Source: Deltaproteobacteria bacterium (lineage in GTDB: Bacteria > Desulfobacterota > DSM-4660 > Desulfatiglandales > HGW-15). From it: a stretch of 42,318 bases of DNA. The position numbers and the translations under genes are program-made. The notes below the pieces were generated by a model. It ran no database searches, was not told the DNA's origin, and saw only the letters and a list, made by a program, of their open reading frames with translations. This document shows, one piece after another, positions 1-42,318 of the stretch (the first letter of the stretch is position 1; every line of letters begins with the position of its first letter). The stretch spans positions 1-42,318 of the forward strand of contig JAFGDM010000247.1 of the NCBI GenBank assembly GCA_016932115.1, written 5' to 3'.

Positions 1-52
1 CTCACCCGTTGCCCGAAGCATAACATGGCGATGTGGCTTCTTCGTTTTTGAG
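1..52. other. Left edge, no gene recognised
   Basis: No coding region can be supported here. On the minus strand the segment can fold into a short hairpin (GAAGC near position 44 with GCTTC near 19). It continues the sequence that follows repeat copy A. It could belong to a gene beyond the window edge. Confidence 0.3.
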
Positions 53-116
53 TTTTAAGAGAGACCCCCATGCTCCGGGCCGCCGGCTTCAGCATTCTAA
101 AAACCTAAATTGTTAC
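53..116 (-). repeat. Intergenic repeat, copy A
   Basis: Read on the minus strand this is GTAACAATTTA, nine variable bases, AATGCTGAAGCCGGCGGC, then GAGCATGGGGGTCTCTCTTAA. It matches copy B (21513-21570) without gaps over about 58 nt, including an identical 11-mer and 18-mer. Its 3' half matches copy C (20525-20555) with one mismatch in 31 nt. ATGCT and AGCAT can pair around an inner GCC/GGC stem, so it can form a hairpin with an internal loop. It lies just downstream of the stop codon of the CMD-family gene. There is no U tract, so it is not an ordinary intrinsic terminator. Nature unknown: a REP- or MITE-like element or a structured RNA are the options. Confidence 0.65.
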
Positions 117-124
117 CCCAAGTG

Positions 125-520
125 TTATTTGATGGGCCATTCACCTCTCTCTTCAAGAACGTTACGGTAGACCTGAAGGGCCTCATTCACTGAGGGCATG
201 CCTGCGTAAGTGGCCAACTGGAAAAAAACCTCAGTCAGCTTTTTGGGATCACACCCCACATTGAGAGCTGCATTTACATGAAGCTTCAATTCGTCTTTAG
301 CGCCAAGAGCGGCCAGCATGGCGCAAGCGGCCATCTGTCTCTCAGGCGGAGTCAGTACGGTACGGGAGTATAGATTCCCTGTAATAAACATGGAAAAGTC
401 GTTTGCAAGATCTCTGTCGAACGCTTTCCAAGTTAAATATGGGGGATCCATTTTGATGCCTTTTCCAAAAAGTTTTTTTGCCTTTTCCTTCGTCTTTCTT
501 CGTGTATCTTCCGTGGTCAA
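125..520 (-). CDS. Carboxymuconolactone decarboxylase (CMD) family protein
   Basis: A small, probably cytoplasmic all-helical protein of the CMD/AhpD superfamily. The C-terminal half carries the family pattern LKLHVNAALNVGC followed by ATYAGMPSVNEAL, matching the PcaC-like helix pair with its conserved His. The CxxC motif of AhpD peroxidases is absent, so a peroxidase role is unlikely. The real substrate is unknown, because PcaC-like names are often applied to proteins with no role in aromatic breakdown. The ORF track starts at a GTG at 547. An AAAGGAGGG sits inside that frame about nine bases before a TTG at 520, so I place the start there (131 residues). It is transcribed away from the next gene and appears to stand alone. 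Repeat copy A lies directly after its stop. Confidence 0.8.
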   Translation of the reverse strand: MTTEDTRRKTKEKAKKLFGKGIKMDPPYLTWKAFDRDLANDFSMFITGNLYSRTVLTPPERQMAACAMLAALGAKDELKLHVNAALNVGCDPKKLTEVFFQLATYAGMPSVNEALQVYRNVLEERGEWPIK

Positions 521-666
521 TCCTAATGCCCTCCTTTGCATCCACACGAGTATTAAAAAATATGTCTGAGGCGGCTGTCCCTCCGCGCAATTAGCCTTGC
601 TTTTAAATATCCATCTTGACTGTCATGCGCCGATCTGATAGATGGTATTTCATGAAAGGAATTGTT

Positions 667-1008
667 ATGCTCGAAAGCTGTATGCCCGATCAGATCATCG
701 CCACAATTACCAACACAGCCAATCCCTCCCAGGTGATCTCCATAAAATACCTGAAAGCTGAGAGTGCCTTTTGCACCTCGGGTATCCGGACATGTCTGGG
801 TATCAAGGAGATCCTCATTCCCGTATACATGGTTGCAAAGGATCTCCAGCTTGTTGGGTCCATCATTTCAGCCATCCTGGAGAGGATTTCCCAAGCAACC
901 GAGACAGGAATCGACTTCACCTATGCGGAGCGATTCGAAGTTTTGGGAAAACACTACACCCTTTCTGAAGAAGGCATCTACATGAAACTGGAAGACCAGG
1001 CGCAATGA
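667..1008 (+). CDS. Hypothetical protein, 113 aa
   Basis: I do not recognise this protein. It is about 113 residues, with no signal peptide and no clear membrane segment. A mixed alpha/beta pattern can be guessed: a strand-rich N-terminal half (IIATITNTANPSQVISIKYL) and a helical middle (LQLVGSIISAILERISQAT). Two Cys lie near residues 25-33 with no metal-site spacing. The ORF track begins at a TTG at 616. The best ribosome site, AAAGGA seven bases upstream, points to the ATG at 667. Its stop lies 13 bases from the stop of the convergent bactofilin gene. Single gene, function unknown. Confidence 0.6.
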   Translation: MLESCMPDQIIATITNTANPSQVISIKYLKAESAFCTSGIRTCLGIKEILIPVYMVAKDLQLVGSIISAILERISQATETGIDFTYAERFEVLGKHYTLSEEGIYMKLEDQAQ

Positions 1009-1021
1009 GGCTGGAATCGCC

Positions 1022-1663
1022 TTATTTCAATTTGAGTTCAAAACGCTTTTCGTAGGTTCCCTCGCCCGAGATGACCACATCGGATTTTTCTTTTCTGTAC
1101 CCCCCCGCGTCCACTCGGAGTTTCCACTTGCCTTCCTTCAGATTGATGAGCTCATAGTAACCCGAAGCATTGGTCTCGGTCTTGAACTTCCCATCTCCTT
1201 TGCAGATCACTCGGGCATTCTTGATAGGTTTTCCTGTGTTCTGGTCCACAACGATTCCATAAATGGCTGTGATGTTAGGTGGTGGTATCCCTTGGTATTC
1301 TTCTGCCTCAACAAGACCGTTAGCTCTGTCTATGGCACGGTACATCTTGGTGTGACCTTCGAAGATGACCCCTTCCTCGATCACCACTGCGGGAGCATAA
1401 ATGTTGCCGAAAACTTTGGCCGGCGCATGAATATCCACCCGCTGATCCGCTGTGATATTGCCGTGCACTTCGCCGCTGATGGAGGCATAGGATACATGGA
1501 TATCGGCTTCGATCAGGGCTTCATCCCCTATAATCAGATTCCCCTTAGCTTCGATCTTCCCCTTCACATAGCCGTCTATTCGAATAAGTCCTTCGAATCC
1601 AAGCTTACCCTCAAATTTCGTCTCCTTCCCCAGAAAGGTGACACTTTTTTCAGCACTCTTCAC
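1022..1663 (-). CDS. Bactofilin fused to a carboxypeptidase-regulatory-like domain
   Basis: Residues about 5-105 are a bactofilin (polymer-forming cytoskeletal) beta-helix, seen as repeated short turns such as GLIRIDGYVKGKIEAKGNL and GEVHGNITADQRVDIHAPAK. Residues about 130-213 form a carboxypeptidase-D-regulatory-like beta-sandwich, seen as IYGIVVDQNTGKPIKNARV and TNASGYYELINLKEGKWKLRV. Bactofilins assemble cytoplasmic filaments that scaffold envelope processes. The second domain type is usually found in surface or periplasmic proteins, so the combination is odd. There is no signal peptide. The track start is a TTG at 1678. A GTG at 1663 with GAGG nine bases upstream is more likely (213 residues). 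It lies downstream of the RND permease with a 129-base gap, so readthrough from that operon is possible. Confidence 0.85.
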   Translation of the reverse strand: MKSAEKSVTFLGKETKFEGKLGFEGLIRIDGYVKGKIEAKGNLIIGDEALIEADIHVSYASISGEVHGNITADQRVDIHAPAKVFGNIYAPAVVIEEGVIFEGHTKMYRAIDRANGLVEAEEYQGIPPPNITAIYGIVVDQNTGKPIKNARVICKGDGKFKTETNASGYYELINLKEGKWKLRVDAGGYRKEKSDVVISGEGTYEKRFELKLK

Positions 1664-1792
1664 GGGTGAGATCCTCAAACTTCTTGTCTGTCATTTCGGC
1701 CGTATAGAACCCCCTATGTCCCACAGCGGCAATAATGCATTTAAAAAAGCTGGAATGCTCATGGGAAAGTTATTTTTATAACCCGGAACATT

Positions 1793-4700
1793 TTATTTTT
1801 CAATCCTCTTCCGTCGATTTTTTAGGCTGTTTTCAAGGGAACACAGCACAGGCACGACTATCAGGGTAAGAATGGTGGCTACGCCGAGACCGAAGATTAC
1901 GGCTGAAGCCATAGGCCCCCACCACTGGGATGACTCGCCGCCGATATCCCACATAAGTTTGCGGAAGTCAAAGCTGATCCCAGTAGCCATGGGTAACAGA
2001 CCCAGGATTGTCGTAATGGCTGTGAGCATAACAGGACGGAACCGAACAACACCGGCCCTGATCAAGGCCTCCTGTGACGGCATGCCTCCGACCATTAGCC
2101 GGTGATAATAATCGATTAGAACAATCGCATTGTTGACGACGACGCCGGCCAGACTGATGACGCCTATGCCGGTCATAATCACACCAAAGGCTGTGCTTGT
2201 AACGAGTAGACCCAGGAAGATCCCGATCAAGGATAAAACCACGGATGCGAGAATAATGAAAGGCGTTGTGAAGGAATTGAACTGGGTCATCAAAACGATC
2301 AGGATAAGGAAAATGGCTGCTACAAAGGCCTTGGACAGAAAGGCCCGGGCTTTTTCCTGCTCCTTCTGCTCCCCCGTGAACCGGTAAGCATACCCCCTCG
2401 GCCATTCAAAATCCTCTTTGAGCAAGCCGTAGATATCACGGATCACATCATTTGCCAGTCGACCCATCACATCCCCGGTTATAGTCACAACCCGTTTTTG
2501 ATCCAGTCTCATAATAGCGCCCACTCCACTTTGCACCGAGACCTCAGCCACGCTCGTCAATGGGACGGGTTCGCCTTGCGGACCGGAGATCGTGATTCGT
2601 TTAAGACTTTCCAGCGAGTTGCGGTCTTTTACAGGAAGGCGGGCGAGAATATCATATTCTTCCTTGCCTTCTCGGAAAACGCCGACCTTCACCCCATTTA
2701 CGGCCGCCTTGACCGTGTAAGCAATCGTGTAGGCATCCAGGTTGAGAAGGGCCGCCTTTTCTTTGTCGATTCTCACCTGGATCTCAGGTTTGCCCTTTAC
2801 GAAGTTGTCCTTCAAATCGACAAGACCCGGAATATCGGCAATCCTGCTTCGTACCCGGGCCGCCAGCTCACCGAGGACGAAAATGTCCTTCCCTGTTATC
2901 TCGATGTTGACGGGGAGGCCGGTGGGCGGGCCCTCCTCCTCCTTTTCCACTTGGACCTCTGCGCCCTTGATTGCGAAAAGGATTTTGTTTCGAATCTCCC
3001 GGATCATTTCCGATGAGGGCCGGGTACGGTCGTGAAAATCCTTGAAATCCAGGGCTACCCGGCTGATATGGGTCCCTGTGCCGCCCTGGGAAAAGGGATC
3101 TCCTCCGACGGATCCGATGGTGGAGATCACATAGCGGATGTCTTCGTAGCCGGAAACGATTTTCTCTACATGAGCAACCAGTTGATCGGAAGCATCCAGG
3201 TTGGTCCCCTCCGGGGTCTTGATGTGGACATAAGCCCTTCGGGGTTCCGTCTCAGGGAAAAACTCGGTGCCCTTTCCGTACAAGACGAAGCTGCCTACGG
3301 ACAGGACCAGCATCAGAAAGGCAACAGCTAATACGGTGCCGCGATGACTGAGCGAGAGGATGAGAAGACGTTGATAGATCCGTTTGACGAGCGCTTCTTT
3401 GACCGGTTTCTTATCTTCCGTAACAATAGGCTTTACCCGCTGATAGCGGGCGGAGAGGACCGGGTTTATCACCAGGGCCACAAAGAGGGAGGCCGTCAAG
3501 GCCATGATCAGGGTCTTGGGCAAAAACCCCATGAACTCCCCCATGATGCCCGGCCAGAAAAGCATGGGAACGAAGGCCCCCAGGGTAGTCATGGTGGAGG
3601 TGATGACGGGCCAAGCCACCTGGTTGGTGCCGACATCCGCTGCTTCACTCCGTGACTTTCCCTGCTGCATGTGACGGTAAATATTCTCAACAATAACGAT
3701 CGCATTATCAACCAGCATGCCCAGTGCAAGAATCAGCGAAAAGAGAACCACCATGTTCAAGGTTTCTCCTGTTCCTGTGAGCAAAATGAAAGTGATGAAC
3801 ATGGAATAGGGTATGGCCAGGGCCACAAAAACGGCTGATTCCCCACCGATGAACAGAAAGATCACAACCAGAACCAGAATCAGGCCGGAAAGAATATTGT
3901 TCTCAAGATCGGCGACCATGAGGCGCACATCATTGGACATATCCGAAGTAAGGTCGATTTTGAGGGCGGGAGGCATGAGAGGCTTTATCTCATATACCAC
4001 CTTTTTGACCTCCTCGGTGACTCTCAGAATATTCTCTCCGCTCCGTTTCTGGATCGCCAAGGTGACGCTCTTTTCCCCATTGAGCCGGCTTCGGGTCAGA
4101 GGATCTTTGAAACGGTCATGAATAAATGCCACGTCCCTAAGGTAAACCGGCTTGCCGTCCCGGACAAAGGCTACAATGGAAAAAATCTCTGATGGATGTT
4201 TGAAATCTTCCGGAATCCTCACCAGGTATTTCCCCTCCCCGATGTCCATGCTGCCTCCGGGCATGTTCACGTTGCTCTTGGTTACCGCATTGATAAGACT
4301 TGAGAAAGGGACGTTGTACGCGCCTACGCGGTCAAGATCGAATTCCACATGGATTTCCCGCTCAAGGCCTCCGGTCAAGCGAGCATCCAGGACCCCGGGG
4401 ATCGACTCAATGTGATCTTCAAAGTCCTCTGCGAAATTTTGGAGGCGACGCAGGGAAAAAGGTCCGGACAGTACGACCCGAATAACCGGGATATCCGAAA
4501 AATTGACCTCTTGGATCACCGGATCATCAGGGAGATCGGCTGGAAGGTCCTGTTTGGCCTGGTCTACTTTATCTCTCACCTTCTGGAGGGCGTCGTCAAT
4601 TTCAACGCTCGGCAGAAACTTGACCGCAACCGTGGAAATTCCCTCGGCGGACGTGGAACGAATCTCTTCGACATCCGAGAGGCCCTTGAGTTTTCTCTCA

Positions 4701-4900
4701 ATGGGAATAGTGATCAGTTTTTCCATGTCCTCAGGTGAAACACCCTCGTAGGTAGTGCTGACGAATACATAGGGGATGGTTATATCGGGGAAGGATTCCC
4801 TGGGTAGGGTGATATAGCAATACAGGCCTGCTACAAGGATGAAAAATAAAAAAGCCAGGACCGTAACCTGGCGCTTCAATGCAAGTCGGTTGACGATCAT
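1793..4900 (-). CDS. RND-family efflux permease (system A)
   Basis: An inner-membrane resistance-nodulation-division transporter of 1035 residues, the normal length, which exports substrates using proton entry. It shows the duplicated RND layout: one N-terminal membrane helix (VTVLAFLFFILVAGLYCYI), a large periplasmic loop, a block of helices, then the same again. The TM4 signature GMLVDNAIVIVEN near residue 400 keeps one of the two acidic relay positions, the second being Asn as in many HAE1 members. The N-terminal PRESFPDITIP motif is typical of the family. The start ATG overlaps the stop of the adaptor gene by four bases (ATGA), so translation is coupled. No outer-membrane channel gene follows. 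It probably borrows a TolC, perhaps the one encoded at 14311. Substrate unknown. Confidence 0.93.
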   Translation of the reverse strand: MIVNRLALKRQVTVLAFLFFILVAGLYCYITLPRESFPDITIPYVFVSTTYEGVSPEDMEKLITIPIERKLKGLSDVEEIRSTSAEGISTVAVKFLPSVEIDDALQKVRDKVDQAKQDLPADLPDDPVIQEVNFSDIPVIRVVLSGPFSLRRLQNFAEDFEDHIESIPGVLDARLTGGLEREIHVEFDLDRVGAYNVPFSSLINAVTKSNVNMPGGSMDIGEGKYLVRIPEDFKHPSEIFSIVAFVRDGKPVYLRDVAFIHDRFKDPLTRSRLNGEKSVTLAIQKRSGENILRVTEEVKKVVYEIKPLMPPALKIDLTSDMSNDVRLMVADLENNILSGLILVLVVIFLFIGGESAVFVALAIPYSMFITFILLTGTGETLNMVVLFSLILALGMLVDNAIVIVENIYRHMQQGKSRSEAADVGTNQVAWPVITSTMTTLGAFVPMLFWPGIMGEFMGFLPKTLIMALTASLFVALVINPVLSARYQRVKPIVTEDKKPVKEALVKRIYQRLLILSLSHRGTVLAVAFLMLVLSVGSFVLYGKGTEFFPETEPRRAYVHIKTPEGTNLDASDQLVAHVEKIVSGYEDIRYVISTIGSVGGDPFSQGGTGTHISRVALDFKDFHDRTRPSSEMIREIRNKILFAIKGAEVQVEKEEEGPPTGLPVNIEITGKDIFVLGELAARVRSRIADIPGLVDLKDNFVKGKPEIQVRIDKEKAALLNLDAYTIAYTVKAAVNGVKVGVFREGKEEYDILARLPVKDRNSLESLKRITISGPQGEPVPLTSVAEVSVQSGVGAIMRLDQKRVVTITGDVMGRLANDVIRDIYGLLKEDFEWPRGYAYRFTGEQKEQEKARAFLSKAFVAAIFLILIVLMTQFNSFTTPFIILASVVLSLIGIFLGLLVTSTAFGVIMTGIGVISLAGVVVNNAIVLIDYYHRLMVGGMPSQEALIRAGVVRFRPVMLTAITTILGLLPMATGISFDFRKLMWDIGGESSQWWGPMASAVIFGLGVATILTLIVVPVLCSLENSLKNRRKRIEK

Positions 4901-5940
4901 CGAACCTGGACCTTCATCCCTTCTTCCACTTCTCTCTGGCCCGTGACAATCAGCCGATCTCCCGGTTCGAGACCCCTTATGATCTGGACACGGTCTCCTT
5001 CTATAACGCCGATGGTAACGGCTCGGGCATGAGCCACGCCCTCCTTTTCCACAAACACCATACGCTCTCCCCCTTTGTCGATGAGGGCGAAAAGAGGAGC
5101 CGAAAGGGCGTTGGGGATGAGCCTCCGCACAAAAACCACCCGGGCGATCATCCCTGGCCGGATGTCGTGACCCGGGTTAGGCATCAGCACTTTCGCAAGA
5201 AAAGTCTTGGTGGCCGGATCAGCTTTGTAAGCCAAGAAATCAATGGTGCCGACCATTTCGCGGTCAGGAAAGGCATCCACCCTGACCATCGCTCTCTGTC
5301 CCGTTTTCAGGAAACGGACATCCAGCTCCGGCACATTAACATTTACTTTTACTTGATCCACATTGACCATCTCGGCAAGGGGCTTGCCCCGGTCCAAAAA
5401 TTCTCCTTCCTCGACAAAGAGGTGGTTTACCACGCCGCTGATAGGCGCCCTGGTAAATCCCCGGTCATACTCAACACGGGCCTGCCTGAAGTCAGCCTTT
5501 GCAAGTGCCAGTTCAGCCACAACCCTGTCCAGTTCCTCCTGATTGATGATTTCTCTTTCAAAAAGCTTGACCCGCCTCCTGTAAAGGTCATCAGCCAGTT
5601 TCAAAGCAGCCTCGGACCTGTCCAAGGTGGCCTTGAGCGACGCGACGTCGACCCTTGCAATCAAGTCCCCCACCTTAACAAAATCCCCTTCTTTAGGCCC
5701 GACCCAATCGATGCGACCCCCTGTTTCAGCCGCCACGACTACATCCTGCCAGGCTTCCGTCTGTCCGGGAAGTATCAAAATATCTTTTATAGGTGAAGGG
5801 GTAACCTGAACCACTGATACCGGAACCAGCCGAACCTGTTCTTGATTGCTTCCGTGTTGCGTGCTGCTTTCGGAGCGGTCGCAGCCGTTTATCAAGGCAG
5901 CAGCCAGAAAAGCGCCCACGCAGGCCATTAGAGCTTGCAT
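4897..5940 (-). CDS. RND periplasmic adaptor lipoprotein (system A)
   Basis: Membrane-fusion (HlyD/AcrA-like) subunit joining the permease to an outer-membrane channel. The N-terminus is a lipoprotein signal with lipobox LINGC, so it is anchored in the inner membrane through Cys20. The sequence then shows the lipoyl half (GRIDWVGPKEGDFVKVGDLIA), an alpha-hairpin (LDRSEAALKLADDLYRRRVKL), the second lipoyl half (FTRAPISGVVNHLFVEEGEF), a beta-barrel and the membrane-proximal domain (QIIRGLEPGDRLIVTGQREV). Length is 347 residues. The start ATG with GTGGGAA upstream lies inside the end of the cNMP/PilZ gene (13-base overlap), and its stop overlaps the permease start, so the three genes form one operon. 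Confidence 0.92.
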   Translation of the reverse strand: MQALMACVGAFLAAALINGCDRSESSTQHGSNQEQVRLVPVSVVQVTPSPIKDILILPGQTEAWQDVVVAAETGGRIDWVGPKEGDFVKVGDLIARVDVASLKATLDRSEAALKLADDLYRRRVKLFEREIINQEELDRVVAELALAKADFRQARVEYDRGFTRAPISGVVNHLFVEEGEFLDRGKPLAEMVNVDQVKVNVNVPELDVRFLKTGQRAMVRVDAFPDREMVGTIDFLAYKADPATKTFLAKVLMPNPGHDIRPGMIARVVFVRRLIPNALSAPLFALIDKGGERMVFVEKEGVAHARAVTIGVIEGDRVQIIRGLEPGDRLIVTGQREVEEGMKVQVR

Positions 5941-6623
5941 TTAAAATTCCCACTTAGATATTGCTTCAAAACGTCGCTATCTTTCCGGCCCATCTCAACA
6001 AACTTGACGCCCATGCCCGCCGGCTCTTTAGGTGTCGCCTCAGCGGAATTTCTCGACCAAACCACCTCGCAGGATATTCTGAGAGGCTCCGGGAAATCAG
6101 GAAGCTGCAAGCGCAGAAGGAATTGCTCACCTTGAGGAAGCGGTTTTTCGGTTTTGACGAAGAGTCCGCCGGTGCTGATGTTCCCGAGATAAGCCCGAAC
6201 AAAAGACATATTGTCCTTATAGGTAAGAGCCAAAGTCTTTTTAATTCGGACCTCGGATCGTGATGAAAAATCGATCACCCGGTTGACCATCTTCTCAAAT
6301 CGCTTTGCCATAGCCATCAGGATATTTCTGAGATCCGAGGAAAGTTCGTTGAACTCCACATCCAGCGCCGTTCGGTCAACAATGCCGAGGGTAACCTGCC
6401 CCACAGCCGTCGCAGTTGCGGTTCGTTTTGTACCTCCTAGGAAACCAACTTCACCAAATAGCTCTCCCTCCTTGAGAAGATCAATAACATGCTTCTTTCC
6501 ATTAATCATCTTGGAGATCTCCACGGTTCCTGAGAGCACAACATAAAGCCAGTCTCCGGAAGTCCCCTCCTTGATGATGACATAACCATCTTCATGGGTT
6601 TCTTCGGAAGCAAAAGTAAACAT
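5928..6623 (-). CDS. cNMP-binding domain plus PilZ domain protein
   Basis: A 231-residue soluble protein. Residues about 5-95 form a cyclic-nucleotide-binding beta-barrel with phosphate-cassette features GELFGEVGFLGG and KRTAT (conserved Glu and Arg). Residues about 120-228 form a PilZ domain with the c-di-GMP signature RSEVR (122-126) and NISTGG (148-153), then GMGVKFV. Both ligand signatures are intact, so it may sense two second messengers. It has no DNA-binding domain and is therefore not a CRP-type activator. The track start at 6710 is a TTG without a good ribosome site. The ATG at 6623 has AGGAAAATTC before it and starts right at the cNMP domain. It is the first gene of efflux operon A and overlaps the adaptor gene by 13 bases. 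Confidence 0.88.
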   Translation of the reverse strand: MFTFASEETHEDGYVIIKEGTSGDWLYVVLSGTVEISKMINGKKHVIDLLKEGELFGEVGFLGGTKRTATATAVGQVTLGIVDRTALDVEFNELSSDLRNILMAMAKRFEKMVNRVIDFSSRSEVRIKKTLALTYKDNMSFVRAYLGNISTGGLFVKTEKPLPQGEQFLLRLQLPDFPEPLRISCEVVWSRNSAEATPKEPAGMGVKFVEMGRKDSDVLKQYLSGNFKCKL

Positions 6624-7027
6624 GAATTTTCCTCGCTCTTTATTACTGCTTGACTTGATGGTAGAAATTGGCAAGACTTTTAAGCAAGCGTCTTTTTGAA
6701 ATTCCGGCAAAACCGTTTAGAGGCCTTTGCGATTCGTTGCTTTTACCTGACTTGCCTATGAGTTACACCTCCGAATTCATTGCTCGGGTGTTCAAATCGC
6801 TTTGAGAAAACCAATTAGATCAAGGACCTGGGTACCTCCACCAAAGTTCTTTCCTATTTCAGTCAATCAGTCACTAAAAGCTCAGGAATCAGTCTCTTTA
6901 GACAATAGACTCTCGGAACAAGTCAATAATGATGAAAATATTATAAAAAAATCTTTATGATAAAAAAAGAAGAAAAGATCTCGACAAAGAAGATCAAAAC
7001 CTTTATGGGAACGACGTTTCATTTTAT
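6624..7027. other. Divergent intergenic region, AT-rich
   Basis: About 400 bases between the cNMP/PilZ gene (minus) and the LpxR-like gene (plus). It must hold both promoters, but I see no convincing pair of -35 and -10 boxes. The part near 6930-6990 is very AT-rich (ATATTATAAAA) and could contain a -10 for the plus-strand gene. A short GTTCAAATC string near 6789 resembles a tRNA T-loop, but no cloverleaf surrounds it. No small ORF looks real. Confidence 0.4.
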
Positions 7028-8071
7028 ATGATTAAAGGGTTTTTCATCAGCGTTTTCGTTACATCGCTCGTTTTTACCTACGACCTGTCTTTTGCGGAAA
7101 AGAGGCCCCAGGATTATAGGACCCTTACCTTTTATCTTGAAAACGATGTTTTTACAGGAACGGACAGGGAATACACAAATGGAATTAAATTCACCTGGAT
7201 ATCCCAGGATTTGACGGAATATTCCAAAAACCCTCGTATTCCTAAATGGAGCTACCCCATTATCAAAAAGCTTCCCTTTGTAAATGAGCCGGGGTTTCAA
7301 AGAAATATCTCTCTCTCTTTGGGGCAGAACATGTATGCTCCGGAAGATCTTGAAAGGACGGACCTCATTCCTGACCAAAGACCCTATGCCGGTATCTCCT
7401 ATCTTGCCTTGGGGTTTCACAGCAAAGACAGCAGGCGCATGGATACCCTCGAGATTGATCTGGGCATAGTGGGTCCCCACTCATATGCCGAGGAAATACA
7501 GAAGACCTGGCACGAGTGGATTGACACCAGGCGCCCAAGGGGATGGGATCACCAGTTGAAGGATGAGCCTATTTTGAATCTTTTCTACGAACGCAAGAGG
7601 AGAGTGCTTCAATCCGAGATCGGGCATGGTTTCTCCTATGATCTGATCTCACATTTAGGGTGCTCCCTGGGCAATGCCTTCATCGGCGCCAACTTCGGAG
7701 GCCAGTTCCGATTTGGGTGGAACCTGCCAAACGATTTCGGCACCTTTCTCATTCGTCCAGGCTCCGATACCAATGCCCCCATGGATGAGAAAGATCCCCG
7801 GTTTTTAACTGCCTTTCAGCGCTTAGGAATCCATATTTTCGCAGGTTTTGATGCTCGCGCAGTAATAAGAAATATCCTGTTGGACGGCAACACCTTCAGA
7901 GACAGTCACAGCGTCCACAAAAGATTCTTTGCGAGTGATTTCATGGTGGGAGTGGGAGTTTTCATCCACCGCTTCAAAATCAGCTACGCCTATGTCTGCC
8001 AAACGAAAGAGTATGACACTCAAGGGGATCGACAGGAATATGGTGCGATCACCGTCTCTTTTTCTTATTAA
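7028..8071 (+). CDS. LpxR-family lipid A deacylase (DUF2219), outer membrane
   Basis: A predicted outer-membrane beta-barrel of 347 residues with a cleavable signal peptide (MIKGFFISVFVTSLVFTYDLSFA). Family LpxR removes the 3'-acyloxyacyl chain of lipid A. Family motifs are clear: LENDVFTGTDREYTNG holds the Asn-Asp pair expected at the active site, followed by QRPYAGISYLALG and then GPHSYAEEIQKTWHEW with a candidate catalytic His. The stretch RPRGWDHQLKDEPILNL is another family signature. The protein ends in Phe-Ser-Tyr, an aromatic end common in barrel proteins. The start ATG has only a weak ribosome site. It stands alone between divergent and convergent neighbours. Whether it acts on this organism's own lipid A is inference. 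Confidence 0.85.
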   Translation: MIKGFFISVFVTSLVFTYDLSFAEKRPQDYRTLTFYLENDVFTGTDREYTNGIKFTWISQDLTEYSKNPRIPKWSYPIIKKLPFVNEPGFQRNISLSLGQNMYAPEDLERTDLIPDQRPYAGISYLALGFHSKDSRRMDTLEIDLGIVGPHSYAEEIQKTWHEWIDTRRPRGWDHQLKDEPILNLFYERKRRVLQSEIGHGFSYDLISHLGCSLGNAFIGANFGGQFRFGWNLPNDFGTFLIRPGSDTNAPMDEKDPRFLTAFQRLGIHIFAGFDARAVIRNILLDGNTFRDSHSVHKRFFASDFMVGVGVFIHRFKISYAYVCQTKEYDTQGDRQEYGAITVSFSY

Positions 8072-8136
8072 ACCATGGATAATGCATTTTCAACAGCCCG
8101 TCGCCATCCATCAAAACGAAAAATGAGAAACTCCAT

Positions 8137-8886
8137 TCACTTTCTTGCCGTCCCCTGTTTGGCGACAGCCTCCGCGGCTTCCCTTACCTTATCGGGGTCT
8201 CCCAGGTAGCTGCTCCCTAAGGATTTCAGTTCCTGATCCAATTGATATACAAGGGGAACCCCGGTAGGAATATTGACCCCCGGGATATCCTCATCCGGAA
8301 TGGTGTCTAGATATTTGACCAAGGCGCGCAGGCTGTTTCCGTGTGCAGCAATAATGACCCTCTTTCCTGATCGGACGGCAGGCGCTATTGTCTGATGCCA
8401 GCAGGGAAGGAAACGCGCCACCGTATCCTTCAGACACTCTGTGAGAGGGATCTGATCCTTGTTCAGATCCGCGTAGCGAGGATCATTGGCCGGGCTTCCG
8501 GGATCGGTCTCTTCCAGTGCAGGGGGCCGAGTGTCATAGCTCCTTCTCCAGATATGAACCTGCTCCTCTCCGAATTTCACAGCCATTTCCGATTTGTTAA
8601 GGCCTTGAAGCGCACCATAATGCCGCTCGTTCAGGCGCCAGTCCCGGATGACGGGTATCCACATACGATCCATCTCATCCATAACTATCCACAGGGTCCG
8701 GATCGCCCGTTTCAAAACAGAAGTAAAGGCTATGTCGAAGCCGTATCCTTGCTCCTTGAGAATCCTGCCGGCTTCTTTTGCTTCTTCCATGCCTTTTTCA
8801 GAAAGGTCCACATCCGTCCAACCGGTAAACCGGTTTTCTTTGTTCCATGTGCTCTCACCGTGTCTCAGCAAAACAACTTCATACAT
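8137..8886 (-). CDS. gpmA: 2,3-bisphosphoglycerate-dependent phosphoglycerate mutase
   Basis: Cytoplasmic glycolytic and gluconeogenic enzyme interconverting 3- and 2-phosphoglycerate through a phosphohistidine. The phosphohistidine motif [20 protein letters not shown] is at the N-terminus. The second catalytic His lies in [29 protein letters not shown] is the GpmA-type substrate loop. Length 249 residues matches the family (about 250). The track start at 8895 is a TTG touching an AGGAGG. The ATG at 8886 is better placed. It lies about 150 bases downstream of phosphofructokinase in the same direction, forming the tail of the carbon cluster. It converges with the LpxR-like gene. Confidence 0.95.
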
Positions 8887-9034
8887 TCCTTCCAATCCTC
8901 CTGATGCGGTTTAATTGGTCAAATTTTTCTCATCCACTGGACGCATACCAAGCCGCAGAGCTCCTTTCTAATTTTTTTATGGGGAACTGTTACTCCCCCA
9001 CGCCTCTATCAAACAAAGAAGTACCGGACGCTTC

Positions 9035-10324
9035 CTAACTCATCTCTCTTGATTGTCCCGTACACGAGAGCACCGTACTCCAGAACCGGCCGTTGGGATC
9101 GATTCTTTTCCTGCTTGAGGCCGCCAGATCAATGGGCACATGGGTAAATTGGTTTTTCCAGCTCCCTACCAGCATCTTGGTTCTTCCCGACATTGCCGCA
9201 TGCACGGCGTGATGTCCCATCTGAAGGCAAAAAGCCGAATCATGGGGGTTTGCCGGAAGGCTTCGAATGGTATAGCTCGGGTCGATGTATTTCAAATTAA
9301 TTTCCATCCCTTCCTTTTTGAAGTGATTGCAGATCCGCTCTTTAAGGAAAAGGCCGATATCGTTGAAACGAACATTGCCCGAGGCGTCTTTTTCTCCGGT
9401 ATCTGCCATCAAGTCCTGTCCGGCCCCTTCACCGACCACAATCACGGCATGGCCGCGCCTTTCCAATCTTTCTTTGAGGGCCTTAAGAAGCCCTTCAAGC
9501 GTGAAGGGGACCTCCGGAACCAAGCAGAAGTTGACGTCATTGTTGGCAAGCGTGGCATAGGCCGCAATGAAACCGGACTCACGGCCCATAAGCTTGACCA
9601 AGCCGACACCGTTCTTGGCACCCACGGCTTCGGTGTTGGCTGACTCTATGGCCGTCCTTGACTCGGCCACCGCCGTCTCAAAGCCGAAAGAGGCCTCCAC
9701 GTAGGAAATGTCGTTGTCAATGGTTTTAGGGATGCCTATGACGCCGATCTTGAGACGCCTGATTTCAATTTCTTCTGCAATCGCTCGGGCACCTCTCAGG
9801 GTCCCATCCCCGCCTATGGTAAACAGAATGCCTACGTTCATTCGTTCCAGGGTGTCCACCATTTCAGAGACATCCTGGGGCCCGCGCGACGAAGCCAGGA
9901 TTGATCCTCCCATCCTGTGGATGTCCTTCACCGACTCCGGAGTCAGTTCGAAAGGAGTATGTCCGTGGCGGTAAGTCAACCCCTCGAACCCGTAACGGAA
10001 ACCGAAAACCGTTCTTACGCCATAGTGATGAAATAGCCCCAGAACAATGGCGCGGATTACATCGTTCAATCCCGGACAGAGGCCCCCGCAAGTAACAACA
10101 CCGCATTTCAACTTGGAAGAATCAAAGTAGATCCTCTCCCTCGGGCCGGCCAGCTCAAAACGCGGCGGCTTCTTTCCCGCCTCCAGAAAGGGTTCGATTT
10201 CCTTCAGTCGATCGTGAAAAAGCACATGCTCATCGTCACCGATGAAATCCCTTGTCAACATCGGTGAAGGTATTCTAGCCTCCCCGAGTTTTGAAATCGT
10301 AAGGTCAAGCTCGGTGTCGCCCAT
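9035..10324 (-). CDS. 6-phosphofructokinase, ATP-type with PPi-PFK-like sequence
   Basis: Phosphorylates fructose 6-phosphate to the 1,6-bisphosphate. The family core is present: GVVTCGGLCPGLNDVIR, the nucleotide loop GGDGTLRGARAI, the catalytic IGIPKTIDND and the substrate loop LMGRESGFIAAYA. Gly after GGD points to ATP as donor. The Lys in PKTIDND is typical of pyrophosphate enzymes and of the related ATP enzymes of trypanosomes and plants, so the protein belongs to that group rather than the E. coli PfkA group. Length 429 residues fits. The track start is an ATG at 10330 that overlaps the pyruvate kinase stop. The second ATG at 10324 has AGAGG at better spacing. Tightly coupled to pyk. Donor preference is inferred. 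Confidence 0.9.
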   Translation of the reverse strand: MGDTELDLTISKLGEARIPSPMLTRDFIGDDEHVLFHDRLKEIEPFLEAGKKPPRFELAGPRERIYFDSSKLKCGVVTCGGLCPGLNDVIRAIVLGLFHHYGVRTVFGFRYGFEGLTYRHGHTPFELTPESVKDIHRMGGSILASSRGPQDVSEMVDTLERMNVGILFTIGGDGTLRGARAIAEEIEIRRLKIGVIGIPKTIDNDISYVEASFGFETAVAESRTAIESANTEAVGAKNGVGLVKLMGRESGFIAAYATLANNDVNFCLVPEVPFTLEGLLKALKERLERRGHAVIVVGEGAGQDLMADTGEKDASGNVRFNDIGLFLKERICNHFKKEGMEINLKYIDPSYTIRSLPANPHDSAFCLQMGHHAVHAAMSGRTKMLVGSWKNQFTHVPIDLAASSRKRIDPNGRFWSTVLSCTGQSREMS

Positions 10325-10326
10325 AG

Positions 10327-11757
10327 TCATCCTCTTAAATCAATCAGTTCCATTCTGTTATTAGCCTCAGGATGCTTCACAGAAGGCCCCTGCGTGAGAA
10401 TCACCAAATCCCCTTGCAACTGGTGATCATGGAGCCACGTCTTCGCATAGGCCCTCCAATCCTCCGGATGATCAGGCTCCCAAACCGGAAAGACACCGTA
10501 ACTGAACTGGAGTTTCCTGCAGGTCTCATCCTGGGAACTGAGGCCCAGGATCCACACCGGTGGTCTATAACGGGCAATGCTTCTGGCTGTCGCCCCACTC
10601 CGGGTGGGCACGATAACCACCGCAGGAGTGACCCTTTCCATCGCGGCTTCCACGCTGAAAGCAATCAACTCCGTCAGGCTGACTTTGTCTTTCCGGCGAG
10701 TCCGGTATAAAAACTCCCGGACACGCGACCCCGGTCGATGTGGCTCGATGGCAGATGCGATTCCGGCAAGCATCATTACGGATTCAACAGGATGCTTTCC
10801 CACGGCAGATTCGCCTGAAAGCATCACGCAGTCGGTGCCATCCAGGACGGCATTCGCCACATCCGTTGCCTCGGCCCTGGTAGGTCTGCGGTGGATTGTC
10901 ATGGACTCGAGCATTTGGGTTGCCGTGATCACGGGTTTGCCGAGCAGATTCGCCTGCCCAATCAATCGCTTCTGAACAACCGCAATCTGCTCGATCGGGA
11001 TCTCGACGCCCAGATCTCCTCGCGCGATCATGATCCCGTCCGCTTCGCGAAGAATGCTCTCCATGCACTCAAGAGCCCCCGCACGCTCGATCTTGGCTAT
11101 GATAAAAGGGGCATGCCCGAGTTCTTTGGCCGCTTTTCGAACTGCGGCAACGTCTTCCCCGGATTCCACGAACGACTGGCTGACCGCATCGACGCCCTGT
11201 TCAAGAGCAAAGCGAAGGCATTCCCGGTCACGCTCCGTAAAGGCCGATATGCCAAGGTTGATACCGGGCAAATTAACCCCTTTACGGGAGCGCAACTCTC
11301 CACCCACCACAACCTCGCACATAACCTCGTCACCGGTGACAGCAAGGACCTTCAATTGAATGAAACCGTCATTCAGGTAAAGAGCATCTCCACGTTTCAC
11401 GGCCTCGGGTAGCCCGGGAAAACTCACCGAGGCTCTGTCTTTATCTCCGATGACTTCCTTGGTCGTGAGGGTGAATCTCTCGTCTTTCTTAAGTTCCACA
11501 GGCTCCTGCCCGAGCTTTCCGATTCGCATTTTCGGTCCGCTAAGATCGGCCATGACCGCCAAGCGTCGCCCTGTTGAACGGGAAGCGGCCCGGAGGGCTT
11601 CAATACTTCTTTTGTGTCCTTCAAAGTCGCCATGGCTAAAATTAAGGCGAGCCACGTTCATCCCCGACAGAAGCATCTGTTCCATCACTTCCTGCGATTC
11701 AGAGGCAGGCCCAATGGTGCAAACGATTTTGGTTTTGTTCGGCGGCAGACCACTCAT
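10327..11757 (-). CDS. pyk: Pyruvate kinase
   Basis: Converts phosphoenolpyruvate and ADP to pyruvate and ATP in the cytoplasm. The family is unmistakable: TKIVCTIGPASES at the start, MNVARLNFSHGD, the metal and substrate site IMIARGDLGVEIP, then ATQMLESM and TRAEATDVANAVLDG. A C-terminal allosteric-type domain is present. Length 476 residues is normal. The track start at 11805 is replaced by the ATG at 11757, which has GGGAG upstream and matches the usual N-terminus MSGLPPNKTKIV. The gene sits between aconitase (114 bases upstream) and phosphofructokinase (2 bases downstream). A small hairpin (GGTGTC/GACACC, 11820-11840) lies in the upstream gap without a U tract. Confidence 0.96.
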   Translation of the reverse strand: MSGLPPNKTKIVCTIGPASESQEVMEQMLLSGMNVARLNFSHGDFEGHKRSIEALRAASRSTGRRLAVMADLSGPKMRIGKLGQEPVELKKDERFTLTTKEVIGDKDRASVSFPGLPEAVKRGDALYLNDGFIQLKVLAVTGDEVMCEVVVGGELRSRKGVNLPGINLGISAFTERDRECLRFALEQGVDAVSQSFVESGEDVAAVRKAAKELGHAPFIIAKIERAGALECMESILREADGIMIARGDLGVEIPIEQIAVVQKRLIGQANLLGKPVITATQMLESMTIHRRPTRAEATDVANAVLDGTDCVMLSGESAVGKHPVESVMMLAGIASAIEPHRPGSRVREFLYRTRRKDKVSLTELIAFSVEAAMERVTPAVVIVPTRSGATARSIARYRPPVWILGLSSQDETCRKLQFSYGVFPVWEPDHPEDWRAYAKTWLHDHQLQGDLVILTQGPSVKHPEANNRMELIDLRG

Positions 11758-11871
11758 GGTTTTTCTCCCGGGAATGCAGCCGAAATCAGACCGCTTATCC
11801 CGCAAATCAAGCTGATCGCGGTGTCTCTGAACATGACACCTCTCAAGCCCCTGTTTTTTAGAGTGACAACT

Positions 11872-13812
11872 TCAGGAACGTCTCAGTTGTTCCTTCACGA
11901 AATTCAACGCTCCGCCCGCCAGCAGATGTTTTCGCTGACGCTCCGACACATCCAGAACGGTCATGATCTTTTGACCGCCGACCTCAACCGGGATATCCCC
12001 GTCTCTATTTTCAACACGCCTTCGAATATCCGGAAAAACAACTTTTTGCCCTTTTGTTAAGCGATCGTAGTCGGAGGGATCTTTGAACACCAACGGAAGG
12101 ATGCCGAAATTGCAGAGGTTGGCCTTGTGAATTCTGGCAAAACTCTTGGTTATCTTGACACGCACCCCAAGGTAGCGAGGACCTAGGGCCGCATGCTCCC
12201 TGCTGGATCCCTGACCGTAGTTTTCCCCACCAATGACCACAGCTTTTTCGGCCTTCTTGCTCTGCCTGTGGAACTCGGGATCGATTTGGTAAAAAACATA
12301 CGTGCTGATGGCTTCTATATTTGATCTAAGCGGAAGGACGGTGCTCCCTGCAGGCATAATCGTGTCCGTGGAGACATTATCCCCTACCTTGATGACGATA
12401 TTTCCTTCCAAGGTAGCGGGAAGCGGCTCCATGTTCGGGAGGGGCCTGATATTCGGCCCGCGAATCACCTCAGCCCGACCCGGGTCGGCACTCGGATAAA
12501 AAACAGACATCCTGTCGATCAGGTATTCTTCGGGGTCATGAACCTTTGGATAGGTCATCTCTTGAGCCAAATCACGAGGATCCGTGATGACTCCCTTAAG
12601 GGCCGCCGCGCCTCCCGTCTCCGGAGAGCAAAGATATACTTGGTCGTCTTTAGTCCCGGATCGGCCGGGAAAGTTTCTTGGAAAGGTGCGAAGGCTTATC
12701 TGTCCCGATCCCGGCGCCTGCCCCATACCGATACATCCCAGGCAGCCTGATTCATGAATCCTTGCACCGGCTGAGAGAAGAGACATGAGCCCCCCATGGT
12801 GCATGACGTTTTGCAAAACCTGCTTACTTCCGGGATTGATGTGCAAATCCGTCCCCGGGAATCTTCGTCGACCCTTTATGATATTCGCCACAACCATGAG
12901 ATCACGAAAAGACGAGTTGACACTGCTCCCGATGATAACCTGATGGACCTTGCGCCCTGCCACTTCACGCACGGGAACCACGTTTCCGGGCGAGGACGGG
13001 CAGGCGATGAGCGGTTCCAGGGAAGACAAGTCCATTTCACCGTGTTCGTCATAGGTTGCGCCCTCATCCCCCTGAAGTGCCTGCCATGCCTCTTCCCGAC
13101 CCTGAGCCTTCAAATAGGCCAGTGTGTTTTCATCAGAAGGGAAGACAGTGCTCGTGGCCCCCAGTTCGGTACCCATGTTACCGATTGTCTCCCGGTCCGT
13201 TGCCGAAAGGGCTTTCACGCCGGGACCATAGTATTCTACGACCTTCCCCACACAGCCTTTTACATCATAGCGCCTCAGCATCTCTAAAATCACGTCCTTG
13301 GCGCTGACCCAATCGGGCAGGTGCCCTGTCAATCTAACACCGAGCACTTTAGGGCATGGAAGGGAATAGGGCATACCCGCCATAGCCAAAGCCACATCCA
13401 GGCCCCCCGCCCCGATACCCAGCATGGACACTCCGGCAGCTCCGGGCGTATGGCTGTCCGCGCCTAAAACAATCTTGCCCGGGACCCCGAATCGCTCCAT
13501 GTGGACCTGGTGACAGATGCCGTTTCCCGGGGGGCTGAAATAAACGCCGTATTTGGCGCAGGCCGTTCGGAGAAACATGTGATCGTCGGCATTCTTGTTA
13601 TCGGTTTGAAGAATGTTATGGTCTACGTATTGGACGGCAAGCTCCGCTTTAACCCTTTCGATGCCGAGGGTCTCGAATTCAAGCATCGCAATTGTCCCTG
13701 TCGCATCCTGAAGAAGGGTTTGATCAATGCGGATGCTGATTTCCTCACCTTGTATAAGTCTTCCTTCAACAAGGTGAGACTCCAGGATTTTTTGAGTCAA
13801 GCTTTTTGGCAT
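11872..13812 (-). CDS. Aconitate hydratase, short bacterial type
   Basis: Isomerises citrate and isocitrate through aconitate. At 646 residues it is the short single-chain form related to LeuC plus LeuD, not the roughly 890-residue AcnA or AcnB. The large half shows NADDHMFLRTACAKYG and VLGADSHTPGAAGVSMLG. The swivel domain shows MPAGSTVLPLRSN and GENYGQGSSREHAALGPR. Two iron-sulfur Cys lie in ESGCLGCIGMG. The third ligand position, normally GSC in GSCTNS, reads GSSVNSS, so a Ser replaces the expected Cys. Whether this is family-wide is not visible here. ATG start with AAAGG upstream, 15 bases after the winged-helix gene, so the two share a transcript. Confidence 0.92.
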   Translation of the reverse strand: MPKSLTQKILESHLVEGRLIQGEEISIRIDQTLLQDATGTIAMLEFETLGIERVKAELAVQYVDHNILQTDNKNADDHMFLRTACAKYGVYFSPPGNGICHQVHMERFGVPGKIVLGADSHTPGAAGVSMLGIGAGGLDVALAMAGMPYSLPCPKVLGVRLTGHLPDWVSAKDVILEMLRRYDVKGCVGKVVEYYGPGVKALSATDRETIGNMGTELGATSTVFPSDENTLAYLKAQGREEAWQALQGDEGATYDEHGEMDLSSLEPLIACPSSPGNVVPVREVAGRKVHQVIIGSSVNSSFRDLMVVANIIKGRRRFPGTDLHINPGSKQVLQNVMHHGGLMSLLSAGARIHESGCLGCIGMGQAPGSGQISLRTFPRNFPGRSGTKDDQVYLCSPETGGAAALKGVITDPRDLAQEMTYPKVHDPEEYLIDRMSVFYPSADPGRAEVIRGPNIRPLPNMEPLPATLEGNIVIKVGDNVSTDTIMPAGSTVLPLRSNIEAISTYVFYQIDPEFHRQSKKAEKAVVIGGENYGQGSSREHAALGPRYLGVRVKITKSFARIHKANLCNFGILPLVFKDPSDYDRLTKGQKVVFPDIRRRVENRDGDIPVEVGGQKIMTVLDVSERQRKHLLAGGALNFVKEQLRRS

Positions 13813-13827
13813 AGGATCAACCTTTTA

Positions 13828-14169
13828 TCAAATAGCGATATAGACACCTCTACGGACGCTTTTTATCTTCTTCTGAGTTTTCAGTCGATTAATGGCATTC
13901 CATATTTTCTTGTTGTCGAATCCTGTCTTATCCCGAATTTGCGTGGTTGTTACGCCTTTGCGGCTCTTCCGGATGATAGAGTGAACGGCAATCATGGCCG
14001 TTCCTTCCTCTCTTATGCCGGACCTGACCCTTCTCACCACGACGGATCTTTTTCTCTTCGCTTTTATAACAGGAGCCTTATCGAGCTCTCTTTCAATTCG
14101 CTCCGTTTTCTTCAGAAGCGCTTTAAGACCTTTTACAATTGAATGCACATCCTTCTTCATGGCCTTCAT
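13828..14169 (-). CDS. Winged-helix DNA-binding protein, first gene of the carbon cluster
   Basis: A strongly basic protein of 113 residues. The N-terminal third looks like a short coiled coil (GLKALLKKTERIERELDK) followed by a Lys/Arg-rich linker. The C-terminal half reads as a winged helix: helices around IAVHSIIRKSRKGVTTTQIRDKTG and KKIWNAINRLKTQKKI, then the wing KSVRRGVYIAI. I do not recognise a named family. The track start is a TTG at 14187. AGGAGG lies nine bases before the ATG at 14169, which I prefer. It is 15 bases upstream of aconitase and downstream of a clear promoter, so it may regulate its own operon. That role is inferred from position only. Confidence 0.65.
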   Translation of the reverse strand: MKAMKKDVHSIVKGLKALLKKTERIERELDKAPVIKAKRKRSVVVRRVRSGIREEGTAMIAVHSIIRKSRKGVTTTQIRDKTGFDNKKIWNAINRLKTQKKIKSVRRGVYIAI

Positions 14170-14223
14170 TACAGTCAACCTCCTCAATTCTTGTCACAAT
14201 ATCTCAATCACATCTCTGTTTTT

Positions 14224-14252
14224 ATCCTATGCGTTTTATCCTACCATGTCAA
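14224..14252 (-). promoter_or_regulatory. Promoter for winged-helix gene and aconitase cluster
   Basis: On the minus strand TTGACA (14247-14252), a 17-base spacer and TAGGAT (14224-14229) make a good sigma70-type promoter. Transcription would start near 14217. A perfect short palindrome TTGTGACAA lies at about 14191-14199, between the start point and the first gene, a place where a repressor could bind. Confidence 0.75.
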
Positions 14253-14310
14253 ATGACAGGCTACTTGCGGAAAAAGGTCGAGCATAAGGAAATGAATCAA
14301 AGGAATGCTG

Positions 14311-15900
14311 TTATGGAATGAGAATGACAGGCTCCCTTCCGGGCGCGGTGATGCCTCGCCGCTCCAGCAGGGATCCCTCCAGCCTGTAAAGTGCGACCAA
14401 TGCTTTCAGGTAACCGACGACGGTACTAATCTCCTTGATCTGACTGGAGAGAAAATCCCGCTGAGCCTGCGAAACGAGGAACGCAGTGGACCTACCCACC
14501 CTTAGCTTTTCCGTCTCAATGCGCAGTTTCTCCTCCTGCAGTCTGCGGCTTGCCGAGGTGGCAAAAATCTGTTCCCTCGCTCTTGTTACTTCGATATACC
14601 CTGTCCGAACTTCCAGCTCGACTAGCTGTTCGAGGTTTTCAACCGCCTCGAGTCTCTGGTCTCTTGTCAAAAGCGAACGCCGGTACCGAGCCCCTGCGTC
14701 TCGATTCCTCAAAGGATACTGAAAGGTAATTCCCGCCGATGCATGATAGTGATCGTCCGTGATGTTGCCGACTGAAGTGCCGAAAGAGTCTGCATATCCT
14801 GTCTTTCCCAGGTAGATGAAAAAATCCATTTTAGGCAACAAGCCGTTCTTAGTTTGCACGATCTCCAGATCGCTGCTTCGCACGCCGAGCTTGGCTTCAT
14901 TAATCTCCGGGCGAAGGCGAAACGCAATTTTCACATGGTCCTGCACGGGGTCCAGAACCACTTCGGGCAGGCGGGGGGTTTCCGTAAGCTCAATCTCCGC
15001 GTCCCACAACCTTGGGCTTCTCGGATTGAGCAACCGCAACAACCGGAGTCGTGTGGTCTCGGAATTGCCTTTAGCCTCAATGAGCTCCTGGCGCTGCAGG
15101 GCTATTTCTGCTTGAGCGGCAGTAACTTCCGTCTCGGCAAGCCTTCCTACTGAGATCATCTCTTCAATTTCCTGCAACTGGTGCTCTGCCACGTTGAGGG
15201 ATTTCTCAAAAATCCGGATCCGCCTCAGAGCAAGGGCATAATCCAGGTAAGTTTCCTCCACCATCGCAACCATGGACTCCGAGAATCCTCTGAATTCGTA
15301 CTCCGAAATCTGGGTGGCTACCTGTGCCTGTTTAAGAGCGGCAAGGTTGACTTCGGTCCCCGCCCCTCGCAGCAATGCTTGAGTCACGGAAAAACCCAGA
15401 CGGGAAGCATATTGATCACTGTAAAAATCCGACCATGTTCTTTCCCCGGATAGGTTCACTTCTACCCCCGTGCCGGTGGGAAACAACTTTGATATTCCTG
15501 CCCGGGCGGTTATTTGATTGTCTGTATCTTCATAATCATCGGCGGTCCTGGACCTGTAAACTGCCTTTTGGCGGCCGTATTCCGCCCCCCACGCTAAAAC
15601 CGGATCAAAAACAGCCTCTTCCTGTTCCTCAAAAGTGCTCCGAATCGATCGATTATACTGCTCCACCCTGAGAGACCTGTTGTTCTCAAGCGCAAGCAAA
15701 ATAGCCTGCTCGATGGTAATGGCGATTGATGGCTTGGTCGATGAAGAATCCGGTTCTTGAACGAAAACCTCCACTTCCTTGGGAACGGCTTTTAGCTCAT
15801 AGACCGCGTTTGCCCTGAGCCGGCCTCCTTGCGCTCCCACTTCTACCCCCGGCATTAAAAAAACCGTTAATCCGATCAGAAATCCGGCCGGCAGCTTCAT
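14311..15900 (-). CDS. TolC-family outer-membrane efflux channel (system B)
   Basis: Trimeric channel-tunnel of tripartite pumps, 529 residues. A signal peptide (MKLPAGFLIGLTVFLMPGVEVGAQ) is followed by the duplicated outer-membrane-efflux repeat. The first half has TIEQAILLALENNRSLRVE, the family's entry helix. The second half has FRLRPEINEAKLGVRSSDLEIVQTKN, and the end is coiled coil (VELEVRTGYIEVTRAREQI). ATG start with a purine-rich GGGGGGAGAGAGG upstream. It follows the permease by 23 bases and is the last gene of operon B. It may also serve system A, which has no channel gene of its own. Transcription probably ends in the 14188-14310 gap, but I see no clear hairpin. Confidence 0.92.
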   Translation of the reverse strand: MKLPAGFLIGLTVFLMPGVEVGAQGGRLRANAVYELKAVPKEVEVFVQEPDSSSTKPSIAITIEQAILLALENNRSLRVEQYNRSIRSTFEEQEEAVFDPVLAWGAEYGRQKAVYRSRTADDYEDTDNQITARAGISKLFPTGTGVEVNLSGERTWSDFYSDQYASRLGFSVTQALLRGAGTEVNLAALKQAQVATQISEYEFRGFSESMVAMVEETYLDYALALRRIRIFEKSLNVAEHQLQEIEEMISVGRLAETEVTAAQAEIALQRQELIEAKGNSETTRLRLLRLLNPRSPRLWDAEIELTETPRLPEVVLDPVQDHVKIAFRLRPEINEAKLGVRSSDLEIVQTKNGLLPKMDFFIYLGKTGYADSFGTSVGNITDDHYHASAGITFQYPLRNRDAGARYRRSLLTRDQRLEAVENLEQLVELEVRTGYIEVTRAREQIFATSASRRLQEEKLRIETEKLRVGRSTAFLVSQAQRDFLSSQIKEISTVVGYLKALVALYRLEGSLLERRGITAPGREPVILIP

Positions 15901-15923
15901 GCCCTCTCTCCCCCCTGCGCTTT

Positions 15924-18900
15924 CTATATCCTGTTCAATGGATGAACATCTGCAACCTTAGCGGTTCTTTCCTGAAGCACTTCCTTTCTCGCACGACCCA
16001 CCTTAAACAAGGAATAGACCGTGGGCACCACTACCAAAGTGATCAGAGTCGAACTCAGCAGCCCGCCGATCACCACCCGTGCCATGGGTGCCTGTGTTTC
16101 GCCCCCTTCGCCCAGCCCGAAAGCCAGGGGCGTTAAGGCAAATGAAGTGGTCAGAGCCGTCATGAGAATAGGTCTCAGCCTTCTGCGGCCTGCCTCTTTT
16201 ATTGCCTCTTCAAAGGGCATTCCTCTTTTGAAAAGCAAATTGCTGTGATCCACAAGAAGAATGGCGTTATTGACGACAATTCCCCCCAGCATGATACATC
16301 CGATGTAGGACTGGATGTTGAAGGTTGTATGGCTGAGGAAAAGCATAAGTATGACTCCGATCGCAGCCAAGGGCACGGAAAACATCACGATGAGCGGGTC
16401 CAGCAAAGACTCGTATAAAGATGCCATCACCATATAAACGAGCACAAGAGCCAGAATAATGCTTATCAGCAATTCATGGAACGCCTTCTGCTGCTCTTCG
16501 TAATCGGTTCCAAACGCTATGGTGAAATCCCTCGGCACCGGAATGGAACGTAAGCGACTCTCGATGTCCTTTGTGATGGAGCCTAAATCCCGGTCGGTAG
16601 TGTTGGCGGAGACGGCGATCATCCGCTCCTGGTCTTTACGCTCGATAAACACCGGCCCTCTGCTCGGCCTGACCTCAACAAAATTGCGGAGCACCACGGC
16701 CTCGCCTTCGGCATTTAAAACCGTAAAGTCAAGGAGTTCACGGGTGTCCATCCGTTCCCCCTCCTTGAGCTTGACGAGTATAGTGTATTCTTTTCCTGCT
16801 TCTCGAAAATAGCCGGCCTCTTGCCCTGCAAGAATGGTCTTAAGCGTTTCCGCTATCTGAGAAACCGTCACTTTCATGCCCGCCGCTTTCTGTCTGTCCA
16901 CTATGATGTTTTCTTCGGGACTTCCGGACTCTCGACTCAATTGCACGTCGGTTACACCCTCAACTCGCTCCATCACGGATTTAACCTTCTGAGCAAGAAT
17001 TTCTGCCGTTTCGAGATCATATCCGCGAACCTCCACAGTGACACTTTCAATGTTGGATTGCCCCATCCGTAAAACAAACAGACCCTGGCCCGCCCTGGTC
17101 CGCACAATGGTACCGGGAATCCGGGAAAGCTTTTGACGCAAGTCGGCTGCGATCTCTTCGCTGGAGCGTGATCTTTCGGATTCGGGTTTGAGAGCAATCC
17201 GAAGTTCTCCGGTGTGAGAACCTTTGGCGCGCCAAGGTGTTCCGCCGATAAAACTAATGGTGTTCCTCACTTCAGGGACATCACGCGCTATGATTTTTTC
17301 AATAATATCAAAGCTTTTTTCCACCACGTCCACGCGGGTCCCGGTTTCCATTTCCGTATAGATCCTCACCTCACCTTCGTCCGCCTGGGGCATGAATTCC
17401 GAGCCCACCAGAGGAAAAAGAGAGAGACTGCCTGCAAGAAGCAGAAATGCCGCCGAGAGAACCCGCTTGGGATGGTTTAGGGCATATTCGATGATCCGCT
17501 TGTAGGTATCTTCGAGACTTTTCAGGGAACGACCGCTCATAAGATACATTTTTGCAAATACCCCGGGCCTCTCTAACTCCCCACGACTTACCGGCTTAAG
17601 AATCAAAGATGAAAGCATGGGCACCACGGTAAGCGCAGAGGCGAGTGAACATGCCAGGGCGAAACTCACCACGTAGATGAACTGCTTGAACATAACCCCC
17701 GCCATGCCTCTGACGAAGATCATAGGGAGAAAAACCACAAGAGTCGTAAGGGTACTTGCCAGGATGGCGGCGCTCACTTCCTCGCTCCCATCAATAGCCG
17801 CCCGGCGGGGAGGCGTTCCCGCCTCGTTCAGGCGAAAGATATTCTCCAGGACGACGATGGCGCTATCCACCAGCATCCCCACTCCAAGGGCGAGGCCGCC
17901 AAGGGTCATAAGATTCAGCGTGAAGCCGCCGAAATACATCAGCGTGAAAGTGGCGATCATCGAAATCGGTATGGCCGTGGAAACCACGAGGGTGCTCCGC
18001 ACATTTCTCAGAAAGAGGAAAAGAACAAACACAGCAAGGATTCCACCGTAGAAGATGGAGTTCCCTACATTATTGATAGCCCGTTTGATATAATCCGAGG
18101 TGTCGATAATCGGGCTTATGTGTATTTGAGGAAAATCCTGATTAAGCCTTTCGATTTCTTTCAGGACTCCTGAGGCAACCTCCACGGTGTTCATCCCGGA
18201 TTGTTTCATAACGGCCAAACGAACTCCCGGCCTGCCGTTCACTCGTACGATCCGCCTCACCTTCTGCCATGAATCTTCAACCTCGGCGATTTCCTTGAGC
18301 TGAATAGGAGCACCTGCTCTGACGGCAATTACTGTGTTTCGCAACTCCTCCAGGTCGGTGTACTCCCCGGGTGTGCGCAGCGTGACATCCATTACTCCAC
18401 GTTCAATCGTCCCTGCGGGAACAGTCACATTCTCCGCTCTGATCCTTAAAAGGAGTTGATCCAAGGGAAGTCCGAGAGCTTTAATCTTATCCCCGTTGAG
18501 ATTCACATGAATTTCCCGGTCCAATCCCCCTGCAACATCAAGAGTAGCCACGCCGGGCAATCTTTCGATACGGTACTTGATTTGTTCGTCGATGATGAGA
18601 CGCATTTGAACCGGGTCGAGCTTACTCGAAGCACCCAGGAAGAGAATAGGAAAACTGGCAAGGTCGAACTTCCTGAGAAAGGGCCTTTCAGCCTCGTCGG
18701 GAAGAACGGAAATCACTCTGTCCAGCCGGTCCCGCACGTCATTCGCGGCTGCGTCAAGATCTGTTGCCCAGGTGAAACTCACCCGTACCTGGCTTACCCC
18801 TTCAGCGGAAATCGAAGTGACCTGTTCGACTCCGGGTACGGCGCTCATAGCTTCTTCAATGGGACGGGTAATAAGTTCCTCGATTTCCTTGGGGCTTGCG

Positions 18901-19058
18901 TTTTCGTACTCCGTCGAAATGCTGAGAGTGGGATAGGTGATATCCGGCATCAGGTCGATGGGAAGGCGGGAAAGAGAAATTCCTCCCAAGATCATCACGA
19001 TAAACACCGACATGATAGTGAAAACAGGATAATTGACTGCGAAGCGAGAAAATTTCAT
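15924..19058 (-). CDS. RND-family efflux permease (system B)
   Basis: Inner-membrane proton-driven exporter of 1044 residues with the usual 12-helix duplicated topology and two periplasmic loops. The N-terminus FAVNYPVFTIMSVFIVMILGG is the first helix. LPIDLMPDITYPTLSIS is a family motif. The TM4 signature GMLVDSAIVVLENIFRLNE keeps the first acidic relay residue. The second half holds GGIVVNNAILLVDHSN. It resembles HAE1-type multidrug or lipid-export pumps more than heavy-metal CusA types. The start ATG overlaps the adaptor stop by four bases (ATGA), and TolC follows after 23 bases, so this is a self-sufficient three-gene pump. Substrate unknown. Confidence 0.93.
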   Translation of the reverse strand: MKFSRFAVNYPVFTIMSVFIVMILGGISLSRLPIDLMPDITYPTLSISTEYENASPKEIEELITRPIEEAMSAVPGVEQVTSISAEGVSQVRVSFTWATDLDAAANDVRDRLDRVISVLPDEAERPFLRKFDLASFPILFLGASSKLDPVQMRLIIDEQIKYRIERLPGVATLDVAGGLDREIHVNLNGDKIKALGLPLDQLLLRIRAENVTVPAGTIERGVMDVTLRTPGEYTDLEELRNTVIAVRAGAPIQLKEIAEVEDSWQKVRRIVRVNGRPGVRLAVMKQSGMNTVEVASGVLKEIERLNQDFPQIHISPIIDTSDYIKRAINNVGNSIFYGGILAVFVLFLFLRNVRSTLVVSTAIPISMIATFTLMYFGGFTLNLMTLGGLALGVGMLVDSAIVVLENIFRLNEAGTPPRRAAIDGSEEVSAAILASTLTTLVVFLPMIFVRGMAGVMFKQFIYVVSFALACSLASALTVVPMLSSLILKPVSRGELERPGVFAKMYLMSGRSLKSLEDTYKRIIEYALNHPKRVLSAAFLLLAGSLSLFPLVGSEFMPQADEGEVRIYTEMETGTRVDVVEKSFDIIEKIIARDVPEVRNTISFIGGTPWRAKGSHTGELRIALKPESERSRSSEEIAADLRQKLSRIPGTIVRTRAGQGLFVLRMGQSNIESVTVEVRGYDLETAEILAQKVKSVMERVEGVTDVQLSRESGSPEENIIVDRQKAAGMKVTVSQIAETLKTILAGQEAGYFREAGKEYTILVKLKEGERMDTRELLDFTVLNAEGEAVVLRNFVEVRPSRGPVFIERKDQERMIAVSANTTDRDLGSITKDIESRLRSIPVPRDFTIAFGTDYEEQQKAFHELLISIILALVLVYMVMASLYESLLDPLIVMFSVPLAAIGVILMLFLSHTTFNIQSYIGCIMLGGIVVNNAILLVDHSNLLFKRGMPFEEAIKEAGRRRLRPILMTALTTSFALTPLAFGLGEGGETQAPMARVVIGGLLSSTLITLVVVPTVYSLFKVGRARKEVLQERTAKVADVHPLNRI

Positions 19059-20275
19059 GGCTTGCGCCCCGTAGAGCCTGCCTGTCGGGACTCTTTCTCC
19101 GGCCTTTCTTGAGTTTGGCTCTCGCCCGGTAGAATAACGGGGGCATCTTCTTCAAGGAAATGATGACCTAACGTGACAACCTCCCCTGTCATTGGAGGCT
19201 CCAGCACCTGGACGAAGGTGTTATCCATCAGGCCGAACTTCACAGGCACAAATCTGGCCTTCATCTCTTCCATGTTAACATGGAAAACCCCCTGTTCCCC
19301 GTTCCTTTTCACGACGGCCGTCAAAGGCACGACCGTCGCCTCTTCAATCCTGGAGAACTCGATTTGGACGCGTATGAACATTCCGGGTTTCAGCAATTGC
19401 TCGGAATTGGGAATTTCGATTTCCACCCTGGCCGACCTTGAAACCTCTTTGATCAAAGGCGCGATTCTCACGACCCTGCCTGAAAATCCCTTGCCGGGAT
19501 AGGCGTCTGTCGCGACGCTCGCCCCTTGTCCGATATGGACCTTGGGATAATCCCTTTCGATAACGTGAATGACGCCCGTTAATGTTTTGATGCCCAGAAT
19601 GGACACGATCGGCGTATTCGGCGCAAGCATGGTCCCTTCGTCCACAAAACGCTCCCCCACCACCCTGGCATCATCTCCATCTTCCCAGGATGCATGGATC
19701 TTTGTATATGACAGGCGAATCTGTGCGGCCCGCAGCGCCGCTTCTTCCTGAGCAACCTGCGCGGCGGCCACCCTGTGCTTTGCCTCTTGAGCGCTGAGCT
19801 GAGCTCCGGCTGCATCCAGCTCCGACTCTGAAGCGATTTTCTTCTGCCGAAGGGCCTCTGCTCGCTTGAACTCCCGGCTTGCAACTTCAAGAGAACTGCG
19901 AGTTTCCGCAAAATTTGCTTTAGCCACTTCGAGCTCGGCTTTGGCCTGATCCACCTGTTGGCGGTATTCATCGCTTTCCAGCACCGCGATTAGCGCACCT
20001 TTTTTGACCGGATCACCTATTTTCACATAGAGCCTTTCCAGTCGGCCGGCCACCTTTGGGGCAACGACAAATTTTGACATCGCCTCGAGGGATCCGGTGA
20101 ATAGTCCGAGATCCCTCAGAGTCTTTTTTTGCACTGAGCTGACTTCGACGGCCACAGGAACAGAATGCCGCTGCCTGTTTTCAGATTTACCGGAAGCAGC
20201 CAGTCTCGCATATACCTGCCACCCCACCAGGCCCACAAGGAATAAGATGATAAACAGGACTATTTTATGCCTCAT
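19055..20275 (-). CDS. RND periplasmic adaptor (system B)
   Basis: Membrane-fusion subunit of 406 residues. It has an N-terminal membrane anchor (IVLFIILFLVGLVGWQVYARL) without a lipobox, unlike the adaptor of system A. The lipoyl halves (GRLERLYVKIGDPVKKGALIAVLES and the downstream RFVDEGTMLAPNTP) flank a long alpha-hairpin rich in Ala, Glu and Gln. This is followed by a beta-barrel (GFSGRVVRIAPLIKE) and the membrane-proximal part. The C-terminus has an unusual charged tail (ESQTQERPEKESRQ) that probably is disordered. ATG start with GGAAGGA about nine bases upstream. First gene of operon B behind the promoter at 20339-20366. Confidence 0.92.
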   Translation of the reverse strand: MRHKIVLFIILFLVGLVGWQVYARLAASGKSENRQRHSVPVAVEVSSVQKKTLRDLGLFTGSLEAMSKFVVAPKVAGRLERLYVKIGDPVKKGALIAVLESDEYRQQVDQAKAELEVAKANFAETRSSLEVASREFKRAEALRQKKIASESELDAAGAQLSAQEAKHRVAAAQVAQEEAALRAAQIRLSYTKIHASWEDGDDARVVGERFVDEGTMLAPNTPIVSILGIKTLTGVIHVIERDYPKVHIGQGASVATDAYPGKGFSGRVVRIAPLIKEVSRSARVEIEIPNSEQLLKPGMFIRVQIEFSRIEEATVVPLTAVVKRNGEQGVFHVNMEEMKARFVPVKFGLMDNTFVQVLEPPMTGEVVTLGHHFLEEDAPVILPGESQTQERPEKESRQAGSTGRKP

Positions 20276-20338
20276 CGATAATTTCCTTCCCGCTCTCGGA
20301 AAGCCTTAGCCGGTTCAAAACAAACGCAATCTATAATA

Positions 20339-20366
20339 ATTATATACAAATTTCTGGATTTGTCAT
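20339..20366 (-). promoter_or_regulatory. Promoter of efflux operon B
   Basis: On the minus strand ATGACA (20361-20366, one mismatch to TTGACA), a 16-base spacer and a perfect TATAAT (20339-20344). It lies about 65 bases upstream of the adaptor start and drives adaptor, permease and TolC. No regulator gene is next to it and no obvious operator was seen. Confidence 0.6.
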
Positions 20367-20524
20367 TGATGCTACTACTCGACAACCTTTTTTCTCATGA
20401 ACAGGTCGCTCCTCTTTTCTTTTAAAAAGCGAAAGGGCACCAGACAGAGCAATGTAAAGGATTTCTTACCATCACATCGGGGATTTCAGGCCCTCCCCGG
20501 GAGATGCGATCCACAACGATCACA

Positions 20525-20555
20525 GCGGCCCCGAGCATGGGGGTCTCTCTTAAAA
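20525..20555 (+). repeat. Intergenic repeat, copy C (3' half)
   Basis: GCGGCCCCGAGCATGGGGG followed by TCTCTCTTAAAA matches copy A with one mismatch over 31 nt. The 5' half of the repeat is not conserved here. An ATGC at 20512 could still pair with the GCAT. It lies about 70 bases downstream of the ATP-grasp stop codon (that gene is on the minus strand), in the same orientation as copy B. Confidence 0.6.
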
Positions 20556-20624
20556 AATCATAGAATTACCGATGACCGGTTATATCTTCGAAAGCTCCGC
20601 TTACAGGGCTTGAAGGACGGCACC

Positions 20625-21467
20625 TCAGACAAGCTTCACTGATTTTGTATCCAAGCCTTGTTCCCTCAGCCAGTTCCGAACAGCCCTGTAGAGACGGCGA
20701 TAATAGTTGAGCGAGCCTCCCAATCCGCGCCTTCCAAAAAAATAATTGATTTCGAGAATCAGGGGTTCGGGATCAAGCACATTCATCGAAAAAACAAAAT
20801 CCATGGCCGCCAAATCGATACCCGATGCGTCACAGATCCTAATAGCCTGAGCAACGCCTTTTCGCTGCAGATCAGGTTTCCATCTTTTATCAATTTTTGC
20901 GCCTCTACTTACAGTTGTCACCATCTGGTCAGGGGCCTGAGGTCGCTTCCAGTAACAGGGAAATTTTTCTCCAAGAACAATAACCCTCAAAACATTTCCC
21001 CGGCACTCAATTATCTCCTGAGTGACAAAAGACGGTTTTCCCCATCTCTCCAATCTCTTCACTACGGATTCAAGCTCTTCCCGGTTTCGGATGAGCCACA
21101 CGCCTGCGCCTTCATGGCTTCCATCCGCTTTGATAAAGAATGGCATCCTTTGCTTTGGATTTTTCATCAAGGCTTCGGCAGATCGCCATCGCGTGGTTGC
21201 AGGATGGGGCCACTCCATCTTCTCGAACAGTCGACTCTGGCCTGTTTTCCCTTCATACTGAAAACGCTGGTCATAGTTGGGATAAAGAACGGCCGACGAG
21301 GTCTTGCATGCCCGGTAAAGGGTCCGGGAACAGGTCTGGGGAAGAATGATGGCCTTTGCTTTTCTGATCAAGGACATGTCGGTTGAATCGAGTTTTCGGT
21401 CACCGGGGATAATCTGGGCGTCAGCAACAAAGCAGGGATGAAAGGACAGAATCAATTTCAAATCCAA
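20625..21467 (-). CDS. ATP-grasp family protein
   Basis: A 280-residue protein of the RimK/ATP-grasp ligase group. It resembles enzymes joining a carboxylate to an amine or thiol at the cost of ATP. The middle shows the ATP-grasp order: a loop with Lys and a Gly-rich strand (PFFIKADGSHEGAGVWLI), an acidic hinge (PSFVTQEIIE), basic residues (GNVLRVIVLGEKFPCYWKR), and the metal-binding end (GIDLAAMDFVFSM then PLILEINYFFGRRGLGG, whose Glu-x-Asn would hold Mg). Substrate unknown. The start is a TTG with a weak ribosome site. The gene stands alone on the minus strand, between repeat copies C and B. That setting and its orphan state hint at a separately acquired gene, but this is inference. Confidence 0.75.
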   Translation of the reverse strand: MDLKLILSFHPCFVADAQIIPGDRKLDSTDMSLIRKAKAIILPQTCSRTLYRACKTSSAVLYPNYDQRFQYEGKTGQSRLFEKMEWPHPATTRWRSAEALMKNPKQRMPFFIKADGSHEGAGVWLIRNREELESVVKRLERWGKPSFVTQEIIECRGNVLRVIVLGEKFPCYWKRPQAPDQMVTTVSRGAKIDKRWKPDLQRKGVAQAIRICDASGIDLAAMDFVFSMNVLDPEPLILEINYFFGRRGLGGSLNYYRRLYRAVRNWLREQGLDTKSVKLV

Positions 21468-21698
21468 GGTTTGACTTTAGACGCTGGAGTTTTTATACTA
21501 ATTTGTGAAAGCGTAACAATTTATCTGTTTGAAATGCTGAAGCCGGCGGCTCCGAGCATGGGGATCTTACTTCGCTTACAATTGGAATAGTGGCAAGACG
21601 ATGTTGAAACGTTATACTGTCAGGATTCAAATGCCAAATCAATTCCGAAACCCCATGATTCGTTTCAAGCTTAAGGTATTTTGCCGAGGAGTATCAAC
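21468..21698. other. Divergent intergenic region with repeat copy B
   Basis: About 230 bases between the ATP-grasp gene (minus) and the FmdB-type gene (plus). It holds repeat copy B. A GAGGAG at 21686-21691 is the ribosome site of the FmdB-type gene. I could not identify a convincing promoter. Confidence 0.4.
21513..21570 (+). repeat. Intergenic repeat, copy B (full length)
   Basis: GTAACAATTTA, nine variable bases, AATGCTGAAGCCGGCGGC, then TCCGAGCATGGGGATCTTA. It matches copy A without gaps. The fold ATGCT-GA-AGCC-GGC-GGCT-CCG-AGCAT is complete in this copy, two helices separated by a small internal loop. It lies upstream of the zinc-ribbon operon in the same orientation, so it could be part of that transcript. 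Confidence 0.65.
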
Positions 21699-21941
21699 AT
21701 GCCGATATTTGAATTTCGATGTATACAGTGCGGAAACGTTTTTGAAAAGATTTTTTTGAAGTCCGATGAAACCTTTATAATGGAATGCCCCGAATGTAAG
21801 TCCCAATCCCTTGAACGGGTAGTGAGCAGGACCAATCATGTCATGGCAAGGGGCGCCGGTGAAAAGCCCACACTCACGACCCGATCCTGCGGGTCTGGAA
21901 GTTCCTGTATGACCCTGGACATTCCGGGTCCTACCAAGTAA
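21699..21941 (+). CDS. FmdB-type zinc-ribbon protein
   Basis: A small protein of 80 residues with an N-terminal zinc ribbon of the FmdB/CxxC-CxxC regulatory-protein family. It starts MPIFEFRCIQCGNVFEK and has the second Cys pair in MECPECKSQSLERV. The tail is Gly/Ser-rich with two further Cys (SCGSGSSC), common in this family. The family is named after a regulator of formamidase, but most members have no proven role. The track start is a TTG at 21681. GAGGAG at 21686-21691 clearly serves the ATG at 21699. First gene of a three-gene plus-strand group with the two genes that follow. Confidence 0.85.
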   Translation: MPIFEFRCIQCGNVFEKIFLKSDETFIMECPECKSQSLERVVSRTNHVMARGAGEKPTLTTRSCGSGSSCMTLDIPGPTK

Positions 21942-21946
21942 GATCC

Positions 21947-22204
21947 ATGTTTTGCAGCGGTCGGCCAAAGCATATGCAGCCCACCCTCAGTGATGAGGAC
22001 CTTGGGCGCATCACGGATCTCTTCCACGAACAAATCGTCCCGAAATTGATCCGGCTTCATGCGCGTAACGGCATTGTCGGTTGCGAATTTGCCGGGCCGC
22101 GCTTCAAGCACTGGCAAATTCATTCGAGACCCAGGGGGGGTGATTTCGATATCGTCGATTTCGAGTATGATGAAGCAGGCTGCGGCCTTGACCTTGACCT
22201 TTGA
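21947..22204 (+). CDS. Small hypothetical protein, 85 aa
   Basis: I do not recognise this protein. It is acidic, with a helical N-terminal part (SDEDLGRITDLFHEQIVPKLIRL) and a strand-like end (GDFDIVDFEYDEAGCGLDLDL). It has no signal peptide or membrane segment. The ATG at 21947 is 5 bases after the previous stop. An internal ATG at 21974 is an alternative start, and neither has a strong ribosome site. It is close-packed between the zinc-ribbon gene and the zinc-ribbon/HEAT gene, so it is probably co-expressed with both. Confidence 0.6.
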   Translation: MFCSGRPKHMQPTLSDEDLGRITDLFHEQIVPKLIRLHARNGIVGCEFAGPRFKHWQIHSRPRGGDFDIVDFEYDEAGCGLDLDL

Positions 22205-22215
22205 GAAAGAAAATC

Positions 22216-23322
22216 ATGGAAAGTAAGTTTCGCGGAAAAGAGATCATTGAAAAACCTTCCTGCCCTTTTTGCGGGAGGCTCATTGAAAGGCCCAAGGAAC
22301 TGAAGACTCGGATGCCGACCGAAATGCCGGTTGGAGCCTGCGATTGTGGGGCGGTCTATGCCTGCGACGTGACAGGCCACAATCTGGGGGCAGCTATGAT
22401 CGAGGCCTTGGTTTTTGCTTGCAACGGTGAATGGGATCTGGCCTGGGATCTCTTGCCCGAAGATGATTACCTTGAAAAGCAGGTCGATAACTATGACGAT
22501 GAAAACCATCTCATAGTCCACAGCAGTGCTTATCAAGGAAGAAGGATCTCAGCAAAGCTCTATTTTATCAGACTGCACAAAGACATCCGGGAAGTGACCG
22601 AAGAAGGCTTCCGAAAGCAACTTGAAAAGTCCGCGCTCACTCAGGCTCGCTATAGTCCGAAAAAAAGAGAGAAAAGATTTTTTACGAAGAAGGATGTGGA
22701 AGATCTGGTCAGGGCTTATGATGTGAAATCTATTCTCAGCCTAGCCGAGAAAGATACAAGAATTCTCCCGGACCTCCGACGGCTCCTCTATTCGGCTGAA
22801 AGTCTTCTCCGTTGGAGAACGGCGGATATTCTGGGAAAAGCCTCAGCTCTCATCGCCGCCAGAGACCCCGGGGCTGTCTCAAAACTTCTCCGCGGATTGT
22901 TCACATCTATTGTCGATACAGCCGCATCAAGCTGGGGAGCTGTAGACGCCATTGGTGAGATCATAACGAATCGACCCGAGCTCTTTGCCGGGTACTTGCC
23001 TGAATTGGTGCAACTCACAAAAGAAAAAACCCTGCTCGTAGAAGTGCTCCGCGCACTCGGGAACATTGCCGAGGCAAACCCCCACCTGATGCAAAAAAGC
23101 ACCTTTCGTCTTATTCCCTTACTCGATGATTCCGATCCCGAGACCAGGGCTTATGCCGCCATACTAGTCGGCAACCTTCGAGCCAATGAGGTCAAGGAGG
23201 ACCTGACCCGACTGAAGGAAGATAAAGCCGCCATAGAAATCTATCGAAGCGGGGTATTGGAGAAGAGGACCATTGGTGAAATAGCGTCAGAGTCGATCGA
23301 GAAGTTATGCCTTGTATCTTAA
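22216..23322 (+). CDS. DVU0298-like zinc-ribbon and HEAT-repeat protein
   Basis: A 368-residue soluble protein. The first 60 residues contain a Cys pair and a CxC (PSCPFCGRLIERPKE and GACDCGAVYACD) likely to bind zinc. The last 180 residues are paired helices resembling HEAT repeats (LLRWRTADILGKASALI, TLLVEVLRALGNIAEANP, DPETRAYAAILVGNLRANEV). From memory this matches a family named after Desulfovibrio DVU0298, found mainly in sulfate reducers. I am moderately sure of that and no function is known to me. The ATG at 22216 is favoured over the TTG at 22201. Third gene of the plus-strand group. It ends 18 bases before the convergent YkgJ-type gene. Confidence 0.75.
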   Translation: MESKFRGKEIIEKPSCPFCGRLIERPKELKTRMPTEMPVGACDCGAVYACDVTGHNLGAAMIEALVFACNGEWDLAWDLLPEDDYLEKQVDNYDDENHLIVHSSAYQGRRISAKLYFIRLHKDIREVTEEGFRKQLEKSALTQARYSPKKREKRFFTKKDVEDLVRAYDVKSILSLAEKDTRILPDLRRLLYSAESLLRWRTADILGKASALIAARDPGAVSKLLRGLFTSIVDTAASSWGAVDAIGEIITNRPELFAGYLPELVQLTKEKTLLVEVLRALGNIAEANPHLMQKSTFRLIPLLDDSDPETRAYAAILVGNLRANEVKEDLTRLKEDKAAIEIYRSGVLEKRTIGEIASESIEKLCLVS

Positions 23323-23340
23323 GCCTTGGCGGCATACCGG

Positions 23341-23973
23341 CTAACCAAAATTCCCGGACAGAATGCCCTCAGCCGGTGTCTTGAGCGCTTTTGAAACCGA
23401 TATGAGTAGTGAAGCTTTCTCCGTTTCTTTAGCCCCCCGCTCAACCAAAATTTCCCTAGAGAGTTGATAAAGCGCTTTATAAACACCATCCAGGTCAAAA
23501 ACAGGATAGGTCTCCTCCGGCTTAAAGGCGGCCAAAGGGCATACACGAGCTTTCCCATGAACCATGGTGGGAATCCCATAGACACGGCACGTGATAGGTC
23601 TCCAAGGATATAGAACACACCCCTGGCGCTCATCAAGCAAAGGACACATAACTCTTTCTCTGGCTAGGATCGACGCCCTCATTTGAGGGTCGCGGCTGTG
23701 AAGCTCAAGCTTCACTTCAACCTTTTTGAGGTCCCTATCCGCTTTATCAGCCCTTAGGAGCGCGGCCTGCCGCTCTCCTGCAGGCAGCTTTCGGAAATGC
23801 TCCTGCATGTAGGCCGCTTCAACGAGAAAAAGCCCGAAGAGAGCGTGGCAGCAATCGGAGCACTGGATCCCGCAGGCTATGCACTCCCCATAATCCGTTT
23901 CCATCCGGTGAAAGGAGGCATCAGCCTTTTGCGCCAATGCTTCATATCGCTGAAAAAGGTTCTCAAGGGTCAT
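23341..23973 (-). CDS. YkgJ-family cysteine-cluster protein
   Basis: A 210-residue protein with the YkgJ (zinc/iron-chelating) Cys pattern. An N-terminal cluster CIACGIQCSDCC is followed by CPLLDERQGCVLYPWRPITCRVYG. Family members probably bind a metal or iron-sulfur centre. The function is not established. ATG start with GAAAGGAG upstream. It lies 39 bases downstream of the TPR gene, and both are on the minus strand after dsrD, so they form a small operon. It converges with the HEAT-repeat gene. No signal peptide, so cytoplasmic. Confidence 0.85.
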   Translation of the reverse strand: MTLENLFQRYEALAQKADASFHRMETDYGECIACGIQCSDCCHALFGLFLVEAAYMQEHFRKLPAGERQAALLRADKADRDLKKVEVKLELHSRDPQMRASILARERVMCPLLDERQGCVLYPWRPITCRVYGIPTMVHGKARVCPLAAFKPEETYPVFDLDGVYKALYQLSREILVERGAKETEKASLLISVSKALKTPAEGILSGNFG

Positions 23974-24012
23974 AAGAAACAGACTCCTTTCAAGAGCCTG
24001 GGACCATAAATG

Positions 24013-24642
24013 TCATCCTTGGCTGCGATAAGGTTTTAGTTTTTCAAGAAATCCCTGATGGACTTCGAAACCCAGGTCAATAGCCTTGTCCACATGTTCG
24101 ACGGCCTTGGCGTATTCTTTGTTGTTGAAATAGGCGGCAGCCAGGTTGTTTTGGGCCAGGGCGAAGCCGGGGGCCATTTTCACAAGCTTTTCACCTGTCT
24201 CTATGGCTCTTTCCATATCTCCTATCTGCATATAGGCATTGGCTAGATTGCTCCACGCCTGAGCAATGTCCGGATTGAGCTCAATTGCTTTCTCAAGAGC
24301 CTCTATGGCCTTTTCCGTCTCAGCCATCTGAAGATAAGCGAATCCGAGATTAGCATAGCCTCTGGCATATCTGGGTTCAATCTCCACAGCTCTCATGTTT
24401 GCTTCAACCACCTTTTCGAGTTCCCCTTTCTTGAAATAGATGTAACCGAGGTTCACCCAGCCCTCAAACATGCGACCGCTGTTGGCGATCGCCTCCTGAA
24501 AAAAAGGAATAGCCTCATCCAGGCGGCCCTGCTCCAAGAGCACCACCCCTAGGTTGTACTGGGAATTGGCGCACTCCGGATTGTCTGCCAGCATCCGTTT
24601 TTGCTGTTCAATAAATTCCTCGAAACTTTGTGGCTCTTTCAT
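24013..24642 (-). CDS. Tetratricopeptide-repeat (TPR) protein
   Basis: A 209-residue protein made almost wholly of about five TPR units (for example AQWNL-type helices in YARGYANLGFAYLQMAETEK and IAQAWSNLANAYMQIGDMER). TPR arrays are protein-binding scaffolds. There is no signal peptide, so it should act in the cytoplasm. ATG start with a GGGGGG-rich ribosome site. It lies 200 bases downstream of dsrD but beyond a strong terminator, so it is probably a separate transcript with the YkgJ-type gene. Partner unknown. A link to sulfite reductase is only positional. Confidence 0.9.
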   Translation of the reverse strand: MKEPQSFEEFIEQQKRMLADNPECANSQYNLGVVLLEQGRLDEAIPFFQEAIANSGRMFEGWVNLGYIYFKKGELEKVVEANMRAVEIEPRYARGYANLGFAYLQMAETEKAIEALEKAIELNPDIAQAWSNLANAYMQIGDMERAIETGEKLVKMAPGFALAQNNLAAAYFNNKEYAKAVEHVDKAIDLGFEVHQGFLEKLKPYRSQG

Positions 24643-24766
24643 GTAAATCCCCCCCCGATAGCAACAAAAAAAGGATGTCCGGAAATCCTAGGCTTCATAG
24701 GCCTTTTAACGCTGATTTAATTTCACCGCCTTCATGGATTCCATTATTCCCTGCGGGGTTGAAAGG

Positions 24767-24803
24767 AAAAAAGAGGCCGCACTCCATCCTGGAGTGCGAC
24801 CTC
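24767..24803 (-). terminator. Intrinsic terminator after dsrABD
   Basis: On the minus strand GAGGTCGCACTCCA (24790-24803), a three-base loop and TGGAGTGCGGCCTC (24773-24786), then six T. The stem is 14 bp with one G-U pair. It ends the dsrABD transcript about 40 bases after the dsrD stop. Confidence 0.92.
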
Positions 24804-24842
24804 AACTGTTTTATTACGATACAGACTACCACCAAATGCGGC

Positions 24843-25073
24843 CTAATGATCCTCGGTCTGACCCCGACCTTTCATGCCGTACATGGTTGTGCTGCCTGTG
24901 GAAAAGAACACCAGTTTTTCCTCGTTCACCAGGGCTGTAGCTGCCTTTTTGATCTCCCTGGCTTTGATATCGGGCATCACTTTCTTTACAGCCTTTTCCA
25001 TATCGTTGAAATAAAACTTGGTCTTCTTGCTTGTTTCGGCAAAGTCCAGGATGGCCTTTTTGATATCTTCCAT
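24843..25073 (-). CDS. dsrD: Dissimilatory sulfite reductase protein DsrD
   Basis: A 76-residue winged-helix-like protein found next to dsrAB in sulfate reducers of the reductive type. The sequence (KFYFNDMEKAVKKVMPDIKAREIKK, then ALVNEEKLVFFSTGSTTMYGMKG) is characteristic. The family does not act as a classical DNA-binding regulator. It is reported to bind and activate DsrAB. ATG start with GAAGGAG nine bases upstream. It follows dsrB by 33 bases and ends before a strong terminator, so dsrA-dsrB-dsrD is one operon. Its presence argues that this locus reduces sulfite rather than oxidising sulfur. Confidence 0.95.
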   Translation of the reverse strand: MEDIKKAILDFAETSKKTKFYFNDMEKAVKKVMPDIKAREIKKAATALVNEEKLVFFSTGSTTMYGMKGRGQTEDH

Positions 25074-25106
25074 AATAATACTCCTTCGATTTGCAAGGGT
25101 TACAGG

Positions 25107-26294
25107 CTAATCAATGCCTCCCGCTGCCTTTGAGACCGCCCATGCTGCATCCGTGTATTTAAACAGGGTAGAGGTCCTGTACGTGTCATAGGCCAGCCGA
25201 TAGTCATCGATGAGATGCTCGGTAAAGGGAAGATTGCATTTCTCAAAGAACCGTTCCCAACCGATTCTTTCGGCCCAGTCCCCGATTCGCTCATACTTCT
25301 TGGCATCCTTGGCGTAAGCTTCGACAATCTTCTTCACGGATTCACAAACTTCCGGGAAGCGGGGGAAGTTATTGGGCACAGCCGGAACCACCACCTTGGA
25401 GAACCTGGGCGGATGAATTCGATTGGAGACCTTTCCTCCTGCCATGATGGTCACACAATCCCCTTCCTTGTCCGAAAGAGGAACGGCCATACACATGGTG
25501 TAACAGTTCCCGCAGAACATGCAGCGTTCCTCTTTAATCTTAACGGTTTTCTTGCCGTCCTCGGTTTTGGAAGGAGAAATAGCCGCTGTCGGGCAAGCCG
25601 CAATAACCAGCGGAATTTCGCAGAGGGAATCCATGACTTCGTGGTCTATGATGGGTGGTTTTCTGTGATAGCCCAAAAGCGCAATGTCTGAACAATGCAC
25701 CGCGCCGCACATATTCAGGCAGCAAGCCATGGAAATCCGAACCTGGGCCGGGAAGGTCATGCCCCGAAAATACTCGAATAGATCGTCCATAACCGCCTTA
25801 ACCATTGAAGACGCATCGGTCGCAGGGGTGTGGCAATGGAGGTACCCTTGAGTATGTACAATATTGGTCAGCCCTGCACCGGTCCCTCCGATCGGGAACT
25901 TGAAGCTTCCCGATACATGCTTTCGGCTCATGAGGTCTTTTTTTAGCGCCTCCATCTTGTCATGGCTGTCCACGATGAATTCGAGATTGTTTCGGGTGGT
26001 AAAACGCACATAGCCGTTACAGTATTTATCCGCAATTTCACAGATCTCCCGAACATGTTCCACACTCATGAAGCGGCAACCGCCGCATCGCACGGTAAAC
26101 GCTTTGTCTCCCGTCTCGGAGACGTGAACCAAAATTCCAGGTTCAAGGATATCGTGATAAAGCCACTTCCCGTAGTTGTTCTGAATAATAGGTGGAAAAT
26201 ATTGCCAGAAATGCCGGGGACCTAGGTCCGTAAGCCTATTTTCCATCGGTTTACTCGGATTATATAGTCCCAATCTCTCCGTAGATAATGCCAT
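25107..26294 (-). CDS. dsrB: Dissimilatory sulfite reductase, beta subunit
   Basis: Catalytic-type subunit of the alpha2beta2 sulfite reductase, the last enzyme of sulfate respiration, acting in the cytoplasm with DsrC as co-substrate. It shows the siroheme and [4Fe-4S] Cys region ([22 protein letters not shown]) and a ferredoxin insert ([16 protein letters not shown]). [26 protein letters not shown] is strongly conserved in the family. Length 395 residues is normal (about 380). ATG start preceded by CAGGAGGG. It lies 24 bases downstream of dsrA. I see no truncation or missing ligand residue. Confidence 0.98.
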
Positions 26295-26318
26295 AATGTT
26301 AACCCTCCTGTTCTGTGG

Positions 26319-27737
26319 CTATCTCTTGTGTCTTTTTCGGTAATCATCGATTGATCTCGTAAATCCGCCGGGCACGTCTTCCTCTTTCCAGAAGATGTAG
26401 GGGTTGCTTCGCGGTTCTCGCACCATCTGTGGCATAGGTGGAAGTTCCATGATCTCCAAGAACTTCGGCACGCCATACCGCTGAATGAGCTCGCCCAAAC
26501 GCTCTCGGTTTTTGCCCTCTTCCATCCACCAATCCCAGCACTTGTCCACGATTGCTTTCACGTTGTCATAGGGGTGCTCCACTTTCATAAAGGGGATGGT
26601 CAGCAGGGACATCTGCGCCCCTTCCAGGATGGGGGCCTTCGCTCCAAAGAGGATGCTGACGCCCGTATCGGCTCCCGGCCTCAAGGCCCGCGGCATGACA
26701 TTAATACAGTGCATGCAGCGGGTGCATTCCTTGTCATCGATCATGAGTTTTCCATCTTCCATCCACATGCACCGGGTAGGGCAAAGGTCGATGACTTCCT
26801 TCTGGATATCGAATTTGCCCCAGTCTTTTCCGGCATGGGCTCCGGCGTTCGGCGCGATATCCCCCTCGACATAAGCCTTCACGGCGTCTTGGTCGATGCG
26901 AATGTTGTCCCGCCAGGTTCCTATGAAAGACATGTCCGCCCGCGCAATAGAAGCCACACAGCAGTTGGGACAGCCGTCGAATTTGAACTTAAATTTATAG
27001 GGAAAAGCCGGGCGGTGCAACTCGTCCTGATAATAGTGGGTCAGCTCGTAGCACATAGCCTGGGTGTCATAACAGGACCACTCGCACCGAGCCCTGCCTA
27101 TACAGCAGGAAGGGGTACGCAAATTGGAGCCCGAGCCGCCAAGGTCCTGCTGCAGCACATGGCCCAGTTCATAAAAGATGGGCTCTAATTGTTCTGTTGT
27201 AGTACCAAGGAAAATGATGTCACCGGTAGAGCCGTGCAAGTTCATCAAACCGCTGCCCCGGTATTCCCAGAGGTCACAGATGCTTCTCAAATAATCGCTG
27301 CTGTAAAACTTGCTCGCAGGCTGATTTACACGCAGGGTGTGAAAATGGGCAATGGAAGGGTATTCCTCCGGCGAATCCGAATACCGGCCTATGACGCCTC
27401 CCCCGTAACCGAAGACACCCACGATGCCGCCGTGTTTCCAGTGGGTTTCACCATCTTTAAAAGAGCGTTCCAATTGCCCGAGCAAATCTTCGGCAACATC
27501 GCTATTCACCATCAACCGATCACCGGAGAGTTTTTTCCGGTGAAGCGCTTCCCGTTTGGTATCGGCAACAAAGCTAGGCCACGGTCCCTTTTCCAGCTCA
27601 TCGCACATGGGGGTTTTGTGCTTGATTTTGAAGTTTTTGAGCTCTTCTTCCGTGTAGTTTTTGAGCTCTTGATCAGAGTAAATCCTTAGGTCCTGATATT
27701 TAAGTTCCTTCTGTGGTTCTCGTGGTTCGAAAGCCAT
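26319..27737 (-). CDS. dsrA: Dissimilatory sulfite reductase, alpha subunit
   Basis: Alpha subunit of the siroheme sulfite reductase. The family signature ETHWKHGGIVGVFGYGGGV is intact. Cofactor Cys are in CIGRARC (C-x5-C) and CPNCC (C-x3-C), followed by CVASIARADMSFIGTW. A ferredoxin domain lies at CPTRCMW and CTRCMHC. The end (REPRSNPYIFWKEEDVPGGF) is conserved. At 472 residues it is about 35 longer than the usual 437. The extra part is at the N-terminus, a Lys/Glu-rich stretch (YSDQELKNYTEEELKNFK) before the family start at ELEKGPWPSFV. AAGAAGGAGG precedes the ATG, so the extension is probably real. First gene of dsrABD, divergent from dsrN. Confidence 0.98.
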   Translation of the reverse strand: MAFEPREPQKELKYQDLRIYSDQELKNYTEEELKNFKIKHKTPMCDELEKGPWPSFVADTKREALHRKKLSGDRLMVNSDVAEDLLGQLERSFKDGETHWKHGGIVGVFGYGGGVIGRYSDSPEEYPSIAHFHTLRVNQPASKFYSSDYLRSICDLWEYRGSGLMNLHGSTGDIIFLGTTTEQLEPIFYELGHVLQQDLGGSGSNLRTPSCCIGRARCEWSCYDTQAMCYELTHYYQDELHRPAFPYKFKFKFDGCPNCCVASIARADMSFIGTWRDNIRIDQDAVKAYVEGDIAPNAGAHAGKDWGKFDIQKEVIDLCPTRCMWMEDGKLMIDDKECTRCMHCINVMPRALRPGADTGVSILFGAKAPILEGAQMSLLTIPFMKVEHPYDNVKAIVDKCWDWWMEEGKNRERLGELIQRYGVPKFLEIMELPPMPQMVREPRSNPYIFWKEEDVPGGFTRSIDDYRKRHKR

Positions 27738-28224
27738 TATTCACGCCTCCTTCTTGTTAATGAAAAGTTCTTACGCTGCTCAAAGGGGGATTACCCAAAA
27801 AATGTTTTCTATGCCTTAATTCACCTCCTCCCAGGATCATTTGCTTTTTTCCTCAAGATCCACGGTTCTCAACCGACCGGATGCAAGTCCTTGCCCGAGA
27901 ACTATTCGTTTAATTTTCAAAATCCTAGGCACCTCCCCCGCGAAATCCCGGAAAATTCCAAAAAGGGATACGGCAATTAAGTGAGCTGAGGGCCAAATTA
28001 TAATAGTGGTGGAATTCTGCGGGAGCGTCGGCAGAAGTCTCTTTCTATGCCCTATTTATGAAAAGTCAAATGCTTATAGTACGAATATTTTGTGCTTGTC
28101 AATAAAAAAACTGCCAAAAGCGGAGATTCCCCCCTACCGCTTGGACGCTGCACCCACCACCTACACCGAAGAAAGCCATCATTTGATTGACAATTCCGAC
28201 GGAGCGCTTTATAGGGCAAATCAT
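27738..28224. other. Divergent regulatory region between dsrA and dsrN
   Basis: About 490 bases carrying the promoters of dsrABD (minus) and dsrN (plus). For plus there is an isolated TATAAT at 27999-28004 without a good -35 box. For minus I find no convincing sigma70 promoter. Around 27863-27902 there are nested inverted repeats (see separate entry). The track extends dsrN upstream to 28006 by an in-frame GTG, but that 73-residue extension does not look like protein of this family. A second AGGAGG-like string near 27827 on the minus strand leads to no ORF. Confidence 0.5.
27863..27902 (-). promoter_or_regulatory. Nested inverted repeats upstream of dsrA
   Basis: Three overlapping inverted repeats: CGGTT-GAG-AACCG, GCAAG-GA-CTTGC and an outer GTTCTC/GAGAAC that would enclose both. 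They lie about 125-165 bases before the dsrA start on its transcribed strand, so they could be operator half-sites or alternative RNA folds in the dsrA leader. Stems are only 5-6 bp, so this is a weak call. Confidence 0.3.
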
Positions 28225-29649
28225 ATGCTCAATGACCGACCCCGCATCACCATCGCCGCCTTGAAAGGAGGCTCAGGGAAAACCATCCTTTCCCTCGGCC
28301 TAACCTCCTGCTGGCTCAAAGAAGGGTTAAACGTGGCGGCTTTTAAAAAAGGCCCGGATTTCATAGACTCCGGATGGCTCTCCTTCGCCACTCGAAGGCC
28401 GTGCTACAATCTGGACCCATTTCTCATGACCACTGAGCAAATCATTAATTCCTTCCTGATTCATTCCGCTGATGCCGACGTTTCCGTCATTGAGGGGAAC
28501 CGCGGACTTTTTGACGGCCTGGATCTGGAAGGTCGCTACAGTACTGCGGAACTGGCAACAATGCTCGACAGCCCGGTGGTCATTATTGTGGATGTGACCA
28601 TGGTTACCCGCACCGTGGCCGCGCTTATCATGGGATGCCTGCAATTTGACCCTTGTCTTAAGATCGCGGGAGTGATCTTGAACAAAGTGGCCGGAAACCG
28701 CCAGGAATCCCTTGTGAGACGTTGCATCGAACAATACTGCGGTCTCCCGGTAGTCGGCGCCGTGCCTAAACTGAAAGGGGACTTTTTCCCTGAAAGACAC
28801 ATGGGTTTGATCCCCCACCAAGAAAGGCAATTCGCGGAAAAGGCTCTTGATTGGGCCGGGACGGTGGTGGGAAAAAACCTGAATATTGAAACCCTCTTCA
28901 AGCTGGCCCGGGACGCAGACCCCCTGGCTTTCCCCGACGATTACGGACAGGCAGAAAAGCCTTCTGCTTCCGAGTCGTTATCGCCTCGAATAGGGGTGAT
29001 CCAAGACCATTCCTTCTGGTTTTACTATCCTGAAAACCTGGGACAGCTCAAAAATCTCGGAGCCACGCTTGTCGACCTTGATTCCATCAGGCACCGGGAA
29101 ATCCCGGACGTTGATGCGATCTACATCGGGGGAGGGTTTCCTGAAGTCCAGGCCCAGGCCCTGGCAGACAATAAGAATTTTAAACAAGCCCTAAAGCGGC
29201 GGATCGAAGCCGGGCTACCTGTTTACGCCGAGTGTGGCGGATTGATGTACCTCGGTGATCGTCTCGTTATTGAAGGAAATAATTATCCCATGGTCGGCGC
29301 CCTTCCCGTCGGCTTTGTGTTCACTAAAAAGCCTCAAGGGCATGGCTATACCGTTCTCCAGGCGCTCAGGCAAAACCCTTATTACGAGGTGGGCGACACC
29401 ATCAGGGGCCATGAATTCCATTATTCGAAAGCGGTGCTGGAAGATTCGGAAAAAATCAAGGCTGTTTTCAAGGTTCTGCGGGGATCAGGTCTTGACGGCC
29501 AAAGAGACGGGATTTGCAGGAAAAATCTTCTCGGTTTATACACCCATGTCCACGCAGGCGGAAACCGCCTGTGGGCTCAAACCTTTTTCAGACAAGCTGC
29601 TCTGTTCAAGCAACGGAAAATCTCAAATGACGTGAAAAAGAAGGATTGA
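28225..29649 (+). CDS. dsrN: Siroheme-amidating cobyrinate a,c-diamide synthase-like protein DsrN
   Basis: A glutamine-dependent amidotransferase of the CobB/CbiA family, about 474 residues. Next to dsrAB this type is thought to convert siroheme to siroheme amide, the cofactor form of DsrAB. An N-terminal P-loop (ITIAALKGGSGKT) and FKKGPDFIDSGWL form the ATP half. The C-terminal glutaminase half has YIGGGFPEVQA, the Cys nucleophile in VYAECGGLMYLGD and the His in GLYTHVHAGGN. The ATG at 28225 is the expected family start, with AGGG eight bases upstream, and replaces the track start at 28006. It diverges from dsrA and is followed by dsrC after 89 bases. A role in cobalamin synthesis is the alternative, but no cob genes are near. 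Confidence 0.88.
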   Translation: MLNDRPRITIAALKGGSGKTILSLGLTSCWLKEGLNVAAFKKGPDFIDSGWLSFATRRPCYNLDPFLMTTEQIINSFLIHSADADVSVIEGNRGLFDGLDLEGRYSTAELATMLDSPVVIIVDVTMVTRTVAALIMGCLQFDPCLKIAGVILNKVAGNRQESLVRRCIEQYCGLPVVGAVPKLKGDFFPERHMGLIPHQERQFAEKALDWAGTVVGKNLNIETLFKLARDADPLAFPDDYGQAEKPSASESLSPRIGVIQDHSFWFYYPENLGQLKNLGATLVDLDSIRHREIPDVDAIYIGGGFPEVQAQALADNKNFKQALKRRIEAGLPVYAECGGLMYLGDRLVIEGNNYPMVGALPVGFVFTKKPQGHGYTVLQALRQNPYYEVGDTIRGHEFHYSKAVLEDSEKIKAVFKVLRGSGLDGQRDGICRKNLLGLYTHVHAGGNRLWAQTFFRQAALFKQRKISNDVKKKD

Positions 29650-29674
29650 CATCATTGGAAATTTAGTCTATACA
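29646..29674 (+). promoter_or_regulatory. Promoter of dsrC
   Basis: TTGACA (29646-29651), 17-base spacer, TATACA (29669-29674): near-consensus sigma70 promoter. The -35 box overlaps the dsrN stop codon. It would let dsrC be transcribed independently and strongly, in keeping with the high DsrC levels known in sulfate reducers. Confidence 0.8.
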
Positions 29675-29738
29675 GAAAAATCCTTATGAATAAAATGGTT
29701 AAGTTATCACGATCACTAATAAAAGGAGGGTGTGATTT

Positions 29739-30056
29739 ATGCCAACAGTAGAGTTCGAAGGAAAAACCTTTAACGTGGATGAAGACGGCTTCATCGATGA
29801 CTTCAACAACTGGAACGACTCGTGGATGCGTCACGTGAAGCAGACCGAAGGCATTGAGGAAATTACTGATGAGCATATTAAGGTCGTAAATGTGCTTCAG
29901 GATTATTACAAGAAGAACGGTATCGCTCCCATGGTAAGGATTCTTTCCAAGGTCACCGGTTTCAAGCTGAAGTATATCTACGAGCTTTTTCCATCGGGAC
30001 CGGGCAAGGGTGCCTGCAAAATGGCGGGTCTACCCAAGCCTACAGGCTGCGTCTAA
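29739..30056 (+). CDS. dsrC: Sulfur-carrier protein DsrC
   Basis: Small (105-residue) co-substrate of DsrAB. Its C-terminal arm carries the sulfur as a trisulfide that the membrane complex DsrMKJOP, not encoded here, then reduces. Both arm Cys are present: CKMAGLPKPTGCV has one Cys as the penultimate residue and one ten residues earlier. This marks a true DsrC rather than a one-Cys TusE or RspA type. The core (VEFEGKTFNVDEDGFIDDFNNW and HIKVVNVLQDYYKKNGIAP) is typical. AAAGGAGGG gives a very strong ribosome site. It has its own promoter and terminator. Confidence 0.98.
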   Translation: MPTVEFEGKTFNVDEDGFIDDFNNWNDSWMRHVKQTEGIEEITDEHIKVVNVLQDYYKKNGIAPMVRILSKVTGFKLKYIYELFPSGPGKGACKMAGLPKPTGCV

Positions 30057-30080
30057 AAGGGCTGCATTGTCGATAAAGCG

Positions 30081-30122
30081 AAAGGCACAGCGAGCGCTCT
30101 ACGATGCTCACGTGCCTTTTTT
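30081..30122 (+). terminator. Intrinsic terminator after dsrC
   Basis: AAAGGCAC and GTGCCTTT form an 8-bp stem around a loop that contains a further GAGC/GCTC pairing, followed by a run of T (TTTTTT at the end). It lies 24 bases after the dsrC stop. Confidence 0.85.
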
Positions 30123-30357
30123 CTATGACCGGCTGTTCTAATGAGAATGCCGGGAGGCTCCAAAAGAGATAGCTTCGTGAATTTGATTCGGCGCCGGACA
30201 AGAGAAACCCTTCGCTTAGGCCTCGGATGCCTTAAAAACATATATACACATAATTCCCGGATTCTACCGAATTCTGCGTCTTTACAAAAACATTCTTACT
30301 GAACCGATCTTAAGATCCTTCGCGATGATTTTGCCGAACATGCCGCTTCGGCGAAAT
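30123..30357. other. Intergenic region between convergent dsrC and leucine operon ends
   Basis: No gene is supported. The 62-residue minus ORF at 30053-30241 is Arg-rich and crosses the dsrC terminator, so it is rejected. Near the end a GCCGAA/TTCGGC hairpin (about 30333-30354) and a GATCTTAAGATC palindrome (about 30307-30318) lie after the methyltransferase stop on the minus strand, but there is no U tract. These could be a weak end to the branched-chain operon. Confidence 0.4.
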
Positions 30358-30987
30358 CTATGGTTTGGAGCGTGCCTTGAGTTTCTTTGCAATCAAGATG
30401 TACTTGTCCGTCTGAAGGGTTTCTCCTGTTTCCAGCGTGTCGAATAATCTTCCCGGATACTTGTTTTTGCCGCTGAACAGAAGCTGGTACCCGGCCTTAC
30501 CAAGAACCACCTGGGCAGGGATATGATCGTTCAGCCAGAAGCTCGTGACAATCAGGGCGCCCTCATCAGCCAGAAGTGCCGCCGCTTCCTCGAAGACCTG
30601 CCGCCAGACCCTTGGCCCCTCAGGCGATGTAGTGAGATTTGGGTGTTCAACAATGATTAGATGGAATGAACCCTTCAGATAACGAGTAAGCCCGCGTGCG
30701 TCCGCGGCAATGAAATGTACGAGGCCGGCCATCACCTTTTTGGCTTGAGCAAATGATTCCTCCTTCACGTCCACGCCCACATAGTACGGCACACCCAGAC
30801 CCTGCTTCAAAAGGTAGCCGGTGACCCCTAAATAATTCCATTTGACGTTGTTGCCGCAACCCAGGTTCAGGACCCCGGGGTTCTGAGGGAGGCGAATCCC
30901 GCTCCTGTTGAGATAGTCATCGAGCATCGCCTCCCACCTTCTCTCAGGGGTCCATTGTTCCGAGTCAGGGTTCTTTTCATTCGTCAA
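30358..30987 (-). CDS. Class I SAM-dependent methyltransferase, last gene of the branched-chain operon
   Basis: A 209-residue Rossmann methyltransferase. Motif I is VLNLGCGNNVKWN, followed by VGVDVKEESFAQA (acidic end of strand 2) and HFIAADARGL. The motif IV region is HLIIVEHPNL. The substrate cannot be read from sequence. The start is a TTG, with AAGGGAG six bases upstream overlapping the leuB stop codon, and only three bases separate the two genes, so translation is coupled. It is a stranger among amino acid biosynthesis genes: it may act on a product of that pathway or simply use its transcript. No signal peptide, so cytoplasmic. Confidence 0.8.
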   Translation of the reverse strand: MTNEKNPDSEQWTPERRWEAMLDDYLNRSGIRLPQNPGVLNLGCGNNVKWNYLGVTGYLLKQGLGVPYYVGVDVKEESFAQAKKVMAGLVHFIAADARGLTRYLKGSFHLIIVEHPNLTTSPEGPRVWRQVFEEAAALLADEGALIVTSFWLNDHIPAQVVLGKAGYQLLFSGKNKYPGRLFDTLETGETLQTDKYILIAKKLKARSKP

Positions 30988-30990
30988 ACC

Positions 30991-32052
30991 TCACTCCCTT
31001 ATTCGCCCGGCCACCAGATCCCCGACCTCTTGTGTAGTAAATCCCATTCTACCGGCTTCGAGGCTCTTGAGGTCCTTCTTAAGAACAGCCTTGATGGCTT
31101 TGAGCAAAACCTCCGACGCCTCCTTCTCGCCAATATGGTCAACCATCATCTGGGCTGCGGCGATTGCAGCCATTGGGTTGATTTTGTTGAGACCGGCATA
31201 CTTCGGCGCAGACCCGCCTATAGGCTCGAACATAGAGACTCCCTCGGGGTTGATGTTCGCGCCTGCCGCAATGCCCAAGCCGCCCTGGATGATAGCCCCA
31301 ACATCGGTAATGATGTCCCCAAACATGTTGTTCGTCACAATGACGTCAAAAAACTCAGGATTTTTGATCATCCACATGCAGAGAGCGTCCACATTCTGGT
31401 AGCCGGTTTCAATATCCGGGTAATCAGCACCCACCTCCTGGAATACACGGTACCAGAGGTCCGACTCGTAGACAAGCACGTTGGTCTTGCCGCATAGGGT
31501 CAAGTGCTTTTTCTTGTTCCTGCGCCGGCAAAACTCAAAAGCATATCGAACACAGCGCTCCACGCCTTTCCGCGTGTTCACGGATTCCTGAACGGCAATC
31601 TCATCAGGTGTCCCCTTCTTGAAAAAGGCGCCCCCTCCTGCATACAACCCTTCCGTGTTTTCCCTTACCACCACAAAGTCGATGTGCTCCGGGCCTTTTT
31701 CCCGGAGCGGACTTTGAACCCCGGGGAATAGAACCACCGGCCTCAGGTTGATATACAGATCCAGTTCAAACCTCAGTTTCAGCAACACATCTCTTTCCAG
31801 AATCCCCGGTTTCACATCCGGATGCCCTATGGCACCCAGATAAACGGCATCCATTTCCTTCAGTTCCTTGATCACCCCCGTGGGAAGCAGGATGCCCTCC
31901 TTAAGATAAGCCTCCCCGCCGAGAAGAAATTCCTTGAACCGAAAATCAAGTCCGCAACGCTCGGCCAAAGCCTTCAGCGCCTTGAGGCCTTCCCGCATCA
32001 CCTCGGGTCCGGTTCCATCTCCGGGAATTACGGCGATTCTATAACTATTCAT
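30991..32052 (-). CDS. leuB: 3-isopropylmalate dehydrogenase
   Basis: NAD-dependent oxidative decarboxylation of 3-isopropylmalate in leucine synthesis, and of the methylmalate intermediate in the citramalate route to isoleucine. It starts IAVIPGDGTGPEV and has VVRENTEGLYAGGG, DALCMWMIKNPEFFDVIVTNNMFGDIITDVGA and FEPIGGSAPKYAG, all isocitrate/isopropylmalate dehydrogenase signatures. Length about 353 residues. The track start at 32112 is replaced by the ATG at 32052, which overlaps the ilvC stop (ATGA) and matches the usual N-terminus. It is separated from leuCD by the ilv genes, an uncommon order. Confidence 0.94.
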   Translation of the reverse strand: MNSYRIAVIPGDGTGPEVMREGLKALKALAERCGLDFRFKEFLLGGEAYLKEGILLPTGVIKELKEMDAVYLGAIGHPDVKPGILERDVLLKLRFELDLYINLRPVVLFPGVQSPLREKGPEHIDFVVVRENTEGLYAGGGAFFKKGTPDEIAVQESVNTRKGVERCVRYAFEFCRRRNKKKHLTLCGKTNVLVYESDLWYRVFQEVGADYPDIETGYQNVDALCMWMIKNPEFFDVIVTNNMFGDIITDVGAIIQGGLGIAAGANINPEGVSMFEPIGGSAPKYAGLNKINPMAAIAAAQMMVDHIGEKEASEVLLKAIKAVLKKDLKSLEAGRMGFTTQEVGDLVAGRIRE

Positions 32053-33113
32053 AGACTTATCTTCTCCCTGTTCTCCGGTCTCAAGTTTCTGACCGCAGCC
32101 CCGGCTTTCCACATCTCCGAATTGTGCATATCCGCAAGCTCTTTTTCCAGTTTCTCCCGGTAATCAGGCGCACTGTTCGCCTGCAAAACAATCCGGGTTT
32201 CCTCACCCTTGACGACGCTCTCATAGAGCTCGTCGAACACGGGAGCCACCGCTTTCTTGAATTTACCTTTCCAGTCGAGGGCCCCCCTCTGTGCCGTGGT
32301 GCTGCAGTTCGCATACATCCAGTCCATGCCGTTTTCAGCCACCAGCCTGATCAAGCTCTGAGTCAATTCCTCCACCGTTTCGTTGAAAGCCTCACTGGGG
32401 CTATGGCCATGGCTCCGCAGCAGATCGTACTGGGCTTCCATCACCCCCGCCAGGCATCCCATAAGCACGCCTCTTTCCCCGGTCAGGTCGCTGTGCACTT
32501 CTTTTTCAAAGGTTGTAGGGAAAAGATATCCGGAGCCGATAGCCATTCCGAGAGCGAGAGTTCTCTCCTTCGCCCTTCCAGTGTAATCCTGAAACACCGC
32601 ATAACTGGAATTGATGCCGCTGCCGTCCAGGAAATTGGCCCGCACGGAGCGCCCTGATCCCTTCGGCGCCACCAGGATAACGTCAATGTTGTCAGGAGGA
32701 ATCACCGCGGTCTGCTCCTTGTAGACGATAGAGAATCCATGTGAAAAATAAAGGGCGTCTCCCTCCTTCAGGCACTTTTTGACATCAGGCCAGGCCGCCA
32801 TCTGGCCGGCATCCGACAGGAGATACAGCACCATCGTTGCCCTTTTTGCCGCATCCTCAATCGGGAAAAGGGTTTTTCCCGGCACAAAACCGTCCTGAAT
32901 TGCCTTGTTCCAATAGCGAGGCTCCTCTTCCCGCTGGCCCACTATCACCGGAAAACCATTGTCCCGCAAGTTAAGGGATTGGCCCGGACCTTGGACTCCA
33001 TACCCCAGAACAGCGATTGTCTCATCCTTGAGAATCTCTTTTGCCCTGGATAAGGGGAATTCCTCCGAGGTAATAACCTCCTCCACCACGCCGCCAAAAT
33101 CTATGTTCGCCAT
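32049..33113 (-). CDS. ilvC: Ketol-acid reductoisomerase
   Basis: Second common step of valine and isoleucine synthesis: rearranges and reduces acetolactate or acetohydroxybutyrate, needing Mg and NAD(P)H. It shows the Rossmann motif IAVLGYGVQGPGQ, VAPKGSGRSVR, and the metal-site helices SDLTGERGVLMGCLAGVMEAQYD. Length 354 residues fits the short class I type with a small extension. The cofactor loop after strand 2 reads VGQREEEPRYW, with Glu where NADPH enzymes usually keep Ser or other phosphate contacts. NADH use is possible, but this is inference. ATG start, 15 bases after ilvN, overlaps leuB by four bases. Confidence 0.95.
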   Translation of the reverse strand: MANIDFGGVVEEVITSEEFPLSRAKEILKDETIAVLGYGVQGPGQSLNLRDNGFPVIVGQREEEPRYWNKAIQDGFVPGKTLFPIEDAAKRATMVLYLLSDAGQMAAWPDVKKCLKEGDALYFSHGFSIVYKEQTAVIPPDNIDVILVAPKGSGRSVRANFLDGSGINSSYAVFQDYTGRAKERTLALGMAIGSGYLFPTTFEKEVHSDLTGERGVLMGCLAGVMEAQYDLLRSHGHSPSEAFNETVEELTQSLIRLVAENGMDWMYANCSTTAQRGALDWKGKFKKAVAPVFDELYESVVKGEETRIVLQANSAPDYREKLEKELADMHNSEMWKAGAAVRNLRPENREKISL

Positions 33114-33128
33114 AATCGCTCCTTTCCT

Positions 33129-33635
33129 TCATTTTCGTTCTCTTGCAAGCGCAACTGCGCCCGTTCTTGCAATTTCCTTTATGCCCAGAGGCTTGAGCAG
33201 CTTCAGAAAAGCATTAATTTTCCCTCCGTCTCCCGTCACCTCCAGGGTGTAAAATTCAGTCCCCACGTCCACAACCCTTGACCTGAAAATATCGGCCATC
33301 CTCAAAATCTCGGCTCGGTTCTCCGGCTTTGCCCGAACTTTCACCAATGCGGTTTCCCTCTGGACATAGTCCGTTTCCGTAAAATCCATGACCTTGATCA
33401 CATTGATCAGTTTATTGAGCTGCTTCTTGATCTGCTCCAGAATGTTCATGTCGCCTTCCGCAACCAGGGTGATCCTGGAAACCAGAGGATCGGTCGTTTC
33501 AGAAACACAGAGGCTGTCAATGTTAAATCCCCGGCCGCTAAAAAATCCTGCGACTCTTGAGAGCACCCCGGGCTGATTATCCACCAGCATAGAGAGAATG
33601 TGTCGTCTCGATTCCTGATTATGGTTGTTGTTCAT
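33129..33635 (-). CDS. ilvN: Acetolactate synthase, small regulatory subunit
   Basis: Regulatory partner of IlvB, giving feedback inhibition by valine. An N-terminal ACT domain (HILSMLVDNQPGVLSRVAGFFSGRGFNIDSL) is followed by a linker and the conserved C-terminal domain (LVKVRAKPENRAEILRMADIFRSRVVDVG). Length 168 residues matches the IlvH/IlvN family. The track start at 33782 is not credible. The ATG at 33635 has GGAGGT six bases upstream. It lies 153 bases after ilvB, a larger gap than elsewhere in the operon, and I found no terminator or promoter in it. Confidence 0.95.
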   Translation of the reverse strand: MNNNHNQESRRHILSMLVDNQPGVLSRVAGFFSGRGFNIDSLCVSETTDPLVSRITLVAEGDMNILEQIKKQLNKLINVIKVMDFTETDYVQRETALVKVRAKPENRAEILRMADIFRSRVVDVGTEFYTLEVTGDGGKINAFLKLLKPLGIKEIARTGAVALARERK

Positions 33636-33788
33636 GATGTACCTCCACGACTCGTTGAATCCTCCTTTGTACAAGCAGGCCGGTAAAGCCCGCCCCTGAG
33701 AGCCCATCGGAAAGGCGCACGGTGCAAGTAAAAGATGATAGAGGCAAGAGGGATTCCCGGCCGTGCACCTTGCGCAGCGCACCGCTTT

Positions 33789-35492
33789 TTAGACCAGCAA
33801 CATCTCCGTAATCGGTTTCCCTGACGGGACCATGGGATAGACGCACTCCTCTCTTTCAACCACAAAGTCCATTATGACGGCTTTGGGAGTCGAGAGCCCT
33901 TTTTTGATTGTCTTTTCGACTTCCGCAGGTTTCGTCGCCCTCAATCCAACCGCGCCATAGGCCTCTGCGAGTCTCACAAAATCAGGAGCCTCGATCATTT
34001 GCGTGCACGAGTAGCAACAATCGTAAAAAAGCTGCTGCCATTGGCGGACCATGCCAAGATAGCCGTTGTTGAGGATGACGACCTTGATAGGAAGCTTGTA
34101 CTGCATCACTGTGCCCATTTCTTGGATATTCATCTGGATGCTGCCGTCTCCGGCCACATCCACCACGAGCTTGTCGGGGCATGCAATCTGGGCGCCTATC
34201 GCCGCAGGCAAGCCGAAGCCCATGCACCCCAGACCCCCGGAGGTGATGAAATGATTGGGCTGATCAAAGTGATAATATTGAGCGGCCCACATCTGGTTTT
34301 GACCCACCTCAGTGGCGATGATCGCCTGACCCTTTGTCAGTTCCCAGAGCTTCTCCACCACGAACTGAGGTTTGATAGTATCCCTCTGCTCATAGGCAAG
34401 AGGCTTTGTCGCCTTCCATTGGTCGATCCGGCTTAGCCACGGTGCCCGGATCGTGCCCAAATCACCCAAGTCCTCATCAGCCAAAAGGCGATTCAGCTTC
34501 TCGAGTGTGATTTTGCAATCCCCCACAATAGGGACGGAAACCGAAATGTTTTTCCGAATGGACGTAGGGTCGATATCGATATGAATGATTTGCGCATGGG
34601 GAGCAAAAGCGTCAACCTTTCCGGTGACCCTGTCGTCGAAGCGGACGCCTACGGCAATCATCAAATCACATTCCGAAGAAGAGATGTTGGCGCGATAGGT
34701 CCCGTGCATCCCGATCATGCCGAGCCAGAGGGGATCACCGGCCGGATATGCGCCCAAACCCATTAGAGTAGAAGTCACAGGCGCATGGATCTTCCTGGCG
34801 AATTCAGTGAGTTCCTTGGAAGCTTTCGACAGGATGACGCCGCCTCCTGCGAAAACCAGCGGTTTTCTCGCCTCCTTGATCAACTTTATCACCTTGGGCA
34901 ATTGCTTCACGTTCGGCTCGTAAGTGGGGTTATATGATTTGAGCTGCACCTCTTTGATGGGCGTGTACACGGTTGATCCCTGCATGACATCCTTGGGGAT
35001 GTCCACAAGCACCGGACCGGGTCGACCGGAATGAGCGATATGGAAAGCTTCTTTCAGCATTCTGCCCAAATCTTCAACGCTTTTTACCAGGTAGTTGTGC
35101 TTCGTGCACGGCCTTGTGATCCCCACAATGTCGACCTCCTGGAAGGCGTCATTGCCGATCAGTTGAGTCGGAACCTGACCGGTAAGGACCACCACGGGAA
35201 TAGAATCCATGTAAGCCGAGGCAATGCCTGACACGGTGTTGGTGGCACCCGGTCCGGAAGTTACCAGACAAACCCCCACCTTTCCCGAGGCCCGGGCGTA
35301 TCCATCGGCCGCATGAACAGCAGCCTGTTCATGTCGTGTCATGATGTGACGGAGATCGGATTTGGCCAGTTGATCGTAAATGTCGATGACCGCGCCGCCC
35401 GGATACCCAAAAAGGGTGTCCACTCCTTCTTCCCGTAAAACGTCGATAATGATTTTTGCTCCCTTGGTTTTGATCTTTCTCACCCCTTTCAC
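33789..35492 (-). CDS. ilvB: Acetolactate synthase, large catalytic subunit
   Basis: Thiamine-diphosphate enzyme condensing two pyruvates, or pyruvate plus 2-ketobutyrate, at the start of valine and isoleucine synthesis. It shows the catalytic Glu region (LFGYPGGAVIDIYDQL and MTRHEQAAVHAADGYARA), a FAD-binding middle domain (LMGLGAYPAGDPLWLGMIG), and the TDP/Mg motif (VAGDGSIQMN then ILNNGYLGMVRQWQ). Length 567 residues is normal. The start is a GTG at 35492 with AAAGGG close by, and a second GTG three codons later is an alternative. It lies seven bases after leuD. Forms a complex with IlvN. Confidence 0.95.
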   Translation of the reverse strand: MKGVRKIKTKGAKIIIDVLREEGVDTLFGYPGGAVIDIYDQLAKSDLRHIMTRHEQAAVHAADGYARASGKVGVCLVTSGPGATNTVSGIASAYMDSIPVVVLTGQVPTQLIGNDAFQEVDIVGITRPCTKHNYLVKSVEDLGRMLKEAFHIAHSGRPGPVLVDIPKDVMQGSTVYTPIKEVQLKSYNPTYEPNVKQLPKVIKLIKEARKPLVFAGGGVILSKASKELTEFARKIHAPVTSTLMGLGAYPAGDPLWLGMIGMHGTYRANISSSECDLMIAVGVRFDDRVTGKVDAFAPHAQIIHIDIDPTSIRKNISVSVPIVGDCKITLEKLNRLLADEDLGDLGTIRAPWLSRIDQWKATKPLAYEQRDTIKPQFVVEKLWELTKGQAIIATEVGQNQMWAAQYYHFDQPNHFITSGGLGCMGFGLPAAIGAQIACPDKLVVDVAGDGSIQMNIQEMGTVMQYKLPIKVVILNNGYLGMVRQWQQLFYDCCYSCTQMIEAPDFVRLAEAYGAVGLRATKPAEVEKTIKKGLSTPKAVIMDFVVEREECVYPMVPSGKPITEMLLV

Positions 35493-35499
35493 TTTCCCT

Positions 35500-35994
35500 T
35501 TATAATGAGCCTCTTGCCTTGATATAACTCACGAGGCCGCCGGCTTGAATAATTTCACGCATAAAAACAGGAATGGCTTTCGCAGAAACTCGAACGCCCG
35601 CGTTCGCACCCCTGATTTCACCTGTTTCAAGATCCACCGTCAATGTCTCACCTTCCGAGTAGATGTCAAAAGCTTCGTCGCTCTCCAGGATCGGCAACCC
35701 GATATTGAAAGCGCTCCTGTAAAAGATCCTTGCAAAGCTTTTCGCCACCACCAGGCCGATCCCTGCCGCCTTTATGGCCAGGGGCGCATGCTCCCTCGAG
35801 GAGCCGCAACCGAAATTCTTCCCGGCAACGATGATGTCCCCTTTTCGGACCTCTTTCACAAAATTAGGACTAAGATCCACAAAACAATTCTTTGCCAAGT
35901 CTTCCTTATCCGACACAGTGAGAAATCTTGCAGGGATGATAACATCCGTATCGACATTGTCCCCAAATTTCCAAACCTTTCCTATTAGTTTCAC
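35500..35994 (-). CDS. leuD: 3-isopropylmalate dehydratase, small subunit
   Basis: Swivel-domain subunit of isopropylmalate isomerase, 164 residues. It shows FGDNVDTDVIIPARFL, the conserved GKNFGCGSSREHAPLAIKAAG and SFARIFYRSAFNIGLP. These mark the short LeuD type that pairs with the 420-residue LeuC. With LeuC it isomerises isopropylmalate and also citramalate in the isoleucine route. ATG start 28 bases after leuC, ends seven bases before ilvB. Confidence 0.95.
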   Translation of the reverse strand: MKLIGKVWKFGDNVDTDVIIPARFLTVSDKEDLAKNCFVDLSPNFVKEVRKGDIIVAGKNFGCGSSREHAPLAIKAAGIGLVVAKSFARIFYRSAFNIGLPILESDEAFDIYSEGETLTVDLETGEIRGANAGVRVSAKAIPVFMREIIQAGGLVSYIKARGSL

Positions 35995-36022
35995 TTTGCT
36001 TCACCCCCAACCTCTTGTTTTT

Positions 36023-37288
36023 CTACACATCCTCGGGCGACCCGATCCGTCCCAGTATCGCTGAGGCTGCGGCAATGGCCGGGCTAGCCAAATAGACTTC
36101 GCTTTTTGGATGCCCCATGCGGCCCACAAAATTTCTGTTGGTCGTTGAAAGGGCCTTTTCCCCTTCCGCCAGGATTCCCAGATGCCCGCCCAAACATGGA
36201 CCGCAAGAGGGCGGACCGACCACGGCGCCTGCGTCCAAGAACGTCTCAACGAGTCCTTCCTGGATTGCCTTTTTGAAGATCCACTGGGAACCGGGAAGCA
36301 CAATCAACCTTGTTCCCTTGGCCACTCCTTTCCCTTTCAAAATGGCCGCTACGATCCTTAGGTCATCCAGGCGGCCGTTTGTGCAAGATCCGATGAACAC
36401 CTGATCCAGCGTCACAAGCCCCACCTTCGACACGGGACGCACATTATCAGGGGAATGGGGAAAGGCGACCTGAGGTTCGATTTTTTCGGCGGGGATTTTG
36501 AGAACCCTCTCATAGACCGCACCATCATCGCTCTTGAACATCAAGGGTTCTCTCACGCTTCTTTCGGAGAAATAGTTTACCGTAATGTCGTCAGGTTCCA
36601 CAATCCCGTTCTTCGCCCCGCCTTCCACTGCCATGTTTGTCATGGTGAACCTTTGGTCCATGGGAAGATTTCGGATCGTCTCCCCGCAAAATTCCAGAGA
36701 TTTGTAGTTGGCGCCCTCCACGCCGATCTGACCCAGGGTGAAAAGAATCAGATCTTTTCCGCCTACCCAGGGCATGAGTTTCCCTTGATATTCCACCCGG
36801 ATGGTGGAAGGCACTTTCAGCCATGCCATACCCGTGGCCATCACGGCTCCAAGATCCGTGCTCCCGACCCCGGTGGAAAAAGCTCCCAGGGCACCGTAGG
36901 TGCAGGTATGACTGTCCGCCCCGATCACAAGATCACCAGGGCCGACCAATCCTTTTTCGGGGAGGATCACATGCTCAATTCCACCGTCCCCCATTTCGTA
37001 GTAATGGGCGATCTTGTGCTTGATAGCAAAGTTTTTCATCACCTTTGCCTGCTGCGCGGAAGGGATGTCCTTGTTGGGTACAAAGTGGTCGGCCACTAAA
37101 GCGATCTTCTCCGCATCAAACACCTTTTCGCGGCCGATCTCTTCGAACACCTGAATAGCCAAAGGCGCCGTAATGTCGTTTGCCAGAGCCAAGTCCACTC
37201 TCGCCTTGATCAGCTCCCCCGGTTTTACAGCCTTTAACCCGGCATGGAAAGCCAGTATTTTTTCCGTTATGGTCATGGGATGAGACAT
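36023..37288 (-). CDS. leuC: 3-isopropylmalate dehydratase, large subunit
   Basis: Catalytic [4Fe-4S] subunit, 421 residues, of the short LeuC/homoaconitase type. All three cluster Cys are seen: GSCTNGRLDDL and PSCGPCLGG. Other signatures are VIGADSHTCTYGALGAFSTGVG and VDLALANDITAPLA. This contrasts with the aconitase at 11872, which reads GSS at the first Cys position. ATG start with GGAAAGGAAG upstream. An internal ATG four codons on is an alternative. It lies 67 bases after leuA. Confidence 0.95.
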   Translation of the reverse strand: MSHPMTITEKILAFHAGLKAVKPGELIKARVDLALANDITAPLAIQVFEEIGREKVFDAEKIALVADHFVPNKDIPSAQQAKVMKNFAIKHKIAHYYEMGDGGIEHVILPEKGLVGPGDLVIGADSHTCTYGALGAFSTGVGSTDLGAVMATGMAWLKVPSTIRVEYQGKLMPWVGGKDLILFTLGQIGVEGANYKSLEFCGETIRNLPMDQRFTMTNMAVEGGAKNGIVEPDDITVNYFSERSVREPLMFKSDDGAVYERVLKIPAEKIEPQVAFPHSPDNVRPVSKVGLVTLDQVFIGSCTNGRLDDLRIVAAILKGKGVAKGTRLIVLPGSQWIFKKAIQEGLVETFLDAGAVVGPPSCGPCLGGHLGILAEGEKALSTTNRNFVGRMGHPKSEVYLASPAIAAASAILGRIGSPEDV

Positions 37289-37355
37289 AAACAGTCTTCC
37301 TTTCCGATCTTCTGTCTCCAGGATTCCGGATTCCCGGTTCTGTCTTCTTTTACCT

Positions 37356-38900
37356 TTAAAGCCCTCTTTCCTCCGCGGAAAGGGACGGGTTCCTCTTGAG
37401 ATATTCCAGGCGATTCAGGCCGTTGACATAGGCCTTGGCGCTTGCGATGAAGATGTCGGGATCCGCTCCTTTTCCGAGGGCCACAAATCCGTTTTCCTGC
37501 AGGCGCACCATGACCTCCCCCTGTGCATCCGTTCCTCCGCTGATGGCGTTGATTGAGAACCGAACAAGCCTGGACCTTGTCCCTGTCATTTTGGCTATCG
37601 TGTTGAAGGTCGCGTCAATCGGACCTACGCCGAACCCCGCACCCTGGGAATCCTGACCGTCGATCTTGAGTTTCACCGTTGCCGTCGGTACGGCCACCGT
37701 TCCACTCACCACATTTAAATAATCAAGTTGGTATATGTCAGGCACTCGAAGGATTTCCTCGGCCACGAGCACTTCGATATCTTCATCCAGGATCTCCTTC
37801 CTTTTGTCCGCCAATTCCTTGAAACGGGCAAAGACGCGATCCAAATCCTTTTCTAAAAGATCGTATCCGAGCGATGTAAGCTTCTGTCTGAAGGCATGCC
37901 GTCCTGAGTGCTTTCCCAAAACCAGACGGTTAGTAGAAAGTCCGACGATCTCCGGTTCCATGATTTCGTAGGTCATCCTGTTCTTGAGAACGCCGTCCTG
38001 GTGGATGCCCGCCTCATGGGCAAACGCATTGGCACCCACGATCGCCTTGTTGGGCTGAACGACGATTCCCGTTATCATGCTCACAAGCCTGCTTGCCGGA
38101 TGGATTTCCCTGGTGTTGACACTGGTGGTCAGTCCAAGATGCTCCTTTCGGGTGTAAAGGCCCATCACCACTTCTTCCAATGACGTGTTGCCCGCTCTTT
38201 CTCCAATGCCGTTTATGGTAACCTCCACCTGGCGCGCACCGCCTTTGAGTCCCGCAAGGCTGTTGGCTGTCGCCAGCCCCAGGTCGTTGTGGCAGTGAAC
38301 ACTCAAAACCACCTGCTTCATACCCGGGGTTTTCTCCCGCACATATGCCACGAGCCGCCCGAACTCATCGGGCATGGCGTATCCCACCGTGTCCGGCAGA
38401 TTGACAGTGGTAGCCCCTGCAGAAATAACCGCCCCGAAAACTTTGCAGAGAAAATCGGGATCGCTCCGGGAGCCGTCTTCGGCCGAGAACTCCACGTTAT
38501 CCGTAAGGCTCTTGGCATACTTTACCGCATCCACCGCAGCTTCCACAACCTGGTCGCGTGTCATTTTGAGCTTGTGTTCCAGATGAATGTCCGAGGTCGC
38601 AATAAAAGTGTGAATTCGGGGGTGGGTCGCCCCTTTGACGGAACCCCACGCTTTGTCGATGTCCTCTTTTGACGCCCGGGCAAGGGCGGCTATTTGGCTG
38701 TTCCGGATTCTGCCTGCAACCTCCCTGACGGCATCGAAATCACCCTGCGATGCAGCCGGAAATCCCGCTTCAATCACGTCGACCCCGAGTTTTTCAAGTT
38801 GAATCGCAAGGCGCATTTTTTCAGCCGTATTCATGCTTGCCCCCGGCGACTGCTCGCCGTCTCTCAGGGTCGTATCAAAAATCACAACTTTTTCTGTCAT
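37356..38900 (-). CDS. leuA: 2-isopropylmalate synthase
   Basis: First committed step of leucine synthesis: acetyl-CoA plus 2-ketoisovalerate. It belongs to the DRE-TIM barrel family: [16 protein letters not shown] at the N-terminus, metal His in [36 protein letters not shown], and the LeuA-type KHSGRHAF. The last 120 residues form the leucine-sensing allosteric domain ([25 protein letters not shown]). Length 514 residues is normal. ATG start 11 bases after cimA. Likely feedback-inhibited by leucine as well as controlled by the leader upstream. Confidence 0.95.
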
Positions 38901-38911
38901 GAAATAACCTC

Positions 38912-40486
38912 CTATTTTCCATTCAACACTCTGGAAAGTTTATATTGCACACTATCCACCAGGGCCTGCCAGCTCGCTTCAATCACGTTCTCGGACACAC
39001 CGATGGTCGACCATATTTCACGGGCATCCCTTGATTCAATCTGCACCCGCACCTTCGCAGCCGTACCGTCGCTCCCGTCAATGACTCGGACCTTGAAGTC
39101 TACCAACTTCATTTCCTCCACCTGGGGAAAGAACTTTTGTAGCGCCTTTCGAAGAGCATTATCCATCGCGTTGACCGGACCCTCTCCTTCGGCCGCTGTG
39201 ATCTCGTAATCATCCGCTACGGAGATCTTGATAGTGGCTTGAGAAGAACTCGGGCCTGAGCGGTTTTTTTCAATGGTTATCCGCAGGGATTCGAGGTTGA
39301 AGGGATCTTCAAACTGGCCTGTCACTTTCTTTATGAGGAGTTCCAGAGATCCCTCTGCCGCATCGAACTGGTAGCCCTGATCCTCCAGCCTCTTGATCTC
39401 CTGGACGATTTTCTCGCTGCCCCAGCCTTCGCCTCCCACCTTCACACCCAATTCCCTTGCTTTGTACTCAATGTTGCTCTTGCCTGAAAGGTCTGAGACC
39501 AGCACCCGCCTGCGGTTGCCCACCTTTTCCGGATCGATGTGTTCATAGGCCGCAGGGTTCTTGAGGATGGCGTTCACATGAACCCCCCCCTTGTGTGCAA
39601 AGGCGCTCTTGCCCACAAAAGGGCGCTGATTGATGGGAGGCATGTTGGCCACCTCGCTCACAAAACGGGAGAGCTCGGTCAGTTTCCCGAGTGTTTCTTC
39701 AGGAATACAGCCGTATCCCATCTTGGCCTGTAGAGCGCCGATAACCCCCGTTAGATCGGTATTGCCGCACCGCTCACCATAGCCGTTCACCGTTCCCTGC
39801 ACCATCACGGCGCCGGCTTGGACGGCCTCCAGCGAGTTGGCAAGAGCCAGGCCGCAATCGTTGTGGGCATGAATTCCCAGGGCAGCCGTGACGAAAGGTG
39901 ACACCTTCTCGATAATCTTACGGATCTCATGGGGCAAGGTGCCGCCGTTGGTATCGCAAAGAACAATGAAATCCGCTCCGCCCCCCATTGCAGCCTGCAG
40001 AGTCCTGATCGAATAGTCGGGGTTGCTCTTGTAACCGTCAAAGAAATGCTCCGCGTCGTAAATCACCCGGCGGTCTCGTTTTTTCAAAAAGGAGACGCTG
40101 TCTTCGATCATGGCCAGGTTTTCATCCGTGTCAATACCCAAAATCTCCGTGACATGGAGGACCCAGCTCTTCCCGAAGATCGTTACCGTCTCCGTTTCGG
40201 TTTTCAGGAGAGCCTGGATGTTCAGGTCGATTTCAGGTCGCATATTGGGTCGCCGGGTGCTCCCGAATGCCGTGAGGCGTGCCTTATTGAGCCGGGCGCT
40301 CCGTGCCATCTCGAAGAATCGTTCATCCTTCGGGTTTGACCCGGGCCATCCCCCCTCCACGTAGTGGACCCCGAATTCATCAAGCTTTCCGGCGATCCGG
40401 AGTTTGTCTTCCGCCGAGAAGTTCACCTGCTCGCCCTGTGTTCCGTCACGAAGGGTGGTGTCATAGAGGAGGATTTGCTTTGCCAT
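38912..40486 (-). CDS. cimA: (R)-citramalate synthase
   Basis: Condenses pyruvate and acetyl-CoA to citramalate, which LeuCD and LeuB turn into 2-ketobutyrate, giving isoleucine without threonine. It is a DRE-TIM protein related to Leu[77 protein letters not shown]. The GTQGEQVNF sequence and 524-residue length match the CimA group described in Geobacter-type bacteria rather than LeuA. A C-terminal regulatory domain is present. First structural gene of the operon, starting at an ATG 14 bases after the attenuator U tract, with GGAGAG in that spacer. Confidence 0.93.
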
Positions 40487-40500
40487 AGCTTCTCTCCATC

Positions 40501-40543
40501 AAAAAAAAGAACCGTTATCAGCTCTGGGCTGATAACGGTTCTT
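40501..40543 (-). terminator. Attenuator terminator hairpin before cimA
   Basis: On the minus strand AAGAACCGTTATCAGC (40528-40543), loop CCAGA, GCTGATAACGGTTCTT (40507-40522), then U residues to 40501. A perfect 16-bp stem with a U tract: a textbook intrinsic terminator, placed between a leader peptide and the first structural gene of its own operon. Confidence 0.95.
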
Positions 40544-40654
40544 CGCGGATCTTTTTGCTGCTACGTCATTACCAGGCCCCGGGGTCCAAGGTCGACGACC
40601 TCGACAGGAAGAAGCAGTAGGGATAGGAGAAACCCTACTGCGCCGATAATGACG
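40529..40654 (-). promoter_or_regulatory. Attenuator alternative pairings (segments 1, 2 and 3)
   Basis: Segment 1 CGTCATTATCGG (40643-40654) can pair with segment 2 CTGGTAATGACG (40564-40575) over 12 bp with two G-U pairs (protector). Segment 2 can instead pair through CTGGTAATG with CGTTATCAG (40529-40537) in the 5' arm of the terminator: 9 bp, two G-U pairs (antiterminator). Segment 1 covers Ile/Val codons 10-13 of the leader, and segment 2 is its last four sense codons. A ribosome stalled at the Ile/Val codons would cover segment 1 and free segment 2 to block the terminator. A ribosome reaching the stop would cover segment 2 and allow termination. Confidence 0.85.
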
Positions 40655-40680
40655 ATAATGTCGTTCCCGAAATTCATCAT
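40561..40680 (-). CDS. Branched-chain amino acid operon leader peptide
   Basis: A 39-codon ORF not in the supplied track: MMNFGNDIIVIIGAVGFLLS, then LLLLPVEVVDLGPRGLVMT and TAG. Eighteen of 39 residues are Ile, Val or Leu (4 Ile, 6 Val, 8 Leu), with runs IIVII and LLLL. AGGAAG lies 11 bases before the first ATG (14 before the second). It sits between a strong promoter and the terminator hairpin, directly before cimA. The peptide probably has no function once made. Its translation would measure charged Ile, Val and Leu tRNA, as in enterobacterial ilv and leu leaders. Confidence 0.92.
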   Translation of the reverse strand: MMNFGNDIIVIIGAVGFLLSLLLLPVEVVDLGPRGLVMT

Positions 40681-40714
40681 GCTAAAAAATGCTTCCTAGA
40701 ACTTATTTAGGCTG

Positions 40715-40743
40715 ACAGTAGACCCGTTCTTTCCCCATGTCAA
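40715..40743 (-). promoter_or_regulatory. Promoter of the branched-chain amino acid operon
   Basis: On the minus strand a perfect TTGACA (40738-40743), 17-base spacer and TACTGT (40715-40720). Transcription would begin near 40708, about 28 bases before the leader peptide start. No other promoter is apparent for the nine genes downstream. Confidence 0.85.
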
Positions 40744-40800
40744 GCTTTATTTTAGGTCCCGACAAAAGAAGGCAAAAACCGGCACTAAAACAAAAAATGC

Positions 40801-41466
40801 TCAGGGTTCAAATACACACAGTCCTCTGATGCTTCCCGCACCGAACTGCTCCATGGTTTCAGCCGCAACCGTCAATCCTTCTTTAAGATAGACCGCATCG
40901 ATCCCGGGCACCGCATAGGTATAAAAAAGTACATTGGCCGAGTCGTCTTTCACCCTGGTTTTTTCATCCGCGCCCTGGCACAAAATACAGATGATGTCCT
41001 TTTCATCCCGGAGAACGATCTCTCTCTCTTTGGTCGTGAACCGACGGCCTCCCATTCCTTCGCCCGTCTCTCCCTCCCGCGCTATGTCCAGGGTTAACCG
41101 GCCCTCGATCCGATCGTAATCCGTAACAGCCACCAGAATTCCCGCACACATCTCGGCCATGAAGTGGGCGTCCACCGGAAGGTTGTACCGAGGGAATCCG
41201 CTGTTCACCGTTCTCTTCAAATGCTTCGACAGGGGACACTCAAAGCCGAAGCTTTGAAAAAACTCGTCGTACCTATTGATTCGCTGCGTTATTTCAGCAA
41301 GTGTATCCCGCTTTCGCATTTTTCGCAGGAGCTTTCTTTTGTATTGGTCATACCCATGCTGAGCGGCCATGGCTTTGCAGCCGGTGATGAGTGTCAGCCC
41401 GAAAGCCACACCCGGGTACCTGGCCTGATAGGCGGCTGAAATCGAGAAGTCTATCCACGAACCCAC
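40801..41466 (-). CDS. B3/B4 (PheT-type tRNA-binding) domain protein
   Basis: A stand-alone protein with the B3/4 domain found in the beta chain of phenylalanyl-tRNA synthetase, where it edits mischarged tRNA. Features are NSGFPRYNLPVDAHFMAEMCAGILVAVTDYDRIEG, RDEKDIICILCQGADEKTRVKD and the end FYTYAVPGIDAVYLKEGL. Stand-alone members probably bind tRNA or amino acids, but their role is not settled. The track start at 41514 is a TTG. The GTG at 41466 has GGAG eight bases upstream and fits the family start (221 residues). It lies 58 bases upstream of the branched-chain promoter and reads in the same direction, beginning just after the truncated integrase. Confidence 0.75.
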   Translation of the reverse strand: MGSWIDFSISAAYQARYPGVAFGLTLITGCKAMAAQHGYDQYKRKLLRKMRKRDTLAEITQRINRYDEFFQSFGFECPLSKHLKRTVNSGFPRYNLPVDAHFMAEMCAGILVAVTDYDRIEGRLTLDIAREGETGEGMGGRRFTTKEREIVLRDEKDIICILCQGADEKTRVKDDSANVLFYTYAVPGIDAVYLKEGLTVAAETMEQFGAGSIRGLCVFEP

Positions 41467-41480
41467 GACGTTATCTCCTT

Positions 41481-41834
41481 TCACGACATTCCCTTCTCGC
41501 AATCCTTGCCACAATATCTCCCATAGTTCGCGAGGTGGCTGAGTAATCCCTCAACCTCCTTCTTACCCATGTCTTTGGAATGAGTTTTCCCCCCGTAAAA
41601 TTCCACGAATTGGAGAATCCGGTCGCAATATGTTTGTTCCGTCCGATATGCATAGCGGCAGAATCTCAGCACGTGCTTCACCTGGTCCATCAGATGTAAG
41701 CTGCTGTCAGGCCTAAATTTTGGCTTGTTTTCCATACCATCAGTTTGTAAAATAAAAAACTGGAAAATTGCACTATCCTTTTCCGCATTTATAGATTCTA
41801 AATTTAATGCGAGAATATTTGGATTTTTTACCAT
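41481..41834 (-). pseudogene. Truncated integron/phage-type tyrosine recombinase, N-terminal part
   Basis: Residues about 45-102 match the N-terminal core-binding (SAM-like) domain of integron and XerC-type integrases: MDQVKHVLRFCRYAYRTEQTY, RILQFVEFYGGKTHSKDMG, EEVEGFLSHLA-like KKEVEGLLSHLA. After HLA the expected sequence stops and is replaced by NYGRYCGKDCEKGMS and a stop. The whole catalytic domain with the R-H-R-Y residues is missing, and no other frame downstream restores it. The B3/4 gene starts within 20 bases. The likely original start is the ATG at 41735, since the first 33 residues do not look like the family. A remnant of a mobile element, not an active enzyme. Confidence 0.75.
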
Positions 41835-42085
41835 GCTATAAAGGCAATATCAAGGAAACTCCTCCATCCATCCAAACTGTTCGACAGGGATGCAACAAAT
41901 TGAAGGTTTTGAAAATACAAACTCTGGAGAAGGGCTGGTGTGACAAAGATCTTGTCATGTTACACGCCGTCTTTTAGCTTCCGATCAGGCAGTTCCTGTG
42001 GAGTTAAGAATGCCTAAGCCTCAATCCAGATGATGCCGCAAGGCGCCCCGCTGATTTCGACGTTAAGCCTGGGAGATAAAAAGAG
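41835..42085. other. Intergenic region before the lipocalin gene
   Basis: About 250 bases without a gene. It holds a near-palindrome at 41937-41970 (TGACAA-AGATC-TTGTCA inside GTGTGACA/TGTTACAC) that could be an operator or hairpin. GTTAAGC at 42062 resembles an integrase core site but lacks partner sites. GGGAG at 42071-42075 is the ribosome site of the lipocalin gene. No clear promoter was identified. Confidence 0.35.
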
Positions 42086-42318
42086 ATGAAAAAACTATCA
42101 ATAGTAATTGTATTATTCTTCGCGGGGTGTGTTGGGATACCTGACAATGTATCACCCGTTGATAATTTCAAGTTAGAGAGATATCTGGGTAGGTGGTACG
42201 AAATAGCGAGGTTGGATCATTCGTTCGAACGAGGTTTGAGCCGGGTAACAGCAGATTACAGTTTGCGGGATGACGGTGGTGTAAAGGTACTGAATCGCGG
42301 GTACTCTGCCAAAGAAAA
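42086..42318 (+). CDS. blc: Lipocalin family lipoprotein (Blc-like), 5' part, cut by window end
   Basis: Not in the ORF track because it runs off the end. It begins MKKLSIVIVLFFAGCVGIPD, a lipoprotein signal with lipobox FAGC, so Cys15 is lipidated. The lipocalin signature follows: LERYLGRWYEIARLDHSFERG, then VTADYSLRDDGGVKVLNRGY. These match bacterial Blc, an outer-membrane lipoprotein that binds fatty acids or lysophospholipids and is linked to envelope stress. GGGAG lies ten bases before the ATG. About 77 of roughly 170 expected residues are visible. It stands alone after a 250-base gap. Confidence 0.93.
   Translation, partial: MKKLSIVIVLFFAGCVGIPDNVSPVDNFKLERYLGRWYEIARLDHSFERGLSRVTADYSLRDDGGVKVLNRGYSAKE

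Follow-up and report, generated by a model that had tools for sequence, protein, structure and literature searches.

A predicted ribosome-mediated attenuator preceding a citramalate-led branched-chain amino acid operon in a deltaproteobacterium, and related leaders across its phylum

The operon and its leader

The minus strand of the window (the entire stretch of 42,318 nt that was analyzed) carries a branched-chain amino acid operon led by cimA, and the region between cimA and the preceding gene raises the question of whether, and by what mechanism, the operon is regulated through its own leader. The initial annotation read this region as a ribosome-stalling attenuator. Comparative sequence analysis and folding models indicate that the leader very probably controls the cimA-leuACD-ilvBNC-leuB operon by ribosome-mediated transcription attenuation. 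Genes of the operon were named with NCBIfam models:

38912-40486, minus strand: cimA, citramalate synthase, first gene of the operon (TIGR00977, 741 bits versus a cut-off of 450)
37356-38900, minus strand: leuA, 2-isopropylmalate synthase (TIGR00973, 724 bits)
36023-37288, minus strand: leuC (TIGR02083, above cut-off)
35500-35994, minus strand: leuD (TIGR02087, above cut-off)
33789-35492, minus strand: ilvB (TIGR00118, above cut-off)
33129-33782, minus strand: ilvN (TIGR00119, above cut-off)
32049-33113, minus strand: ilvC (TIGR00465, above cut-off)
30991-32112, minus strand: leuB-type isopropylmalate dehydrogenase (NF002898, above cut-off)
30358-30987, minus strand: methyltransferase-like ORF, last in the operon (weak Methyltransf_25 match; starts 3 bases past leuB)

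The first GTG of leuB overlaps ilvC, and the true start is probably further in. The operon had been described as having nine genes; eight are branched-chain genes and the ninth is the methyltransferase-like ORF, for which no family scored above its cut-off. The operon thus holds the genes for the amino acids that the leader would sense, as expected of an attenuator. The ilvD gene of the genome sits on another contig, and no second copy of the attenuator was found in the source genome. As no threonine deaminase of the TIGR01127 family passes its cut-off in the genome, this organism probably makes isoleucine via citramalate. The label of sulfate reducer is backed by dsrA (26355-27602) in the same window, where positions 25224 to 27602 hold dsrA and an adjacent sulfite-reductase-like gene. 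An ORF two genes upstream of cimA (41481-41834) has a phage-integrase N-terminal SAM-like domain.

The leader elements, in order of transcription, are as follows:

40743-40501, minus strand: predicted attenuator leader, between a B3/4-domain gene (40801-41514) and cimA
40738-40743, minus strand: perfect -35 box, TTGACA (sequence; TTGAC recurrence in relatives)
40715-40720, minus strand: putative, weak -10 box, TACTGT (sequence; 3 of 6 consensus bases, spacing 17 nt)
40561-40680, minus strand: leader peptide ORF of 39 codons, 18 of them Ile, Val or Leu (translation; homologous ORFs in 44 aligned relatives)
40643-40654, minus strand: segment 1, CGUCAUUAUCGG, with Val-Ile-Ile control codons (12 bp with segment 2)
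40614-40641, minus strand: hairpin P, GCAGUAGGG...CCCUACUGC, in the loop of helix 1:2, with Leu codons on its 3' arm (alignment; RNAalifold)
40564-40576, minus strand: segment 2, CCUGGUAAUGACG, final leader codons, partner of segment 1 or 3 (pairing counts; stop position)
40527-40540, minus strand: segment 3, AACCGUUAUCAGCC, terminator 5' arm, also able to pair with segment 2 (2:3 pairing over 45 leaders)
40510-40522, minus strand: segment 4, GCUGAUAACGGUU, 3' arm of the terminator (3:4 pairing over 45 leaders)
40501-40508, minus strand: U tract (T8) of the intrinsic terminator (sequence; terminator scan)

The promoter had been described as near consensus. This holds for the -35 box but not for the -10 box, and a simple promoter scanner called no promoter at the TTGACA/TACTGT pair of the window. 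What makes the -35 box credible is the presence of TTGAC ahead of the leader ORF in 44 of the 45 leaders compared, against 5.0 expected from shuffles; it lies mostly 56 to 81 nt from the leader start codon, and many relatives carry TAnnnT about 17 nt after it.

Translation of positions 40680 to 40561 gives MMNFGNDIIVIIGAVGFLLSLLLLPVEVVDLGPRGLVMT, followed by a UAG stop, and agrees with the annotated 39-residue peptide with 18 Ile, Val and Leu residues. The Shine-Dalgarno sequence of this ORF is weak. Folding likewise reproduced the annotated RNA elements. The terminator described earlier as having 16 bp (40544-40506) has 17 pairs, 16 of them Watson-Crick, with a 5-nt loop, a folding energy of -26.4 kcal/mol (z -6.8) and eight U residues in its tract, which ends 14 nt before the cimA ATG. 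Helix 1:2, between segment 1 (40654-40643) and segment 2, has 12 bp, and the competing helix 2:3 has 9 bp (40575-40567 with 40537-40529). The Ile and Val codons lie in segment 1 and segment 2 abuts the UAG stop, as annotated. The whole 210-nt leader has a fold z of -6.2, and none of 200 shuffles folded equally well. Each computable defining property of ribosome-mediated attenuators of the trp/ilv type was found, namely, an ORF with control codons, mutually exclusive helices 1:2, 2:3 and 3:4, a terminator before the first gene, and the placement of the stop codon.

Conservation and covariation in 45 leaders

Upstream regions of cimA were drawn from relatives, most with 66 to 78% protein identity, and 45 leaders (that of the window and 44 relatives) were aligned from sequence alone. 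The leaders of the relatives are clearly homologous, with the pattern NIIVIISATGI..SLLLLL..PGLIMT, and the leader ORF is kept in all 44, with Ile, Leu and Val making up 47% of residues overall. In the structure comprising helix 1:2, hairpin P and helix 3:4, 95.6% of cells are paired, compared with 27 to 53% when partners were slid by 1 to 3 columns, and 12 pairs have changes on both sides. None of 500 shuffles matched any pairing measure; this control is inflated by sequence relatedness, which the slid control preserves.

The individual helices follow the same pattern. Helix 1:2 is 89% paired, with compensation from GUC/GAC to GCC/GGC (L021) or CUC/GAG (L011). Helix 3:4 is 99.6% paired, with double changes in four pairs. 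The alternative helix 2:3 is 94.2% paired (slid controls, 17 to 43%), although two leaders of the 45 (L034 and L128) have a broken segment 2 in the alignment and no 2:3 in the folding model. Hairpin P is absent from the earlier description and is the most strongly conserved element within the leader ORF (97.8% of cells paired, both-side changes in 5 of 10 pairs); among the helices, it and the terminator are conserved best, and RNAalifold predicted both unprompted. The comparison proposed with the initial annotation therefore gave strong conservation of both the leader ORF and the pairing, which also covaries, and this rules out a chance ORF beside a terminator.

Structured RNA ahead of amino acid genes could also act as a T-box or a ligand-binding riboswitch, with direct sensing of uncharged tRNA or a metabolite and an incidental ORF, and T-boxes do serve amino acid genes in Firmicutes (PMC2965389). 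However, Rfam release 15 gave no match in the window at the gathering score and none at an E value of ≤0.05 in 16 related loci, and no T-box or amino acid leader model was among the Rfam matches up to an E value of 10 at 40470 to 40760. In addition, the ORF is conserved in frame, and its stop codon lies 1 to 7 nt past the end of segment 2 in 43 of 45 leaders. A T-box, riboswitch or known Rfam leader was consequently rejected for lack of a match and is extremely improbable here.

The peptide is highly hydrophobic and alike throughout the order of the window, as would be expected if the ORF encoded a conserved small membrane protein and the hairpin were an ordinary terminator, with no attenuation. 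Conservation at third codon positions, however, tracks RNA pairing (0.905 at paired versus 0.579 at unpaired positions; P = 5e-6), indicating constraint on the RNA and not on the peptide alone. All 44 sequences with Ile at the central codon of segment 1 encode it as AUU, whereas unpaired Ile codons near segment 1 occur in all three forms. Furthermore, segment 2 pairs with segment 3, which lies outside the ORF, and the more distant leaders, short and unlike membrane peptides (e.g., MTRNTGIIIGRGIIIRPVT and MAALLREGIIRPPT), still retain the Ile codons, the terminator and the position before cimA. The third-position test and these short leaders led to rejection of a membrane microprotein, which is very unlikely.

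Simulated switching and the predicted mechanism

Switching was simulated by folding the transcript, truncated where segment 4 begins, while a 30-nt ribosome footprint was moved codon by codon, an equilibrium calculation that leaves kinetics aside. In the leader of the window, the probability of the antiterminator, P(2:3), was 0.92 to 0.94 with the A site at codons 6 to 19 and 0.00 from codon 33 to the stop. Across the 45 leaders, the antiterminator averaged 0.86 to 0.93 during a stall at the segment 1 Ile codon, and P(2:3) was 0.0002 with the ribosome at the stop codon. The annotated ribosome-stalling switch was thus reproduced in silico. A stall in the Leu run gave a P(2:3) of 0.52 with helix 1:2 allowed to form across the ribosome and 0.93 with this disallowed (45 leaders); because this result hinges on the formation of 1:2 around the ribosome, sensing of Leu is less certain than that of Ile. 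The suggestion that one switch could control Ile, Val and Leu synthesis together is softened to this extent: the Leu codons may act more weakly than the Ile codons.

The predicted mechanism is as follows. Transcription would start near 40708, and a ribosome would then translate the leader ORF. With ample charged tRNA, this ribosome would reach the stop codon and cover segment 2, allowing the 3:4 terminator to form and polymerase to stop near 40501. A limiting supply of Ile or Val, and probably of Leu, would stall the ribosome on the segment 1 codons or the subsequent Leu run, leaving segment 2 free to pair with segment 3, so that no terminator would form and cimA and the later genes would be transcribed. 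Helix 1:2, strengthened by hairpin P, may favor termination when no ribosome is present, and P is perhaps also a polymerase pause hairpin. Blocking P in silico in a trimmed leader lowered P(1:2) modestly, from 0.18 to 0.07. With the ribosome left out of the equilibrium model, 2:3 is preferred to 1:2 in many relatives (mean, 0.54 versus 0.37), and termination in the absence of translation is therefore not guaranteed.

Segment 2 is freed in the model by stalling anywhere from codon 6 to codon 19, and not solely at Ile, Val or Leu codons, as would hold for a general monitor of translation slowed by any cause. Ile, Leu and Val nevertheless prevail in the control region, in proportions that vary with the downstream gene. 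In leaders of other families that precede cimA only, Ile constitutes 83% of Ile, Leu and Val, compared with 47% in the mixed leaders of ilvD and ilvB (0.83 versus 0.47; P = 4e-5, uncorrected for relatedness). In the order of the window, where cimA heads a joint set of leu and ilv genes, leaders are Leu rich (30% Ile, 49% Leu and 21% Val in 13 leaders sampled). ORF starts were picked with a preference for Ile, Leu and Val, which sways totals more than shares. The codon mix, as read from sequence, matches the prediction of amino-acid-specific sensing, and a nonspecific monitor is scarcely probable beside an attenuator that responds to branched-chain amino acids.

Spread of the element and relation to known attenuators

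A covariance model of the element (R1) matched 64 of 74 genomes and 42 of 45 genera in the order of the window, and 46 of 395 genomes in an even draw of the phylum. The latter is likely an undercount, because the model was tuned to one order and the filters were strict. Among 16 control genomes of other phyla, two gave weak R1 matches of 34 to 37 bits, and very weak matches were consequently not trusted. Doublets of plus- and minus-strand matches at one site represent the terminator read from the opposite strand. Because the covariance model contains no gene information, the downstream gene is independent evidence: 31 of 34 matches examined outside the order precede cimA (14), ilvD (13) or ilvB (4). 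Of the other three, one is at a contig end and two (L182 and L188) are apparently false, with no branched-chain gene.

Within the order, copies also precede leuA (G016, G009, G024, G002, G014, G021 and G452) and ilvB (G005, G037, G021, G444 and G446). By eye, hairpins resembling P can be made out in a number of ilvD leaders from other families (e.g., L194, L196 and L199). Five genomes of the order carry copies before an acyl-CoA dehydrogenase gene (L202, at 4840-5004 in G024:C70; L230; L231; L247; and L248), which is followed by ETF subunit genes in L202 and L231, where these were read. These unexpected copies point to a role in branched-chain metabolism. In another genome (L229, G044:C13), two copies about 600 nt apart (5263-5430 and 6033-6200) precede genes for two subunits, one POR_N/PFOR_II and one TPP-binding, of a 2-oxoacid:ferredoxin oxidoreductase.

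Classical trp-type ilv and leu attenuators combine a leader peptide, mutually exclusive helices and an intrinsic terminator. The leader of the window resembles those of ilvGMEDA, ilvBN and leuABCD in Escherichia coli and Salmonella in its Ile/Val/Leu-rich leader peptide, exclusive helices and intrinsic terminator. Control by charged tRNA, a feature of these enterobacterial attenuators (PMC1183508), is likewise predicted for the window leader. It differs from them in that cimA leads the operon, the Ile codons themselves make up segment 1, helix 1:2 encloses hairpin P, and no Rfam leader matches the element.

The view that ilv and leu attenuators are known mainly from enterobacteria understates their occurrence elsewhere: examples come from Corynebacterium and Staphylococcus, with candidate ilvB-OMG and Leptospira motifs in addition (PMC10272879, PMC5794164). 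The ilvB-II motif of Corynebacterium ilvBNC shares with the window leader a conserved upstream ORF (uORF) rich in branched-chain residues, a terminator, alternative pairing and control of ilv genes (PMC10272879). Its uORF encodes 15 to 17 residues and is reported once per genome, before ilvB, in one genus (PMC10272879), whereas the family of the window precedes cimA, leuA, ilvD, ilvB and other genes throughout the phylum. In other phyla, the ilvB-OMG and Leptospira ilvB motifs are candidates for uORF-based attenuation of branched-chain genes (PMC10272879); the window element and the related loci had no Rfam 15 match at the thresholds used, a comparison that covers these two motifs only so far as Rfam 15 includes them. 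The Staphylococcus aureus ilvD-leu attenuator, for which genetic evidence was reported, also has a Leu/Ile-rich leader peptide and a terminator and precedes ilvD (PMC5794164). The antiterminator proposed for S. aureus would pair with the U tail, leaving the terminator stem intact (PMC5794164), whereas segment 2 here would capture the 5' arm of the terminator.

The initial annotation knew of no attenuator before cimA in a sulfate reducer. In agreement, none before cimA, or in this phylum or the deltaproteobacteria, was found in the open-access literature, and an earlier prediction elsewhere is possible; a study of deltaproteobacterial regulation (PMC545781) does not mention an ilv attenuator. 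With the modeled behavior of a classical attenuator, no Rfam match and no description in that literature, this is best regarded as a phylum-wide RNA family that is new but of the textbook attenuation kind, with no new mechanism. It may represent an ancestral attenuator family of the phylum with sequence-locked Ile codons, segment 2 and terminator stem (AUUAUCAG - CUGAUAAU - GUUAUCAG - CUGAUAAC), a scenario to which we assign somewhat better than even chances. As a module, the family would then have reached cimA, leuA, ilvD, ilvB, the 2-oxoacid:ferredoxin oxidoreductase and the acyl-CoA dehydrogenase-Etf cluster, retuning its mix of Ile, Leu and Val for each target.

Classical branched-chain attenuation would thereby extend, with evidence from covariation, to the phylum of sulfate reducers and their relatives, where it would precede the citramalate route. 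The leaders form a natural series, from Ile only (cimA) to mixed (ilv and leu), which makes the relationship between codon content and the amino acid sensed testable. Copies before the acyl-CoA dehydrogenase-Etf cluster and the ferredoxin-dependent oxidoreductase would flag genes of a branched-chain metabolism not yet described.
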